Below are positions 1 to 64,000 of a stretch of 64,000 bases of DNA, piece after piece. Both the position numbers and the translations under genes were made by a program. The notes beneath the pieces were generated by a model that saw only the letters and a list, made by a program, of their open reading frames with translations, was not told the origin of the DNA and made no database searches. Within the stretch, counting starts at the first letter, position 1. The number at the start of each line of letters is the position of its first letter. Origin of the DNA: Arenibacter aquaticus (GTDB taxonomy: Bacteria > Bacteroidota > Bacteroidia > Flavobacteriales > Flavobacteriaceae); contig NZ_RQPJ01000002.1 of the NCBI RefSeq assembly GCF_003957295.1, positions 248,001 through 312,000 on the forward strand, in the 5' to 3' direction.

Positions 1-445
1 TAGTAGCTCCTCCTGGCATGACTTCCTCCCCTGGTTGAAATAGTAATTCTACCGTACCCGAGAACTCATTTTTAAGCTCATATAGTATTTTAGCGGCCAA
101 CAATAAAGAAGTCATATGTACATCATGTCCGCAGGCATGCATAACCCCATTGTTTTTGGAAATGTAATCTACCGTATTTTCCTCTTGAATAGGAAGGGCG
201 TCCATATCTGCCCTTAAAAGGATGGTTTTATCTTTTTCGGTTCCATGAATAGTAGCCAACAAACCAGTTTCTGCCACTGTTTGTATATGCTCTATGCCAA
301 TTTTCCTAAGCTGCTGCCGTATATATTTACTGGTCTGGTGTTCGTTAAAAGATAGTTCTGGATGCTGGTGTAGATGTCTTCTAACTTGAACAAAATCCGT
401 GGAAAAGGCTTTTGCCAGCTGTTTTATTTTCTCCTTGATTTCCAT
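1..445 (-). CDS. M20 family amidohydrolase (partial, N-terminal part)
   Basis: This frame starts at ATG 445 and runs off the left edge, so about 148 N-terminal residues are visible. They carry the hallmarks of M20D amidohydrolases (hippurate or IAA-amino-acid hydrolase type): a RRHLHQHPELSF segment near the N-terminus, LLRADMDALPI, and the metal-binding HACGHDVHMTS motif around residue 103, where Cys and His bind the catalytic metal pair. The last visible part, LFQPGEE, contains the expected catalytic Glu pair. No signal peptide is seen, so it is probably cytoplasmic. The exact amide substrate cannot be told from this family. Family is clear; C-terminal half not seen. Confidence 0.88.
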   Translation of the reverse strand, partial: MEIKEKIKQLAKAFSTDFVQVRRHLHQHPELSFNEHQTSKYIRQQLRKIGIEHIQTVAETGLLATIHGTEKDKTILLRADMDALPIQEENTVDYISKNNGVMHACGHDVHMTSLLLAAKILYELKNEFSGTVELLFQPGEEVMPGGAT

Positions 446-495
446 TTTACTTCTATATGTTCACAATATTACAACTTAAATGCCTGCCCTGTAAA

Positions 496-558
496 TCACC
501 CCTTCCGTCCCAATCCACTCAGCCGTGGATTGGTCCACCTTCCCCTGCTAGGGGAAGG
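496..558 (+). repeat. Double-hairpin repeat, copy 1
   Basis: The copy begins with TCACCCCTTCCGTCCCA and then holds two inverted repeats. One has arms at 512-518 and 525-531; the other has arms CCTTCCCCT at 538-546 and AGGGGAAGG at 550-558. It lies just past the 3' end of the DUF559 gene. It matches the copy at 1061-1122 in layout and, in inverted orientation, the half copy at 967-987. Confidence 0.6.
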
Positions 559-622
559 AACTTTTTATTCTTTTTTATCATTAAAATTATCCCTTATTTC
601 TTGTAAAACGCTGGGCAGATTT

Positions 623-940
623 TCACAAAACCATTTTATTCATAAAACGGATCACCGTGTATCCCTTGTCATTCAGAAATGTTGTTCTTTTATCGTCATT
701 TTCAGTTGAGATTGCATTATTGTGCATCTCTCCGTCCAATTCAATTATCAAGTTCTCTTGTGCACAATAAAAATCCGTAATATAGTTTCCAATACTGTGT
801 TGTCTCCTAAATTTTCTTCCATCCAATTTTTTGCCTTTCAATTCATTCCAAAGAAACGCTTCGGCAGAAGTCAGACTGTTGCGGAACTGTATTCTTATAC
901 TTTTAGTCTCTGGTTTATTACGTATTCTCTTCTGTTTCAT
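623..940 (-). CDS. DUF559 endonuclease-like protein, probably truncated by a C-terminal frameshift
   Basis: The 105-residue product belongs to the DUF559 family, which has a fold like very-short-patch-repair endonucleases. Visible family features are an N-terminal RNSLTSAEAFLWNELK, then RKFRRQHSIGNYITDFYC, the acidic core IIELDGEMH, and GYTVIRFMN near the end. Members usually continue for about 20 more residues after the RF-x-N motif. Here a TGA stops the frame at 623, but the next frame, from 630 to 565, continues the family ending (CENLPSVLQEIRDNF). This points to a single-base gain or a two-base loss near 631. The gene lies alone between hairpin repeats. DNA cleavage has not been shown for the family as a whole; the call is structural. 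Confidence 0.75.
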   Translation of the reverse strand: MKQKRIRNKPETKSIRIQFRNSLTSAEAFLWNELKGKKLDGRKFRRQHSIGNYITDFYCAQENLIIELDGEMHNNAISTENDDKRTTFLNDKGYTVIRFMNKMVL

Positions 941-966
941 GTTATTTAAAAACCAACTACATTGCT

Positions 967-987
967 CCTTCCATTGATAAGGGAAGG
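967..987 (-). repeat. Half copy of the hairpin repeat, inverted
   Basis: Arms CCTTCC (967-972) and GGAAGG (982-987) form a hairpin. Read on the minus strand with its flank, it gives CCCACCTTCCC, matching the second hairpin of the copy at 496-558. It lies just upstream of the DUF559 start, so that gene is bracketed by inverted copies. Confidence 0.5.
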
Positions 988-1060
988 TGGGTTTTGAACC
1001 TTTTTCAGGGACAAAAGTCGGAAGGAATCAGACTCTGAACTCCAATTAACCTTACAAAAA

Positions 1061-1122
1061 TCACCCCTTTCGTTCCACTTCACTTGAGGTGAAGTGGAAC
1101 ATCTTCCTTGCTAGGTGAAGGG
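1061..1122 (+). repeat. Double-hairpin repeat, copy 2
   Basis: It begins TCACCCCTTTCGTTCCA, like copy 1. It then has a perfect 12-bp inverted repeat (1072-1083 with 1089-1100) and a weaker hairpin around CTTCCTTGCTAGGTGAAG. The stem sequences differ from copy 1 while pairing is kept, as expected if the folded structure is under selection. Confidence 0.6.
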
Positions 1123-1152
1123 CCCTATTCTTTTCTTAATTATTATTTTATG

Positions 1153-2157
1153 TCAATCTTCAATCACATAATTTAAAAATCCGGAACTATTCCACTGCCG
1201 GTAGCCGTCAGGAATATCCTCTACCATAAAGACCTCCAACCCATCAGCCTTACTTACCACTCTTTTTCCGTCTTCTACTCCCAAGACACTTAATGCAGAG
1301 GCATATGCATCTGCCATGGTTCCATTAGGGGCAATGGTGGTCACCTGTATATTATTGCTTAAAGCCCTGCCGTTTCGTGGGTCTATTATATGGGAGTACC
1401 TTATATTGTCTATCACAACATATTGATATAAATCCCCTGAGGTGGCCACAGCCCTATTTTTCAACTTTATTTTTTGGAAGACCTCCTTGCCATTTTCATC
1501 ATAATAACTAAATCCCAAAACCCAATAGTCCTTATCCGGTGGTGCATCGCTAACGGTAATATCACCGCCCATGTCCACCAAAGCCGCAATTACCCCATTG
1601 TTTTTTAAGATTTTAATGGCCTCATCGGCTGCAAAGCCCTTACCAATACCCCCTACATCCAATTGCATACCGTTCTTAGTTAGTTTCACCACATTTTTTG
1701 AAGGCAATTGCAGGTTTTCACTGCCAGTTTTTACCATAGCAGTGCGTATTTCATTAAGGGCAGGAAGCTCTCTGTTATCCCTTGCCGTTCGCCATAGTCC
1801 AATTAAGGGTCCCAATGTAACATCAAAGGCCCCTTTGGTCTCTTTTGAAAAGTTGGCAGACTGCTTCAATATATAAAAGAGATCATTGCTAACGGCTACA
1901 TTCGTAAACGGAGTATTACTTAAAATGTTGATTTCACTATCGGGAATATAATTACTTAGCCTGCTATTTAGCTCATCAATTCTATTGAAAACCAATTGCG
2001 CCACTGAATCTGCTTTTGCTTTATTTTCATCATAAAACACCAGACCTATTTGAGTCCCCATTTGCCGATGTGAATATTGAAACCTTTTTTGAGCCGTTAA
2101 GCACATATTAAAAGCAAAAAGAAATAAGAGAATAGGGAAAGGGCTGGTTTTGATCAT
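1153..2157 (-). CDS. apbE: FAD:protein FMN transferase (ApbE family)
   Basis: ApbE proteins move FMN from FAD to a Thr of a target flavoprotein on the outer side of the membrane, using Mg2+. The sequence shows an N-terminal signal peptide (IKTSPFPILLFLFAF), the DVGGIGKGFAAD motif, DMGGD, ATSGD, and HIIDPRNG near the C-terminus. Length is normal. I start at ATG 2157 because the signal peptide then sits at the N-terminus; a GTG at 2181 in frame is the alternative. It is the last gene of a tight minus-strand unit behind a haem-c membrane protein, a DUF1501 protein and a DUF1549/DUF1553 protein, which suggests an envelope redox role. No obvious flavinylation acceptor is seen in the neighbours. 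Confidence 0.9.
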   Translation of the reverse strand: MIKTSPFPILLFLFAFNMCLTAQKRFQYSHRQMGTQIGLVFYDENKAKADSVAQLVFNRIDELNSRLSNYIPDSEINILSNTPFTNVAVSNDLFYILKQSANFSKETKGAFDVTLGPLIGLWRTARDNRELPALNEIRTAMVKTGSENLQLPSKNVVKLTKNGMQLDVGGIGKGFAADEAIKILKNNGVIAALVDMGGDITVSDAPPDKDYWVLGFSYYDENGKEVFQKIKLKNRAVATSGDLYQYVVIDNIRYSHIIDPRNGRALSNNIQVTTIAPNGTMADAYASALSVLGVEDGKRVVSKADGLEVFMVEDIPDGYRQWNSSGFLNYVIED

Positions 2158-2185
2158 ATTGGCTCTGGTAAATCCTTTCACGAAT

Positions 2186-3622
2186 TTACTGTAAACTATC
2201 CAGACTAGTGGCCTGCTTTATAAATGCATCTTTTAGTTCCGGATCTATCCCACGTACAATATGCACATTGGGCAGTGCCTCTTTAAGCTCAGAAAGTCCG
2301 CTATCTGTAATTTGGGTTTCCCATATATACAAACTTTTTAGACTACTAAAGCCTTTTAAAACAGTTACACTTTCATCTGTAATAGCCGTTTCATAAGCCT
2401 TTATGACCCGTAATTTGGAAAGCGTCTTCAACTTATCAATTCCCAAATCCGTTATAGGGGTCCGGTCAATCTCCAACCATTCTAAATTTTGACATTGGCC
2501 CACCGCAGCCAATTCTTCTTCCCCTATTGGAATACCACTCATATCCAACTCAACAATGTTATTGGCTATCCTTTGCAATCGGGTAATATTTTTGGAACTA
2601 TAATTAGGGGGTAAAAATACGGAAACACTCAAGGCCTGGGAATTACCGCTTATTCGTCTAATGGTAACGTAATCGGAGGCCAGATTTAGCAGGGTAGTAT
2701 CAGCTACCTTGGGAAGTTTGGCCCATTTATTTTCCGCTCCTTGGTCCATCATTTTTCTTACTAGGCCCACCAATGGATCCGTATTGTCCAAATGCTCCAG
2801 TCTTAAGGTATCAGAGGCCCCCAAGGTTATCCAACGCTCCAATATCCGTATCTCATCTTGGGACAAGGGCTTCTTCCCTTCCGGGGGCATATGCTCCTCA
2901 TTCTCCATGGGCAGGTGAAGTCGCCTTATAAGTTCACTATTTTCTGGGTCCCCAACCACAATAGAGGGCCCACTTTCCCCGCCTTCTATGAGTGCCCCCA
3001 AACTGTTCATCTCCAATTCCCCTTTTTTCTTATTAGGATTGTGGCATGCAATACAATTTTTGTCCATTATCCTGTGTACAACATGCTCATATATCAAGGG
3101 ATTTTCGGGTATTTTTTCCGTTTTATTACTATTGGGCAAAGCCAAAAAATCTTCCCCATGGGTAATCATTCCCCCATAATGCCCCGTTAATCCTATTAAG
3201 ACAATAACAACCAACTGTATGCCCCTTACCAAATAAGTTTGTTGCAAATGATTGGTGCTTATCCAATACCATAATACTGCCAACAATGCAACCCCGGCCC
3301 CCATCCATTGATGCCAAAAAAGGAGATCCGCTTTAGGAGCCGATTCCGTACCCAAAAAAAACCCGGTAATAGCAGTAATCAAAGCGGACAGCGTGGCAAT
3401 GGTCAATAATAATCTGGGTACAATTTGATTCAGCAGGCCAATACCTGCTGCCATCAACAACAGTACTATAGGAAAATGTAAGACCAATGGGTGCAAGCGT
3501 CCCAACCAAGCAACCATACTAGGCAAGTCTAAAAAGGATTCGAAAACAAGACAAAAAATTAAAAATACCGTTAGGCCAAAAATAACATAATCGACCCTTG
3601 GGGAACTGTTCTTTTTAATCAT
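2186..3622 (-). CDS. DUF2231 membrane protein with haem c domain and C-terminal LRRs (set A)
   Basis: The 478-residue protein has three parts. Residues about 10-160 form four or more membrane segments of DUF2231 type, with His in HPLVLHFPI (H44, H49), H103, and TGHYGGMITHG (H148, H155). Residues about 170-270 form a planctomycete-type cytochrome c domain with CIACH at 190-194 and a later MPPEGK that can give the Met ligand. The rest contains leucine-rich repeats (LEWLEIDRTPITDLGIDKL and following). The conserved membrane His suggest b-type haem, which is inference. It is a paralogue of the gene at 7657-9051. Spacing to the upstream DUF1501 gene is 3 bp. Function is unknown; it may anchor electron flow for the cluster. 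Confidence 0.8.
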   Translation of the reverse strand: MIKKNSSPRVDYVIFGLTVFLIFCLVFESFLDLPSMVAWLGRLHPLVLHFPIVLLLMAAGIGLLNQIVPRLLLTIATLSALITAITGFFLGTESAPKADLLFWHQWMGAGVALLAVLWYWISTNHLQQTYLVRGIQLVVIVLIGLTGHYGGMITHGEDFLALPNSNKTEKIPENPLIYEHVVHRIMDKNCIACHNPNKKKGELEMNSLGALIEGGESGPSIVVGDPENSELIRRLHLPMENEEHMPPEGKKPLSQDEIRILERWITLGASDTLRLEHLDNTDPLVGLVRKMMDQGAENKWAKLPKVADTTLLNLASDYVTIRRISGNSQALSVSVFLPPNYSSKNITRLQRIANNIVELDMSGIPIGEEELAAVGQCQNLEWLEIDRTPITDLGIDKLKTLSKLRVIKAYETAITDESVTVLKGFSSLKSLYIWETQITDSGLSELKEALPNVHIVRGIDPELKDAFIKQATSLDSLQ

Positions 3623-3625
3623 ATA

Positions 3626-5086
3626 CTAGGTTATAATATCTTTTATTACATTACCGGCAACATCAGTAAGCCTAAAGCGACGTCCCTGGTATTTGTATGT
3701 TAATTGTTCATGATCAAGACCCAGATTATTCATAATGGTGGCATGAAAATCATTGATATGAACTGGATTTTTTACAATATTATAACCAAATTCATCGGTT
3801 TCCCCAAAAGTAATTCCCGGTTTTATTCCTCCACCTGCCATCCATATACTGAATGCCCTGGGATGATGGTCCCTACCATAATTTTTAGGGTCAAAATTTC
3901 CTTGACAATAGTTGGTCCTGCCAAATTCGCCGCCCCAGATTACAAGTGTATCCTCTAACATTCCCCGCTGTTTAAGATCTAGGATCAGGGCTGCCGAGGC
4001 CTGATCCACATCTTTTGCCTGGCCTGCCATCTCATTAGGTAAATTTCCGTGCTGGTCCCAACCTTGATGGTACAATTGAATAAAACGTACACCGTTTTCT
4101 GCAAGCCTACGGGCCTGTAAACAATTGGCGGCATAAGTTCCCGGGACCTGTGAGTCTTCGCCGTACAATTTTATAATGGATTCCGGTTCCTTTTTTATGT
4201 CCATTACATCCGGTACTGACATTTGCATCCTATAGGCCATCTCGTATTGTGCAATCCTGGATTCTATTTCATCATCACCTGTTTCTATATGGTGTAGTTT
4301 ATTAAGGGAAGAAACATGGTCCAACAAATGACGTTTATCGGAACGTGAAATTCCGTCAGGATCGTTTAAATATAGTACTGGGTCCTTCCCAGACCTTAAT
4401 AATACCCCTTGGTGCTTGGAGTCCAAAAATCCACTGGACCACAGTTTGGAATAAAGGCCTTGGCTATTGCCTTTTCCCCTAGAGGTAAGCACTACAAAAG
4501 AGGGTAAATTTTGATTTTCACTACCTAGTCCATAACTCATCCAAGATCCCATACTGGGCCTTCCTGATTGTTGACTACCAGTCTGAAAAAAGGTAATGGC
4601 CGGATCGTGGTTAATGGCCTCGGTATGCATACTTTTTACTATACAGATGTCGTCTGCAATTTTCGCTATATGTGGAAAAAATTCACTTACCCAGGCTCCG
4701 CTTTTTCCGTGTTGGGCAAACTTGGCTGCCGAAGGCATCAAAGGAAATTTATCCTGCCCTGCGGTCATTCCGGTAAGACGCTGGCCATTCCGGACGGAGT
4801 CTGGCAGGTCTTCTCCCATCCTTTTGGCCAAGGTTGGTTTGTAATCAAAAGATTCCAATTGTGATGGAGCCCCTGATTGAAACAAATAAATGACCCTTTT
4901 AGCCTTAGGGGCAAAATGCGGGATACCCAATGGCTGACTCGCCAAAGGTTTGGGACCGCCTTTGAAGAGGTCCGGAATCAACAATGACCCCAAAGCCAAG
5001 GAACCGATCCCAACACTAAGCTGGGAGAAGAAGTGCCTACGGTTTACTTTAAGCGGATTTTCGGATTTTGATTTGTCTTCTTCCAT
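3626..5086 (-). CDS. DUF1501 protein, Tat-exported (set A)
   Basis: The 486-residue product is a DUF1501 protein, a family in the alkaline phosphatase/sulfatase-like superfamily and abundant in Planctomycetes. An N-terminal NRRHFFSQ followed by a hydrophobic GIGSLALGSLL resembles a Tat signal. Family motifs are WDQHG (343-347), GGEFGRT (385-391), GRDHHP (404-409) and NDFHAT (445-450), whose acidic and His residues are candidate metal ligands. It follows the haem-c/DUF1549/DUF1553 gene by 5 bp, the usual partner arrangement. No enzymatic activity is established for the family that I can name. The paralogue at 10230-11741 is closely similar along its whole length. Confidence 0.88.
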   Translation of the reverse strand: MEEDKSKSENPLKVNRRHFFSQLSVGIGSLALGSLLIPDLFKGGPKPLASQPLGIPHFAPKAKRVIYLFQSGAPSQLESFDYKPTLAKRMGEDLPDSVRNGQRLTGMTAGQDKFPLMPSAAKFAQHGKSGAWVSEFFPHIAKIADDICIVKSMHTEAINHDPAITFFQTGSQQSGRPSMGSWMSYGLGSENQNLPSFVVLTSRGKGNSQGLYSKLWSSGFLDSKHQGVLLRSGKDPVLYLNDPDGISRSDKRHLLDHVSSLNKLHHIETGDDEIESRIAQYEMAYRMQMSVPDVMDIKKEPESIIKLYGEDSQVPGTYAANCLQARRLAENGVRFIQLYHQGWDQHGNLPNEMAGQAKDVDQASAALILDLKQRGMLEDTLVIWGGEFGRTNYCQGNFDPKNYGRDHHPRAFSIWMAGGGIKPGITFGETDEFGYNIVKNPVHINDFHATIMNNLGLDHEQLTYKYQGRRFRLTDVAGNVIKDIIT

Positions 5087-5091
5087 GATCG

Positions 5092-7434
5092 TTATTCTTT
5101 TGTTATTGTTTCATCAAGATTATATATCACCTGTGCCGTTAACATCAGCGCAGCTGTTTTAACCGGATCTGTTTCCATATTTTTGTATTCTCCTTGGGCT
5201 ATCAATTTTTCTGCATTACCCTCTTCCTTTAAAAACTTGTCCAAGGCATCGGAATAATAGTTCTCCAAGACCTTAAGCTCCTCATCTTTGGGGTTCCGGA
5301 TCAGTATCCTTTGAAAAACGGTGGTAACCCATTGATTGGGAGGCTGTATTTCAGCAATCACATTCTGGGCCAATACCCTGGCCGCTTCCAACATTTGAAC
5401 GTCATTTTGAAGGGCCAATGCCTGTAATGGTGTATTGGTCTTCTGTCTTCTAACCTCACAAATATCCCTATTAGGGGCATCAAAAATGGACATACTGGGC
5501 GGGGGCAATGTCCTTTTCCAAAGGGTGTACAGGGAACGCCTGTACAACTTATCGCCCTCATCGGCTACATAGGTGGTCAGCACCCCTCTATTGCCACCTG
5601 CATTGGTCTCCTCCCATAGCCCTGGAGGCTGGTAAGGTTTTACACTGGGCCCTCCTATTTCTTTGTTCAACAAACCACTGGTGGCCAAAATATAATCGCG
5701 AATAATCTCCCCACTCATTCTAAATCTAGGAGCCCTGGACAGCCATCTATTCTCGGGGTCTGCTTTTTTCACTTCTTCTGTTGCCACGGAACTTTGCTGA
5801 TAGGTTGCCGATAGCATTATTTTTTTTAATAGATATTTTATATCCCAATTATGCTCAACAAAATCCCTTGCAAGCCAGTCCAGCAATTGCGGATGGGTCG
5901 GCAAGCTTCCCTGTACCCCAAAATCCTCAGCAGTCTCTACCAGCCCTTTACCGAACAACATGCCCCAAATCCTATTTACAAAAACCCTAGAGGTAAGCGG
6001 ATTGTCCTCATCAGTCACCCATTTGGCCAATCCCAACCTATTTTTGGGCAGGTTCTCGGAAAAAGGCAGGATAATATCCGGGGTGCCGGGGGCTACTTCC
6101 TCTCCCGGGCTATCATAGGCACCACGATTAAATATATAGGTCTTTCTTGGCATAGAATCGTTCATTACCATTACCTTGACCTCCTCTCCTTCAGGCTTAT
6201 TTATAAATGACAATACCCCAGCAGTTTCCTCATCGGATATTTCAATATAGGGAGCATCCGCAAAATATTTCTGCCGCGCGGCTTGTACGGCATCCATCCG
6301 CAATCCTTTTTCATTTACATTGTTAAAAAAGGAATATATCTCAAAATAATCCCTCTGGGACAATTGATCATATTTGTGATCGTGACATTTGGCGCATTCC
6401 AATGTCAACCCTAAAATGCCTTTTCCCAAGGTGTTGGTACGGTCCGAGACGTAGTAGGAGTGGTACTCCTCCTGTATAACCCCACCTTCCTGGGTTATAG
6501 GATGGTTTCTGTTGAATCCCGTAGCCAAGATCTGCTCCATACCCGCATTGGGCATGAGATCACCTGCCAATTGCAAGGTCAAAAACTCATCATAGGGCAG
6601 ATTATTATTAAAGGCATGGATAACCCAGTCGCGCCAAGGCCACATACTTCTATAACTGTCATCCTGATACCCGTGTGAATCCGCATACCTGGCCACGTCC
6701 AACCAGACCTGTGTCATCCGTTCCCCATAGGCGGGCGAAGCCAGAAATTCATCTATCGCCTGCTCCAGGATATCCTCGGAGGAATTGGAAAGAAACAGCC
6801 TTACCTGCGCTGCATTGGGTGGTAGGCCTGTTAAATCCAAACTCATTCTTCTAATCAACGTATGGTCATCCGCCTTTGAGGAAGGAGATAGGCCATTCTC
6901 TTCCAGTTTTTCCAAAATAAAGGCATCAATTTCATTCTCCCCCCAATTGGTTGCTTCATTTTGTGGAAGATCGGCCTTTTTGGGGGGTATAAAAGCCCAG
7001 TGCTTTTCAAATTTAGCCCCTTGCTCTATCCATTTTTTAAGCAATTTTTTTTCGTATGAATTTAATTTTAGTTGTGAATCTGGAGGGGGCATAATTTGTT
7101 TGGGGTCATCAGAAACTACTTGTTGATACAACAGACTACGGTTAGGCTTTCCAGCCACGATGGCAAATTTCCCAGGGTTCTCCGGCAACTCTGAAAATGC
7201 CGCCTGCTCATCATCCAATCGCAAACCTGCCTTTCTTTTGTTGGCATCAGGTCCATGACAGGTATAGCAATTATCGGATAGTATGGGTTTTATATGAAAA
7301 TTATAATCCACAACATCCGGTAGCTTCTGGCTAACATATTCATCGTCCACTGCTTTAAAAAGTCCCGATTTAAAGGCAAACAGCAGGGCGATCAAGCCAG
7401 TCAATATTAAAAGAACTATAGCTTTTATTTTCAT
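5092..7434 (-). CDS. Haem c (PSCyt1)/DUF1549/DUF1553 protein (set A)
   Basis: The 780-residue protein starts with a hydrophobic signal or anchor (IKAIVLLILTGLIALLFAF). A planctomycete cytochrome c domain follows, with CYTCHGPD (CxxCH at 56-60) and a downstream MPPPDS Met ligand candidate. DUF1549 covers about residues 165-370 and itself contains a second CxxCH, CAKCHDHKYD (347-351). DUF1553 covers about 490-750 (NPLTSRVFVNRIW, TNTPLQALALQND). Two haems per chain are therefore possible. It is the first gene of set A; 222 bp separate it from the gene upstream, enough for its own promoter, although I find no clear TAnnTTTG box there. Its biochemical role is unknown; DUF1501 partnership is the strongest context. 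Confidence 0.87.
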   Translation of the reverse strand: MKIKAIVLLILTGLIALLFAFKSGLFKAVDDEYVSQKLPDVVDYNFHIKPILSDNCYTCHGPDANKRKAGLRLDDEQAAFSELPENPGKFAIVAGKPNRSLLYQQVVSDDPKQIMPPPDSQLKLNSYEKKLLKKWIEQGAKFEKHWAFIPPKKADLPQNEATNWGENEIDAFILEKLEENGLSPSSKADDHTLIRRMSLDLTGLPPNAAQVRLFLSNSSEDILEQAIDEFLASPAYGERMTQVWLDVARYADSHGYQDDSYRSMWPWRDWVIHAFNNNLPYDEFLTLQLAGDLMPNAGMEQILATGFNRNHPITQEGGVIQEEYHSYYVSDRTNTLGKGILGLTLECAKCHDHKYDQLSQRDYFEIYSFFNNVNEKGLRMDAVQAARQKYFADAPYIEISDEETAGVLSFINKPEGEEVKVMVMNDSMPRKTYIFNRGAYDSPGEEVAPGTPDIILPFSENLPKNRLGLAKWVTDEDNPLTSRVFVNRIWGMLFGKGLVETAEDFGVQGSLPTHPQLLDWLARDFVEHNWDIKYLLKKIMLSATYQQSSVATEEVKKADPENRWLSRAPRFRMSGEIIRDYILATSGLLNKEIGGPSVKPYQPPGLWEETNAGGNRGVLTTYVADEGDKLYRRSLYTLWKRTLPPPSMSIFDAPNRDICEVRRQKTNTPLQALALQNDVQMLEAARVLAQNVIAEIQPPNQWVTTVFQRILIRNPKDEELKVLENYYSDALDKFLKEEGNAEKLIAQGEYKNMETDPVKTAALMLTAQVIYNLDETITKE

Positions 7435-7656
7435 CAGGGAACTGTAATTATTGCGGTAAAATACAGCGTATAAGCCTTAACACAGATGACCAATATCCAA
7501 AAGGCAGCCTACATCTACTTTTACCTATATTATATTATTTTTCCTAAATTAACAACATATTTTTAAAAAACCATCTAAAATTTTCCCAATTAACCAAAGT
7601 GGACTACAATTACACAAAAACCTAAAACAAGAAGTTTATTACAGTGCCGTTGCAGC

Positions 7657-9051
7657 TTACATTCCCAATATAATGGTAGGTCCTTCTCCATAGGCCTGAA
7701 AATTTGCCACTTGATCTTCGGTGATAGTCGTCCCCCATACATAAACCCTTTCCAATGCCTTCATTTTAGCAAAAATGTCAAAACTTGAGGCCGTAATTTG
7801 TGTTTGATATAAATTGAGTCCGGTTAAACTTTCGTTTGAAGCAATATACCCCACACCTGCATCTGTAATTGGATTTTTTTCTACCTCCAATTTCTGAAGA
7901 TTCTTGAACTGGCCAATGGTTTCCATATGCCTGTCCTGAACAAAATTGTCCTTTAGGGACAGCCATAAAATATTGTTTTTTATAGGAAGTAACTTCTGCA
8001 GTTTTACATCCAGTCCATCACCCTTTTCACTACTTACGGATTTTGATGGGAGAACAATTTCATATACATTGGCACCATACACCAATTCCCTTACTTTAAA
8101 GCCAGCAGCTACAATATCTTTTAATACCTCTGTGCCAACCTCATCAACAATGGGCATGGCAATGCCACTTTTACCGGTTTTATCCTCCAGCCCCAGCATT
8201 AGGGATGCAATGCTTATAATCTCTTCCGGGGCTTCCAAATCGGCCATGGCAACCTTAAAATCGGCATTCCCCTTTTCTATCCAGAATGACAAAATGGACT
8301 TTTCTTCCTCTGTCAAGGGAGTCTTCCCTTCTGGAGGCATAAAATCATCATGGTGCGGATCTAACATAGTGCGCCGAATCAATTCCGATTTTTGTGCATT
8401 TCCAGCAATTAGGGCATCCCCATTTTTACCTCCGCGCATAATAGCAGTTGAATCCTGTAAGGACAGTCCTCCCTTTTTCTTACTGGAATTATGACATCCA
8501 ATACATTTGTCATCCAGAATTGGATTTACCAAATAGTCATATACGGTAGCTTCTCCCAAGTGTTCTATAGACGGTAATACTACCTTTTCCGTTCTTCCAA
8601 AAGGGGCATATTTCACCAAGTAATCACTACCATGGGTTAAATTGCCTCCATAGTGTCCAGTTACACTTACCAATACCACTACCAAGGTCAGTGCTGCTAT
8701 TTTAGATTTTAAAACGTTGAATTTTCCAATATCGATCTTACCCGAGCGTATGGCCCACGCAAAAAACGTCACTATTGTTGTTACTGTTCCAAACCAAAAA
8801 TGGGTATCCAAGGTACTCACGTCATAGTCTCCGCTCAAGGAAAGCATATAACCCAGAACCGATGCAACTGCGGCGCTTATGGCCCCCGCCAACAAGGCAA
8901 ATTCAATGGCCATGGAATGCGCGGAATGTTTTTTCCAATGGCTGTATAGTTCCAAAATAAAGGCAAAGAATAAAAAACCAATAGGCAAATGCACCACAAG
9001 TGGGTGAAATCTACCTATGAACAAAACAAAATCTGGCACACTACTTTCCAT
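7657..9051 (-). CDS. DUF2231 membrane protein with haem c domain and LRRs (set B)
   Basis: This 464-residue paralogue of the 2186-3622 product has the same order of parts. The membrane domain has HPLVVHLPI (H16, H21), H84 and TGHYGGNLTHG (H133, H140), all at places matching the set A His. The cytochrome c domain has CIGCH at 183-187 and MPPEGK downstream. The C-terminal region has leucine-rich repeats (LQKLEVEKNPITDAGVGYI). The conserved pattern across two diverged copies supports a role for the membrane His, perhaps haem b or quinone chemistry, which is inference. It is the last gene of set B, 38 bp behind the NHL-like gene. Confidence 0.8.
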   Translation of the reverse strand: MESSVPDFVLFIGRFHPLVVHLPIGFLFFAFILELYSHWKKHSAHSMAIEFALLAGAISAAVASVLGYMLSLSGDYDVSTLDTHFWFGTVTTIVTFFAWAIRSGKIDIGKFNVLKSKIAALTLVVVLVSVTGHYGGNLTHGSDYLVKYAPFGRTEKVVLPSIEHLGEATVYDYLVNPILDDKCIGCHNSSKKKGGLSLQDSTAIMRGGKNGDALIAGNAQKSELIRRTMLDPHHDDFMPPEGKTPLTEEEKSILSFWIEKGNADFKVAMADLEAPEEIISIASLMLGLEDKTGKSGIAMPIVDEVGTEVLKDIVAAGFKVRELVYGANVYEIVLPSKSVSSEKGDGLDVKLQKLLPIKNNILWLSLKDNFVQDRHMETIGQFKNLQKLEVEKNPITDAGVGYIASNESLTGLNLYQTQITASSFDIFAKMKALERVYVWGTTITEDQVANFQAYGEGPTIILGM

Positions 9052-9089
9052 CCTTATTTTTTAATTTCCATTAATCTTTAAATAGAACC

Positions 9090-10202
9090 CTAAACCCTTT
9101 CCAATTTTATAGGTGCCGTGTTATAAGCATTCCATTGACAGACATATAAATTCTTGTCTGGATCCACAAAAACGTCATGACCATGGTTAAAAATAGGGGT
9201 TTGGGCATTGCGCATGGTCTGAAGTTCCCCGTTGATATAATTAGGTTCCTCTCCCCCCGGATTGGAAACCACCTTATTTTTTCCATCCAAAATGGTTACA
9301 AAACCAGTATCCCGCACCCATTTTTTACCATCTCTGGTTTCCGACCAACATACTCCCGAATAAATATTATCACCATCCAAAACAGCACGACAGACAAAAG
9401 CCCCCGGCAAATTCAAGGTCTTAATATATATTCCGTCAAGAGTGAAAAATTTGAAAGCATTTTCCGTTCTAGAAGTTACGATCAATACCGGGTTTTTACT
9501 ATCTCTATAATCTACCGCCACTCCATGGGCATTCATCAAATTATAATTTTCATCGGCATTGTTTTTACCTCCCCATTTCCTAATAAATTCGCCTTTGTGG
9601 TTGAATTGAAGAATATAGTCCGAACCATAACCATCGGCCACATAGATATCCCCATTGGGCCCAACAGCAGTTTCAGTGGGCATATAAGCCTCCCCTTCCG
9701 CATATACCCCAATAGTTAATGGATGTGGCAGCGGAAAAATGAGTCGGCCGTCAATAGTTGTCTTAAAAACCTGACCAGCCTGTTTGTGGTACTTTCCCGT
9801 TTTATCTACATAATACCCACAATCTGCGATATATAGGACGTCTTCACCTCCTTCGTTATGTAAGGTTAGACCATGTCCTCCCGGATACCCAGTACCCCAA
9901 TGATCCAATAGTTTTCCAGATTTGTCGAAGACCAAAATATTATTGGCGGTATGATCACCGATCATCAATAATCTACCCTTACTGTCCATTTGCATTTCAT
10001 GACAGTTTAGAATAGGGTTATGGGCCGTGGATATTTTTGCCCAATCTCTATGTACTTTATATCTGTACTCCCCATGCCCCACAATATTTTCTTTTTGGCC
10101 TTCTTTTCCAAGAATATGGAATCCAAACGACGGGGTCGCTGCCAATGCAGACCCCACCAAAGTAGTGGTGCTTATAAATTTCCTTCTAGAATTGTTCATC
10201 AT
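9090..10202 (-). CDS. NHL/six-bladed beta-propeller-like protein, Tat-exported (set B)
   Basis: The 370-residue product has an N-terminal SRRKFISTTTLVGSALA, a good Tat signal with the twin Arg followed by F-I. The mature part has NHL-type blades: GNGDIYVAD-like stretches (PNGDIYVADGYGSDYILQF), AHGVAVDY, and HGHDVFVDPDKNLYV. Such propellers bind ligands or catalyse reactions in peptide amidation and sugar-related pathways, but no specific catalytic set is recognisable here. It has no counterpart in set A, so it is specific to the set B unit. It sits between the DUF1501 and DUF2231/haem c genes with short gaps (27 and 38 bp). Confidence 0.78.
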   Translation of the reverse strand: MMNNSRRKFISTTTLVGSALAATPSFGFHILGKEGQKENIVGHGEYRYKVHRDWAKISTAHNPILNCHEMQMDSKGRLLMIGDHTANNILVFDKSGKLLDHWGTGYPGGHGLTLHNEGGEDVLYIADCGYYVDKTGKYHKQAGQVFKTTIDGRLIFPLPHPLTIGVYAEGEAYMPTETAVGPNGDIYVADGYGSDYILQFNHKGEFIRKWGGKNNADENYNLMNAHGVAVDYRDSKNPVLIVTSRTENAFKFFTLDGIYIKTLNLPGAFVCRAVLDGDNIYSGVCWSETRDGKKWVRDTGFVTILDGKNKVVSNPGGEEPNYINGELQTMRNAQTPIFNHGHDVFVDPDKNLYVCQWNAYNTAPIKLERV

Positions 10203-10229
10203 GTTGGTTTAATACTATAATAATATTTT

Positions 10230-11741
10230 TTAGGTCAGTATATCCTTAACCACATCGCCATGCACATCTGTAAGCCTAAAGCGCCGCCCTTGATGTTTAT
10301 AGGTTAACCGCTCATGATCTATACCAAAAAGATGAAGCAAGGTAGCTTGAAAATCATGTGTGTGCACGGGATCTTTTACAATATTATAACTAAAGTCATC
10401 GGTCTCGCCGTAGGTAAATCCAGGTTTGACCCCGGCTCCTGCCATAAACATGGTAAAAGCTTTGGGGTGATGGTCCCGACCATAATTGGTATCCGTAAGC
10501 TGTCCTTGGGAGTAAACGGTACGACCAAATTCACCTCCCCACACAACTAGCGTATCCTCTAGCATGCCCCGTTGTTTTAAATCTTTGATCAGGGCAGCCG
10601 TTCCCTGGTCCGTATTCTTGCTCTGATGCCTTACCCCTCCTGGGCAATTGCCATGCTGATCCCACCCTTGGTGATATAGCTGAACAAATTTCACATCTTT
10701 CTCCAGTAACTTTCTTGCCATTAGGCAGTTGGCCGCATACGTTCCGGGGTTCCTACTGTCTGGACCGTACATATCAAATATATAATCCGGTTCATCTGAT
10801 ATATCTGTAACTTCCGGTACCGAAGTTTGCATTCTATAGGCCATTTCATATTGTGATATCCTGGCATTGATCTCGGGATCACCATACGCATCATGGGCAA
10901 TTCCGTTCAGTTTGTTCAGATAATCCAACATTTTTCTTCTATCATGGCCGTCATAGTTCTCCGGGTCGCTTAGATATAATACCGGATCTTTCCCTGAGCG
11001 AAATTGCACCCCTTGGTGTTCGGTTGGCAGAAACCCATTGCCCCATAACCTGGAATACAATGGCTGCCCTGATCCATTCTTGGACACTAGGGCTATAAAG
11101 GTGGGCAAATTATCATTGTCCGACCCCAGACCGTAACTAAGCCATGACCCTATTGATGGCCTCCCTGGCTGTTGACTCCCCGTCTGAAAAAAGGTTATTG
11201 CCGGATCATGGTTAATAGCATCGGTGTGCATGCTTTTTATAAAACACAGGTCATCTACCACCTCTGACAAATAGGGCATGGCATCACTCACCCAGGCTCT
11301 GGATTCGCCATATTGTTTAAAGTTTAAAATGGATGCCGCAATAGGGAAGGCCGTTTGATCGGCACTCATCCCGGTTAACCGTTGTCCTGCCCTAACCGAA
11401 TCGGGCAAGTCTTGGCCATACATATCGGTTAGTTTGGGTTTGTAATCAAAGAGATCTATTTGGGAGGGGCCTCCGCTCTGAAAAAGATATACGATGCGTT
11501 TGGCCTTAGGTAAATGATGGGGCAGTCCCAATTTGTTTTTGGTGAAGGCCGTGATGGCTTGTTCTGGGTGCGACAGAGGGTTTACGGCACTCCATAACTT
11601 TTCTGTATTCAACAAAGAACCCAAGGCAAGGGCTCCGATTCCCATTGTTGTTTTTTTAAAGAATTCTCGCCTATCCAGTTGCTTTTCAACAGCTTGTAGG
11701 TCCTTGTTATTAGACCTTAACTTATCATGATGATCACACAT
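10230..11741 (-). CDS. DUF1501 protein, Tat-exported (set B)
   Basis: This is the set B copy of the DUF1501 protein. The frame can be extended to a TTG at 11747, but ATG 11741 is the natural start. The N-terminus has DRREFFKKT followed by GIGALALGSLL, a stronger Tat motif than in set A. The motifs WDQHG, GGEFGRT, GRDHHP and HDFQAT are present; the last has Gln where set A has His. It follows the LamG-containing DUF1549/DUF1553 gene by 37 bp. Family membership is clear, activity unknown. The superfamily relation to phosphatases and sulfatases is established; hydrolase activity here is inference. Confidence 0.88.
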   Translation of the reverse strand: MCDHHDKLRSNNKDLQAVEKQLDRREFFKKTTMGIGALALGSLLNTEKLWSAVNPLSHPEQAITAFTKNKLGLPHHLPKAKRIVYLFQSGGPSQIDLFDYKPKLTDMYGQDLPDSVRAGQRLTGMSADQTAFPIAASILNFKQYGESRAWVSDAMPYLSEVVDDLCFIKSMHTDAINHDPAITFFQTGSQQPGRPSIGSWLSYGLGSDNDNLPTFIALVSKNGSGQPLYSRLWGNGFLPTEHQGVQFRSGKDPVLYLSDPENYDGHDRRKMLDYLNKLNGIAHDAYGDPEINARISQYEMAYRMQTSVPEVTDISDEPDYIFDMYGPDSRNPGTYAANCLMARKLLEKDVKFVQLYHQGWDQHGNCPGGVRHQSKNTDQGTAALIKDLKQRGMLEDTLVVWGGEFGRTVYSQGQLTDTNYGRDHHPKAFTMFMAGAGVKPGFTYGETDDFSYNIVKDPVHTHDFQATLLHLFGIDHERLTYKHQGRRFRLTDVHGDVVKDILT

Positions 11742-11778
11742 AACCAACTAATTGTTTTAACTATCCTTTATTTGTATA

Positions 11779-14700
11779 CTACCTTTTTGTTATAAAAAAA
11801 TCAGAATTCATGATAGTATTCGCCACTACTGCATTGGCTGCCACCAAAGCCTTATCATCGTTTCTATCCAATTTAAACTCTCCGGTATTTAACCAACCTT
11901 GTGCTTTACTTAGGTTGGCAGAGAATTTTTTATATTCTTCATCCCTAAGATCTACCAACAATTGCAGCTCCTTCTCTTGAATTTTCCTTCCCGTAAGTTG
12001 CCTAAAGACCTGGGAAACAGCAATTCTTGAATTTTTCTCCCTGCTCATTCTCTTGCCCAGAACCCTGGAAGCCTCAATATAGGTAGGGTCATTTAGCAGC
12101 ACCAAGGCCTGGAGCGGGGTATTTGTTTCCTGTCTTTGGATGGTACATACGTCACGTGCAGGGGCATCAAACGTGGCCAAGGTAGGGTGTGGTACGGAGC
12201 GTTTCCAAATAGTGTACATACTTCGGCGATACAGCTTGTCCCCTGAATCTTCCCGGTAGGTCGCATTATTTACCCTCCATAGTCCCTCTGGCTGATATGG
12301 GCTTACACTTTCCCCTCCAATAGTCTTATTTAGCAAACCGGAAGCGGCCAAGGCATTATCCCGTAACATTTCTCCTGTTAACCTTTTTGCCGGACCTCTT
12401 GCCAGTAATCTATTGGCTATATCACGCTCCATGAGTTCCTCACTTGCAGCCGACGATTGTTGATAGGTATGGGACATTACAATCATTTTCTGTAATGCTT
12501 TAATATCCCATCCAGATTCCCTAAATTTTATGGATAGCCAATCCAGCAGTTTTGGATGACTGGGCATTTCGCCTTGATTCCCAAAATCTTCCGAGGTCTT
12601 TACCAGGCCGTATCCAAAATAATGCTGCCAAAATCGGTTTACCGCCACTCTAGCGGTTAAGGGATGGTCTTCATGAAACAACCACTTGGCAAACCCCAAA
12701 CGGTTTTTAGGATAGTCACCGGGCATTGGCAAAATGGCTTCCGGGGTATTGGGAAACACCTCCTCTGTTCTGGCGTTGTACACCCCACGATCCAAAATAT
12801 AGGCCTGTACCGATTGGGCCGTCTCCTCCATAACCATCACTTCCTTTACTTTTTCAATGCTGTCTACATAACTCTTGCGCAATTCTGCCAATTGGCGGCG
12901 ATCTGCCTTGGCCTTTTTGGACACGGCCTTCGTATAATACTCTTTCAACACTTTCCTATCAGCAGGCGAAAGTTCTGTGACTAACTTATTCGTTAACCGT
13001 ACAGCATCCTCATGCCCGGCAAGCTGCATAATCTCCAATGAAGACAAATCCCTTTCATAAACCCTGATCTCGTCTATTACGGCCCCCTTAATTCCCTTGC
13101 CACGCAATCTGGCCCCCAATTGTAATCCGGGTTCATTGTTGTTCCTAAACAGAATATCTTTATAAAGGTTGTCTGTTTGCACCAGGGTCTCCATCTCCTT
13201 ACCATTTACAAACAGCTTATAACCTTCCGCGGTACTGGAACCATCATAGGTAATGGTCAAGTGTACCCATTGGTCACGAGGAAATTCGGTTTTTGAAACC
13301 TCCACAATAGCATTATTGGGGGCCGTATGCGCCATCATGAGTTCCAATTTGTTGTCTACAATCTTTAAATGATATCCCCGCCAATTATAGAGAATGGCCC
13401 CGTCACCCTTGTGAAAAATATTACCCTGGGAAATATCGGCAGGAATATTGGCCCAAAGGCTTACACTAAAAGCATCACTTCTCCCAAATACTCCTGTTTT
13501 CCTCAGGTCTAACCAAGTATCCCCATCTAGCAAAACCCCTTTTCCCTGCTTCCCTACGGAAAGGCTTATTTTCTGACCTTCGGTCCCCTCCCGCTTCATG
13601 GTGCCATTATTACGGGCGTCTACCAAATTCCTTAGACTTGTGTCGTTTAAGTTGTAATAGGCAGTTAACCCATCAACAGGACTATTCTTTGGTATGGATT
13701 GGTAGGCCTTTTTCGAAATCCATTGATCAAAATTTGCAGCCACTTCATTGTGCTCCAAAGCTTTGATTTCCGCTTCCTTCCCTTTAATCAATTCCTCCAT
13801 ATAAGCTAGAACCTGATCTTCCTCTTCAGTGGTCAACATCAAGGTAGGTACGGGCGTGGCATCGTTCCAGGAAATCTGTCCGGACTCGTTTACATTGTTG
13901 AAAAAACTGGTCAATTCGTAGAAATTCTTATGCGAAATGGGGTCATATTTATGATCGTGACATCTGGCACATGCCACCGTAAGCCCCATAAAGGCCTGCC
14001 CAACTGTACTAGCGCGGTCCACAGCGTATTCTACCAAAAACTCTTCGTTCACAATACCTCCTTCCATATTTTGTGGATGGATCCGATTAAAGGCCGTGGC
14101 CAAAATCATTTCCCTGGAAGGATTATCCATAAGGTCTCCTGCCAATTGCCAGCTAACAAATTGCTCATAGGACATATTATTGTTAAACGCCTCAATCACC
14201 CAATCTCTCCAGGGCGACATGTCACGATACCGGTCTACACTATATCCGTGTGTATCGGCGAAGCGAGAAAGGTCCATCCAATCCAAAGCCATTTGTTCCC
14301 CATAGTGGGGAGAAGCCAACAATTTATCAACTTGCTTTTCATAAGCATTGGGGGAGCTATCCTGCAAAAAGGCATCCATTTCTTCCAAGGAAGGTGGCAA
14401 TCCAGTTAAATCCAAGTACAGTCGCCTCAACAACAATTCCTTGTTCGCCCTGGGTGAAAACTGCAAACTATCCTGCTCTAAACGGGAGAGGACAAAATTA
14501 TCTATTGGATTAATCAGCATGCTATCATCCTTCACCTTAGGCACCTCATAGGCCATTGGTTTAATAAAAGCCCAATGGTCTTTGTATTCCGCGCCATCTT
14601 CTATCCATTTTATCAAAACCGCCTTTTCATAATCGGATAGGGACAGATGGGAGTCCGGTTCCGGCATAATGTATTTTGGATCTTCGGTAATAATTCTGTG

Positions 14701-15000
14701 AAATACCTCGCTTTTATTAAGGTTGCCCGGTACAATAGCAAAGGTTCCTGGTGATTCCGTAGACTCCTTAAAGGCCAACCCAGGACTGTGTAATTGCAAG
14801 CCGCCCTTTATCTTTGCATTGTCCGGCCCATGACAAATAAAACATTTATCGGACAAAATAGGTTTTACGTGCAGGTTAAAATCTATTTCCTTAGGCAATT
14901 TTTCATATTCTAGGGTTACCAGCTCAGGGAGCTCTGGCCCACCACAGGAAATAATGGATAAAAAACCAATACAAAGCAACAAATTCTTAAAAATTGTCAT
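11779..15000 (-). CDS. Haem c (PSCyt1)/DUF1549/LamG/DUF1553 lipoprotein (set B)
   Basis: From ATG 15000 the product has 1073 residues; a TTG at 15021 is the longest frame start but lies at the expected transcript start. The N-terminus is a lipoprotein signal with lipobox LSIISC (Cys 19). A cytochrome c domain carries CFICHGPD (CxxCH at 53-57) and MPEPDS. DUF1549 includes a second CxxCH (CARCHDHKYD). A LamG/concanavalin-like domain of roughly 200 residues is inserted next (AFSVSLWANI, WVHLTITYDG, GAVIDEIRVYERDL), then DUF1553. The set A homologue lacks this insert. LamG folds often bind glycans, suggesting a carbohydrate-facing role, by inference only. It leads the set B unit and is divergent from the AraC gene. 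Confidence 0.87.
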   Translation of the reverse strand: MTIFKNLLLCIGFLSIISCGGPELPELVTLEYEKLPKEIDFNLHVKPILSDKCFICHGPDNAKIKGGLQLHSPGLAFKESTESPGTFAIVPGNLNKSEVFHRIITEDPKYIMPEPDSHLSLSDYEKAVLIKWIEDGAEYKDHWAFIKPMAYEVPKVKDDSMLINPIDNFVLSRLEQDSLQFSPRANKELLLRRLYLDLTGLPPSLEEMDAFLQDSSPNAYEKQVDKLLASPHYGEQMALDWMDLSRFADTHGYSVDRYRDMSPWRDWVIEAFNNNMSYEQFVSWQLAGDLMDNPSREMILATAFNRIHPQNMEGGIVNEEFLVEYAVDRASTVGQAFMGLTVACARCHDHKYDPISHKNFYELTSFFNNVNESGQISWNDATPVPTLMLTTEEEDQVLAYMEELIKGKEAEIKALEHNEVAANFDQWISKKAYQSIPKNSPVDGLTAYYNLNDTSLRNLVDARNNGTMKREGTEGQKISLSVGKQGKGVLLDGDTWLDLRKTGVFGRSDAFSVSLWANIPADISQGNIFHKGDGAILYNWRGYHLKIVDNKLELMMAHTAPNNAIVEVSKTEFPRDQWVHLTITYDGSSTAEGYKLFVNGKEMETLVQTDNLYKDILFRNNNEPGLQLGARLRGKGIKGAVIDEIRVYERDLSSLEIMQLAGHEDAVRLTNKLVTELSPADRKVLKEYYTKAVSKKAKADRRQLAELRKSYVDSIEKVKEVMVMEETAQSVQAYILDRGVYNARTEEVFPNTPEAILPMPGDYPKNRLGFAKWLFHEDHPLTARVAVNRFWQHYFGYGLVKTSEDFGNQGEMPSHPKLLDWLSIKFRESGWDIKALQKMIVMSHTYQQSSAASEELMERDIANRLLARGPAKRLTGEMLRDNALAASGLLNKTIGGESVSPYQPEGLWRVNNATYREDSGDKLYRRSMYTIWKRSVPHPTLATFDAPARDVCTIQRQETNTPLQALVLLNDPTYIEASRVLGKRMSREKNSRIAVSQVFRQLTGRKIQEKELQLLVDLRDEEYKKFSANLSKAQGWLNTGEFKLDRNDDKALVAANAVVANTIMNSDFFITKR

Positions 15001-15026
15001 AGCAAAACAATCATTTAGCAAATTAT

Positions 15027-15034
15027 CAAAGTTA
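15027..15034 (-). promoter_or_regulatory. Candidate -7 box of set B
   Basis: On the minus strand TAACTTTG fits the Bacteroidota -7 consensus TAnnTTTG. It lies 26 bp before ATG 15000, giving a short leader. No well-spaced -33 TTG is seen, so an activator, possibly the divergent AraC protein, may be needed. Confidence 0.4.
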
Positions 15035-15216
15035 AAATTTAAGTATCCATAAAAGTATATCCAAATCAGCTTAAGTATAACACATTTCCGACATTTTTAA
15101 TTGACCAATAAAAATTATTCCTTTACACCTTAAAAATACAGTCATTTTATCCCTATATTAGGCAAGATGGCCTTAAATACACACTCTGTTCTAAATCCGA
15201 CAAATATCTTAAGACC

Positions 15217-16092
15217 ATGTCTAAAACACTGCAATCCTTAAAATTGGCCCTTCTAAATGTTGGGTACGCCAAATTAGGCCCTTTATGGGACTATGATGAT
15301 GTAATCAGTCCGTTCTTCCGAATGTACTATATAACTGCTGGAAAGGCCATGATATACCACAGCAATGAAACCATTAAACTAAAACCCGGCCACATATACC
15401 TTATCCCCAGCTATACTTTTGGCAGATACAAATGTGATGACTACCATGAACAGTACTACATAAGTTGTTTGGAAGAATTAAAAAATGGTTACTCCATTTT
15501 TAATTACGGCAGCTTTAGCTATGAGGCAAAAGCGAACTCCATGGACCTTTATTACTTTAAACGCCTATTGGAATTAAACCCCAATAGGCAGTTGGAGAAC
15601 GACAACCCCAAAGTTTATGACAATAGGCCATCCATAATGGATTTTGAAAAGAGAAATGAAGATTTAAGCCTTTCTGAATATTTGGAAACCCATGCGATAT
15701 TAAGAATATTACTCTCTAGGTTCGTAGCAGGTACCAATGCACAAAGAGGCAAGAGCAATATAAAAAAAGAATTTGGGATGGTTCTTAATTATATCCACTC
15801 TAACCTACACAAACATTTAACGGTAAAGCAATTGGCCGCCTTTTGTCATTTAAATACCGACCACTTCTCTAGGGTATTCAATGAAAATTTTGGGATGCGC
15901 CCCAATAAATACATACAATCCAAACGTATTGAAAGAGCACAATTACTATTGCTTTCCACAAACAATTCCCTAAAGCAAATTGCCGAAAAGGTAGGACTGG
16001 AGAACCTTTCCTACTTTACAAGAACATTTAAGAATCATACGGGCAAGACACCCGGAAAATTTAGGGAGGAACAACTTAAAGGAAATAGCTGA
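15217..16092 (+). CDS. AraC family transcriptional regulator
   Basis: The 291-residue protein has an N-terminal cupin-like sensor region (about 1-170, with LKPGHIYLIPSY) and a C-terminal pair of helix-turn-helix motifs of the AraC/XylS type (HLTVKQLAAFCHLNTDHFSRVF and SLKQIAEKVGLENLSYFTRTFK, ending KTPGKFRE). Such regulators usually bind a small ligand, often a sugar, and activate nearby genes. It is transcribed divergently from set B with a 216-bp shared upstream region. Control of the DUF1501/haem c cluster is therefore likely by context. The ligand is unknown. Confidence 0.88.
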   Translation: MSKTLQSLKLALLNVGYAKLGPLWDYDDVISPFFRMYYITAGKAMIYHSNETIKLKPGHIYLIPSYTFGRYKCDDYHEQYYISCLEELKNGYSIFNYGSFSYEAKANSMDLYYFKRLLELNPNRQLENDNPKVYDNRPSIMDFEKRNEDLSLSEYLETHAILRILLSRFVAGTNAQRGKSNIKKEFGMVLNYIHSNLHKHLTVKQLAAFCHLNTDHFSRVFNENFGMRPNKYIQSKRIERAQLLLLSTNNSLKQIAEKVGLENLSYFTRTFKNHTGKTPGKFREEQLKGNS

Positions 16093-16119
16093 TTCAAGAG
16101 AGTAGCTATTATAAACAGC

Positions 16120-16160
16120 ATAACCTTATGCCGGGAAACATGGTTCCTTCATAAGGTTAT
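16120..16160. terminator. Hairpin between convergent genes
   Basis: A perfect 11-bp inverted repeat, ATAACCTTATG (16120-16130) and CATAAGGTTAT (16150-16160), lies between the ends of the AraC gene and the convergent yceI-like gene. There is no strong U-tract on either side, so termination is plausible but not certain. Confidence 0.45.
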
Positions 16161-16211
16161 AAGTGTTAATATAGGGGTTTAAGCGAAAGCTATAAAATAC
16201 CCCATACAATT

Positions 16212-16763
16212 CTATTTCTTGGCAAAAACCAAATCAAAGTTTACCGTAACATCATCACCAACAATAATTTGGCCAAACATGGCCGTTGGTGGCACCATAT
16301 TAAAATCCTGTAATACAATTCCCTTAGTACCTTTAAATGAGTAACTACCTTCTTCTTTTTGCAATTGGGATGTTATCTCAACCACCTTGCCCACACCGGC
16401 TATGGTAAGCAGTCCTTTAAGATTAAGGGTGTTAACCGCTTCTGGAACTTCCTTTACCTCCTGTAGCTTAAAAGATACCTCCGGATGCTCTTCCTTCTTT
16501 AAGGCTGCGTGCATTTTTTTATCCATGGCCGCACCGCGTTCACTATTAATATTTGCCACATCAACCTGAAACAATAGTTCTTTAATTACTTCTCCTGTAA
16601 CTTCCATACTTCCCTTTATGGAATTGGCCTCTACCGTCCAATCATGGATAGTTGAGCTGCCATTTATCTTAAGGGTGCTTTCACTGGTCAAGGAAAAAGA
16701 TTCTTGCGCATGACCCACAAAAACCATAAATAACACTACTAATATAAAAAGTCTATTTTGCAT
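16212..16763 (-). CDS. YceI family periplasmic protein
   Basis: The 183-residue product begins with a signal peptide (LFILVVLFMVFVGHA). The mature part is a YceI-type lipocalin-like barrel, with STIHDWTVEANSIKG near the start, then the VDVANINSERGAAMDKKMH block and EHPEVSFKL, all typical. Members bind isoprenoid or lipid molecules in the periplasm; here the ligand is unknown. It lies 40 bp downstream of the formylglycine-enzyme-fold lipoprotein on the same strand and may be cotranscribed with it. Confidence 0.9.
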   Translation of the reverse strand: MQNRLFILVVLFMVFVGHAQESFSLTSESTLKINGSSTIHDWTVEANSIKGSMEVTGEVIKELLFQVDVANINSERGAAMDKKMHAALKKEEHPEVSFKLQEVKEVPEAVNTLNLKGLLTIAGVGKVVEITSQLQKEEGSYSFKGTKGIVLQDFNMVPPTAMFGQIIVGDDVTVNFDLVFAKK

Positions 16764-16803
16764 ACAATTGGTTTACTATTGTTGTATTGATGAAAATCTA
16801 TAT

Positions 16804-17853
16804 CTATTCGTCCAAAACAGTTTGCCAGAACAATTTCTGTTCTTCTTCGGTTGGCTGCTCTTTGGGGCTTACCAATCTAAACCCAATAAAATTAGAATCT
16901 GTGTTCCACCAAAAGCTTTTTGGAATTTGCGGATCCCTCTTTTGAAGTTTTAAACTTGACGCCACCCTGGCAGAAGATCTTAAAACGTCAGCATCATCAT
17001 CCCAAGACCCCCCTCTGATAACACGTGGATGAATTACCGTGGGCTGTACCCAAGGGTTTTTGGATTCTGTCATGGCATAGGCATTTTCCTTGTATTCATC
17101 CAATGTCCATTCCGCAACATTTCCGTGCATATCGTAAAGTCCCCACGGATTGGGAAGTTTGGTACCCACCTTGGCATATTGATTATTGGAATTCTTATAA
17201 TACACCGCATAGTCATCTATCTTAGAAACATCATCCCCAAAAGAATAAGCCGTATTGGTTCCAGCCTTGGCCGCATACTCCCATTCTGCCTCCGTTGGCA
17301 GTCTATAGAATCTTCCCGTAACTGTACTCAACCATTTGCAGAAAACCAGTGCAGAGTAAGCAGACATACTAATGGCGGGGTACCCTACTTTCCCCATACC
17401 ATAGGAAGGGTCCTCATATGGTGGACTAGGCCTTGTAATGGCATCTATTGCACTTAGTTTATCTGATTCCAAGTTCTGGAACATATTCTTATTTTGCTTA
17501 AAAAACAACTCAAAAGCCTCCCATCCCAGTTCGTATTTCCCCATATAAAAAGCATCTAGCTCTACGTTTTTAACAGGCCCTTCATGTGCTTTCCTATTGG
17601 CTTGGGATTCCGGACTGCCCATCATAAAACTGCCTTCGGGAATCAACACCATATCAAAAGTGATATCGGTAGCGGGGATGTTCTCTGTAAATTCTTTGAC
17701 TGAGTCTGTTGCTGCCTCCGTTTTTTCGGGAACAGCAGCTACTGGTTGTACCGTTTTACAGGATTCAAGAAAAGCAATTAAAAAAACAAAAAGGAAAAGG
17801 TTAAAAAAAGATAGATTTGAAAATCTATTGGTAACGTTATGCATTTTAAACAT
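16804..17853 (-). CDS. Formylglycine-generating-enzyme-fold (SUMF1) lipoprotein, probably non-catalytic
   Basis: The 349-residue product has a lipoprotein signal with lipobox AFLESC, a linker, then an FGE-sulfatase/SUMF1 domain (MVLIPEGSFMMGSPES, YRLPTEAEWEYAAKAGT, GLYDMHGNVAEWTLDE, RVIRGGSWDDDADVLRSS, FIGFRLV). True formylglycine-generating enzymes have catalytic cysteines near the end of the domain; this protein has none after the lipobox. It thus resembles GldK and GldJ of the gliding machinery, which use the fold structurally. It could be a GldJ-like envelope protein, but the name is not justified by sequence alone. Confidence 0.82.
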   Translation of the reverse strand: MFKMHNVTNRFSNLSFFNLFLFVFLIAFLESCKTVQPVAAVPEKTEAATDSVKEFTENIPATDITFDMVLIPEGSFMMGSPESQANRKAHEGPVKNVELDAFYMGKYELGWEAFELFFKQNKNMFQNLESDKLSAIDAITRPSPPYEDPSYGMGKVGYPAISMSAYSALVFCKWLSTVTGRFYRLPTEAEWEYAAKAGTNTAYSFGDDVSKIDDYAVYYKNSNNQYAKVGTKLPNPWGLYDMHGNVAEWTLDEYKENAYAMTESKNPWVQPTVIHPRVIRGGSWDDDADVLRSSARVASSLKLQKRDPQIPKSFWWNTDSNFIGFRLVSPKEQPTEEEQKLFWQTVLDE

Positions 17854-18001
17854 TAGTTTTAGTTGATCGCATAAAAATATTATTAATTATTTAAACTTTG
17901 CAACCCAAAGTTCATTTTATACCAAATAACTTAACATTTGTAAGGTTTAATCCCTAATAACAGCCATATAATTTCGTAATATTGACTACTCAAAAAACAA
18001 C

Positions 18002-20722
18002 ATGATCATGAAAACAAAAATCATCTTCACACTATTGATTAGCCTTGTTTCTGTTAGCCTGTCCTATGGACAACTAAAAAAGGTGACCACAGTGGAAGGC
18101 ATTACGGAGTACAAAATGGACAACGGGCTAAAAGTACTTTTGTTTCCGGATAATTCCTCACAAACAATTACGGTAAACATTACCTACTTGGTAGGATCAA
18201 GACATGAAGGCTATGGGGAAAAGGGAATGGCCCATTTACTGGAACACATGGTCTTTAAGGGCACGCCAAACCACCCTAACATTCCGAAAGAATTAAGTTC
18301 ACATGGCGCCAGACCAAATGGCACCACCTGGTACGACAGAACCAACTATTTTGAGACTTTTAACGCCACGGACGACAATCTGGAATGGGCCTTGGATCTG
18401 GAAGCAGATCGAATGGTAAATTCCTATATCGCCAAAAAAGATTTGGAATCCGAATTTAGTGTGGTGCGGAACGAATTTGAGAGTGGCGAAAACGACCCAT
18501 CACGGGTACTCATGCAAAAAGTAATAAGTGCCGGATATATTTGGCACAACTACGGTAATTCCACTATAGGGAACCGATCGGATATAGAAAGGGTGCCCAT
18601 AGAGAACCTCAAGGCTTTTTACAAAAAATTCTACAGACCGGACAATGCGGTATTAATGGTTACCGGTAAGTTTGATGAAGACAAAACCCTGGCCCTGATT
18701 GAAAAGAAGTTTGGGATCCTGGAAAAACCAAGTGTTCCATTAAGTGATTCCTATACCAAAGAACCCGCCCAGGATGGTGAAAAGACCGTACACCTTAGTA
18801 GGGTGGGCGATTTACAATTGGTATCCGCCATGTACCATACCCCTGCGGGATCGCATGAAGATTACGCAGCCATGGCAATTGTGGAAAATGCCTTAACCGA
18901 CGAACCTTCGGGCCGACTTTACAAAGCCCTGATAGAAAACCAAAAGGCATCCTCTATTTGGTCCTTTTCACCATTCACAAAGGAACCTGGGTTTTTATAC
19001 ATCAATGTAGACGTGCCTTCGGACAAAGATGCCAATGAGGTAGAGAAAACACTTAAGCAAACCTTGGACGACATCAAAAACCAACCTATTACCCAAGAAG
19101 AACTGGATCGGGCAAAGGCAAACCTCTTAAAACAGATAGATCAAATTTTTAGAAACTCGGCCTATCTGGGCACTTACATGAGCGAATTCATTGGTGCGGG
19201 CGATTGGCGATTGGCTTTTATACAGAGGGATAGAATTGAAAATATGACCCTGGAACAAGTAAATAAAAGTGCTAAGAAATACCTGATCGCTACCAATAGA
19301 ACTATTGGAAGATTTAAACCCACCAAACAACCCGAAAGAGTAGAAATAGATCACACACAAGACCTGGAAGCCTTGGTATCCAATTATACAGGCAAGAAGG
19401 ATATGGGTACTGGTGAGGCCTTTGACGTTAGCTATGATGCCATACAATCTAGACTGGATACCGGTGAACTCTCCAACGGCATTGCCTTTGGTATTATTGA
19501 AAAAAACAATAGGGGCAAAACGGTAAGAGTAAGTTTTAGCACCAGGAACGGCAATGCTAAATCTCTTACCGATAAAGGGGTAGTCCCTTCGTTTACCGCA
19601 AGCATGCTAAACAAGGGCACCACCTCCAAAACCAGGCAACAAATAGAGGATGAGCTGAGCAAGTTAAAGTCTTCCATATCCTTTAGGGCCAGTAATGGAA
19701 ATCTCTATGCTACGGTAGTATCCACTGAGGAAAATTTGATGCCCAGCCTGACACTGATGTCCGAAATGCTAAAAAATCCAGCTTTTGAGGAGTCAGAATT
19801 GGAAAAATTAAAAACAGAATCCCTGGCCTATTTGGAGAGCAATAAGACCGAACCTCAGTTCCTGGCCACAAAAAGAATGTCTGTCATAAACAATGTACAC
19901 CCAAAAGGACACCCATTGTACAACATGACGGTTGAAGAGGAAGAAGCTGCAATTAAAGCGGTGACCATTGAGGACATAAAGAAATTCCACAAAAACTTTT
20001 ACGGTCTGGGCAGATCCATATTGGTGGGTATAGGGGATTTACCCTCCACAGAGGTCAAAGGTTTTATGACCAAAGAATTTACCAAATACCGCAGCAAAAA
20101 CCGTTACGAGCGACTAAAAAATCCGCATGTAGCATCCAAAGATATACATGAGGACATACTAACCCCTGACAAGAAAAACGCTATGACATTTGGTAACCTC
20201 AACATAAAAATAAGCCAAGACCATGAGGACTATGCTGCCCTTAGTATTGGCGCCACCATTTTAGGTGGAGGTTTTTTAAATTCGAGGATAGCAGATAGAT
20301 TGAGGCAAAAAGATGGTGTTAGTTATGGCGCAGGAGCTGGGTTCCGAGCAGATTTTGATGCCCAAGACCAAAATTCCTCTATGTACCTCTATGCAATTTA
20401 TGCCCCGGAAAACTATGACAAAGTTCAACTTGGCTTCCAAGAAGAGATAGATCGTTTTATTAAGGAGGGAATAACGCAGGACGAGTTAAAGGACGCAGTA
20501 AATGGTTGGATACAGGAAGAAAATGTATCCCGTGCCAAGGATGCCGAATTGGCAAACATGATAAACAACAATATCTTTTACGGTCGCAGTATGGATTTCC
20601 AAAAATCCCTTGAAGAACAAGTGAAGAGCTTAACGGTAAGCGATGTTAACAAAGCTATTCAAAAATACATAAAGCCTTATAAAATCTGGACAGTGGTAAA
20701 CGCCGGAGATTTTAAAAAATAA
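18002..20722 (+). CDS. M16 family (insulinase-like) zinc metallopeptidase
   Basis: The 906-residue protein starts with a signal peptide (IIFTLLISLVSVSLSYG) and contains two tandem M16 units. The first has the inverted zinc motif HLLEH (78-82) with the distal Glu in VVRNEFESGEN. The second unit (from about residue 480) lacks HxxEH, and has the usual late motif GGGFLNSRIADRLRQKDGVSYG. This single-chain arrangement is common in flavobacterial periplasmic peptidases. It cleaves small proteins or peptides in a closed chamber. Convergent terminator 20743-20792 follows. Confidence 0.93.
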   Translation: MIMKTKIIFTLLISLVSVSLSYGQLKKVTTVEGITEYKMDNGLKVLLFPDNSSQTITVNITYLVGSRHEGYGEKGMAHLLEHMVFKGTPNHPNIPKELSSHGARPNGTTWYDRTNYFETFNATDDNLEWALDLEADRMVNSYIAKKDLESEFSVVRNEFESGENDPSRVLMQKVISAGYIWHNYGNSTIGNRSDIERVPIENLKAFYKKFYRPDNAVLMVTGKFDEDKTLALIEKKFGILEKPSVPLSDSYTKEPAQDGEKTVHLSRVGDLQLVSAMYHTPAGSHEDYAAMAIVENALTDEPSGRLYKALIENQKASSIWSFSPFTKEPGFLYINVDVPSDKDANEVEKTLKQTLDDIKNQPITQEELDRAKANLLKQIDQIFRNSAYLGTYMSEFIGAGDWRLAFIQRDRIENMTLEQVNKSAKKYLIATNRTIGRFKPTKQPERVEIDHTQDLEALVSNYTGKKDMGTGEAFDVSYDAIQSRLDTGELSNGIAFGIIEKNNRGKTVRVSFSTRNGNAKSLTDKGVVPSFTASMLNKGTTSKTRQQIEDELSKLKSSISFRASNGNLYATVVSTEENLMPSLTLMSEMLKNPAFEESELEKLKTESLAYLESNKTEPQFLATKRMSVINNVHPKGHPLYNMTVEEEEAAIKAVTIEDIKKFHKNFYGLGRSILVGIGDLPSTEVKGFMTKEFTKYRSKNRYERLKNPHVASKDIHEDILTPDKKNAMTFGNLNIKISQDHEDYAALSIGATILGGGFLNSRIADRLRQKDGVSYGAGAGFRADFDAQDQNSSMYLYAIYAPENYDKVQLGFQEEIDRFIKEGITQDELKDAVNGWIQEENVSRAKDAELANMINNNIFYGRSMDFQKSLEEQVKSLTVSDVNKAIQKYIKPYKIWTVVNAGDFKK

Positions 20723-20742
20723 GAAGAAAAAGCTTTAACCTA

Positions 20743-20792
20743 CTAAAAAGAAACAGTCCAAAAACTAAAGTTTTTGGACTGTTTCTTTTTAG
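20743..20792. terminator. Bidirectional terminator
   Basis: A perfect 24-bp inverted repeat (20743-20766 with 20769-20792) has a 2-nt centre. It is A-rich on the left arm and T-rich on the right arm, so it gives a U-tract in both directions. It lies between the M16 peptidase gene and the convergent CPXCG gene. Confidence 0.9.
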
Positions 20793-20813
20793 ACACCCTT
20801 TAAAACTGCTACC

Positions 20814-20996
20814 TTATTGACCAATTTCCGAAGCCTCAAACGACATTAATTCGCCATTTCCAAAAACGGGAGTAACAGCAATGGGATTACAACAAACTTC
20901 ACAATCCTCAACATAGGTCTGTTTACTTACAGATGGATCCAATAACATGGATATCTCTTCCCAACAATAGGGACATTGAAAAAAGTGCTCGTACAT
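20814..20996 (-). CDS. CPXCG-motif cysteine-rich small protein
   Basis: The 60-residue protein has two Cys pairs, CPYC near residue 8 and CEVCC near residue 32, and an acidic C-terminus. This matches a small family called CPXCG motif-containing proteins; here the first motif is CPYCW. The four to five Cys suggest a zinc-ribbon-like metal site. Its role is unknown. It is a single gene converging on the M16 peptidase gene and lies upstream of the end of the efflux operon with 66 bp between. Confidence 0.8.
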
Positions 20997-21030
20997 GACT
21001 CTAGTGCTCTTCTAAAAATTAAGCTTAAGA

Positions 21031-21055
21031 TAATTCCCTTAAAAAAAAGGAATTA
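21031..21055 (-). terminator. Weak hairpin after the efflux operon
   Basis: TAATTCC (21031-21037) pairs with GGAATTA (21049-21055) just past the tolC-like stop. The following minus-strand sequence is only moderately T-rich. Confidence 0.35.
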
Positions 21056-21062
21056 CCATCCA

Positions 21063-22427
21063 TTAAAATGACACCTCCAATAATTGCCCTGTTAATTGTA
21101 GTAGTTGCAGTTCGGCCAATTTGGCGTCATACTTGGCCAAATTTTTATTGGTCTGGGCATTTAAGAGGTTAATCTGTGCCTGTCTGAATTCTATAGATGT
21201 AATTCTACCCAACTGGAACTGCTCTTTGGAACGCTCAAAATTATTCTGATTGGTTATTACATTCTGTTCCTGAATCTTAAATATCTGCAATCTATTTTCA
21301 TAGATTTCCAAGGCGTTTAAAATATCCCTATCCACCTCAAGGGATACCTGCTCCTTTAACAACTCTTGGTTTTCATAAGCTATTTTAGAATTCTTGACCC
21401 TTACAGCAGTTCCTCCTCCATCAAACAAATTCCAAGTAAGACTGGCTCCCAAGGCAAAGTTTAAACTGTTCCTGTTGCTACCTGGTATAATCTGGCCAGG
21501 TATAAAGGAGGTAGCCGCACTCTGGTTTAAATTCCACCCGTAGGAACCACTTAGCCCCAAGCTGGGAAGGTATCCTGACCTGTTCACTTTAATATCGTAC
21601 TCATTAATAGCCAAATTCCGTTCTGTTTGAAGTATGGCAACATTATACTCCTTGGCACGAGCTATATATTCCTCTATTTGTAATCGAGGTATAAAAGACA
21701 CCAAGGTGTCTACAGCGTACCTTTCATTTAAATTCTGACTTAGGACTACATTTAAATCGCGTTTGGCATTGACCAAATTCTGCTGTACATTCATTAAACT
21801 GATGCTGTCGTTGGTAACATCCACTTGGGCATTTAAGATATCCAATTTTGTATTCTGTCCATATTCAAAGGAATATTCTGCTCTTTTAATTCGGTCCTTG
21901 GAAATCTGCAATGCTTGTCGCAATACATTTTCATTCTCACTCAGTCTTGCTACTTCATAGTAAACACTAAACAACTGCAGAATGGTATTCTCTATGGTTT
22001 CCCTAGCCTGTAGCTCCGTTAAATGATATTGTTCCTTTAAGCGCTTATAATTATAAAGTCGACCAAACCCATCAAAAAGGGTATAGTTTAAGCTTAGACC
22101 GGCGTTATAAGATTGGGACTCCGCATCATTTATCTCCAAATCTGGTCTTGGAATCCCTTCTGAATCAAATTGACCCGGATATTCTGTATTACTGTTCAAT
22201 TCATTATAATTAGCACCGGCCGAACCGCTAAGGCTGGGCAAATACCCAGAGTTCAATAAACCACTGTTATTTTCGGCTATGGCCAACTGGTTCATGGCTA
22301 CCTTAATTCCAAAGTTGTTTTCCAATGCAAGGGAAACGGCCTCATCTTTGGACAATAGTTTTTCCTGTGCCTTTGCACCACTACATACAGAAAATAAGAA
22401 AGTGGCTATTAAATAGGTATATCTCAT
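21063..22427 (-). CDS. TolC family outer membrane efflux protein
   Basis: The 454-residue protein has a signal peptide and the repeated structure of outer membrane efflux proteins: long amphipathic helices with two similar halves (SLNYTLFDGFGRLYNYKRLK and SLTWNLFDGGGTAVRVKNSK). It forms the trimeric exit duct of a tripartite pump. Its ATG overlaps the stop of the RND gene in a TAATG arrangement, so the two are translationally coupled. The substrate cannot be told. Confidence 0.93.
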   Translation of the reverse strand: MRYTYLIATFLFSVCSGAKAQEKLLSKDEAVSLALENNFGIKVAMNQLAIAENNSGLLNSGYLPSLSGSAGANYNELNSNTEYPGQFDSEGIPRPDLEINDAESQSYNAGLSLNYTLFDGFGRLYNYKRLKEQYHLTELQARETIENTILQLFSVYYEVARLSENENVLRQALQISKDRIKRAEYSFEYGQNTKLDILNAQVDVTNDSISLMNVQQNLVNAKRDLNVVLSQNLNERYAVDTLVSFIPRLQIEEYIARAKEYNVAILQTERNLAINEYDIKVNRSGYLPSLGLSGSYGWNLNQSAATSFIPGQIIPGSNRNSLNFALGASLTWNLFDGGGTAVRVKNSKIAYENQELLKEQVSLEVDRDILNALEIYENRLQIFKIQEQNVITNQNNFERSKEQFQLGRITSIEFRQAQINLLNAQTNKNLAKYDAKLAELQLLQLTGQLLEVSF

Positions 22428-25400
22428 TATTTCTTTTCTTCCAATTTGTTGGCCATTACATTTTCACCCTCCACGGGTGCTGTAATTTCTTGTAGGTGCC
22501 CGTTGTTTTTATGTCTTTCAAAGCCCTGCATATGGCGCTCTTCAACTTGTTCCTTTATAGCCCTTTCTACCTCTTCCTTGCTTACTTCTTTTCCGGTTGC
22601 CAACCATTTGCTCCCTACTTTAATCTTATTGCTAAATGCAAGCAGCAAAGGCAACATCAACAAAGTCAGCAAGGTTGCATATCCAATTCCATAAGCAATG
22701 GAGATAGCCATAGGCTTTAAAAATTGTGCCTGCCTGCTTTTCTCCAATAGTAAAGGTGCCAATCCGGCAATTGTGGTAATTGAAGTTAAAAATATGGCCC
22801 TAAACCTGGAACGACCGGCCTCATATATTGCGTCATCAAATTTCATCCCCTCCCTCAGATTACCATTAAACTTCCCTATAAGGACCAGCCCGTCGTTCAC
22901 CATAATCCCGATCAGGGCAATAATACCCAACATTGACAAGACATTAATTGGAAAATCATGGATCCAATGTCCCCAAGATACCGCCGTAATACTAAAAGGC
23001 ACCAAAACGATCAACATAAGTGGTTGACTAAAGCTTCTAAAAGTAAAGGCAATGGTAATATAAATCAACATTAAAACAGAAAGGCCAACAAACTTTAAGG
23101 ACCCAAATAGTTTATTGGTTTCCCTATTCTGCCCTTCATAAGAGGCTGTCACCGTTGGATATTTAGAATGTATTTCTGGCATTATTACGGTCCTAATTTC
23201 ATTCATTATATCGGTAGCACTAGTGGTCTTATCATCTTTAATATCTGCCGAGACCTGAATTTCACGCTGTCCTTCCAAATGGTTTATGGCCACATCCCCT
23301 CTTTCTATAACATAGGTCGCAATCTCTTTTAAGGGCACCTTACTACCGTTGGGCGCACTGATCCTCATATCGTCCAAATCATTTATGGACGATCTATCCG
23401 TTCTATCGTAGCGCACCCAAACACGAATTTCATCCTGACCCCGTTGAAAGCGCTGTGCTTGGGAACCAAAGAACCCGGCCCTGACCTGGTTCATAACACT
23501 TCTAAGGTCTAGCCCCATTAAATAGGCATTCTCTTTAAGTTCCAAGCGTATCTCCTTAATTCCTGCAGGATCATTATCGGCCACATCCTTGAGCAGGGCA
23601 TTATTTTCCAATATGGTCTTAAGTTCTTTCTTGGCGGCCTTCAACTCCCCTATATTATTACCCAACAAGGACACAGAAATAGGGCTTCCCCCAAAATTGC
23701 CCCCAGAACCGTAAATAAGACTTTCTACCCCTACCACGGGTCCAACCAACTCTTGCAGCCTATTTGTAATTAAATCGGACCGTATTGCGTCTGGTCGTTC
23801 CTCACCAGGCAAGAGGTTTATATCCAAGGAAGCCGTAGAGGAACCTGGCCCAACCTTCCTGATCATATTTTCAAAAAGTTGCTTACCCGTTCCCTTTAAA
23901 TACTTCTCTGTAAGCTCCTTGTCTACTATCTTGGCTTTTTCCTCTATTAGGCTAATAATGGAATCGGTCACCCTTTCATGGGTGCCGTTGGGCATTAATA
24001 GATCTACGGACACCCTATCACTGGCTACCCTGGGAAAGAAGGAGGTTCTAATAATGCCCCCTCCAATGGAACCGAAGCTCAAAAATAGCAACATCACGAA
24101 CACCGAAAACATCAGGATCTTATACTTAAGCGAGAAACGCAATAATGGACCATATAGCCTATCACGCATCCAATTCATAAAGTTATCGCCCCATTCATTA
24201 ATGATCCTCAATTTGGCAAACAACCCTGCAACCCCAGTTTTAGGTTTTTTATCCAGGGGCTGAAGCGCTTTGGAATGAGCAAGGTGAGCAGGCAATATAA
24301 TCAAAGCCTCTACCAAGGACACCACTAGGGTAAGAATTACGATTACCGAAACCTCCCCAAAAAACTCTCCTATCCTACTGTCTAAAAACAGAAATATGGA
24401 AAATGCCAGGATGGTAGTTATAATGGCCGAGATAATAGGAGGCATTACCTCCATGACCCCATCTACTGCAGCTTGGATGGGAGGCTTTCCCTTCTCATAA
24501 TTCTGATAGATATTTTCTGCAATCACAATACCATCATCTACCAAGATACCTATAACGATAATCATCCCGAAAAGAGACAAAACATTGATGGTTACATCAA
24601 AGAATCCTGCAAAAACGAACATCCCCAAAAATGCCACTGGCAGTCCAAAAGCCACCCAAAAAGCTAATCTGGTATTTAGGAAGAGTGAAAGAAACACAAG
24701 CACTAGGATCATCCCCATAATAGCATTTTCTGTCAGTAATTGCGTTCGCTGGGTAAGGGTTACGGATTGGTCGCTGACTACGCTCAATTGAACGTTGTTA
24801 TGCTTCTGGTTATACTCTTCTATATATGCCTTGACCTTTTCAGAAGAGGTTATTAAATCTTCAGTATTGGTACTCGTTATAGCTATATTTACAGCGAGGT
24901 TTCCATTAAAATACGTAGCATTGGGGGTTTCCGAAAATCTATCCCGGATATCGGCAACATCTTTGAGTCGCACGGTTTGTCCGGAAGAATTTGCCCTTAC
25001 GATTAAATTGGACAGCTCCTTTCCATAGTATGACCTATTATTGGCCCTAATAAGAAACTCTTCGGCATTGGTCTTGATATTACCACCGGTAACTAAAATA
25101 TTGGCATTGGAGACAGCCTGGGCCACATCATCAAATGAAACATTGTATGCCAACAGGCTATTTTCATTTACGGCAATCTCTATTTCCTCATCGGGATATC
25201 CGGTTACATTGATTTGGGAGATGCCCTCCATGGCCCTGATATCATTCTCTACCTGCCTACCAATATGCTTTAGGGCCGTCAAGGTGATATTTTCACCACT
25301 TATGGCAAAACTAATGGTCTGTCTTACCGTCTCCAATTTGGAGACCACCAAAGGCTCCATTCCTGATGGAAAAGAAGGCACTCTATCTACTGCATTCTTA

Positions 25401-25726
25401 ACCTCCAACAACATAAAATCTATATCCCTCCCCTTCTCTATCTCTACATTTATAACACCGCTGTTCTCCCTTGAATTGGAAGTAACCCTATCTACCCCCT
25501 CAAGGCCTTTCAAATTATCCTCAATTTTAAGAACTATACCCTCTTCCACCTCTTGTGGGGAAGCACCGGGATAGGTTACGTTTATGGTTATATTCTTGGA
25601 ATCGGTTAATGGGAAAAATGAAGATTTTAGGGATAAGGCCCCTACAACACCAAAAACAAGAAAAGCTACAATTACAACATTTACTGCAACATGATACTTT
25701 ATAAAATAGGCTATAACATTTCTCAT
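22427..25726 (-). CDS. RND efflux transporter permease subunit
   Basis: The 1099-residue protein has the AcrB/MexB layout: one N-terminal membrane helix (VIAYFIKYHVAVNVVIVAFL), a large periplasmic loop, helices 2-6, then the same again. The proton relay region reads GILVDDGIVIAENIYQ, with the paired Asp of RND pumps; the second half has GIMVNDGLVLIGKF. It exports substrates with proton influx together with the adaptor and TolC partner encoded on either side. The substrate class (drug, lipid or other) is unclear; metal-RND motifs are not evident. ATGA overlap with the adaptor gene. Confidence 0.95.
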   Translation of the reverse strand: MRNVIAYFIKYHVAVNVVIVAFLVFGVVGALSLKSSFFPLTDSKNITINVTYPGASPQEVEEGIVLKIEDNLKGLEGVDRVTSNSRENSGVINVEIEKGRDIDFMLLEVKNAVDRVPSFPSGMEPLVVSKLETVRQTISFAISGENITLTALKHIGRQVENDIRAMEGISQINVTGYPDEEIEIAVNENSLLAYNVSFDDVAQAVSNANILVTGGNIKTNAEEFLIRANNRSYYGKELSNLIVRANSSGQTVRLKDVADIRDRFSETPNATYFNGNLAVNIAITSTNTEDLITSSEKVKAYIEEYNQKHNNVQLSVVSDQSVTLTQRTQLLTENAIMGMILVLVFLSLFLNTRLAFWVAFGLPVAFLGMFVFAGFFDVTINVLSLFGMIIVIGILVDDGIVIAENIYQNYEKGKPPIQAAVDGVMEVMPPIISAIITTILAFSIFLFLDSRIGEFFGEVSVIVILTLVVSLVEALIILPAHLAHSKALQPLDKKPKTGVAGLFAKLRIINEWGDNFMNWMRDRLYGPLLRFSLKYKILMFSVFVMLLFLSFGSIGGGIIRTSFFPRVASDRVSVDLLMPNGTHERVTDSIISLIEEKAKIVDKELTEKYLKGTGKQLFENMIRKVGPGSSTASLDINLLPGEERPDAIRSDLITNRLQELVGPVVGVESLIYGSGGNFGGSPISVSLLGNNIGELKAAKKELKTILENNALLKDVADNDPAGIKEIRLELKENAYLMGLDLRSVMNQVRAGFFGSQAQRFQRGQDEIRVWVRYDRTDRSSINDLDDMRISAPNGSKVPLKEIATYVIERGDVAINHLEGQREIQVSADIKDDKTTSATDIMNEIRTVIMPEIHSKYPTVTASYEGQNRETNKLFGSLKFVGLSVLMLIYITIAFTFRSFSQPLMLIVLVPFSITAVSWGHWIHDFPINVLSMLGIIALIGIMVNDGLVLIGKFNGNLREGMKFDDAIYEAGRSRFRAIFLTSITTIAGLAPLLLEKSRQAQFLKPMAISIAYGIGYATLLTLLMLPLLLAFSNKIKVGSKWLATGKEVSKEEVERAIKEQVEERHMQGFERHKNNGHLQEITAPVEGENVMANKLEEKK

Positions 25727-26862
25727 TGGTCCTCTTTGTTGGTTTCTTGATCCTTATACACTTTAACCAACATTCCCGAATAGGCCCCCATTACAGGTTT
25801 GGATACAATGGACAGTCCTTCTGGCACATTCTTGAGCACCACTTTTTCATCTGAAAAATAAACTGGATTAACCGGTACCAAGTCCAAAACAGAGTCCCTG
25901 ACTACAAAGATCTCTCCGTTCTCGGTAAGCAAACTCCGGTTTACCTCTATGGCGTTCGTTTCCTCCTTAGCCTTCAGATAGGCCTCCAAGTACATTCCTT
26001 CGCGCAGATTTGGATTATTGACCTCTATATAGGCATTTATAGTCTGTGAGCCTAGATCTACCCGTCCGTTTATCCGGGTAACCGTACCTTCATAGGTTTT
26101 AGCCTCATCTATACTCCTTAACTCTACTACTTCACCAACCTTTAACAAATCACTATATGATTTGCTTATGGCCACTTCCAGCTCATAGGAACTGGTATTT
26201 ATAAACTCCCCTAATTTCTGCCCAGATCGTACCAAGCTGCCCTCTGTGACCAAAGCCTCGGTCAACACTCCATTAAAAGGGGCCCTTATGGTATATTTGG
26301 AGAGCCGCTGCTCCATATTCTTAAGGTTGTAATAATTGCTTAAAATCCCCCGGCCAGAAATAAAGTACTTCTCCTTTTCGGAAGCCATTTCCGGAAGGTC
26401 CGGAACACTTTCCTCCAAATCAAAATTAGCCAGATAGCGCTGCCACTTACCGTAAACCTCCGGATAATCCAATCGTAAATCGGGCATTATAGAGGTTATA
26501 AGATTATATAAATTACTCTTGGCAGACTGAACGCTGGCATAATATTCAGCCGGATCAATTTGTATAAGTACCTCACCCTTCCTGTATTCCTGTCCGGGTT
26601 TAAACAACTTTTTGCCCGGCCTAAAGATTCCTTGGACCTCGGCATATAGCTCTACCCTCCTTTTGGCAACAAGATTACCATTGGCAGGAACCACTATTGG
26701 CACATTGCCATTTTTTACCTTTTCGACAAAAACGGTCTTTATCACCTTTTCCGGGCGTGGCCTTGGGGTCTTCTTACTGTCGATAATTTTTTTAGCGCCA
26801 AAAAAAGACCCTATGATCAATAGGACCCCCAAAACGGACAATATAATTTTTCTAGAATTCAT
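25723..26862 (-). CDS. RND efflux periplasmic adaptor (HlyD/MFP family)
   Basis: The 379-residue protein has an N-terminal membrane anchor (IILSVLGVLLIIGSFFGAKK), a lipoyl-like half (VELYAEVQGIFRPGK, GEVLIQIDPAEYYASV), an unusual middle without a long coiled-coil hairpin, and a return lipoyl half (YTIRAPFNGVLTEALVTEGSLV) followed by beta-barrel and membrane-proximal domains. It joins the RND pump to the TolC duct. It is the first gene of a three-gene operon whose genes overlap by 4 and 1 nt. Confidence 0.92.
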   Translation of the reverse strand: MNSRKIILSVLGVLLIIGSFFGAKKIIDSKKTPRPRPEKVIKTVFVEKVKNGNVPIVVPANGNLVAKRRVELYAEVQGIFRPGKKLFKPGQEYRKGEVLIQIDPAEYYASVQSAKSNLYNLITSIMPDLRLDYPEVYGKWQRYLANFDLEESVPDLPEMASEKEKYFISGRGILSNYYNLKNMEQRLSKYTIRAPFNGVLTEALVTEGSLVRSGQKLGEFINTSSYELEVAISKSYSDLLKVGEVVELRSIDEAKTYEGTVTRINGRVDLGSQTINAYIEVNNPNLREGMYLEAYLKAKEETNAIEVNRSLLTENGEIFVVRDSVLDLVPVNPVYFSDEKVVLKNVPEGLSIVSKPVMGAYSGMLVKVYKDQETNKEDQ

Positions 26863-26889
26863 ATGTTGGGTAGCAAGCTGGTTTGATTA

Positions 26890-26897
26890 CAAAACTA
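26890..26897 (-). promoter_or_regulatory. Candidate -7 box of the efflux operon
   Basis: TAGTTTTG on the minus strand fits TAnnTTTG and lies 27 bp before the adaptor ATG. No -33 element with normal spacing is clear. Confidence 0.45.
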
Positions 26898-26961
26898 TCT
26901 ATAAGTTTAAGCGCACTTTGTTAAATGTATCTTAAAGTTACACATAAGCCACAATACAAAA

Positions 26962-26990
26962 AAAAGGGAATGTACAATACATTCCCTTTT
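26962..26990 (-). terminator. Terminator of the LRR gene pair
   Basis: A perfect 13-bp stem (26962-26974 with 26978-26990), loop CAA, is followed on the minus strand by a run of T from the A-tract ending at 26965. It sits just after the stop of the second LRR gene. Confidence 0.85.
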
Positions 26991-27018
26991 ACCAAACCAA
27001 CTTAGATTTAAGTATATT

Positions 27019-27924
27019 CTACTCTTCTATTTCATCTTCAAATTTTGTGTCGGCCATTCTGGTCCTTATTACATCAAAATCCCTGTATTTATTCTCTTTT
27101 TTCTCTTCTACCTTATCATAATCAAAAACAAGGAACTGACCAGAATTCAATTGACCCATATTATCAAATGAAAAAATGTTGTTATTCTGAATTTGCAAAA
27201 TCTGCAAACTTGCCAATTGACCAAATTCTTTCGGAATTTCCCCACCAAGTTCGTTATTGGCCAACACCAATTCTTTTAGTTGTCCCAATTTACCTAGTTC
27301 TCCCGGAATGGCCCCATATAACTTATTTTCAAAAAGTCCTAGGCTTTCCAACTGGGAAAGCTCACCCAAAGAATTGGGTATACGGCCAGTTAAATTATTG
27401 CTAGACAAATTAAGTTCTTTCAATTTTTGCATATTCCCAAGGCTCTCAGGGATTCGTCCGCTAAGGAAATTATTAAAAGCCGTTAACTTCACCAATGCCT
27501 GTAAATTTCCTAGTTCTGAAGGTATCTCTCCTTCCAACCTATTCATTTCCAACTGTAGAACCTCCAACTTTTTTAATTCGGCGATGCTTTTTGGAATCTC
27601 CCCCCCAATAACATTAAAAGCAAGGTTTAAATGTACCAAATGCTTCAACCCACCTATTTCCTCAGGCAGGCTACCTACCAAATTATTCCTAAAAAGATTA
27701 ATTTCCACTACATGGCCTTTCTTAATCGTAACTCCATGCCAAGTAGATATATCCGCGTTTAAATCCCAAGTATTGTTCCAATTTTCACCTCCAGTGCTAT
27801 GATACAGGGACAACAATACATTTTTTTCGCTTTTTGGAACCACAGCATATAAGGCTGATCCAAAAATCATGCAACATACAACAATAGCCAATGAGCAGCT
27901 TGCTTGTAACTTTTTAATTTTCAT
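27019..27924 (-). CDS. Plant-type leucine-rich repeat secreted protein 2
   Basis: The product from ATG 27924 has 301 residues; upstream in-frame codons overlap the preceding gene and are unlikely to be used. It has a signal peptide (SCSLAIVVCCMIFGSALYA), a cap region with ALLSLY-like and STGGENWNNTWD, about eight plant-type LRRs (consensus LxxLxLxxNxLxGxIP), and a charged tail ending RMADTKFEDEIEE. The tail matches that of the neighbouring paralogue. The LRR face probably binds protein or another ligand outside the cytoplasm. It starts 13 bp after the stop of the paralogue, so the two form one operon. Confidence 0.85.
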   Translation of the reverse strand: MKIKKLQASCSLAIVVCCMIFGSALYAVVPKSEKNVLLSLYHSTGGENWNNTWDLNADISTWHGVTIKKGHVVEINLFRNNLVGSLPEEIGGLKHLVHLNLAFNVIGGEIPKSIAELKKLEVLQLEMNRLEGEIPSELGNLQALVKLTAFNNFLSGRIPESLGNMQKLKELNLSSNNLTGRIPNSLGELSQLESLGLFENKLYGAIPGELGKLGQLKELVLANNELGGEIPKEFGQLASLQILQIQNNNIFSFDNMGQLNSGQFLVFDYDKVEEKKENKYRDFDVIRTRMADTKFEDEIEE

Positions 27925-27937
27925 GCTTCTATCTTTA

Positions 27938-28828
27938 TTATTCCATATTATCTTCAAACCTTGTCTCAGCAGTTCTGATATCCTTTTCACTAGGCAAATT
28001 TTTTACATCAAAATTTCTAAAACCGCTTTCTCCGTCATAATCAAAAAGTGCAAAGTTTTCCGCACTATTTACCTGTCTTAAAGAATGTTTATCAAAACTG
28101 TTCTTTTGCAGCTGCACCAGCTCCAAATTAGGAAGTTTTAAAATCTCCTCAGGAAAATGGCCTATAAAATTATTTTCAGCCAAAACCAACATTTTTAAAT
28201 TGGTTAACCTATCCAAATTTTTAGGTATCACGCCCCCTAAATTATTATCGCCCATTTCAAGACGCTCTAAGTTTTTCAAATTACCAATGGCATTTGGAAC
28301 ACTTCCGCTTAAACCGTTATTTGAAAGCAAGAGCACCCTGAGTGTTTTAATTTTGCCCAAACTCTCTGGCAGTTCTCCTGTAAGACTATTATCGAACAGA
28401 TCCAGTACCACAAGTCTTTGCAACTCCCCAATGTTTTCCGGGATACCACCGGATATCTTGTTTTTTCCAAGTCTTAAAACAACCAAACTCTTTAAGGAGG
28501 CAACAGCTTCTGGCAGGGTTCCACTAATTTTATTAAGCGCAAGGTTCAAAACCCGTAAATGCTTTAGATCTCCCATAGATGAAGGCAGACTACCTTTGAG
28601 GTTATTCCCCATTAAATCTATAGAAACCACCTTATCCCCCTCTACGGTAACTCCTTCCCAGTTGGCAACAGGAGCACTAAGGTTCCAGCTTTTGAACCAA
28701 GAACCACCTTGGGTACTGGTATATATGTCTATAAGTGCATTTTTTTCCTGATCTGATATTTGACCGGATAAAACTTGCGCTACAAAAACAAACAGCACTA
28801 AGATGCCTTTTTTCATCATTTTGTACAT
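27938..28828 (-). CDS. Plant-type leucine-rich repeat secreted protein 1
   Basis: The 296-residue product has a signal peptide (GILVLFVFVAQVLSG), a cap with DIYTSTQGGSWFKSWN, about seven plant-type LRRs (for example LRVLNLALNKISGTLP), and a tail ending RTAETRFEDNME. It is a tandem paralogue of the downstream gene and shares its tail motif. No sortase-like or T9SS C-terminal domain is recognised. The role is unknown; ligand binding in the envelope is likely for the fold. The upstream 156 bp contain operator-like repeats described separately. Confidence 0.85.
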   Translation of the reverse strand: MYKMMKKGILVLFVFVAQVLSGQISDQEKNALIDIYTSTQGGSWFKSWNLSAPVANWEGVTVEGDKVVSIDLMGNNLKGSLPSSMGDLKHLRVLNLALNKISGTLPEAVASLKSLVVLRLGKNKISGGIPENIGELQRLVVLDLFDNSLTGELPESLGKIKTLRVLLLSNNGLSGSVPNAIGNLKNLERLEMGDNNLGGVIPKNLDRLTNLKMLVLAENNFIGHFPEEILKLPNLELVQLQKNSFDKHSLRQVNSAENFALFDYDGESGFRNFDVKNLPSEKDIRTAETRFEDNME

Positions 28829-28851
28829 TGCCCCATAAGAGACTTAAAGAA

Positions 28852-28883
28852 TTACCTTACAAAATAAGATTATAGTAAGGTAA
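28852..28883. promoter_or_regulatory. Inverted repeat upstream of the LRR genes
   Basis: TTACCTTAC (28852-28860) and GTAAGGTAA (28875-28883) form a perfect 9-bp dyad with a 14-bp spacer, centred about 40 bp upstream of the first LRR start. It overlaps a near match to the -7 consensus (minus strand TTATTTTG), so it could be an operator. Confidence 0.4.
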
Positions 28884-28925
28884 ACCGCAAAAAAACTCGA
28901 CAAAATACCCCAGTATCTACTGTTT

Positions 28926-28956
28926 TTGTGGTGTAGGTACTAAAAGTTGTGGTGTA
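28926..28956. promoter_or_regulatory. Direct repeats with 21-bp period upstream of the LRR genes
   Basis: TTGTGGTGTA occurs at 28926-28935 and again at 28947-28956, exactly 21 bp apart (two helical turns). This layout fits a dimeric activator binding one face of the DNA, about 100 bp upstream of the first LRR start. Confidence 0.45.
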
Positions 28957-28984
28957 CGAAGCGTATAATAAAGGTCCAATTTAA

Positions 28985-30901
28985 CTATGAAGCAAATTCT
29001 TCCAACTCCAAGGTGATTTTTTCCCAGGATTTCATAAGGGTTTCCAGCTCTTTTTTCTTGTTCTGATACATGTCAAAAAAATTGGGCTCCGCTATGGTCT
29101 TATCATAATTCATTAGCAAATCCTGATCAATCCGCGCAATTTCCTTTTCTAATTTGGCGATATTATTTTCAGTGTTGCTGAGCTTATTTTTGAGGGATTT
29201 TATCTTTTTTTGATCCTCAAAAACTACATGCTTTTCCTGGGGTTTGTCTTTCTTCTGTGACGGGACATTTTTCTTCTCAATGGCCCTGAAATCCTCCACC
29301 TTACGTTGTTCCAAATAGAAATCAATATCCCCCAGATACTCCTTAATTTTACCATCCCTGAACTCATATACCTTATTGGTAAGCCCTTGAAGGAAATCCC
29401 TATCGTGACTCACTAGAATTAGCGTGCCGTCAAAATTTTGCAAAGCTTGCTTAAGGACGTTTTTGGATTTGATATCCAAATGGTTGGTTGGCTCATCCAT
29501 TACCAAAACATTAAAAGGCTGTAAAAGCATTTTAGCCAAGGCCAAACGGTTTCTTTCCCCTCCCGAAAGGACTTTCACATACTTATCCACCTCATCTCCC
29601 CTAAACAGGAAGGAGCCCAAAATATCCCTCACCTTGCTCCTATTCTTTTCATTGGCAGCATCAATCATGGTGTCCAATATAGTCTTATTACCATCCAGGT
29701 ATTCCGCCTGGTTCTGGGCAAAATACCCTATCTGCACATTATGACCTAACTTTAGGATACCCTTATGGTCCAGCTCGCCGACCATGATTTTTGCCAAGGT
29801 AGATTTACCCTGGCCATTTTGACCGACAAAGGCAGTTTTGGAATCCCTTTCAATTAAAAGGTCTATTCCTTTGAGCACATGGTTGTCCCCATAACTCTTT
29901 TCCAAGCTTTCCATTTCCGCTACCACCTTTCCAGGAGTAACCGAGACCTGAAACCTTAAATTCATCACACTATTATCATCTTCATCCACCTCAATACGCT
30001 CCATCTTATCGAGCTTTTTTATAAGGGATTGGGCCATAGAGGCCTTGGTAGATTTTGCCCTGAATTTCTCTATTAGTCGCTCTGCCTGTTGTATTTCCTT
30101 CTCTTGGTTCTTTTGAGCGTTCAACTGTTGTTGCTTGATCTCATTTCGAAGCACCAAATATTGGGTGTAGGGCTTATTATAATCGTAGATCCTACCAAGG
30201 GAAATCTCAATGGTACGATTGGTTACATTATCCAAAAACATCTTGTCGTGAGACACTATCATCACCCCTCCGCTATAGTTTTTTAGAAAATTTTCCAACC
30301 AAATAATAGATTCTATGTCCAAGTGGTTGGTTGGCTCATCAAGCAAAAGCACGTCATTACTCTGTAACAAAAGTTTTGCCAATTCTATCCGCATCCTCCA
30401 TCCTCCGGAAAAAGTTTCGGTTTTACGATCAAAATCCTCCCGTTTAAAACCAAGACCCAACAATACCTTTTCTGTTTCACCCTGGTAATTATAGCCCCCT
30501 AGAATTTCGTAATGATGTGTAACATCGTTCAAATCAATGATGAGCTGATTATACCCTTCACTTTCGTAGTCTGTACGTTCTGCCAACTGATGGTTTATCT
30601 CATCCAACCTTAGCTCTAACCCTTTAATTTCCTCAAAGGCCTGTTGGGCCTCTTCCAGCACGGTCCTGCCCAAATCAAAATCGATGTCCTGGCGCAAGAA
30701 GCCCATCTTAAGATCCTTATCACTAGCTATAGTCCCAGAATCTATAGGCATGTCCTTGGCCAAGATCTTTAAAAGGGTAGATTTTCCCGCCCCATTTTTC
30801 CCAATAAGACCAACACGATCCCCGGAGTTTAATCTAAAGGATATTTCTTCAAATAAATATTCTCCTCCAAAGGAAACAGAAAGATTGTGAATATTGAGCA
30901 T
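28985..30901 (-). CDS. ABC-F family ATP-binding protein
   Basis: The 638-residue protein has two ABC ATPase domains and no membrane segments. Walker A motifs are GKNGAGKST and GQNGQGKST; signatures are FSGGWRMR and LSGGERNR; each is followed by LLDEPTNHLD or VMDEPTNHLD. The linker between domains is typical of ABC-F, and a C-terminal coiled coil (from about residue 550) follows, as in Uup-type members. ABC-F proteins act on ribosomes. Which ABC-F subgroup it belongs to needs a tree; antibiotic protection is not implied. Confidence 0.94.
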   Translation of the reverse strand: MLNIHNLSVSFGGEYLFEEISFRLNSGDRVGLIGKNGAGKSTLLKILAKDMPIDSGTIASDKDLKMGFLRQDIDFDLGRTVLEEAQQAFEEIKGLELRLDEINHQLAERTDYESEGYNQLIIDLNDVTHHYEILGGYNYQGETEKVLLGLGFKREDFDRKTETFSGGWRMRIELAKLLLQSNDVLLLDEPTNHLDIESIIWLENFLKNYSGGVMIVSHDKMFLDNVTNRTIEISLGRIYDYNKPYTQYLVLRNEIKQQQLNAQKNQEKEIQQAERLIEKFRAKSTKASMAQSLIKKLDKMERIEVDEDDNSVMNLRFQVSVTPGKVVAEMESLEKSYGDNHVLKGIDLLIERDSKTAFVGQNGQGKSTLAKIMVGELDHKGILKLGHNVQIGYFAQNQAEYLDGNKTILDTMIDAANEKNRSKVRDILGSFLFRGDEVDKYVKVLSGGERNRLALAKMLLQPFNVLVMDEPTNHLDIKSKNVLKQALQNFDGTLILVSHDRDFLQGLTNKVYEFRDGKIKEYLGDIDFYLEQRKVEDFRAIEKKNVPSQKKDKPQEKHVVFEDQKKIKSLKNKLSNTENNIAKLEKEIARIDQDLLMNYDKTIAEPNFFDMYQNKKKELETLMKSWEKITLELEEFAS

Positions 30902-30965
30902 AATATGTGACTATTGTTACAAGGATTAATTAAGTAAAAATGTACTTTTACATAAACTTTTGCAA

Positions 30966-31355
30966 ATGTTAAAAAAAGGAAGCAAACTCTACAGTATTTT
31001 AACAGGAACTTGTCCTAAATGCCAAGAAGAGAGTATGTACAAAGACAAGAACCCTTATCATTTGGGAAATATATTTAAGATGAACGAGCGTTGCTCCTGT
31101 TGTGGAACCAAATACAAAATTGAGCCCTCCTTTTTTTATGGAGCTATGTACGTAAGTTATGGGGTTGGGGTTGCCTTTGCCGTTGGCACTTTCATTATTG
31201 CCTTTTTAATGTTCAAGGCAACGTTGATCCAATCATTTATTGCCATAATTGCCACCTTGATCGTTTTTATGCCGTTTATTATTAGGGTTTCCAGAAACAT
31301 CTGGATCAATTTCTTTATTAAATACGACCCCAAAGCAGCCAAGGTTAATTCCTAA
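30966..31355 (+). CDS. DUF983 family membrane protein
   Basis: From ATG 30966 (the longer frame starts at TTG 30960) the product has 129 residues. The N-terminal half has CPKC and CSCCG, a zinc-ribbon-like pair, in the pattern TGTCPKCQEESMY; the C-terminal half has two membrane helices (YGVGVAFAVGTFIIAFLMF and FIAIIATLIVFMPFIIRV). This is the DUF983 layout, of unknown function. Its 3' end overlaps the convergent FAD oxidoreductase gene by 11 bp. Confidence 0.87.
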   Translation: MLKKGSKLYSILTGTCPKCQEESMYKDKNPYHLGNIFKMNERCSCCGTKYKIEPSFFYGAMYVSYGVGVAFAVGTFIIAFLMFKATLIQSFIAIIATLIVFMPFIIRVSRNIWINFFIKYDPKAAKVNS

Positions 31356-32400
31356 AGTGCTTATCAGTAAAACGCGCTAGGTCCATTTCTGGATCCAAAG
31401 CTTGTTTGTTTTCTATAAAATCATACAACTTCTCAGATACCGTTGGGGCTATTATAACCCCTCTGGAACCAAGCCCGTTCAACAAATACATATTGCCATG
31501 ATCCGGGTGCCTTCCTACTAGCGGCTTTCTATCGCTGACCGTAGGCCTTATTCCGGCCACATGGTTTACCACTTTATAGGCACAATTTAAAAAACTATCC
31601 AGTTTTTCCAATAACTCCTTCTTTGATTCCTGGGTAGGCAGGTTTGTTTTATCCTTCCATTTATAGGTGGCCCCTATCCTGTAAAGGTCATCTCCTAAAG
31701 GAATAATAAAGACCGAAGATTTTATAACATTTTCTTCTTTTAATGCCGGAGCCTCTATGGTTAGCAATTCCCCTTTGGTACCATTGAGCGGTAAATAATT
31801 GAAATAGGGATTATTTTTCATTCCAAATCCCGTTGCGAAGACGATTTTTTTTGCCCTTACTCCCTTGTATTCTACATATTCGCTACTTAGCTCCAGAGCT
31901 TCATAATGAAGCGTATCCTGAACTAACAAATCCCGCTCTTGCAGGTAGGTCTTGTAGTGAGACAATAAAGTAGCCGTATCTACCCTTCCTGTATATAAAA
32001 CTTCTCCGTAACCAAATGGCGATTGAATATGAGGATTGTTATAAGTACTGATCTTGGGAGCCAAAAAATATCCCAAGCTGGCTTTATCCCTTGCTTCAAA
32101 CCATAGATTTTGTTCGTTTATATTGGCAAAACGCCTTAGAATTGGGATTTTATGGTCCAATTTAATCTGCAATTTTTGTTCCAGACCTTTGTAAAAAGGT
32201 ATAGCCACCTCAAGCTGCTCCTTGGCATTCCAAGCCAAGGTAAACCTTTTTAGGATCACTGGATTGTACAAGCCTCCAGCCACCACCGATGATGTTTGGG
32301 AGTCATCGCTAATTACCTTATACGACTTGTTGTTCTGTTCCAATACTTCACAAAAAGAAATTCCGGCCAAGCCCAAGCCTACGATTATATAATCTACCAT
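31345..32400 (-). CDS. FAD-dependent oxidoreductase (DAO family)
   Basis: I start at ATG 32400 because the FAD-binding motif VDYIIVGLGLAGISF then begins the protein, as usual; the frame extends to 32439. The 351-residue product has the GxGxxG dinucleotide fold, a FATGF motif in the middle, and a C-terminal GIRPTVSDRKPLVGRHP and NGLGSRGVIIAP typical of DAO enzymes related to glycine oxidase and the MnmC C-terminal domain. It oxidises an amine or amino acid, but the substrate is uncertain. It overlaps the convergent DUF983 gene. Confidence 0.86.
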   Translation of the reverse strand: MVDYIIVGLGLAGISFCEVLEQNNKSYKVISDDSQTSSVVAGGLYNPVILKRFTLAWNAKEQLEVAIPFYKGLEQKLQIKLDHKIPILRRFANINEQNLWFEARDKASLGYFLAPKISTYNNPHIQSPFGYGEVLYTGRVDTATLLSHYKTYLQERDLLVQDTLHYEALELSSEYVEYKGVRAKKIVFATGFGMKNNPYFNYLPLNGTKGELLTIEAPALKEENVIKSSVFIIPLGDDLYRIGATYKWKDKTNLPTQESKKELLEKLDSFLNCAYKVVNHVAGIRPTVSDRKPLVGRHPDHGNMYLLNGLGSRGVIIAPTVSEKLYDFIENKQALDPEMDLARFTDKHFRN

Positions 32401-32540
32401 GCCGTAAAAGTAGAGAAGGATTTTTAAATCCCCGTACAATTTAAGGCTTTAATCATTTACTTGCCCTGAGGTCTCTTACAATGTAGGTCCGCACCACCAT
32501 TGAAATTATAGTTGTTAAAAAAAGCTACTATAAATAAGAA

Positions 32541-32564
32541 GCGCCACATCAAATGATGTAGCGC
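32541..32564 (-). terminator. Hairpin downstream of gldN
   Basis: GCGC and ACATCA (32541-32551) pair with TGATGT and GCGC (32554-32564) with one mismatch. Minus-strand sequence after it (CTTCTTATTTATAG) is moderately T-rich, as expected for the end of the gldKLMN unit. Confidence 0.55.
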
Positions 32565-32598
32565 ATATTCTTACAATTGAATTGGAATTTTATTTTGG

Positions 32599-33501
32599 CT
32601 AGTAAGCCCACATATCCTGTTCCCTATCTCTGATAGTTTCCTTAATACGTTTGGCCTCCAACAACTGGAACAAGGCATTGTCCGCTATATAATCTTTCAC
32701 TTCTCGATCTCCGTGAACATTGTCCTCTTTATAAATGGTAGCATTGAACCTTCTTGCATTCAACAACATATCAAAAGATATTGGCTGTGCCGAATTACGT
32801 TGGTTAAACACCTTTGCGTCATGCAATATTTGCCTGGCACTGGGATACCAAACCCAAAACAAAGGAACCTTTGCCTCGGCCAAATCCATAGACTCATCAT
32901 CAATAAAGTTTACATCCGGAGCAACCGGGGCAATACCCAACAATCGGTATTTTAGCTCTCCCTGTCTTTTGTCGAAATACCAGATACCTTTAATCAGGTA
33001 CTCCTCCAGATCCGCAGCGGTAATACTTCTTTTATTAATATATTCTGGAGAAATAGGTTCTCCGGCATTATATTGCTCGTATCCGTAGTCTGTAGTATCT
33101 ACTTTTTGCAATGTAGCCTCCAAATCACTGAATTTTCTTTTTTCAGTAAAATAAGAATCCACATACACATCTGTTAGATTACCGTTTTTTATATTCTTGA
33201 TCAACACATCGTACAAGGACCTTCTATCTGGACCTATATCAATGGTATCAAGCGGATAATACAAAGGAAAATTAACACGCTCGTCCAAGTCTATTACCTC
33301 CCAAACAGTTTTGGACCAGAGAATATCCCTATCGTCCACATAACCATAAGGCAAAGGGGCGTCATTATCCTTCGCGATCTGTGCCTCGGTCTTTTTCCCT
33401 ATCTCTTCCGGTTTCTTGGCATTTAAGATATTTGCCTGAGCGGAAATAGATAGCGGCAAAAGAACAACCGCTCCCATTACTAAAACATTTTTCCAATTCA
33501 T
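32599..33501 (-). CDS. gldN: Gliding motility / type IX secretion protein GldN
   Basis: The 300-residue periplasmic protein starts with a signal peptide (VLVMGAVVLLPLSISAQA). It carries the GldN features: a proline-rich start (DAPLPYGYVDDRDILWSKTVWEVIDLDERVN segment, here noted by its key WSK and IDLDER), then YPLDT, and a C-terminal NARRFNATIYKEDNVHGDREVKDY. GldN forms ring complexes with lipoprotein GldK in the type IX secretion machine. It is the last gene of gldKLMN, after a 105-bp spacer with a strong hairpin. Confidence 0.95.
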   Translation of the reverse strand: MNWKNVLVMGAVVLLPLSISAQANILNAKKPEEIGKKTEAQIAKDNDAPLPYGYVDDRDILWSKTVWEVIDLDERVNFPLYYPLDTIDIGPDRRSLYDVLIKNIKNGNLTDVYVDSYFTEKRKFSDLEATLQKVDTTDYGYEQYNAGEPISPEYINKRSITAADLEEYLIKGIWYFDKRQGELKYRLLGIAPVAPDVNFIDDESMDLAEAKVPLFWVWYPSARQILHDAKVFNQRNSAQPISFDMLLNARRFNATIYKEDNVHGDREVKDYIADNALFQLLEAKRIKETIRDREQDMWAY

Positions 33502-33557
33502 TTGTTTACTAATTTTTTATTTGTACTCAACCTGACTGCTTTCAGGAGGAATCGACT

Positions 33558-33582
33558 ATGGCAGATAAGGTGTATCTGCCAT
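33558..33582 (-). promoter_or_regulatory. Intercistronic hairpin between gldM and gldN
   Basis: A perfect 10-bp stem (ATGGCAGATA at 33558-33567 with TATCTGCCAT at 33573-33582), loop AGGTG, lies in the 105-bp gldM-gldN spacer. There is no U-tract on the minus strand, so an RNA-processing or stability element is more likely than a terminator. Confidence 0.5.
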
Positions 33583-33606
33583 GACGATGTCCTAATATAA
33601 TTCTTA

Positions 33607-35175
33607 TTAGTTTGTTATCTCCACAACAACCGGAGATACCTTTTTAAGCTTATAGCTTTTGTTGTTTGTTATGTAGGCTTCAATATCAAATATCTGAACT
33701 GCATCCCCACGTTTGGCTCTTTTTAGGGCCGATTTTGCCCTGGCATCCAATTTGTTACCTTTAACACTTACCGTTGGCTGTCCTGGCACTTTTAATTTAA
33801 AACCGCTAACCGCAAGGTTAAGATCAAAATCAAAGTCTTCCAATAAAGCTCCGATGGTAGAGATAGCCAAGTTATTTTTACCCATTTTGGCACTTCCGGA
33901 TTCACCTCTTACAGAGCCTGAAGGTCTTGGAATATCCTTAATCCTAAATTCGGAAGAAGTTTTAATCATTTGACCATCTGGCAACTTACCGGAAGCAGTA
34001 ATGGAAACTGTTCTTCCCTTCCCTGGATTCATTGTGTATTTACTACCACTCTGTTTTTTAAGTCCAACTGCAGACGCACTAACATTATTGTCTGGAATAC
34101 CTGGTATGGAAATCGTAATTGGGTTAGCCACCCCACGATATACGACGTTCATTTTGTCTGCGGAAATTACCGCCGCATTAGGCTTTGTAATGGTTGCAAA
34201 AGACTGGGAAACCTTAACAGGTATTTCCTCTCCATCCTGCATAAAGATAAGCTCTCCTTCAATCTTATGATCTCCGGCACTACCGGCATTCACCGTTAGC
34301 CTAACTTTTCCATCTTCGATAACATAATCTGAACCTTCGTTCAATTTTCTACCATCTAGGGTCAAATTAACCTGATTAGGCTTGGTACTGTCATCCTTAC
34401 GACCCAAAACGATATTACCGGAAAACTTTTCACCGGCATAAAAGGCCGACTTTTCCTGCTCTAATAAAGTTGTGTAGTTGGTCATGGAAACCTCACTGCT
34501 CAACTGTCCTTGCAACATGGCTTTCAAAGCATCTTCCTCAGTAGCCTTTACATCTGCCTGAAGCGAAGTAATCTTAGTTAATGAGGCTACCAAAGGATAA
34601 CCTTCAAAGTTATAGTTTAACCAATCCTGTTTGGTACCATCCCTTTTTTCTACCTTACCGTTTTCGTCCCCGGTTTCAAATCTAGTTTGCACGGACGACT
34701 TAACAGAAGCTAATTCTTCGGGCATAACGGCAGTGATCTGATTGCGATAGTTTATCAATCTATCCAAAAATTCCTTTCCATCGGCACCAAGTTGGTCACC
34801 TTGAAAAAATCGTTGATCCAAATAATCGGTCTTGTCCATTACTTGGTAATCCTTAGGATCCTCAACATCTGCCATCATCTCCTTCTTAAGGTTTTCCAGG
34901 TAGTTGTAATACTCCAAGGACAACTCTTTTATCTTTTTGGCATCTTCCAAAAGCGGACCAAATTTCTCTTTGTTTTCTGATGCTTTTGTTTCCAAACCAC
35001 TTAGGAAAGCCATATTGTTTTCCGTGGTTTTTATATTAGAAGCTTCTAACTTTTCGTTCATAAGACCGAATGCCGATAGAACTTCTTTTCCCATATTTAA
35101 GGCCAACATCGCGATGAAGATCAAATACATTAGATTGATCATCTTCTGACGTGGTGTTGCTTTTCCTCCTGCCAT
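33607..35175 (-). CDS. gldM: Gliding motility / type IX secretion motor protein GldM
   Basis: The 522-residue protein has one N-terminal membrane helix (MINLMYLIFIAMLALNM) preceded by a conserved Arg (R9), and a long periplasmic part of helical then Ig-like domains. GldM dimers sit in a GldL pentamer and transmit proton-driven motion to the outer membrane GldKN ring. The N-terminal GGKATPRQKMINLMYLIF is diagnostic. It lies between gldL (65 bp upstream) and gldN. Confidence 0.97.
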   Translation of the reverse strand: MAGGKATPRQKMINLMYLIFIAMLALNMGKEVLSAFGLMNEKLEASNIKTTENNMAFLSGLETKASENKEKFGPLLEDAKKIKELSLEYYNYLENLKKEMMADVEDPKDYQVMDKTDYLDQRFFQGDQLGADGKEFLDRLINYRNQITAVMPEELASVKSSVQTRFETGDENGKVEKRDGTKQDWLNYNFEGYPLVASLTKITSLQADVKATEEDALKAMLQGQLSSEVSMTNYTTLLEQEKSAFYAGEKFSGNIVLGRKDDSTKPNQVNLTLDGRKLNEGSDYVIEDGKVRLTVNAGSAGDHKIEGELIFMQDGEEIPVKVSQSFATITKPNAAVISADKMNVVYRGVANPITISIPGIPDNNVSASAVGLKKQSGSKYTMNPGKGRTVSITASGKLPDGQMIKTSSEFRIKDIPRPSGSVRGESGSAKMGKNNLAISTIGALLEDFDFDLNLAVSGFKLKVPGQPTVSVKGNKLDARAKSALKRAKRGDAVQIFDIEAYITNNKSYKLKKVSPVVVEITN

Positions 35176-35240
35176 TTTTCTAATTAGTTTTAATTAATAA
35201 TTGATTTGGGTTTGGTTATGGTATTATTGATTACCACTAA

Positions 35241-35891
35241 TTAGTTTTTGTTCATTGCGGATAACATACCGCCATAGACCCCGTTCAAGGAAGAAAGATT
35301 GGTGGCCAAAGATTCCATCTGCTCTTTAAGCGCACTGGAATTCTGTACTACTTCCTCATTAATTGAAGCCTGTCTGCTTGCGCTTTCCAACTGCACTTTG
35401 TACAAGCTGTTCAAAGATTCCATCTGGGCTGCGGCCTGTACCATTTCATCTGAATACTTCTTGGTAGACTCCATAGCGTCAACAGTTGGTGCAATACCTT
35501 TGGCAGCACCTTCAAAGTTTCTAATGCTAGACCCAAGGCTTTCCATAAGATTGGCATCCACACCAGCTTCTTTTAACAAATCGTCCAATTTTTTGGATAA
35601 GGAAGTTTCTGTCTCTTTAACTTCTGCAACAGCATTTTTTCTTTCGGCAGACGCTCCGCCATTCAATTCTGGGTACACCAATGACCAATCGTACTCGTCA
35701 TCCACTGGTTCAAATGCACTAATAGCAAAAATTAATGCTTCGGTGATAAGTCCAATTGCCAAAAGCAATCCACCTGTAAGCGGACCAAATTGCCAGTGAA
35801 GGATCTTAAACAATGCACCTATAATTACTACAGATGCACCTAGGCCATAGGCCATATTAAATAATTTTTTTGTTGATTTTGACTGTGCCAT
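35241..35891 (-). CDS. gldL: Gliding motility / type IX secretion motor protein GldL
   Basis: The 216-residue protein has two membrane helices at about 14-31 and 38-58 and a cytoplasmic helical tail. Polar residues Y15, K29, H32, E51 and E61 fall, with an offset of two, where the proton-path residues of the Flavobacterium johnsoniae protein lie as I recall them (Y13, K27, H30, E49, E59). GldL pentamers with a GldM dimer form the proton-driven motor of the type IX system. Flanked by gldK (82 bp) and gldM (65 bp). Confidence 0.97.
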   Translation of the reverse strand: MAQSKSTKKLFNMAYGLGASVVIIGALFKILHWQFGPLTGGLLLAIGLITEALIFAISAFEPVDDEYDWSLVYPELNGGASAERKNAVAEVKETETSLSKKLDDLLKEAGVDANLMESLGSSIRNFEGAAKGIAPTVDAMESTKKYSDEMVQAAAQMESLNSLYKVQLESASRQASINEEVVQNSSALKEQMESLATNLSSLNGVYGGMLSAMNKN

Positions 35892-35973
35892 AATTTTTAA
35901 TTTAAATAAGAAATGTTAATAATAAGTATTTGGTATAACGTTTGATTTTATATTAAACTCTTTGTTCTTTAAT

Positions 35974-37332
35974 TTAGTTGGTAGAATCTTCCTCGCCCAT
36001 ATAATCCTGAACGGTTCTAAATCCTATATAACTTCTTGCAGAATCTTGGTATTCATAATCCCTGGTACTTACCTGTAAGAAATAAGCAACATCCTTCCAA
36101 GATCCTCCCCTGATGACTTTTCTGGCATTCTGTGTAGATTCCGCATTGGGGTTCATAGTGGACACATATTCATATGAATTTGGGTCATAACTACTATTTG
36201 TCCATTCAGAAACGTTACCTGCCATATTGTACAGGTTATAATCATTGGGCTCATAGGCTTTGGCCTCTACGGTATACAATGCCTGATCTGCCGCATAATC
36301 CCCACGCTGAGGCTTAAAGTTGGCCATAAAACAACCTGTGTCACTAATAACATAAGGTCCTCCCCAAGGGTAGGTACCTCCTTCTATACCACCCCGGGCA
36401 GCGTATTCCCACTCTGCTTCCGTGGGCAATCTAAAGCGGTTAACAAATTGTTTGCCCCTACTTTTTTGATCGTCGTTCTTAAACTTTGTCCTCCAATTAC
36501 AAAAAGCCTGGGCCTGTTTCCAAGAAACCCCCACAACAGGATAATCACTATAGGCATCATGCCAAAAGTAATCGTTGTGCATAGGCTCATTATAAGAGTA
36601 GGAGAAATCCTTTATCCATACAGTAGTATCTGGATATATATTCAACTCTTCCTGTTTTATAAAATCTTTTCTACTGCCCTTTTTAGCTCTTGCAGCAGCT
36701 TCAATATCCATCCAGGTGTACTTATATTTTAATTTGGAAACATCTATATGACGTTGCCCATTATAAGACTCTTCCTCAGAAATATACATAGAATCTACCA
36801 TGATTTCGGTATAGTACTCGTCCGGATATTTGGACACATCCCAAATTAGTTCAACTCTCTTGTTCAACGCCCTTCCTTCATAGCCAGTTTCACCAAGCCC
36901 GGAATAGTTGTTTAGCATATACTTATCATAAGCAGACAATCTTGTAGTATCGGCATCCTTAAAGGCATATTCCCCTATACCACCATCATCGGGCCCTAGG
37001 CCCAATTCATCTGCCAATATTGCCAATTTTGTCCTGGTAACAGAATCCTTTACCCATTCTACAAACTGGCGATATTCGCTATTTGTAATTTCGGTATCGT
37101 CCATATAAAAAGATCGAACAGTAACAGTCTTTGTCGGGGCATTTAGAATCTTTGCCTGATCTTCCTCACTTTTACCCATTATGAATGCTCCTCTGGGAAT
37201 CAATTCCATACCATAAGGTTTTTCGGGATACCATTTTTTTCCTTGAGCTCCGACCAGCTCCCCTTTTGTTTTGGACCCACAACTTGAGAGTAAAAAAACA
37301 AATGCTATAGATGACAACAATAGCTTCTTCAT
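35974..37332 (-). CDS. gldK: Gliding motility / type IX secretion lipoprotein GldK
   Basis: The 452-residue lipoprotein (lipobox FLLSSC, Cys 18) has the formylglycine-enzyme fold: MELIPRGAFIMGKSEED, VVGVSWKQAQAFCNW, FRLPTEAEWEYAARGG, YNMAGNVSEWTNS, KVIRGGSWKD, and YIGFRTV at the end. The catalytic Cys pair of real formylglycine enzymes is absent from the C-terminal motif region, so the fold is structural, as known for GldK. It forms the outer membrane ring with GldN. First gene of the gldKLMN unit. Confidence 0.96.
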   Translation of the reverse strand: MKKLLLSSIAFVFLLSSCGSKTKGELVGAQGKKWYPEKPYGMELIPRGAFIMGKSEEDQAKILNAPTKTVTVRSFYMDDTEITNSEYRQFVEWVKDSVTRTKLAILADELGLGPDDGGIGEYAFKDADTTRLSAYDKYMLNNYSGLGETGYEGRALNKRVELIWDVSKYPDEYYTEIMVDSMYISEEESYNGQRHIDVSKLKYKYTWMDIEAAARAKKGSRKDFIKQEELNIYPDTTVWIKDFSYSYNEPMHNDYFWHDAYSDYPVVGVSWKQAQAFCNWRTKFKNDDQKSRGKQFVNRFRLPTEAEWEYAARGGIEGGTYPWGGPYVISDTGCFMANFKPQRGDYAADQALYTVEAKAYEPNDYNLYNMAGNVSEWTNSSYDPNSYEYVSTMNPNAESTQNARKVIRGGSWKDVAYFLQVSTRDYEYQDSARSYIGFRTVQDYMGEEDSTN

Positions 37333-37448
37333 ACGTTAGGTTAAATTTCAATTATGATTATAAATGCAAACACAAGTATTATTCTCTAAAACTTATTTTT
37401 AAATAATTTATTGTATAAAATTTGTTTTATACCTTAAAAAATATTATT

Positions 37449-38606
37449 TCAATTAAAACCCTTTTTATAGGCTTTAAACCAGCGCTCAGGAATATTTTGA
37501 TTACATGCATCCAAATAATCAAGTTCTGTGCAAGGTAATAACGCCGGTGAATTTGTTTTAGTATGTGAAGTTAAAATAGATGGTACCTCTACCCACCATC
37601 TTTCGGAAAGATGGCTTTTATAAAAAATGAGCGATTCATCTTCAGTAGGCACGGTATACTTGGTGAAGTCGTTACTATTACTATCTGGTATTTCCTGAAT
37701 CCTAAAATTAAGACCCTCAATAAAATACCATATTATTTGTGCAATAAGTTGAAAGGACTGGTTGTGATTTTCTGCCTCGTATATTCCAAATACCGATACA
37801 TTATCGCTTATACCGGCATATCTGGCAATGGCACAAATTTCCCTACCGGTAAATCCGTTAGGTGAAAAATTCTTGGAATACCCTATGTCTGCCGATCGTA
37901 TGGCACGGGCATCCAAACTAACCAAATGGGCATTCCTCAATACTGGTTCCGCCAAAGTTATATCCGAAATCAGCTCTCCCAACCTATAGGAATCAAAAAA
38001 TAGGCGCTCCATGAGGTCCATTTCCTCCTGGGAATTAAAATAACTTTGGTAGCCTATATTGGAAAAGTTGAAAAGATTGTTAGGCTTATCTGTGATGATC
38101 TTGCTCATATAGGAATGGGAAGAAATAATATCCTCATCCATCCCAAAGTCGAACCTGCTATCTATGGACACCAAATTCACCATATTTTTAAGCCCGTCAA
38201 AGGCCCTATACGTAGCATATGTAATATCCTGGGTAGCCCCAATGACAATAGGAATTATGTTCTCTTCCAATAAACCCGCAACAATTTCCTTGACCACAAA
38301 GTAGGTATCCTCAACAGATTCGCCCTCTTCAATATCACCTAGATCCACAATGGAGGAATTCCAATTCCCCATCATCAGATTATAGAGTTGCAGTCTGATT
38401 TCTGAAATATCCAGGCGCTCCGGCTTTTTTTCAAAGGCGTTCCTGGATTCGTTTACCCCCAGTATGGCTACACTGACATTCGCCAACACTGGCAGTCCAT
38501 GCCTTTCCGTATGCATGTAAACGTGTTTTCCCAACGCCTGGGCCGGCAACAGTTCGCAGTGGGCCAATACCCTATCACTCACGGGTACTAAAAAATCGAA
38601 TGCCAT
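37449..38606 (-). CDS. Arginase-fold (ureohydrolase family) protein with degenerate metal site
   Basis: From ATG 38606, 1 bp after the topA stop, the product has 385 residues. It aligns with the arginase/agmatinase/formimidoylglutamase fold, but the Mn2+ motifs are changed: GGDHS is GATQD, DAHxD is DSRFD, and SxDxDxxDP is SLDARAIRSAD. Three or more metal ligands are therefore missing. It may be annotated by homology as formimidoylglutamase, but that activity is unlikely. The place between topA and gldKLMN suggests a link with either, by inference only. Confidence 0.75.
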   Translation of the reverse strand: MAFDFLVPVSDRVLAHCELLPAQALGKHVYMHTERHGLPVLANVSVAILGVNESRNAFEKKPERLDISEIRLQLYNLMMGNWNSSIVDLGDIEEGESVEDTYFVVKEIVAGLLEENIIPIVIGATQDITYATYRAFDGLKNMVNLVSIDSRFDFGMDEDIISSHSYMSKIITDKPNNLFNFSNIGYQSYFNSQEEMDLMERLFFDSYRLGELISDITLAEPVLRNAHLVSLDARAIRSADIGYSKNFSPNGFTGREICAIARYAGISDNVSVFGIYEAENHNQSFQLIAQIIWYFIEGLNFRIQEIPDSNSNDFTKYTVPTEDESLIFYKSHLSERWWVEVPSILTSHTKTNSPALLPCTELDYLDACNQNIPERWFKAYKKGFN

Positions 38607-38607
38607 A

Positions 38608-41097
38608 TTATTTTTTAGCCTTAGGTTTTGCCTTTGTTTTTTTCTTTGGTGTTTTTTTCTCAATTAATTCCTTGGCCTCCTTCAGGGAAATCTTGGTAGC
38701 GTCAACATCCTTTGAAACCTCTACCTTAATTTTACCCTTTATGATGGAGTGCCTCCCCCACCTTGCCTTTTCAATCCTAATACCCTCTTCTGGCCACTCC
38801 TGGATCAATTTATCAATTTCCTTTTGTTTCTTTATCTCAATGATCTCTTCAATATTCTCCTGGGTCAGGTTATCAAAATCATATTTCTTGCTCACATTGA
38901 TGAACATCCCGTCCCATTTAATAAACGGACCAAAACGCCCCACTCCCTTGGTAACATCCTTACCCTCGTAGGTTGTTATGGGAGCATCTGCTTTTTGTTT
39001 TGCCTTTATAAGCTCTATAGCCCTATCCATACCTATTTCCATGGCATTCTCATCTTTACCCAAGGAAATAAATTTCTTGCCAAACCTTATATAAGGTCCA
39101 AACCTCCCTACATTGGCCTCTACTTCCTCTCCCTCATATTCACCCAATTTCCTAGGCAATTTAAACAGGTCCATAGCTTCCTCATAGGTAATGCTGTTCA
39201 GGGACTGATCTGGCAGTAGACTGGCAAACAAGGGCTTTTCCTCGTCGTCTACAGTACCCACTTGCACCATAGGACCAAAACGGCCCAATCTTACCGAAAC
39301 CTGCCTACCGGATTTGGGGTCTGTCCCCAAAATACGCTCGCCACTGGCCCTGTCAGCGTTGGCCTCAACATCCACTACCCTGGGATGAAAGTCTCCATAA
39401 AAATCCTTCAGCACTTTTTGCCAATCCTCATCCCCTGAGGCAATTTCATCAAAATCTTCTTCTACCTTAGCTGTAAAATGGTAATCCAATATAGTCGCAA
39501 AATGATTCACCAAAAAATCGGTAACGATCATACCGATATCCGTTGGGACCATTTTTCCTTTATCAGATCCAACATTTTCTGTCAAATTTTTAGCGGTAAG
39601 CGAATCTGATTCCAAAAGAAGCTGAACATATTTCCTTTCTGTTCCCTCTATGGTTCCCTTCTCCACGTAACCTCTATTTTGTATAGTGGATATGGTAGGG
39701 GCGTAGGTAGATGGTCTTCCTATACCCAATTCCTCCAGTTTTTTTACCAAAGATGCCTCTGTAAACCTATATGGGGGCCTACTAAATCGCTCTGTAGCGG
39801 TAATATAGTTATTACTTAGTTGCTCCCCTTCTTTCATTGACGGCAACATCCCTTCCTGCTCTTCATTTATATCCTCCTCATCTGTTCCTTCCAGATACAC
39901 TTTAAGGAAACCATCAAATTTTATCACCTCCCCATTGGCGGTAAACACCTCCTTATGGGTATTGGTCTTGATCTTTACATTGGTACGCTCCAATTGGGCA
40001 TCACTCATTTGCGATGCCAAGGTACGCTTCCATATTAATTCGTATAACTTGGACTGGTCCCTATCCAAGGAGGGCGACTGGTTGGTCATATCTGTTGGAC
40101 GAATGGCCTCATGCGCCTCTTGGGCCCCTTTGGTCTTCCCCGTAAAATTCCTAACCTTGCTATACTCCTTGCCGTAATTACCAATAATGGCTTCCTTGGC
40201 AGCGTCTATTGCGTCCTTGGAAAGGTTTATACTATCGGTCCTCATATAAGTAATAAGTCCCGCCTCGTACAAACGCTGGGCCACTTGCATAGTCCTAGAT
40301 ACCGAAAAATATAATTTTCTGGCAGCTTCCTGCTGTAAGGTTGATGTGGTAAATGGCGCGGCAGGTGATTTCTTGGCGGGTTTCTTATCCAGATTTGCCA
40401 CCGAAAAATTGGCGCCAATATTTTGTTTTAAAAAATCCTCAGCCTCTTTCTGACTGGCATAGGTCTTATTAAGTTTCGCCGTAAAAACACTCCCTTCATT
40501 GGTTTTAAATTCGGCCGAAATCCTAAATGCAGCCTCCGGGGTGAAAGCTTTTATATCCCGCTCCCGCTCTACAATTAATCGCACTGCTACAGATTGAACC
40601 CTACCTGCAGACAATCCTGGTTTAATTTTTTTCCACAATACGGGAGACAATTCATAGCCCACCAATCTATCTAACACCCGTCTAGCCTGCTGGGCATTGA
40701 CAAGATCATAGTTAATTTCCCTAGGATTTTCTATAGCATTCTGAATGGCCGATTTAGTAATGGAGTTAAATACAATCCGCTTGGTCTTGTTTTTATCAAG
40801 TTTTAACTCCTCTGCCAAGTGCCAGGATATAGCCTCCCCCTCGCGGTCCTCATCACTGGCCAGCCATATGGTCTCTGCCTTTTTGGCCAAATCCCTGAGC
40901 TTCTTCACCAGCGCCTTCTTGTCTTTATCCACAATATATTTAGGGGCAAAATCATTGTCTACATCCACCCCCAATTCTTTGGAGGGCAAATCGGCAATAT
41001 GCCCAAAACTGGACTCCACCTTAAATTCCTTCCCTAAAAATTTTTCTATTGTTTTTGCTTTAGCAGGGGACTCTACGATTACTAAATTCTTCGCCAT
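38608..41097 (-). CDS. topA: DNA topoisomerase I (type IA)
   Basis: The 829-residue enzyme relaxes negative supercoils. It has the N-terminal TOPRIM domain (LVIVESPAKAKTIEKFLG, and the acidic triad region ASDEDREGEAI), the catalytic Tyr in GLITYMRTDS, and a C-terminal run of four basic repeats (GRFGPMVQVG, GRFGPYIRFG, GRFGPFIKWD, RWGRHSIIKG) instead of Cys4 zinc fingers, followed by a Lys-rich tail. That domain form is common in Bacteroidota. The arginase-fold gene follows after 1 bp, so the two are probably cotranscribed. Confidence 0.97.
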   Translation of the reverse strand: MAKNLVIVESPAKAKTIEKFLGKEFKVESSFGHIADLPSKELGVDVDNDFAPKYIVDKDKKALVKKLRDLAKKAETIWLASDEDREGEAISWHLAEELKLDKNKTKRIVFNSITKSAIQNAIENPREINYDLVNAQQARRVLDRLVGYELSPVLWKKIKPGLSAGRVQSVAVRLIVERERDIKAFTPEAAFRISAEFKTNEGSVFTAKLNKTYASQKEAEDFLKQNIGANFSVANLDKKPAKKSPAAPFTTSTLQQEAARKLYFSVSRTMQVAQRLYEAGLITYMRTDSINLSKDAIDAAKEAIIGNYGKEYSKVRNFTGKTKGAQEAHEAIRPTDMTNQSPSLDRDQSKLYELIWKRTLASQMSDAQLERTNVKIKTNTHKEVFTANGEVIKFDGFLKVYLEGTDEEDINEEQEGMLPSMKEGEQLSNNYITATERFSRPPYRFTEASLVKKLEELGIGRPSTYAPTISTIQNRGYVEKGTIEGTERKYVQLLLESDSLTAKNLTENVGSDKGKMVPTDIGMIVTDFLVNHFATILDYHFTAKVEEDFDEIASGDEDWQKVLKDFYGDFHPRVVDVEANADRASGERILGTDPKSGRQVSVRLGRFGPMVQVGTVDDEEKPLFASLLPDQSLNSITYEEAMDLFKLPRKLGEYEGEEVEANVGRFGPYIRFGKKFISLGKDENAMEIGMDRAIELIKAKQKADAPITTYEGKDVTKGVGRFGPFIKWDGMFINVSKKYDFDNLTQENIEEIIEIKKQKEIDKLIQEWPEEGIRIEKARWGRHSIIKGKIKVEVSKDVDATKISLKEAKELIEKKTPKKKTKAKPKAKK

Positions 41098-41116
41098 TAA
41101 CTAGTTTTTGGTGACA

Positions 41117-41124
41117 CAAAAGTA
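41117..41124 (-). promoter_or_regulatory. -7 box of topA
   Basis: TACTTTTG followed by TGTC on the minus strand fits TAnnTTTG and lies 19 bp before the topA ATG. The purH box at 53317 has the same 12-base core. Confidence 0.6.
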
Positions 41125-41170
41125 TATCAATTTTTTTTATTTAGGGGATTATCCTTGATATCACCATAAA

Positions 41171-41198
41171 AAAACACCCCTGATCAAGGGGGTGTTTT
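41171..41198 (-). terminator. Terminator of the LVIVD lipoprotein gene
   Basis: A 10-bp stem (AAAACACCCC at 41171-41180 with GGGGTGTTTT at 41189-41198) is followed by a T-run on the minus strand. It lies 17 bp past the stop of the LVIVD gene. Confidence 0.8.
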
Positions 41199-41215
41199 AC
41201 GCTATTCCATAACTT

Positions 41216-42463
41216 TTACTTTAATTTAAAAGTACTTATAAGCTTTATTTTATTCTCTAAGTATTCATATTGGTAGATTACCCCTGCTCCTATCATCAGT
41301 AAATTTTCTTCCATAGGAATCACATCAAATGTATCAATGTCCTTAAAATGATTCAATGGCACCAATTCCTCTACATTGGTCTTATCGTACACTTTTAAGC
41401 CAGAGGCACCATCACAGACAAAGAGTTTCTCATCCTTGACCCCAAGACCGTATGGCCCTTCCATAGGGTAGGTCTTTACTAGAAAGGGATTGGACATATC
41501 GGAAATATTCACTATAAAGAGTCCGCTTTCCGTTGCCCCGCACATATTTCCTCCTCTCAATGTCACAAAGGCATAGTCACCATCTACCACTACAGGATCA
41601 CAGGCCGTACCGTGTTCAAACTCACCAATCAAACTGGGGACGGCCGGCGAAGAAATATCATAAATATACATGCCGCGCATACTCCCCAAAAACAAATGCT
41701 CTCCCCTATTAAATATGGTTTCTATATCAAAACCGGCATAGACATCCTCCAAATCCTTGGGGTTCTCCAGGTCCTCTATATTAAAGACATTAATATTATG
41801 ACTGTCCACAGCATACAGATAATCATTTACGATCATAAATCGCGCCAAGGACCCACCTTTACCGGTAGGGGCCGAATTATCAATAGCATTGACAACCATC
41901 ATATCAAACTCCCTGGAAAACTGCACTTCCACCTCTTCTATCTCCCTTCTTTCCATTACAGTTTCCCATCCCAGAACAACTTCGTTTCCATAATCTATGT
42001 CCTGCCACTCATAGATTTCGGCCTCAAATGGAAAGACCACATTATCCCTAAGGACATTCTCCAAACGGTTCACCTGTTTTATATTGTTCATATCGGAAAT
42101 ATCCAAAACAACCAAATCGGTAATGCTATCGGCATAGAGATAGTCGCCCTTTACGGATATATCCACATTGCCCGGAATTTTTATAAAGGCTATTTTCTTG
42201 GGAGCCTTCGGATCTTTATTGTCCAAAACGTGCACCCCCCTATACTTGTCGTTTACAAAAATGTAATCGGCATAAACGTATATTTTGCCCGACTCCCCCA
42301 TAGGTACGGGGGCAACAATATCAATACTGTCCTTAAATTCGGCCATGCTCATTGTAATAGGCCTAGCTACCAAATATTCGGCATATTTACCGTTATCTTC
42401 ATCGTCACAGGAAACCAACACAAAGGCCCCCAACAACATAATAAGAATAAGTGTAGTTCTCAT
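41216..42463 (-). CDS. LVIVD repeat lipoprotein
   Basis: From ATG 42463 the product has 415 residues. It starts with a lipoprotein signal (lipobox FVLVSC) and an acidic DDEDNGK spacer. The rest consists of LVIVD-type beta-propeller repeats (LYADSITDLVVLDISDM, DYLYAVDSHNINVFNIEDL, GMYIYDISSPAVPSLIGEF, DYAFVTLRGG). Such proteins sit on the outer membrane and are common in this phylum; no enzymatic role is known to me. Single gene with its own terminator. Confidence 0.85.
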   Translation of the reverse strand: MRTTLILIMLLGAFVLVSCDDEDNGKYAEYLVARPITMSMAEFKDSIDIVAPVPMGESGKIYVYADYIFVNDKYRGVHVLDNKDPKAPKKIAFIKIPGNVDISVKGDYLYADSITDLVVLDISDMNNIKQVNRLENVLRDNVVFPFEAEIYEWQDIDYGNEVVLGWETVMERREIEEVEVQFSREFDMMVVNAIDNSAPTGKGGSLARFMIVNDYLYAVDSHNINVFNIEDLENPKDLEDVYAGFDIETIFNRGEHLFLGSMRGMYIYDISSPAVPSLIGEFEHGTACDPVVVDGDYAFVTLRGGNMCGATESGLFIVNISDMSNPFLVKTYPMEGPYGLGVKDEKLFVCDGASGLKVYDKTNVEELVPLNHFKDIDTFDVIPMEENLLMIGAGVIYQYEYLENKIKLISTFKLK

Positions 42464-42571
42464 ATATAGCAATGGTTATGTTTAATTATGAGATACTTAA
42501 CAAGCCTTAAAGTTGCGTATATATTTGAGAAATATTTAACTGTCAATATGTCATATTTTCTGAGATAATGC

Positions 42572-42579
42572 TATCTTTG
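42572..42579 (+). promoter_or_regulatory. -7 box of miaB
   Basis: TATCTTTG followed by CAAA fits TAnnTTTG. It lies 36 bp before the miaB ATG chosen here and probably drives the miaB to secG string. Confidence 0.6.
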
Positions 42580-42615
42580 CAAACTCACTAAAGATGACAA
42601 TGAATGCAGAATAAA

Positions 42616-44061
42616 ATGGAGAAGACTATAGATGAATCCGTTCAAGGAACCGCCATTACCATTGCCGAAAAAGAAAACAGCAACAGAAAATTATACATTG
42701 AGAGTTATGGCTGCGCCATGAATTTTTCCGACAGTGAAATTGTTGCCTCCATTTTATCCAATGAAGGCTTTAATACTACCAAGGAGCTAGAGGATGCCGA
42801 TTTGGTATTGGTGAACACCTGCTCTATAAGGGAAAAGGCGGAACTGACCATAAGAAAGCGATTGGAAAAATTCAACGCCGTAAAGAAGCAAAGGCCCCAC
42901 ATGAAGGTTGGTGTGCTTGGCTGTATGGCAGAAAGGCTAAAAACAAAATTACTTGAAGAGGAAAAAATAGTGGATATGGTAGTAGGCCCTGACGCCTACA
43001 AAGACCTCCCCAACCTTATACAGGAGGTTGATGACGGCCGAAACGCCGTAAATGTCATCCTATCCAAGGAAGAAACCTATGGGGATATAGCACCTGTGCG
43101 CCTTAACTCAAACAAAGTTACTGCCTTTGTATCCATTACCCGTGGCTGCGACAACATGTGCACCTTCTGCGTAGTTCCCTTTACCCGGGGACGTGAACGA
43201 AGCAGGGACCCACAATCTATAGTAGAGGAAGTGAACCAACTTGCCGAAAAGGGATATAAAGAAATTACCCTTTTAGGACAAAATGTAGACAGCTATCTGT
43301 GGTATGGCGGGGGGCTAAAGAAAGACTTTATCAAGGCCACCGATATGCAGAAGGCAACGGCGGTAGATTTCGCCCAACTTTTGGAAATGGTAGCTCTGGC
43401 ACAACCAAAAATGCGCATTAGGTTTTCCACCTCCAACCCTCAGGACATGACATTGGACGTAGTTAGGGCCGTAGCAAAACACAGGAATATCTGTAATTAC
43501 ATCCACCTGCCCATACAAAGTGGCAGCAATAGGGTCTTAAAGGAAATGAACAGATTGCACACTAGGGAAGAATACCTGGAGCTGGTTAAGAATATAAAGG
43601 AGATTATCCCCGACTGTTCCATCTCCCAGGATATGATATGTGGTTTCCCCACCGAAACAGAGGAGGACCACCAAGACACTCTGTCTTTAATGCAGGAGAT
43701 AAAGTACGATTACGGATACATGTATGCCTATTCCGAAAGGCCCGGTACGGCTGCAGCCAGGAACCTAAAAGACGATGTTCCACAAGAGGTTAAAAACAGA
43801 AGGCTTACCGAGGTCATTGCGCTTCAAAGAAAACACAGTCTTCTTAGAAGTCAGGAACAATTAGGAAAGACAGTGGAAGTATTAATAGAAGGCACCTCCA
43901 AAAAATCCGAATCGGATTGGATGGGAAGAAACTCCCAAAGCTTTGTGGTAGTATTCCCAAAAGAGGGTTACAAAATAGGTGATTTTGTAAATGTAAAAAT
44001 AACGGATTGCACATCGGGAACACTTATAGGACAACCGTTGGGGCTCTCCGACAACAACTAA
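42616..44061 (+). CDS. miaB: tRNA-2-methylthio-N6-dimethylallyladenosine synthase MiaB
   Basis: MiaB is a radical SAM methylthiotransferase that adds methylthio to i6A37 of tRNAs reading UNN codons. The first domain has the three cluster Cys ([29 protein letters not shown]); the radical SAM motif is CDNMCTFC; a TRAM domain ends the protein. I start at ATG 42616 (MEKTIDES), 12 bp inside the longest frame at 42604, because it matches the usual N-terminus. It heads a plus-strand string with a sigma-54 activator gene 4 bp downstream. Confidence 0.96.
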
Positions 44062-44065
44062 TAAA

Positions 44066-45334
44066 ATGGAATCGATTCAATCTATAAAACAACGTTTTGA
44101 AATCATTGGCAACGATGTAAAACTCAATCGGGCCATTGAAAAAGCCATACAAGTGGCCCCAACGGACATTTCCGTTTTGGTCACCGGGGAAAGCGGAGTA
44201 GGAAAAGAAGCCTTTCCCAAAATAATCCACTCACTTTCGCATAGAAAACACGCCAAATATATAGCCGTTAACTGCGGTGCAATCCCCGAAGGCACTATAG
44301 ACAGTGAACTTTTTGGACATGAAAAAGGCGCTTTTACGGGGGCTACCACTACAAGAAGCGGGTATTTTGAAGTAGCAGACGGCGGTACTATTTTTCTGGA
44401 CGAGGTAGGGGAACTGCCCCTTACCACCCAGGTACGTCTATTACGGGTACTGGAAAATGGGGAATTTTTAAAGGTAGGATCTTCCCAGGTTCAAAAAACA
44501 GATGTACGTATCGTTGCGGCCACCAATGTTAATATGTTCGAGGCCATAAAAAAAGAAAAATTTAGAGAAGACCTCTATTACCGTTTAAGTACCGTAGAAA
44601 TTAATATCCCACCGCTTAGGGACCGCAAAGACGACATTCACCTGTTGTTTAGGAAATTCGCCTCCGATTTTGGCCAGAAATACAAAATGCCCACCATCCG
44701 ACTGGAAGATGACGCCATTCAATTATTGTTAAAATACAGATGGCCCGGCAACGTACGTCAGCTTAGAAACATAGCGGAACAGGTCTCTGTACTGGAAGAA
44801 AGCAGGCTAATATCATTAAATACCCTAAACAGCTATCTTCCCAACTCTGGCAATACCAATTTACCGGCTATTGTAGGCAGCGAAAAAAAGGAAAGCGACT
44901 TCAGCAATGAAAGGGAAATATTGTACAAGGTGCTTTTTGACATGAAAGGCGATTTGAACGATTTAAAAAAATTAACCCTAGAACTGCTCAAAAACAACGA
45001 TACCGAAAAAGTACAGGAAGAAAATGAGAATCTAATTCGCAAAATTTACGGGGACGAAGAGGAGGAATACTCCGAGCCCCAAGAAAGTCAGGCCAAAATT
45101 TTACAGCTCCCAGAGCCCTATATAGAAAAACCCATAAGCAAACCTGCACAGGGAGACAAGTATCATTTTGCCGAAGAAATACAAGAAGAAGAAACTCTAT
45201 CTTTACAGGACAAGGAAATAGAACTCATAAAAAAATCACTGGAAAGAAATAAAGGAAAAAGAAAAGCAGCCTCGGCAGAATTGGGGATTTCTGAACGCAC
45301 CCTTTACCGCAAAATAAAACAATACGACCTGTAA
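44066..45334 (+). CDS. Sigma-54-dependent transcriptional activator (AAA+ and Fis HTH, no receiver)
   Basis: The 422-residue protein begins directly with the AAA+ domain: Walker A GESGVGKE (41-48), the sigma-54 contact loop GAFTGA (88-93), Walker B TIFLDEVGELP, and the arginine-finger region. The C-terminus has a Fis-type helix-turn-helix (KAASAELGISERTLYRKI). There is no N-terminal receiver or GAF sensor, so activity may be set by amount or by another protein. A long charged linker lies between the domains. Targets are unknown; it sits 4 bp after miaB and 22 bp before lptE. Confidence 0.93.
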   Translation: MESIQSIKQRFEIIGNDVKLNRAIEKAIQVAPTDISVLVTGESGVGKEAFPKIIHSLSHRKHAKYIAVNCGAIPEGTIDSELFGHEKGAFTGATTTRSGYFEVADGGTIFLDEVGELPLTTQVRLLRVLENGEFLKVGSSQVQKTDVRIVAATNVNMFEAIKKEKFREDLYYRLSTVEINIPPLRDRKDDIHLLFRKFASDFGQKYKMPTIRLEDDAIQLLLKYRWPGNVRQLRNIAEQVSVLEESRLISLNTLNSYLPNSGNTNLPAIVGSEKKESDFSNEREILYKVLFDMKGDLNDLKKLTLELLKNNDTEKVQEENENLIRKIYGDEEEEYSEPQESQAKILQLPEPYIEKPISKPAQGDKYHFAEEIQEEETLSLQDKEIELIKKSLERNKGKRKAASAELGISERTLYRKIKQYDL

Positions 45335-45356
45335 TCGGTATTAAAAATTAAAATTA

Positions 45357-45875
45357 ATGATAAAGCGTAAATATCTTTTAATAATGCTTGTGATAACGAC
45401 AAGCATTTCCGGTTGTGGCATATACAACTTTACTGGTGGTGACGTAGGTACCGCCAAGACCTTTCAGGTCAATTATTTTCAAAACTATGCTGCCCAAAAC
45501 CCGGGATCTACCTTTGAACCTGGAATGGACCGGGATTTTACCTTGGCCTTGCAAGATTTAATAATGAACCAGACCAGTCTGGATCTTGTAAAATCTAACG
45601 GGGATTTATTGTACGAGGGCGAAATTGTAGAATACAGAATATCCCCCATGTCGGCCACCGCCCAACAAACTGCTGCGCAGAACAGGCTGAGCATTGGGGT
45701 AAACGTAAGGTTTTACAACAACACCAAGGAAGACGTAGACTTTGAACAGCGCTTCTCCTTCTTTTATGATTACCCGGCCACATCCCTTTTATCCAGCGTA
45801 AAGGACGAGGCACATCAGGTAATCTTTGAACGGATCACCCAAGACATATTTAATAAATCATTGGCAGACTGGTAA
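45357..45875 (+). CDS. lptE: LPS assembly lipoprotein LptE
   Basis: The 172-residue product has a lipoprotein signal with lipobox SISGC (Cys 20) and the short mature domain of Bacteroidota LptE (CGIYNFTGGDVG and DLVKSNGDLLYEGEIVEYRISP). LptE plugs and assembles the LptD translocon for lipopolysaccharide. The place between the sigma-54 activator gene and a TPR gene, ahead of secG, supports the call, since the primary sequence of LptE is weakly conserved. Confidence 0.88.
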   Translation: MIKRKYLLIMLVITTSISGCGIYNFTGGDVGTAKTFQVNYFQNYAAQNPGSTFEPGMDRDFTLALQDLIMNQTSLDLVKSNGDLLYEGEIVEYRISPMSATAQQTAAQNRLSIGVNVRFYNNTKEDVDFEQRFSFFYDYPATSLLSSVKDEAHQVIFERITQDIFNKSLADW

Positions 45876-45878
45876 CAT

Positions 45879-46805
45879 ATGAACGTAGAGGACTTTACAT
45901 ATCTCTTGCAGAACCCGGACAAGGTGGTATCTCCTGTACAGACCAACCAATTGGAGGATGTACTGGCAGAATACCCATATTTCCAGGCCGCAAGGGCCAT
46001 GCACCTAAAAGGGCTAAAAAACCTCAATAGCTTTAAATACAACAATGCCCTAAAAGTAGCGGCCGCCTATACTACGGACAGGGACATCCTTTTTGATTTT
46101 ATTACCTCCAAGGACTTTTTACAAAATACCATAGCCGACTCCATTTTAGGCAAAACAGTCTCCTTGCACGACACCCCCATTATTTCGGAAGAGGTGGTCT
46201 CTGAATTTAAAAAGGAAAGCGCACTTATAGAAGATTCTACAGATGAACCCTTGCCCAGGACAGCAAAAGATGCCGACGATATCTTGGACCCCTCACTGTT
46301 TTCATCCAAAGATCCGGAAATAGACAAATCGATTACCGAGGATAAAAAAAAAGCAGAAGAAGAACTTGAAATAGGGAAGCCGCTTACCTTTACTAAAAAG
46401 GAAAAATATTCCTTCGCCGAATGGCTACAGCTGACTTCACAAAAACCACCTGAGCCACAACCCAAGATAAAACCTGACAAAACCACTAAGAATAAAAAGA
46501 ACACTCCTACAACCGGGGAAGACAAGGAAAAGAAGAAAAAATTTGAGCTCATTGACAAGTTCATAGAATCCAATCCAAAGATCGTACCCAAGGAGAGCAC
46601 AACCAAAGTAGCCATAAAGGAGTCTTTAACCTTTGACAAAAAAGAATTAATGACGGTTACCTTGGCCAAAGTTTATTTAGAGCAAAAGAAATACAAAAAG
46701 GCCATTCAGGCTTACAAAATTTTAAGTTTGAAATATCCAGAAAAAAGTAGTTTCTTTGCAGACCGAATTAAAGCGGTAGAAAAGATTCAACAGGAAAATA
46801 AATAA
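45879..46805 (+). CDS. Tetratricopeptide-repeat protein of unknown function
   Basis: The 308-residue protein has a conserved N-terminal helical region (LEDVLAEYPYFQAARAMHLKGL), a long acidic and Lys-rich middle part likely to be disordered, and one TPR-like pair at the C-terminus (LAKVYLEQKKYKKAIQAYKILSLKYP). No signal peptide or membrane helix. It starts 3 bp after lptE and ends 3 bp before secG. The function is unknown; its setting among envelope genes is the only lead. Confidence 0.82.
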   Translation: MNVEDFTYLLQNPDKVVSPVQTNQLEDVLAEYPYFQAARAMHLKGLKNLNSFKYNNALKVAAAYTTDRDILFDFITSKDFLQNTIADSILGKTVSLHDTPIISEEVVSEFKKESALIEDSTDEPLPRTAKDADDILDPSLFSSKDPEIDKSITEDKKKAEEELEIGKPLTFTKKEKYSFAEWLQLTSQKPPEPQPKIKPDKTTKNKKNTPTTGEDKEKKKKFELIDKFIESNPKIVPKESTTKVAIKESLTFDKKELMTVTLAKVYLEQKKYKKAIQAYKILSLKYPEKSSFFADRIKAVEKIQQENK

Positions 46806-46808
46806 ATA

Positions 46809-47177
46809 ATGAATACAACATTTACAATATTCTTGGTACTGATCATCTTAGTTTGCATCTTATTAATGCTAGTGATCATGGTTCAAAACCCAAAAGGTGG
46901 CGGATTATCCTCTTCCTTTGGAGGAGGCGGCAACCAAGTGGTGGGAGGCGTTAAAAAAACGGGGGACTTTTTAGACAAAAGTACCTGGACCTTGGCAACC
47001 TTATTGGTTGTTTTAATCCTACTTTCCAACGTGGCATTAAAAGGAAGCTTTAGTGATGCCGATTCAAAATTGCTCAACGGGGAGCCAATAGAGACAACGA
47101 CACCTGATGCCTTGCCAGAAACACCAATTACCACTCCTGCCACCAACGAAGGCAGCAACACGGACAGTGTTCAATAG
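46809..47177 (+). CDS. secG: Preprotein translocase subunit SecG
   Basis: The 122-residue protein has two membrane helices (TIFLVLIILVCILLMLVIMV and LATLLVVLILLSNVAL) joined by the conserved SecG loop (QNPKGGGLSSSFGGGG). It helps SecYE drive protein export. The C-terminal Thr-rich tail (TPDALPETPITTPATNE) is longer than in enterobacteria, as usual in this phylum. Last gene of the miaB string; terminator at 47204-47238. Confidence 0.95.
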   Translation: MNTTFTIFLVLIILVCILLMLVIMVQNPKGGGLSSSFGGGGNQVVGGVKKTGDFLDKSTWTLATLLVVLILLSNVALKGSFSDADSKLLNGEPIETTTPDALPETPITTPATNEGSNTDSVQ

Positions 47178-47203
47178 CACAAGAAAAACATATTTTACAT
47201 AGC

Positions 47204-47238
47204 AAAAATGCCAGCTTAAGTGACAAGCTGGCATTTTT
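47204..47238 (+). terminator. Terminator after secG
   Basis: A perfect 14-bp stem (47204-47217 with 47225-47238), loop of 7 nt, with T-rich right arm and TTTT beyond. It separates secG from groES. Confidence 0.9.
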
Positions 47239-47320
47239 GTTTTACAATGTGTCAGTTTTACGGTAATGGCATAATTTCTGCCTAGGATAATGAAACTTAA
47301 AAACATAAAATCTAAATAAT

Positions 47321-47599
47321 ATGGCTAAAGTTAGCATTAAACCATTAGCGGATAGAGTTCTTATAGAACCTATGGCTGCCGAAACAAAGACTGCTTCAGG
47401 TCTTTACATTCCAGATACCGCAAAAGAAAAACCACAAAAAGGTAAGGTAGTTGCCGTTGGTCCCGGAACCAAGGACGAACAGGTTACTGTTAAAGTAGGT
47501 GACACGGTTCTTTATGGCAAATATGCCGGAACCGAGTTAAAACTTGAAGGCACTGAATACCTTATGATGCGCGAAAGCGACATCCTAGCAATTATATAA
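47321..47599 (+). CDS. groES: Co-chaperonin GroES
   Basis: The 92-residue subunit forms the heptameric lid of GroEL. It has the expected start ([11 protein letters not shown]), the mobile loop ([12 protein letters not shown]), and the end motif [13 protein letters not shown]. The gene sits 109 bp upstream of groEL. I find no exact TAnnTTTG box in its upstream 140 bp and no CIRCE element. Confidence 0.98.
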
Positions 47600-47610
47600 C
47601 ATTGCACCCA

Positions 47611-47628
47611 TTCCCGACCCTTCGGGAA
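47611..47628 (+). promoter_or_regulatory. Hairpin in the groES-groEL spacer
   Basis: TTCCCGA (47611-47617) pairs with TCGGGAA (47622-47628), loop CCCT. It is GC-rich in an A-rich spacer and has no U-tract on the plus strand, so it may affect RNA processing rather than end transcription. Confidence 0.4.
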
Positions 47629-47705
47629 AAACCAAAAAAACAAACTAAAAAGTATAACTAATTTCATTCCCTAATTTTTTGAATAGGAATGATTAATGAA
47701 ATTAA

Positions 47706-49343
<1,638 letters not shown>

Positions 49344-49363
49344 ACATTTCTCTTTACAACACC

Positions 49364-49399
49364 AAAAAACCGCATTTGGACTTTCAAATGCGGTTTTTT
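49364..49399 (+). terminator. Terminator after groEL
   Basis: A perfect 15-bp stem (49364-49378 with 49385-49399), loop GACTTT, ends in a T-run. It lies 20 bp after the groEL stop. Confidence 0.92.
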
Positions 49400-49504
49400 C
49401 ATTTTTAATCTTCTCCAGAATAACCCTTAAGACCAATCATATGTATTCCGAGAAATTTATCGGCCTACAACATTGGACAAGGACACAACCTTTAAGCTTG
49501 CCTC

Positions 49505-49867
49505 TTAATGATGCTGCCCGTCATCCGAATTATCCTCCCTATACTTACAACAAGGATGAACAGACTCATATGCCTCTTCAGTAGCTTTAAGCTCTTTGGT
49601 GTCATGTCCTACCCCAACAATAGCTGTTTTTATCTTCATAGAATTGGTTTTTCGCTCATCTATTATCAAAGACAATTGATGTGTAGGAATATCCCAAAGG
49701 GCATATTTTACCCCTTTTACCCCTAGTGCAGCCTCCTCTATTCGCTCTTTACACATTACACATTTACCATTGACCCCAAAACTGATCTTTTTGTTTTTGT
49801 TTTTGTTTTGGGCATAGGAGCCTGCGGTTATAAAAACCAACACCAATGTTAACATTAAATTTCTCAT
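49505..49867 (-). CDS. Heavy-metal-associated (HMA) domain periplasmic protein
   Basis: The product from ATG 49867 has 120 residues (the longer frame starts at TTG). It has a signal peptide (LMLTLVLVFITAGSYA), a Lys/Asn linker, and an HMA-like domain with CVMC, the CxxC metal-binding pair, then EEAALGVKGVKYALWD. A His-rich end (DGQHH) could also bind metal. It follows the TonB receptor gene by 40 bp and is probably part of one metal-related operon with it. Confidence 0.85.
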   Translation of the reverse strand: MRNLMLTLVLVFITAGSYAQNKNKNKKISFGVNGKCVMCKERIEEAALGVKGVKYALWDIPTHQLSLIIDERKTNSMKIKTAIVGVGHDTKELKATEEAYESVHPCCKYREDNSDDGQHH

Positions 49868-49907
49868 ATCTGTACGCTTTAAATTGAACAATAATTATTT
49901 AATAAAA

Positions 49908-52136
49908 TTATAATTTATACCTGAACCCTGCATAGAACATCCTCCCCATTATAGGTGCATGAATAATAGTAGTATCAAAATTGGTTCCAAATGGATCCTC
50001 TGCTCCCAATACAGGATTATCCTGAGTGTAATCGTTAAGGTTTTCACCCCCTATATACACTTCAAACGAGTCTGAAAACACCCTGGTAATCTGGGCAATC
50101 ATAACGCTATGTGAGGGCGAATATTCCGCCAACCTATATTCCACAGGGTTACTTAGAGTACTGGGCAAACGCTGTTCCCCCAAAGAGTGTACCGTATAGT
50201 CCATTCGCCAAAGCGCTCCCCTGTCGTTGGGCTCGGAATTATAACCTAGGTTGGCAAAAAAACGATGTTGCGCCTGCAATGGTTTTTGCAAGTACCCGCT
50301 CTTGTAATCGGTGGCAACATCATAATATTTGTAGGCGGTCCTTAATTCCACATTCTTTAGAATTTTGTGACCTATTTCGAACTGAAAACTCTTGGCCAGA
50401 CTTTTACCCTCCAAATTATAGAATGATACCTCCTGTGGATTCTCCCAATCTACCACCACTTGATTGATAAAATTGGTGACATAATAATCCAAACTTATAC
50501 TGCCCGGTCTATTGAAAAGTCTAAAACCCTGTAAAAAACTGCCCCCAAAATTCCAAGCATCTTCCGGCTCCAAACCATATATACTACCCTGGTCCCCAAG
50601 CACCTTTATTTGTCTTGAAGATGCGAATAATTGCTGATTTTCGGCAAAGATATTAGCTGCCCTTCGGCCCCTACCAACAGACGCCCTTAAACTTGCCCTT
50701 TCCCAGGGCATATACCTAACATGCAGCCTAGGGGTTACAAAGGTGCCCAGATTATTATGGGTATCAACCCTTAGTCCGGCGGTTAAACTCCATTCTTTTA
50801 AATTGTCATAACTATACTCAAAAAAAGCACCCACAGATTTATCAATCCTGGCATAATCTGTAGCACCCACCATTTCGGCATACCCATCGTAACCAAAGGT
50901 GAGGCCTGTTTTAAATTTGCTCTTGGTATCGCCAATAATGGAATTGAACATTAAATTTGAATAAACGCTTTCATGGTCAATATTATATTGGTTTAAACCA
51001 AAATAGGAGTCCTGCTTATGAATATTATAAGCCGTCTGAAAACCAAAACTCTGAAAAGGCAATTCTGGAAACACGTAACCCAATTTCCAAGAGGAGTCAA
51101 ATCGCCTACTATTTATCTCACTTCCCCACGAATTGGTGGTAAACCTGTCGGTTTCTGGATCAAAATTTGTTTGCCCCATTTGTTTTTCATCACTCAAAAA
51201 ACGCAGGTTTATAAAACTCACCCATCCCGTATTGGGGTTTTGATATTGCCACCTATTCATTACATTAAGCTGATTGGCCAAAGGCGCATCCAAAAAGCCA
51301 TCCCCATTATCATCTTCTTTGATATTTCTTTGGTTTCCATGAAGGTAGAGTCCAGTACTCCACTTATCCGTCAGTTTGGTGTTCATATGGGTATTTAGTT
51401 CCAACCTGCCATTCTCATTGGCGTACCCATTAACAAATAAATCCTTGTCCGTTAAAGGTTTTACCAATTCCGTATTTATTTGGCCCGATATACTCTCATA
51501 ACCATTCACCACACTTCCTGCCCCTTTGGTTATTTGTATGCTCTCTACCCAGGTTCCGGGAGTAAACGTAAGACCGTATACTTGGGAAGCCCCTCTAACC
51601 ATAGGAATATTCTCCTGGGTTATTAGCAGATAAGGACTGGTAAGGCCAAGCATTTGAATTTGTTTGGTTCCACTAAGGGCATCCGAGAAATTTACATCAA
51701 TGGCCGGATTGGTCTCAAAGCTCTCGGACAAATTACAACATGCCGCCTTCAACAACTCTGCACTATTTACGGTCACCACATTCTGAGGGCTAAAATAGGA
51801 CTTCTGCAAGGCATCCCTTTTTTTCTGAACAACCACCTCATTTAAGGCATTGGAGGGCTGCAACCAATGCTCTACCACCTTCGGGCTTTCTACAAGCAGC
51901 GTATCAGTTTCGTAGCCCACATAACTAATTACGAGTTTGTTATATTCCGGTTTAAAGGGTATTGCAAATGAGCCGTCCTCAGCTGTTATGGTTCCAGTTT
52001 GGGAGTTTAACCAATATACATTGGCGCCGGGAAGTCCTGATTCTGTATCGGCTTCTTTAACGGTTCCGCTAATTTTTTCTTGGCAAAGACCTAAAACAGG
52101 TAGCCAGAATAACATAATTTTAATGATTTTTTTCAA
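49908..52136 (-). CDS. TonB-dependent outer membrane receptor, probably metal-related
   Basis: The 742-residue protein has a signal peptide, a carboxypeptidase-regulatory-like domain (about 18-100, SGTVKEADTESGLPGANVYW), a plug (about 115-230, including CCNLSESFETNPAIDV), and a beta-barrel ending in FYAGFRYKL. The start is TTG 52136; ATG 52115 would leave a signal peptide without basic residues. Its neighbours are an HYC_CC_PP gene and an HMA protein gene, a combination known around metal (often copper or zinc) uptake receptors. The transported ligand is inferred, not shown. Confidence 0.9.
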   Translation of the reverse strand: MKKIIKIMLFWLPVLGLCQEKISGTVKEADTESGLPGANVYWLNSQTGTITAEDGSFAIPFKPEYNKLVISYVGYETDTLLVESPKVVEHWLQPSNALNEVVVQKKRDALQKSYFSPQNVVTVNSAELLKAACCNLSESFETNPAIDVNFSDALSGTKQIQMLGLTSPYLLITQENIPMVRGASQVYGLTFTPGTWVESIQITKGAGSVVNGYESISGQINTELVKPLTDKDLFVNGYANENGRLELNTHMNTKLTDKWSTGLYLHGNQRNIKEDDNGDGFLDAPLANQLNVMNRWQYQNPNTGWVSFINLRFLSDEKQMGQTNFDPETDRFTTNSWGSEINSRRFDSSWKLGYVFPELPFQSFGFQTAYNIHKQDSYFGLNQYNIDHESVYSNLMFNSIIGDTKSKFKTGLTFGYDGYAEMVGATDYARIDKSVGAFFEYSYDNLKEWSLTAGLRVDTHNNLGTFVTPRLHVRYMPWERASLRASVGRGRRAANIFAENQQLFASSRQIKVLGDQGSIYGLEPEDAWNFGGSFLQGFRLFNRPGSISLDYYVTNFINQVVVDWENPQEVSFYNLEGKSLAKSFQFEIGHKILKNVELRTAYKYYDVATDYKSGYLQKPLQAQHRFFANLGYNSEPNDRGALWRMDYTVHSLGEQRLPSTLSNPVEYRLAEYSPSHSVMIAQITRVFSDSFEVYIGGENLNDYTQDNPVLGAEDPFGTNFDTTIIHAPIMGRMFYAGFRYKL

Positions 52137-52235
52137 TTGATTCTTTTTTTATAAAATATTCGCTTAAGACTAAAACACATAAGCAACGCCCCCAGCCAAA
52201 AAACTAGAAAACGCAAGCGCCTAAACAAAAAAAAA

Positions 52236-52652
52236 TCAAATAAGAAATACCTGGTCCAAGATATATATATCCCTGACCAAAATAGGAGGCGGATAACCGC
52301 TAGGCGGAACTAGCCGCTCTGCATTAACCTCAAATAAGTGTAGATAATAGGTAGCATCTGCAACCCAAAAGACCTGTTGGCCCAGATCAAAATCGTAATG
52401 GGGTATTCTGAGGTTGTCCGTACCTTCTATAGAAATAGTTTCATCTTTACAACAAGTATCGGAATTGTCCTCTTTTACAACAATGTCCCCAACCCAATCC
52501 ACTTCCATTCCACAGCTATCAGCCTCGTGAAAAAAGGCTATATCTACCAATGAACCAAAACAATAATGCTTCTCTATGGTCCAGGAAACCGTAGAGGCCA
52601 GCATTAAAAATGCCAAGGCAAGCGCACATATTTTATGAAGAATAGATTTCAT
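52236..52652 (-). CDS. HYC_CC_PP family small secreted protein
   Basis: From ATG 52652 the product has 138 residues. It has a signal peptide (ILHKICALALAFLMLASTVS) and the family Cys/His pattern: EKHYCFGSLVD near the start, DSCGME, then DTCCKDETI. Cys and His suggest metal binding. The C-terminus is Pro-rich (PPSGYPPPILV), also typical. It lies 99 bp upstream of the TonB receptor gene on the same strand, probably the first gene of that operon. Confidence 0.82.
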   Translation of the reverse strand: MKSILHKICALALAFLMLASTVSWTIEKHYCFGSLVDIAFFHEADSCGMEVDWVGDIVVKEDNSDTCCKDETISIEGTDNLRIPHYDFDLGQQVFWVADATYYLHLFEVNAERLVPPSGYPPPILVRDIYILDQVFLI

Positions 52653-52657
52653 GGACG

Positions 52658-52665
52658 CAAAAATA
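52658..52665 (-). promoter_or_regulatory. Candidate -7 box of the HYC_CC_PP gene
   Basis: TATTTTTG on the minus strand fits TAnnTTTG and ends 5 bp before ATG 52652. If used, the transcript would have almost no leader. Confidence 0.45.
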
Positions 52666-52790
52666 ATCAAAAGTTTATACTCACTATCCCCGCAAAGTAC
52701 ATTAACTTAATTTTAGGTTAAAAATTGTTTCATAAATGGGAATACATAAAAATTAATCCTTTTCAAACCCCTGGAAAATGGAATTAGCTT

Positions 52791-52798
52791 TATTTTTG
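52791..52798 (+). promoter_or_regulatory. Candidate -7 box of the GAF gene
   Basis: TATTTTTG fits TAnnTTTG and lies 14 bp before ATG 52813. Confidence 0.5.
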
Positions 52799-52812
52799 TC
52801 AAAAATTACAAT

Positions 52813-53265
52813 ATGCTTACTGTATTAAGACCAAAGATCTCCTCCATCACCAATGCTCCTGAAAAAAACCAAAGCGAAAAACTGCAGGCCATCTGTGATT
52901 TACTTAAGGCAGAGGTGGATTATTACGACTGGGTTGGATTTTATTTTAAAAATGGGGATAAGGAAGAGTTAAAATTAGGCCCTTATGCCGGAGCTCCTAC
53001 AGATCATACCATAATCCCTTTCGGAAAAGGGATTTGCGGACAGGTTGCCGTTTCCAATGAAAATTTTGTAGTGCCCGATGTCCAAGCCCAAGACAACTAC
53101 ATCGCATGCAGCATAAGTGTTAAGTCCGAAATTGTAGTCCCCCTTTTTAAGGACGGTAAAAACATTGGGCAAATAGACATTGACTCCAACACCCCTGACC
53201 CATTTTCCGAGGAGGATGAACGGTTTTTGGAATACGTGAACCAAGAAGTCTCCAAAATTCTTTAA
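52813..53265 (+). CDS. GAF domain protein, free methionine-(R)-sulfoxide reductase-like
   Basis: The 150-residue single GAF domain matches the fRMsr group, which reduces free methionine-R-sulfoxide. Motifs GKGICGQVA (Cys 75) and NYIACSISVKSEIVVPL (Cys 99) fit two of the conserved Cys; the third resolving Cys of the enterobacterial enzyme has no clear match. Two Cys may suffice, or thioredoxin may act directly. No signal peptide. It stands alone between a divergent HYC_CC_PP gene and purH. Confidence 0.82.
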   Translation: MLTVLRPKISSITNAPEKNQSEKLQAICDLLKAEVDYYDWVGFYFKNGDKEELKLGPYAGAPTDHTIIPFGKGICGQVAVSNENFVVPDVQAQDNYIACSISVKSEIVVPLFKDGKNIGQIDIDSNTPDPFSEEDERFLEYVNQEVSKIL

Positions 53266-53316
53266 AACTTTAGGCTGATTGTTGATAATAGTGGTGATTA
53301 TTAAGTACAAAAAAAT

Positions 53317-53324
53317 TACTTTTG
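53317..53324 (+). promoter_or_regulatory. -7 box of purH
   Basis: TACTTTTG followed by TGTC fits TAnnTTTG, 34 bp before ATG 53359. The same core is found before topA. Confidence 0.6.
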
Positions 53325-53358
53325 TGTCCTTATAATCCATAACAACAATCACAACAAA

Positions 53359-54891
53359 ATGAGTACCACTAAAAAAGCTTCATCAGCCTTAATATCTGTA
53401 TTTCACAAAGATGGCCTAGAGCCCTTGGTAAAAAAGTTTAATGAATTGGGAATTACCATCTATTCTACCGGTGGTACCGAAACATTCATAAAGGATTTAG
53501 GAATTGATGTAGTTCCCGTGGAGGACGTTACCAGTTACCCATCTATTTTAGGGGGGCGTGTAAAAACCTTACACCCCAAAGTTTTCGGGGGCATATTGAA
53601 CCGTCAGGAGAACGAAAAGGACCAAGAACAATTGAAGGAATACGACATTCCGCAGCTAGATATTGTTATTGTGGATCTATATCCTTTTGAAAAAACAGTA
53701 GCCAGTGGTGCTTCAGAACAAGACATAATAGAAAAAATAGACATAGGAGGTATTTCCCTAATACGTGCCGCTGCCAAGAATTACAAGGACACCCTTTGTG
53801 TTTCTTCCATGACCGACTACGACGAAGTATTGGAGCTTATTACCAAGGGGAATGGAAGCACTACCTTGGAAGACCGCAGACGTTTTGCTACCAAATCCTT
53901 CAATATTTCCTCCCATTACGATTCTGCCATTTTTAATTACTTTAATCAAAACCAGGAAGAGGCAGCGCTTAAGATCAGTGAAACCAGTGGACAAGTATTG
54001 CGTTACGGGGAAAACCCACATCAAAAAGGATTTTTCTATGGAGATTTTGATGCCATGTTCCAAAAACTGCATGGAAAGGAACTTTCCTATAACAACCTAT
54101 TGGATGTGGACGCTGCGGTAAACCTTATCCTAGAATTTAAAAACGATGAGCCTACCTTCGCCATACTTAAACATAATAATGCCTGTGGCCTAGCTACAAG
54201 ACCTAGCATTCACCAGGCTTACGTAGATGCCTTGGCCGGGGATCCGGTTTCTGCTTTTGGGGGCATATTGATCAGTAATGTGGAAATAGACAAACCTACT
54301 GCCGAAGAAATACACAAGTTATTCTGTGAGGTGGTCATTGCGCCAAGCTATACAGACGAAGCTTTGGAAATTTTAAAGGGCAAGAAAAACAGGATAATTC
54401 TGGTACAGAATGATATCGACTTGCCAAAAACCACTGTCCGATCTTGCTTAAATGGTGTTTTGGTACAGGACAAGGACGAGAAGACCGATGCTTTAGCAGA
54501 CCTCTCCAATGCTACCAACAATAAACCTACCGAAAGGGAATTGGAAGATTTGATCTTTGCCTCCAAATTATGCAAACACACCAAAAGTAATACTATAGTT
54601 TTGGCCAAAAACAAACAATTATGTGCTAGCGGAACAGGGCAAACATCCCGTGTTGACGCCCTAAACCAAGCTATCCACAAGGCCAAATCATTTGACTTTG
54701 ATTTAAACGGGGCCGTTTTGGCCAGTGATGCTTTCTTCCCATTTCCAGATTGTGTGGAAATAGCACATAAAAGTGGTATCACCAGTGTTATTCAACCGGG
54801 CGGTTCTATTAAGGATCAATTAAGTGTAGATTATTGTAACGAAAATGATATTGCCATGGTAATGACCGGCACACGTCATTTTAAACATTAA
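53359..54891 (+). CDS. purH: Bifunctional AICAR formyltransferase/IMP cyclohydrolase PurH
   Basis: The 510-residue enzyme catalyses the last two steps of IMP synthesis. The N-terminal MGS-like domain (IMP cyclohydrolase) has STGGTE and GGRVKTLHPKVFGGIL; the C-terminal formyltransferase domain has the KHNNACG motif and ends with the usual DIAMVMTGTRHFKH. Length is normal. mreB follows after 54 bp on the same strand, a common neighbour pair in this family of bacteria. Confidence 0.98.
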   Translation: MSTTKKASSALISVFHKDGLEPLVKKFNELGITIYSTGGTETFIKDLGIDVVPVEDVTSYPSILGGRVKTLHPKVFGGILNRQENEKDQEQLKEYDIPQLDIVIVDLYPFEKTVASGASEQDIIEKIDIGGISLIRAAAKNYKDTLCVSSMTDYDEVLELITKGNGSTTLEDRRRFATKSFNISSHYDSAIFNYFNQNQEEAALKISETSGQVLRYGENPHQKGFFYGDFDAMFQKLHGKELSYNNLLDVDAAVNLILEFKNDEPTFAILKHNNACGLATRPSIHQAYVDALAGDPVSAFGGILISNVEIDKPTAEEIHKLFCEVVIAPSYTDEALEILKGKKNRIILVQNDIDLPKTTVRSCLNGVLVQDKDEKTDALADLSNATNNKPTERELEDLIFASKLCKHTKSNTIVLAKNKQLCASGTGQTSRVDALNQAIHKAKSFDFDLNGAVLASDAFFPFPDCVEIAHKSGITSVIQPGGSIKDQLSVDYCNENDIAMVMTGTRHFKH

Positions 54892-54945
54892 TTTTATTAC
54901 TTTTAACAATCAAACTGACAATTTAACCGAAACCAGATAACACAA

Positions 54946-55974
54946 ATGGGATTTTTTGATTTCTTAACCGAGGAGATTGCAATAGATTTAGGTACTGCCA
55001 ATACCCTCATCATTCACAACGACAAAGTGGTGGTAGACAGTCCATCTATTGTGGCCAGGGACAGAATAAGTGGAAAAATCATTGCCGTAGGCAAGGAGGC
55101 CAACATGATGCAAGGAAAGACCCATGAAAACATAAAAACCATCCGACCTCTAAAGGATGGTGTTATTGCGGATTTTGATGCTTCAGAAAAGATGATCAAC
55201 ATGTTCATCAAGAACATCCCCGCCTTAAAGAAAAAGTGGTTTCCACCGGCTTTAAGAATGGTTATCTGTATACCCTCCGGAATTACGGAAGTTGAAATGA
55301 GGGCGGTAAAAGAATCGGCCGAACGTGTAAACGGAAAAGAAGTATATCTAATCCACGAGCCTATGGCTGCGGCCATAGGTATTGGATTGGATATTATGCA
55401 GCCAAAAGGTAATATGATTGTTGATATAGGAGGTGGTACTACCGAAATTGCCGTTATAGCCTTGGGTGGTATTGTCTGTGACAAATCGGTGAAGATTGCA
55501 GGTGACGTTTTCACCAATGACATCATCTATTACATGCGAACACAGCACAACCTTTATGTTGGGGAGAGCACAGCAGAGAATATTAAAATAACAATTGGTT
55601 CAGCTACCGAGGATTTACAAAGTCCACCAGACGAAATGTCCGTACAGGGACGGGACCTGCTAACGGGAAAACCTAAGCAGGTATCCATTTCCTATAGGGA
55701 AATAGCCAAGGCCTTGGACAAGTCCATCCTAAGGGTAGAGGATGCTGTAATGGAAACCCTATCACAAACACCCCCAGAACTGGCAGCAGACATCTACAAT
55801 ACAGGGATATACCTAGCTGGTGGAGGTTCTATGCTTAGAGGATTGGACAGGCGATTATCTCAAAAAACAGACTTGCCGGTTTACATAGCAGAGGATCCTT
55901 TAAGAGCAGTTGTTAGAGGAACCGGTATTGCCTTGAAAAATTTGGAGCGCTACAAGAGCATCTTAATAAAATAG
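54946..55974 (+). CDS. mreB: Rod shape-determining protein MreB
   Basis: The 342-residue actin-like protein polymerises under the membrane and guides cell-wall synthesis. Actin-fold motifs are IDLGTANTLI (phosphate 1), VDIGGGTTEIAV (phosphate 2), and GIYLAGGGSMLRG (adenosine). It is the first gene of mreB-mreC-mreD-mrdA-rodA; 109 bp lie before mreC. Confidence 0.98.
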   Translation: MGFFDFLTEEIAIDLGTANTLIIHNDKVVVDSPSIVARDRISGKIIAVGKEANMMQGKTHENIKTIRPLKDGVIADFDASEKMINMFIKNIPALKKKWFPPALRMVICIPSGITEVEMRAVKESAERVNGKEVYLIHEPMAAAIGIGLDIMQPKGNMIVDIGGGTTEIAVIALGGIVCDKSVKIAGDVFTNDIIYYMRTQHNLYVGESTAENIKITIGSATEDLQSPPDEMSVQGRDLLTGKPKQVSISYREIAKALDKSILRVEDAVMETLSQTPPELAADIYNTGIYLAGGGSMLRGLDRRLSQKTDLPVYIAEDPLRAVVRGTGIALKNLERYKSILIK

Positions 55975-56083
55975 TCTTTGGGAAGCACAATTACCTTGGT
56001 TGTGAAATAGCAACAAACATTAAACAGGCTTTTATTTCATAATGGGTATCCATTTATTGAGCCATTAAAAACAATACAAGTGA

Positions 56084-56905
56084 ATGCAGCAGATCATCAA
56101 CTTTATATTACGGTATAAAAATTTCTTGCTATATCTTGTCTTGCTGGCTATTTCATTGGCGCTTACCATACAATCCCATTCCTATCACCAATCTAAATTT
56201 TTTAACTCCTCCAACTGGTTAACGGGAAACGTCTATAAAACCACTAGCAATATTACCACCTATTTTGGCCTTGGGGAGGAAAACAAAAAATTGGTGGAAG
56301 AAAATAAAAGATTGCGAACAATTTTATTCAACCAAAAGACAAAGGACACTATTACGATTGACACCACTAATATCCACTACAAGGTCATTGCCTCCCAAGT
56401 GATCAAGAACAGTTATGGCCTACCCCGCAACTACATCACCATTAACAAAGGCAGTAAACACGGCGTTGAACCCGATATGGGTGTTATCACAGACCATGGC
56501 ATTCTAGGAATAATAGAAAACACTTCCAAAAATTTTGCAACGGTCCAAAGCATACTCAATACACGGTCTAGAATAAACGCCAAGATCAAGAACACCAACC
56601 ACTATGGTTCACTGGTCTGGAATCAAAAAGATTTCAACACTGTACAGCTAACGGACATAGAGCGTTTGGTTCCCGTTAAAATTGGCGATACCGTAGTCAC
56701 TGGGGCAAGCTCCAGTATTTTTCCCGAAAATATCCCCATAGGGACCATTAAAAGTTTTGATCTGATAAATACCCAAAATGCCTATAGCATAGACATTAAA
56801 CTGTTTAACGACATGTCATCTATAAAGAGTATTTATGTTATTGACAACATCCAAAGGGAAGAAATAAAACAATTAGAAGCCAAAACCTATAATGATCCGC
56901 AATAG
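56084..56905 (+). CDS. mreC: Rod shape-determining protein MreC
   Basis: The 273-residue protein has one N-terminal membrane helix (FLLYLVLLAISLALTIQS), a coiled-coil stretch (about 70-100), and a periplasmic beta-barrel domain with the usual NYITINKGSKHGVEPDMGV and GSLVWNQKD. It joins MreB and MreD to the PBP2-RodA synthase. Its end overlaps mreD by 14 bp. Confidence 0.95.
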   Translation: MQQIINFILRYKNFLLYLVLLAISLALTIQSHSYHQSKFFNSSNWLTGNVYKTTSNITTYFGLGEENKKLVEENKRLRTILFNQKTKDTITIDTTNIHYKVIASQVIKNSYGLPRNYITINKGSKHGVEPDMGVITDHGILGIIENTSKNFATVQSILNTRSRINAKIKNTNHYGSLVWNQKDFNTVQLTDIERLVPVKIGDTVVTGASSSIFPENIPIGTIKSFDLINTQNAYSIDIKLFNDMSSIKSIYVIDNIQREEIKQLEAKTYNDPQ

Positions 56906-57401
56906 TTACTTTATTAATGTGATAAGATTTGTACTATTGATATTGGTACAGGTACTTATTTTTAATAAGCTCAATTTTTTTGGATATATCAACCCTATGG
57001 TGTATATTCTCTTCCTCTACTGGTACCCGATCAAGAAAAAAAGACCGGCATTTTTGCTTAGCAGCTTCCTATTGGGCTTTATGGTAGACCTTTTTTCGGA
57101 CACCCTTGCCTTACATGCTGCCGCTACGGTGACCATTGCCTATTTACGGCCCACCATTATGCGATTTTGTTTTGGTGTAAACTACGAATTTCAAAGTTTT
57201 AAACTAACCAATACCACTAGCGCACAACAATTTACGTTTTTAGCGTTATTAATAACAATACATCATTTGGTATTCTTTACCGTAGAAATTTTCAGTTTTG
57301 CAAATACACTGTTAATTTTGAAAAAAACGATGTTTTTTAGCTTGGCCACATTAATTTTGTGCCTATTGTTGAGTTCACTTTTTAGTGTAAAAAAAGAATG
57401 A
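56892..57401 (+). CDS. mreD: Rod shape-determining protein MreD
   Basis: The 169-residue membrane protein has about five helices (FVLLILVQVLIFNKL, PMVYILFLYWYPI, and others) and the conserved GFMVDLFSD motif. It overlaps mreC at the start and mrdA by ATGA at the end, so the genes are translationally coupled. Role in the elongasome follows from the operon. Confidence 0.93.
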   Translation: MIRNSYFINVIRFVLLILVQVLIFNKLNFFGYINPMVYILFLYWYPIKKKRPAFLLSSFLLGFMVDLFSDTLALHAAATVTIAYLRPTIMRFCFGVNYEFQSFKLTNTTSAQQFTFLALLITIHHLVFFTVEIFSFANTLLILKKTMFFSLATLILCLLLSSLFSVKKE

Positions 57402-59266
57402 GAAAACTTCTATTGTCGTCCATTATATTATTGGTTGGATTAACTTTTATCGGCAGATTGTCATATCTACAGATATTTAGTTTTTCCCCTAACCAAATAT
57501 TGGAGGATCCGGCCATAAAAGCGGTTTACGACTATCCGGAGAGAGGTTATATCTACGACAGAAATGGCAAGCTTTTGGTAGCCAATCAACCTGCCTATGA
57601 CGTTATGGTCATCCCTAGGGAAGTAAAGCCATTGGACACGCTGGAATTTTGTAAACTTCTAGGGATTGACAAAGAGAAATTTATTTCCCAATTAAAAAAA
57701 GCAAGGATATACTCCCCTAGATTACCCTCTGTATTGGTACCACAACTTTCAAAAGAGGACTACGGGAGGCTTCAAGAAAAAATGAGGAGATTTGAAGGTT
57801 TTTACATCCAAAAAAGGTCCTTGCGCTATTATGACACAAACAGTGGAGCCAATGTATTGGGCTATATCAGTGAGGTAAATGAATGGGATTTGGAAAGAAA
57901 CCCATCCTATGCCGCAGGAGAGTTAAAAGGAACCACAGGTATAGAAAAGGAATACGAATCTATCTTAAGGGGACGCAAAGGGGTAAAGTACATTCAAAAG
58001 GACCGTTTTAACAGGGATATAGGCCCTTATAAGGACGGTGCCCTGGACACCCTCCCTGAACAGGGAAAACAAATTACCGTCACCCTGGATAAAACACTTC
58101 AGGAGTACGGGGAAAAACTAATGGTAGGAAAACACGGTGGTGTGGTAGCCATTGAGCCTGCCTCTGGGGAAATCCTCGCCCTAATTTCCGGTCCCACCTA
58201 CGATCCTGCGCTATTGGTTGGTAGGGAAAGGTCCAAGAATTATAGTAAATTGCACTATGACACCATTGCCAAACCCACCTTTGACCGGTCTATTTTGGCC
58301 TCCCAATCGCCCGGATCCCCATTTAAAACCCTAAATGCCCTAGTAGCACTTCAGGAGGGAGCCGTAACTCCAGAAACCACTATTAAGTGCTACAACGGAT
58401 TTTACGTAGGAAGAAGAAAAAGAGGTTGTCATTGTGGTGGCGGCAACAGAGACCTTAATTCGGGCATATACCTCTCTTGCAACGCCTATTTTGCAGGGGC
58501 ATTCAGAAAAATATACGACCTATTCCCCACCTCGGCAGAAGGTATGGATGTATGGGAAAAACATATGAAGAGTTTTGGTCTGGGTTCTTATTTGGGCTAT
58601 GACTTACCTACCGGCAGACCTGGAAGAATTCCCAACAAAGAATACTATAACAGGATATACGGTAGCAAAAGATGGTCCTCTTCCACCATCATATCCAATT
58701 CCATTGGCCAAGGAGAGGTAGAGGTTACCCCAATCCAATTGGCCAATATGACTGCGGCTATTGCCAACAGAGGACATTATTTCACACCCCATGTCATAAA
58801 AAAAATAGGGGGTGAGGATATCAGTATCCCTAAATTCACAGAAGCCAAGCATACCTCAATAGACAAAAAATATTTTGAACCTGTAATAGAAGGAATGGCC
58901 AACGTATATCACAAGGGAACGGCCAGGTGGTTACAGATCAAGGATATTGAGATTGCAGGAAAAACGGGAACCGTAGAAAATTTTACCAGGATCAATGGCG
59001 TACGTACCCAACTTACGGATAATTCCGTATTTGTGGCCTTTGCCCCGGTAGACAATCCCCAAATTGCCATTGCGGTATATATAGAAAATGGATACTATGG
59101 ATCTCGTTATGCCGGTCATATTGCCACATTGATGATCGAAAAATACCTAAAAGGGGAAATTACCCGTGCAGATTTGGAAAAAAGAATGCTGGAAAAAACT
59201 TTGGAAGATGAATATGCCAAACCCTATAGCGGAGAACCTTTTAAAATAAACGAGCGTGTCTGGTAA
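57398..59266 (+). CDS. mrdA: Penicillin-binding protein 2 (elongation transpeptidase)
   Basis: The 622-residue class B PBP has an N-terminal membrane helix, a dimerisation domain (RGYIYDRNGKLLVANQPAYDV), and the transpeptidase domain. Catalytic motifs are SPFK (SxxK, within PGSPFKTL), SCN (SxN), and KTG (AGKTGTVEN). It crosslinks peptidoglycan together with RodA in the elongasome. An insert with CHCGGG around residue 346 precedes the SxN motif. The end overlaps rodA by 11 bp. Confidence 0.96.
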   Translation: MRKLLLSSIILLVGLTFIGRLSYLQIFSFSPNQILEDPAIKAVYDYPERGYIYDRNGKLLVANQPAYDVMVIPREVKPLDTLEFCKLLGIDKEKFISQLKKARIYSPRLPSVLVPQLSKEDYGRLQEKMRRFEGFYIQKRSLRYYDTNSGANVLGYISEVNEWDLERNPSYAAGELKGTTGIEKEYESILRGRKGVKYIQKDRFNRDIGPYKDGALDTLPEQGKQITVTLDKTLQEYGEKLMVGKHGGVVAIEPASGEILALISGPTYDPALLVGRERSKNYSKLHYDTIAKPTFDRSILASQSPGSPFKTLNALVALQEGAVTPETTIKCYNGFYVGRRKRGCHCGGGNRDLNSGIYLSCNAYFAGAFRKIYDLFPTSAEGMDVWEKHMKSFGLGSYLGYDLPTGRPGRIPNKEYYNRIYGSKRWSSSTIISNSIGQGEVEVTPIQLANMTAAIANRGHYFTPHVIKKIGGEDISIPKFTEAKHTSIDKKYFEPVIEGMANVYHKGTARWLQIKDIEIAGKTGTVENFTRINGVRTQLTDNSVFVAFAPVDNPQIAIAVYIENGYYGSRYAGHIATLMIEKYLKGEITRADLEKRMLEKTLEDEYAKPYSGEPFKINERVW

Positions 59267-60539
59267 AAGTGTTCTTAAACGATTGGACTGGTTTAGTGTT
59301 CTGCTTTACATCTGCCTGGTCTTTATTGGTTGGATCAACATCTATTCCAGCACCTTTACCGATGAGGCTACATCTATATTTGATTTTGCGTCCCTTTATG
59401 GTAAGCAGCTTTTTTTTATAGGAACCAGTGCCGTGGCCATTGTGATCATCCTAGCCCTGGAAGCGAATTTCTACGAGCGCTTTTCCAGTCTTTTCTATAT
59501 TATATCCATAGTCCTATTATTGGGATTATTTGTGTTTGGAAAGACCATCGCCGGGGCCACTTCATGGTACAATTTGGGTTTCTTTAATTTACAGCCCTCA
59601 GAATTTGCCAAAGTAGCTACAGCACTAGCTCTGGCCAAATACTTAAGTGATATACAAACCGACATAAAACGTCAAAAAGATCAAATGATCGCACTTTTGA
59701 TTATTTTGCTCCCCGCATTTTTGATCATTCCCCAGCCCGACCCTGGAAGCGCACTGGTCTTTTTTGCTTTAATATTCGTTATTTTCAGGGAGGGACTACC
59801 CTTGTATTATTTGGGAATAGGCAGTATGATTGTATTGATATTTATTCTCACCCTAAAGTTTGGAACCATTTGGGTTGCTATAATCCTTGGATTGTTGCTG
59901 GCCCTCTTTCTATTATTTAAAAAACCGTCCTTTAAGGTACCCATCATTCCGGTCTCGCTTATCTATATTGCCATCATATTGTTTTCCCTATCCGTGAATT
60001 TTGTCTTTAATTCGGTTTTCGAACAACGCCATAGGGACCGTTTTGGGCTTTGGCTAAGACTTGAAAAAGATCCCAAAAAATTGGAAGAGATTAGAAAAAC
60101 CATAGGGTATAACACCTATCAATCCGAAAAGGCCATTGAATCTGGTGGTTTTTCTGGCAAAGGGTTTTTGGAAGGCACACGTACCAAAGGGGATTTTGTA
60201 CCGGAACAACATACCGATTATATTTTTACAACGGTTGGAGAAGAGTGGGGTTTTCTTGGCACAGCTACCGTAGTAATTCTTTTTACCCTGCTGCTTTTAA
60301 GACTAATTCATTTATCCGAACGCCAAAAGAACCACTTTAGCCGCATGTACGGCTATGGGGTCATATCTATTTTGTTCGTGCACTACTTTATCAATATTGG
60401 AATGGTTATCGGAGTACTGCCCACCATAGGAATACCACTGCCCTTTTTCAGCTATGGCGGATCGGGCTTATTGTTCTTTTCGGCCCTATTGTTTATTTTC
60501 CTTAAATTGGATGCCAACAGATTAAATGAGCTTACCTAA
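59256..60539 (+). CDS. rodA: Peptidoglycan glycosyltransferase RodA
   Basis: The 427-residue SEDS family protein has about ten membrane helices and the family motifs LQPSEFAK, QPDPGSAL, and GIPLPFFSYGGSG. It polymerises glycan strands in partnership with PBP2. The start is GTG 59256, inside the mrdA end. It is the last gene of the mre operon and converges on the nuclease gene, overlapping its end by 4 bp. Confidence 0.96.
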   Translation: MSGKSVLKRLDWFSVLLYICLVFIGWINIYSSTFTDEATSIFDFASLYGKQLFFIGTSAVAIVIILALEANFYERFSSLFYIISIVLLLGLFVFGKTIAGATSWYNLGFFNLQPSEFAKVATALALAKYLSDIQTDIKRQKDQMIALLIILLPAFLIIPQPDPGSALVFFALIFVIFREGLPLYYLGIGSMIVLIFILTLKFGTIWVAIILGLLLALFLLFKKPSFKVPIIPVSLIYIAIILFSLSVNFVFNSVFEQRHRDRFGLWLRLEKDPKKLEEIRKTIGYNTYQSEKAIESGGFSGKGFLEGTRTKGDFVPEQHTDYIFTTVGEEWGFLGTATVVILFTLLLLRLIHLSERQKNHFSRMYGYGVISILFVHYFINIGMVIGVLPTIGIPLPFFSYGGSGLLFFSALLFIFLKLDANRLNELT

Positions 60540-61348
60540 AATTTCCAACCCTTAACACTTTTTGACCGCTCAAGGGCATCTTCATAATCATCGGGCAAAG
60601 CATGGAAAAAATCGATTCCGGTCAGGGCCTCCACCTCATCCACGGAAACTACAAATTGCTCTAAATTCCCATCAACCTCTTTATGGGGAAAAAGAAAGGC
60701 GATTAGTTTTAGATTCTTTCCATCTCCTCTGGCAATAATTTTATAATAAAATTTGGGCACGGCCACTTCTTCCTCCCCAATGGTAGGTAGCCCCTCTTCC
60801 AACACCCCCGCCGTAACCACCGTCAGCGGACCCCATTTCTTAGCCCAATACCTTATTTTTTGTTCCAAACGATTCCAAATTCCGGCGTTAAAATCACGCT
60901 TTTGCGGACTAATATTACTGGTATAAAAAGTTTCATTGTAGGCAAACTCGGAAAATCTGCGATCCCCGGCCGGGCATAGGTGCCCCCTATTATAACCCGA
61001 TCCCCTATAATTTTTCCAATCCGCAGATTTAGTAGTAACCCATGGATCTTCAATAAATAATGGCCTCGTCCTGTCATCACGTGTTAAGTGAGATTTCTCC
61101 AAAATATAAATTACCCATTCCGCCTGTTCAAAGGCTTCATGATAAGACAAAGCGTAAAAATTATGTTGAACAATCTCCCCGGTAGTGGATGTTGGCCATA
61201 AAAATTCATGGATATCGGTCTTATGCCCCACCTGTGCGGGTGAGGAGTAGCTTGCAGGGGTGTAAAAGTTATCGAATACCCAAAATAACACCACACAAAC
61301 CAGTAACAGCGTAGTATAAATAAGCCTATTTTTCCTATATTTATTCAT
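60536..61348 (-). CDS. DNA/RNA non-specific endonuclease, secreted
   Basis: From ATG 61348 the product has 270 residues; an upstream ATG at 61390 adds 14 residues before the hydrophobic anchor LIYTTLLLVCVVLFWVF, so 61348 fits better. The beta-beta-alpha-metal nuclease domain has GYNRGHLCPAGDRR in place of the common DRGH motif, followed by the metal-site Asn region (NISPQKRDFNAGIWNRLE). Such NucA-type enzymes cut DNA and RNA with Mg2+ outside the cytoplasm. The Asp-to-Asn change in the motif is noted as unusual. Convergent with rodA. Confidence 0.88.
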   Translation of the reverse strand: MNKYRKNRLIYTTLLLVCVVLFWVFDNFYTPASYSSPAQVGHKTDIHEFLWPTSTTGEIVQHNFYALSYHEAFEQAEWVIYILEKSHLTRDDRTRPLFIEDPWVTTKSADWKNYRGSGYNRGHLCPAGDRRFSEFAYNETFYTSNISPQKRDFNAGIWNRLEQKIRYWAKKWGPLTVVTAGVLEEGLPTIGEEEVAVPKFYYKIIARGDGKNLKLIAFLFPHKEVDGNLEQFVVSVDEVEALTGIDFFHALPDDYEDALERSKSVKGWKF

Positions 61349-61519
61349 GTTATAAATATAACGCAAAACTGCCTTCCACAACCCAATCATTTGTAAGCTT
61401 GGGTACGGTTTTCCGACCTATGGTTTGTAGGGATTATTAAAAAGGGTAGTTTCAAGTTTACCGATAGCACCCTAGTCCAAACAAAAAATACTATATATAC
61501 CAAGAAAGAAAATGCAACT

Positions 61520-61984
61520 ATGTTAACATGGAAAGATATCATTCATTTCAGCACCACTAAAAATCCTACCCCTGACAAACGGGTGGAAAAAACTGAAGAG
61601 GAATGGAGCGCTTTATTAACTCCGGAGCAATTTAGGATTACGCGAAAAAAAGGAACGGAGGCACCTCACAGCGGGGCACTTTGTAGCAGTCATGAAGCTG
61701 GTAAATATAGCTGCATATGTTGCAATACCCCCTTGTTTGATTCCACCATAAAATTTGAATCCGGAAGTGGCTGGCCCAGCTTTACACAACCCATAAAGGA
61801 AAATGCGATAAAATACCACAGGGACACTTCTTTTGGCATGATAAGGGTAGAGGTGCTTTGCAACAGTTGTGATGCCCATTTGGGCCATGTCTTTCCCGAC
61901 GGCCCTGAACCCAGCGGTCTGCGCTATTGCATCAATTCCGAATCTATGCAAATAATTAAAGAAAGTATATCTAATGAAAAATAA
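61520..61984 (+). CDS. msrB: Peptide-methionine (R)-S-oxide reductase MsrB
   Basis: The 154-residue enzyme has the MsrB zinc Cys pairs (CICC and CNSC), the substrate motif GSGWPSF, and the catalytic Cys in RYCINSESM. It reduces the R form of methionine sulfoxide in proteins. No signal peptide. It overlaps msrA by 11 bp, so both stereoisomer reductases are made together. Confidence 0.97.
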   Translation: MLTWKDIIHFSTTKNPTPDKRVEKTEEEWSALLTPEQFRITRKKGTEAPHSGALCSSHEAGKYSCICCNTPLFDSTIKFESGSGWPSFTQPIKENAIKYHRDTSFGMIRVEVLCNSCDAHLGHVFPDGPEPSGLRYCINSESMQIIKESISNEK

Positions 61985-62525
61985 AAAATTGGAAACCGCC
62001 ACAGTCGGCGGTGGTTGTTTTTGGTGCGTGGAAGCCGTCTTTCAGGAGGTGGAAGGGGTAGAACAGGTAGTTTCTGGTTATAGTGGTGGAAATGCACCCG
62101 GCAAACCTACTTATAGAGAGGTTTGTTCCGGACTTACAGGCCATGCCGAAGTAGTTCAAATTACCTATGACGCCAACACTATTTCCTATGAAGACCTTTT
62201 GATTATCTTTATGACAAGTCATGACCCTACTACCCTAAACCAACAGGGAGCCGATATTGGCACTCAGTACCGTTCAGTGATTTATTACCACAATGATGAA
62301 CAAAAAGAGATTGCAGGGATGGTACTGGCCAAAATTGCCTCTTATTATGAATCACCCATTGTGACAGAGATAAGTCCATTAGGGCAATTCTATGAGGCTG
62401 AGGAGCATCATCAAAACTACTATAGAAGTAATAAATCACAGGGCTATTGCAGTGCTGTCATCACACCAAAACTATCCAAGCTTCGCCAGATGCACGCCGA
62501 TAAGCTTAAAAAAACGAAGGTATAG
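61974..62525 (+). CDS. msrA: Peptide-methionine (S)-S-oxide reductase MsrA
   Basis: The 183-residue enzyme has the catalytic GGGCFWCVEAVF motif at residues 13-24, then GYSGGNAPGKPTY and DIGTQYRSVIYY, all standard. It reduces the S form of methionine sulfoxide. It follows msrB by an 11-bp overlap. A weak hairpin lies after the stop. Confidence 0.97.
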   Translation: MKNKKLETATVGGGCFWCVEAVFQEVEGVEQVVSGYSGGNAPGKPTYREVCSGLTGHAEVVQITYDANTISYEDLLIIFMTSHDPTTLNQQGADIGTQYRSVIYYHNDEQKEIAGMVLAKIASYYESPIVTEISPLGQFYEAEEHHQNYYRSNKSQGYCSAVITPKLSKLRQMHADKLKKTKV

Positions 62526-62535
62526 TTACAACCTT

Positions 62536-62555
62536 GGAGCCTTTTTAAAGGTTCC
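62536..62555 (+). terminator. Weak hairpin after msrA
   Basis: GGAGCCTTT (62536-62544) and AAAGGTTCC (62547-62555) pair with one G-U. The loop is short and the following bases only moderately U-rich, so the call is weak. The rest of the 281-bp gap to the next gene shows nothing recognisable. Confidence 0.35.
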
Positions 62556-62806
62556 AGAGCATTTTAAGCTGGACCTAGGGTCCTGATTTATACCAACCAT
62601 ATGGTATTCCCAACAGGATGTTTTGGAGCAACTTGCACCTCTATTCCAAAATAAGCCAACAGCCTGCAGGGATTATAAAAGAGCAACAATACCATTCGCA
62701 AGACTGTACCAAAGCCAAAAGAAACGCTAACAGTACTTATAATACAGCTACCCAATACAGCAAGGCAACACAGGCAAAGTAGATCATTACATTAAAATAC
62801 CATATT

Positions 62807-63076
62807 TTGAAAGTACAACACGATAAAGAGAAGCAAAGATTTACAATGGATATAAACGGCGAAACAGCCAAAGTAAACTACAGAATGGACAATGGCAAGA
62901 TGTACCTTACCTACTCTGAGGTCCCTTCCCATTTAAGGGGTAAAGGCCATGGAAAGAAACTTGTAGAAAAAACCTTCTCCAAATTAACAGAGGAAGGCTA
63001 TACGGCCGTTGCAGTATGCGCCTATATAAAGACAGTAGCTAGAAGAAGCGATAAGTGGAACTCAATAATTGAATAA
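62807..63076 (+). CDS. Small GNAT family N-acetyltransferase-like protein (YjdJ type)
   Basis: The 89-residue protein is a single short GNAT domain. It has the acetyl-CoA binding region ([20 protein letters not shown], with the R/Q-x-x-G-x-G/A pattern) and ends with [12 protein letters not shown]. The start is TTG 62807; the first in-frame ATG (62846) would remove the conserved first strand. Members of this short group are found widely but their acceptor is unknown. selO starts 8 bp after its stop. Confidence 0.85.
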
Positions 63077-63084
63077 ATATTAGG

Positions 63085-64000
63085 ATGAATCTGAACATCA
63101 AAGATACTTTTAACAAAGAACTCCCTGCTGACCCGATCACGGAAAATAGTAGGCGTCAGGTTATGGGGGCTTGCTATTCCTTTGTTAAGCCCAAACAGCC
63201 CTTAAAACCATCTCTAATACACAGCTCAGATGAAATGGGTGCCAATTTGGGCCTTTCCCAAGCAGACTTGGAATCTAAGAAGTTTCTTGATATTTTTAGT
63301 GGCAATTCCGTACTACCAAATACCAACCCCTACGCCATGTGTTATGGCGGACATCAGTTTGGAAATTGGGCAGGCCAGTTGGGGGATGGCAGGGCCATTA
63401 ACTTGTTTGAGGTTAACCACATGGACAAACAGTGGGCCCTACAACTTAAAGGTGCTGGCGAAACGCCCTATTCCAGAACAGCAGACGGATTGGCCGTTCT
63501 ACGTTCTTCCATACGGGAATATCTGTGCAGTGAGGCCATGTACCATTTGGGCGTACCCACTACCAGAGCCCTATCCTTGGCATTAACTGGTGATAAGGTA
63601 TTGAGGGATGTATTGTACAACGGTAATCCCGCTTATGAAAAAGGGGCGGTGGTTTGCAGGGTAGCACCGACGTTTATACGCTTTGGCAATTTTGAAATTT
63701 TAAGCGCGAGGCAGGATGTAGCCACCCTGAAGACCTTGACCAACTATACCATCAGGCATTTTTTTCCACATATAAAAGAGGGTGCCAAAGAAGGCTATCT
63801 ACAGCTTTTTAAAGAAGTTTCTGAACGCAGCTTGGAAATGATCATCCACTGGCAACGTGTAGGCTTTGTTCACGGTGTTATGAATACCGACAATATGTCT
63901 ATCCTAGGCCTTACTATAGATTATGGCCCTTACGGCTGGCTAGAGGGCTATGACCATGGATGGACCCCAAACACCACTGACCGACAGTATAAGCGTTATA
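63085..64000 (+). CDS. selO: SelO/YdiU family protein adenylyltransferase (partial, N-terminal part)
   Basis: About 305 residues are visible before the window ends. SelO is a pseudokinase-fold enzyme that transfers AMP to protein side chains. Seen here are the nucleotide-site motifs [29 protein letters not shown] and [14 protein letters not shown], and the catalytic-loop region [13 protein letters not shown] with the following metal-site DYGPYG. The C-terminal part is outside the window. It follows the small GNAT gene by 8 bp. Confidence 0.95.

Follow-up and report, generated by a model that had tools for sequence, protein, structure and literature searches.

The locus examined here poses a double question: whether two adjacent sets of homologous haem c genes arose by tandem duplication under one AraC regulator, as a first-pass annotation had proposed, and what the encoded proteins might do. 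It lies in a stretch of 64,000 nucleotides from Arenibacter aquaticus (the window), where the Pfam scan matched the named domains of both sets, here called A and B, far above chance. Set A, on the minus strand, comprises a PSCyt1-PSCyt2-PSD1 gene with two CXXCH motifs (5092..7434), a DUF1501 gene with an RRxF (twin-arginine-type) signal and a sulfatase-like C-terminal half (3626..5086; Pfam E 1.9e-160), and a membrane cytochrome gene read from Pfam, alignment and a protein model as a DUF2231-like helix bundle followed by PSCyt1 and LRR (2186..3622). Adjoining it on the same strand are a gene for an ApbE-family FMN transferase (1153..2181; Pfam ApbE E 7.7e-69) and, at the window edge, the start of an M20-family amidohydrolase gene (2..445; Pfam Peptidase_M20; 394 aa in L031). 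Set B has the same orientation and is separated from A by a gap of 222 nt (7435..7656); it consists of a DUF2231-PSCyt1-LRR membrane cytochrome gene with weak LRR matches (7657..9051), an NHL-like beta-propeller gene whose product has a twin-arginine-like N-terminus by eye (9090..10202), a DUF1501 gene (10230..11747; Pfam E 1.5e-157), and a PSCyt1-PSCyt2-PSD1 gene with a LamG insert before PSD1 and, by eye, a lipobox-like N-terminus (11779..15021). The AraC-family gene (15217..16092, plus strand) diverges from this last gene, and its HTH_18 score of 78.0 bits (cut-off 33.6) places it in the AraC/XylS family. PSCyt1, PSCyt2 and PSD1 all exceed their Pfam cut-offs, in that order, in both sets, and DUF1501 is full-length in A and B (534.8 and 525.2 bits, cut-off 27). 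The gene content therefore stands as first annotated, including the extras particular to each set (NHL and LamG in B, ApbE next to A only) and the view that the two redox modules are related, bear envelope signals and have differing partners. Just outside the annotated range of 1153..16092 lie genes for a YceI-domain protein (16212..16763, minus) and an FGE-fold protein, SUMF, lipobox-like by eye (16804..17853, minus), both of which are upstream A-operon genes in relatives. The same genome carries three further modules and one fused relative.

The adjacency of A and B, their common orientation and the matching order of their homologous genes favor a recent tandem duplication, whereas the relationships of the proteins argue against it. 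Within the genome, the A DUF1501 is 65% and 67% identical to those of modules D and E, which are unlinked to the A/B locus, and 61% identical to that of B; the corresponding PSD1 values are 52%, 52%, and 48%. A is thus nearer to D and E than to B, and the two DUF1501 proteins fall into separate old clades: a tree constrained to unite the A and B clades is worse by 108.8 log units (AU p 2.9e-73; quick tree of 49 rows). On these identities and this test, tandem duplication was rejected for DUF1501.

The usual neighbors of the two sets also differ. We compared A neighborhoods in 33 of the 34 other A-bearing genomes (in the one omitted, the contig starts 1.4 kb from the gene), with the A set bounded at an identity gap of 84% versus 69% and up to four candidates scored per genome; two loci with B ahead of A, those of the window and of A. 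troitsensis, stand outside these 33. Named loci of the A type include ones from Zobellia, Maribacter, and Arenibacter. SUMF-YceI lies upstream of A in 23 of the 33, and the operon mostly reads SUMF-YceI-(ApbE or M20)-PSD1-DUF1501-membrane cytochrome, often with an SDR gene next. An M20 homologue is present in 14/33 A loci as against 0/20 control stretches drawn from 18 B-holding genomes, and ApbE in 6/33, which makes it an occasional A partner. Elsewhere, B forms a stand-alone cassette in which an AraC gene flanks PSD1(LamG)-DUF1501-NHL-membrane cytochrome, as surveyed in 20 loci representing 20 of the 21 best non-window NHL matches (one near a contig end was omitted, and many more, weaker matches lie beyond these 21); NHL homologues occur in 93/397 genomes of the family. 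The reference proteins and some profiles derive from A and B loci, and the loci that supplied them are part of the respective totals. In the window, AraC and B sit between YceI and A. This order, YceI-AraC-B-A-ApbE, recurs in A. troitsensis, whose B lacks NHL, and among the four Arenibacter genomes compared at this spot, a set without A. algicola, two (G212 and G373) retain only decayed remnants there, G212 being one of the 33 A loci and bearing an AraC remnant. As far as sequence goes, the comparison shows the locus to combine two distinct haem-c modules, both of a single type widespread in Bacteroidota, most likely formed not by duplication but by a ready-made B cassette lodging within an older A operon; that A and B stem from a recent tandem duplication and share one AraC regulator we regard as extremely improbable. 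The first-pass annotation had itself named trees of unrelated acquisitions as what would overturn its proposal, and the comparisons made here largely give that picture.

The idea of a single regulator for both sets fares no better, as an AraC homologue is found in 18/20 B loci and in 0/33 A loci. The 8-mer AAATCCGA recurs in 12 of 17 AraC/B intergenic regions (in 100 shuffles the best 8-mer reached 9, mean 5.5), these regions including three loci of one genus and two of another. A candidate operator, WWWTCCGA, occurs in 16/17, a count that is no blind test since the motif was picked after the 8-mer count. Two copies lie on the plus strand before B (15084..15091 and 15193..15200), within the AraC/B region 15022..15216, and none in the 222 nt before A, and an AraC operon common to both sets was rejected for this reason. 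The Bacteroidetes promoter consensus gave 2 matches in the window versus 5.3 expected, neither at the A or B operon, and matched 0/30 regions upstream of A. In the mechanism proposed here, AraC would switch set B through the TCCGA sites, with set A either under its own control or reached only by read-through transcription from B, which may occur.

Across the best 80 of 589 loci found through DUF1501, PSD1 lies immediately upstream of DUF1501 in 79, most commonly with gaps of 1–5 nt, and the membrane gene follows within three genes downstream in 63/78. All 47 PSD1 proteins carry two CXXCH motifs and all 46 membrane proteins one. Module F has a single 947-aa protein, adjoining DUF1501, that unites the membrane bundle with PSCyt1, PSCyt2 and PSD1. 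In the membrane protein of set A, H44, H49, H104, H148, H155, C190, C193, H194 and M245 are invariant over 46 rows; the five bundle histidines, matched by His motifs in module F, appear close to one membrane face in our own reading of predicted helices. Membrane b-type cytochromes, a kind to which the bundle might belong, ligate haem through histidine pairs across helices. DUF2231 had been annotated in both sets: Pfam calls it in B but not in A, where it is borne out by alignment of the two proteins, which have the invariant histidines in common. The LRR annotated in both stays under the Pfam cut-off, but the A protein model matches LRR structures, and such matches filled the results of the fold search with the membrane protein model.

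The first-pass annotation named no substrate; the genome comparisons made here point to L-fucose. The non-phosphorylating L-fucose pathway employs FucP, L-fucose dehydrogenase, lactonase, dehydratase, SDR, and FAH hydrolase, its known steps being cytosolic and either NAD(P)-linked or hydrolytic; to our knowledge, no haem-c complex forms part of it. In 397 sampled genomes, an L-fuconolactonase homologue (E cut-off 1e-40; the sole pathway gene in the co-occurrence test) is present in 35/35 A-bearing genomes versus 92/362 without A (p 1.3e-19), and by genus in 24/24 A-bearing genera versus 84/237 overall (p 1.3e-12). An alginate-lyase control gave 13/35 versus 89/362 (p 0.11). The association persists within the 102 DUF1501-bearing genomes (35/35 with A versus 42/67 without, p 4.9e-6; alginate control p 1.0), among genomes of at least 3.5 Mb (35/35 versus 28/38, p 0.001), and after dropping the six genomes whose gene order had prompted the test (29/29). 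A thus co-occurs with an L-fucose pathway gene beyond this lifestyle control, although co-occurrence may reflect lifestyle or common descent, for which alginate lyase, genome size, and collapse by genus control only in part.

Gene neighborhoods add to this association, with locus counts that are not blind because the SDR, FAH and fucose families were chosen after being seen in these loci. An SDR is present in 13/33 A loci versus 1/20 controls and an FAH hydrolase in 6/33 versus 0/20, the SDR and sometimes the FAH following A in several genera. At least three L-fucose genes occur in 6/20 B loci, 0/20 controls and 0/33 A loci; in those 6/20, from three genera only, FucP and L-fucose dehydrogenase adjoin B. 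Both of the latter exceed curated model cut-offs, whereas the lactonase (238.9 bits, cut-off 400) and the FAH protein (339.4 bits, cut-off 500; best match 2,4-didehydro-3-deoxy-L-rhamnonate hydrolase) score below theirs, and the SDR that follows A clears no fucose model, only one for a broad 'glucose 1-dehydrogenase' subfamily. Sulfatases, expected for sulfated fucans, show no enrichment at B (7/20 versus 5/20 controls) and were discarded as an argument. In the same genome, module D adjoins GH95 genes.

Our preferred reading, with a probability of roughly 0.4, is that the module works as an envelope haem-c oxidation complex alongside L-fucose breakdown; the reaction and the direction of electron flow are our conjecture from sequence. 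DUF1501, which its RRxF signal suggests is probably exported in folded form with its metals, and the di-haem PSCyt1-PSCyt2-PSD1 protein, whether or not it carries the LamG insert, would act on the sugar, either L-fucose or fucose-containing glycans, oxidizing it in the envelope. Electrons would reach the membrane protein at its single haem c and cross its His-rich helix bundle to the quinone pool, while the oxidized product would join the cytosolic non-phosphorylating route through the lactonase, dehydratase, SDR, and diketo-acid hydrolase.

The fucose link could instead be a correlate of lifestyle, with A and B acting on other algal polysaccharides eaten by the same bacteria. Modules C, E, and F lie near GH2, GH130, and GH20 genes, so that one sugar probably cannot serve all modules; in the window genome, A and B are linked to neither the lactonase gene nor the FucP gene, both of which lie on other contigs, and the absence of B-type fucose clusters from A loci and the frequency of the lactonase in DUF1501-bearing genomes without A fit this explanation as well. 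Since the lactonase accompanies A without exception and the alginate lyase does not do so significantly, also within the DUF1501-bearing and larger genomes, and since SDR and sometimes FAH lie downstream of A in several genera, we hold a mere lifestyle correlate to be possible but on the unlikely side.

The other two alternatives concern the chemistry. DUF1501 may be the enzyme, a sulfatase- or phosphatase-like hydrolase without formylglycine, the cytochromes serving its metal centre or a redox sensor and not a sugar oxidation. It has an RRxF signal in 115/115 proteins, D344, H346, E387, D406, H407, H408 and H160 are invariant in 114/114 rows, and its C-terminal half aligns with sulfatases. 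That likeness is weak (19.5 bits for the B protein against Pfam Sulfatase, cut-off 25; hhalign probability 21%, with the N-terminal half unreliable; PDB matches at E 0.28 or worse), sulfatases are not enriched near B, and the invariant haem motifs speak for redox work, all of which makes a hydrolase improbable. Formylglycine sulfatases have a conserved C/S-x-P-x-R nucleophile motif, of which the cysteine version was checked: no Cys column is fully conserved in the 114 DUF1501 rows, the best reaching 98/114 and 94/114, and the A protein has C148 (CIVKS) and C322 (CLQAR, proline absent) there. Formylglycine-generating enzymes have C-terminal catalytic cysteines, and the SUMF proteins have none in their last 120 aa (24/24); maturation of DUF1501 by this route was rejected on both grounds. 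Flavinylation of the module by ApbE was likewise dropped, as the motif D..[ST][GA]A[ST] is missing from the module proteins scanned. Alternatively, the membrane cytochrome might carry quinol electrons outward to the haem of PSCyt2, which would activate O2 or peroxide for an oxidative attack on glycans that can be likened to that of a haem peroxidase or oxygenase. PSCyt1 bears a predicted haem c motif, CXXCH; the second motif, CxxCHxHxYD, is invariant in 47 rows, and the sixth ligand of its haem is not assigned. The PSD1 protein model had no Foldseek match in the PDB at E<=0.001, a result that does not argue for a new fold, and in a second look only its PSCyt1 part stood out, with two cytochrome matches. 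PSCyt gene density is higher in lake surface genomes, according to PMC5615132, as a reductive role might suggest. Pfam gave no match to a peroxidase or oxygenase family, and weak or absent fold matches prove nothing, so we find outward electron flow doubtful.

Oxidation coupled to L-fucose breakdown, if true, would mean that sugar oxidized in the envelope feeds respiration directly in many marine bacteria eating brown algae. The tie between set A and fucose offers a first handle on protein families without known function, and the lactonase association is strong enough to guide the choice of substrate, of laboratory genus, and of the gene to be deleted; AraC and its candidate operator provide a basis for an inducer screen of set B. 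Our literature search, which covered few subscription journals, found no paper linking DUF1501 or PSCyt to fucose catabolism, although both terms of this pairing occur in the 2017 study PMC5615132. A bolder claim, which we think has rather little chance of being right, is that the module is a new respiratory sugar route in which PSCyt2-PSD1, with a novel di-haem catalytic fold, oxidizes L-fucose or fucosides in the envelope and DUF2231 is a new quinone-reducing membrane unit; every module would then contribute its own substrate-specific sugar dehydrogenase to electron transport, and protein families found by the dozen in Rhodopirellula baltica would gain a first function.

Compared with known systems, the module is a variant of an already described kind without assigned function, the planctomycete-type cytochrome genes. 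FoxE and the cytochrome part of hydrazine synthase alpha correspond only to the first haem domain and leave the rest uncovered. S1 sulfatases and the alkaline phosphatase superfamily weakly resemble the C-terminal half of DUF1501, which differs from them in having no fully conserved cysteine and another invariant Asp/His/Glu set. The non-phosphorylating L-fucose pathway is a neighbor, its genes lying beside B in three genera and its SDR and FAH partly following A. The PSCyt1-PSCyt2-PSD1 genes of Rhodopirellula and Verrucomicrobia (PMC5615132, PMC2754498) have the same Pfam domains with an optional LamG insert; the 2017 study (PMC5615132) reports that PSCyt2 genes usually adjoin a single family of uncharacterized genes and proposes a role involving carbohydrates. 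Unlike these genes, the Bacteroidota modules regularly add a membrane helix bundle gene with PSCyt1 and LRR, occur in an AraC-flanked cassette form, and are statistically associated with an L-fucose gene.

Set A (ApbE, 1153-2181; membrane cytochrome, 2186-3622; DUF1501, 3626-5086; PSCyt1-PSCyt2-PSD1, 5092-7434) and set B (DUF2231-PSCyt1-LRR membrane cytochrome, 7657-9051; NHL, 9090-10202; DUF1501, 10230-11747; PSCyt1-PSCyt2-LamG-PSD1, 11779-15021) lie on the reverse strand, next to a forward-strand AraC gene (15217-16092). The first-pass annotation had read them as one tandemly duplicated module with a single AraC regulator. Domain searches recovered every domain it had named; the tandem duplication is rejected for DUF1501. 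The set A DUF1501 shares 67% and 65% identity with its counterparts in modules E and D of the same genome, versus 61% with that of set B; PSD1 follows the same trend, and quick trees placed A and B in separate starred clades, each with other genera. A DUF1501 topology forcing A and B into one clade was 108.8 lnL units lower and was rejected (AU p = 2.9e-73).

The genomic contexts of the two sets are likewise distinct. Orthologs of the A-type DUF1501 (84-97% identity, with the next match at 69%) were recovered in 35 of 397 family genomes, the window's own included. Across the 33 A neighborhoods fetched, we found SUMF, an FGE-fold gene located upstream of A, in 23, YceI in 23, an M20 gene in 14, an SDR in 13, and ApbE and an FAH-family gene in 6 each, with AraC in none at the cut-off used. 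B neighborhoods carried AraC in 18/20 and NHL in 20/20, NHL being the query that located them, and neither SUMF nor YceI in any of the 20. All four genes were absent from 20 control stretches.

The 5.23-Mb genome encodes five full modules. A and B lie in the window, C and D elsewhere on that contig, and E on a different one. In a sixth module, F, a single 947-aa protein (L030:10384-13227) combines the DUF2231 membrane bundle with PSCyt1, PSCyt2 and PSD1; it adjoins a diverged DUF1501, and the fusion hints that the module parts act together. Module C neighbors a GH2 and a xylose-isomerase-like gene; D, a sulfatase, a hybrid two-component regulator and GH95; E, GH130 and a symporter; and F, GH20, KduI, an SDR and a sugar transporter. 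In other Bacteroidota, three loci (L104, L099 and L110) carry two or three modules in tandem arrays, with a C-type module followed by a B-type one in L110; adjacency of unlike module types thus recurs.

Comparison across loci shows the module's gene order, haem motifs and invariant residues. Among named loci found via DUF1501 (the best 80 of 589), the PSD1 gene lies directly 5' of DUF1501 in 79/80, mostly a few bases away, while a membrane protein gene follows within three genes downstream in 63/78 and the NHL propeller is the next downstream gene in 25/78. DUF1501 also occurs in 89 of the 93 genomes, among the 397, that have an NHL homologue. Each PSD1 protein has two CXXCH motifs (47/47) and each membrane protein one (46/46). 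The membrane part retains five invariant histidines (46 rows), with matching motifs in module F; in the set A model (mean pLDDT 87.0, pTM 0.51), with predicted helices at 49-63, 70-92, 99-123 and 129-154, these appear by eye to sit at helix ends on the same side, adjoining the haem-c domain. DUF1501 proteins share an RRxF signal (115/115 rows) and invariant H160, D344, H346, E387, D406, H407 and H408 (114/114). Structure comparison of the PSD1 model (pLDDT 84.9, pTM 0.86) identified a FoxE-like first haem domain and no clear fold match beyond it.

How A and B came to adjoin can be traced within the genus. The window reads SUMF (16804-17853, reverse strand) and YceI (16212-16763, reverse strand), then AraC and B, then A and ApbE. 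Arenibacter troitsensis, the closest named relative in the scan (97% DUF1501 identity, among the best 80 of 589 loci), shows the same order from YceI onward: YceI, AraC, B without NHL, A and ApbE. In a third genome (G373), the only content of the 799 nt from YceI to A is a DUF1501 fragment nearest B (76 aa, 49%), likely but not certainly B-type (65 bits versus 58 for A). The corresponding gap in a fourth (G212) contains an AraC remnant (46 aa, 78%), a terminal piece of a B-type membrane gene (147 aa, 56%) and an open frame named by eye as insertion-sequence-like. B or B-like traces therefore occupy this place in 4/4 genomes examined, the cassette having open genes in two and being decayed in two, and none of the four has lost A. 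The most parsimonious scenario is that B inserted once, early on, into the A operon and that losses followed; the arrangement may alternatively have arisen through another order of rearrangements. Locus L113 (4692-6760), from a same-genus genome, shows a B cassette in decay that includes an open frame named by eye as insertion-sequence-like.

Seventeen AraC/B_PSD1 intergenic regions had definable limits: the window's, those of 15 of the 20 B loci, and that of L105. The motif WWWTCCGA, chosen after data inspection, occurs in 16 of them, with 26 copies in a single orientation, versus a mean of 0.8 regions and a maximum of 4 in shuffles. The window copies (15084-15091 and 15193-15200) represent a candidate operator; the 222 nt before A contain none.

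Across genomes, set A is associated with fucose. A lactonase homologue (E<=1e-40) was present in 35/35 A-bearing genomes versus 92/362 others (p = 1.3e-19). Collapsing genera, the sole correction for phylogeny in these tests, gave 24/24 A-bearing genera versus 84/237 genera (p = 1.3e-12). The alginate lyase control gave 13/35 versus 89/362 (p = 0.11). Excluding the six genomes whose gene order prompted the test left 29/29 (p = 1.3e-16). Among the 102 DUF1501-bearing genomes, the lactonase was found in 35/35 with A versus 42/67 without (p = 4.9e-6), and alginate lyase in 13/35 versus 24/67 (p = 1.0); with a minimum genome size of 3.5 Mb, the lactonase counts became 35/35 versus 28/38 (p = 0.001).

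Locally, B adjoins at least three L-fucose-type genes in 6/20 loci (genera g2, g19 and g217), scored over FucP, L-fucose dehydrogenase, lactonase, tagaturonate-reductase-like, altronate-dehydratase-like and rhaM genes. FucP and L-fucose dehydrogenase exceed their curated cut-offs (516.6 versus 280.4 and 357.9 versus 300, respectively), and the lactonase falls short of its own (238.9 versus 400). In the window's genome, the lactonase gene and those for two close FucP homologues lie on other contigs. An SDR often lies downstream of A orthologs, with no specific model giving it a fucose assignment, and the best curated model for the FAH-family gene sometimes following A is 2,4-didehydro-3-deoxy-L-rhamnonate hydrolase (339.4 bits, below the cut-off of 500). 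Gfo/Idh/MocA oxidoreductases occur in 10/20 B loci, 7/33 A loci and 0/20 controls (profile built from B loci); they score 155.9 bits against the glycoside 3-dehydrogenase model (cut-off 750), and a 3-keto-sugar link is possible.

We propose that the module may form an envelope complex for sugar oxidation, in which DUF1501 and the di-haem protein would work on the sugar, the membrane cytochrome would hand on electrons, and the oxidised product would enter the L-fucose route. We infer the location, the direction of electron flow, a haem b or quinone site, and the reaction itself. YceI proteins bind isoprenoid lipids, which would fit a quinone link. Rival explanations are partly compatible, so their odds overlap.

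Elsewhere in the window, the FGE-fold protein at 16804-17853 lacks the C-terminal cysteines and probably does not act as a formylglycine-generating enzyme. Near the gliding-motility gene GldM (33607-35175) is another FGE-fold protein (35974-37332), presumably GldK by position. Two LRR-rich open reading frames of 323 and 296 aa overlap by about 50 bases at 27019-28828.

The literature searched yielded no nested-cassette history, regular membrane component in Bacteroidota or L-fucose link. A 2017 study of Verrucomicrobia describes the domains, notes that they are paired with families of unknown genes, and suggests a carbohydrate role (PMC5615132); a 2009 expression study proposes that a PSD1 gene is under an ECF factor (PMC2754498).
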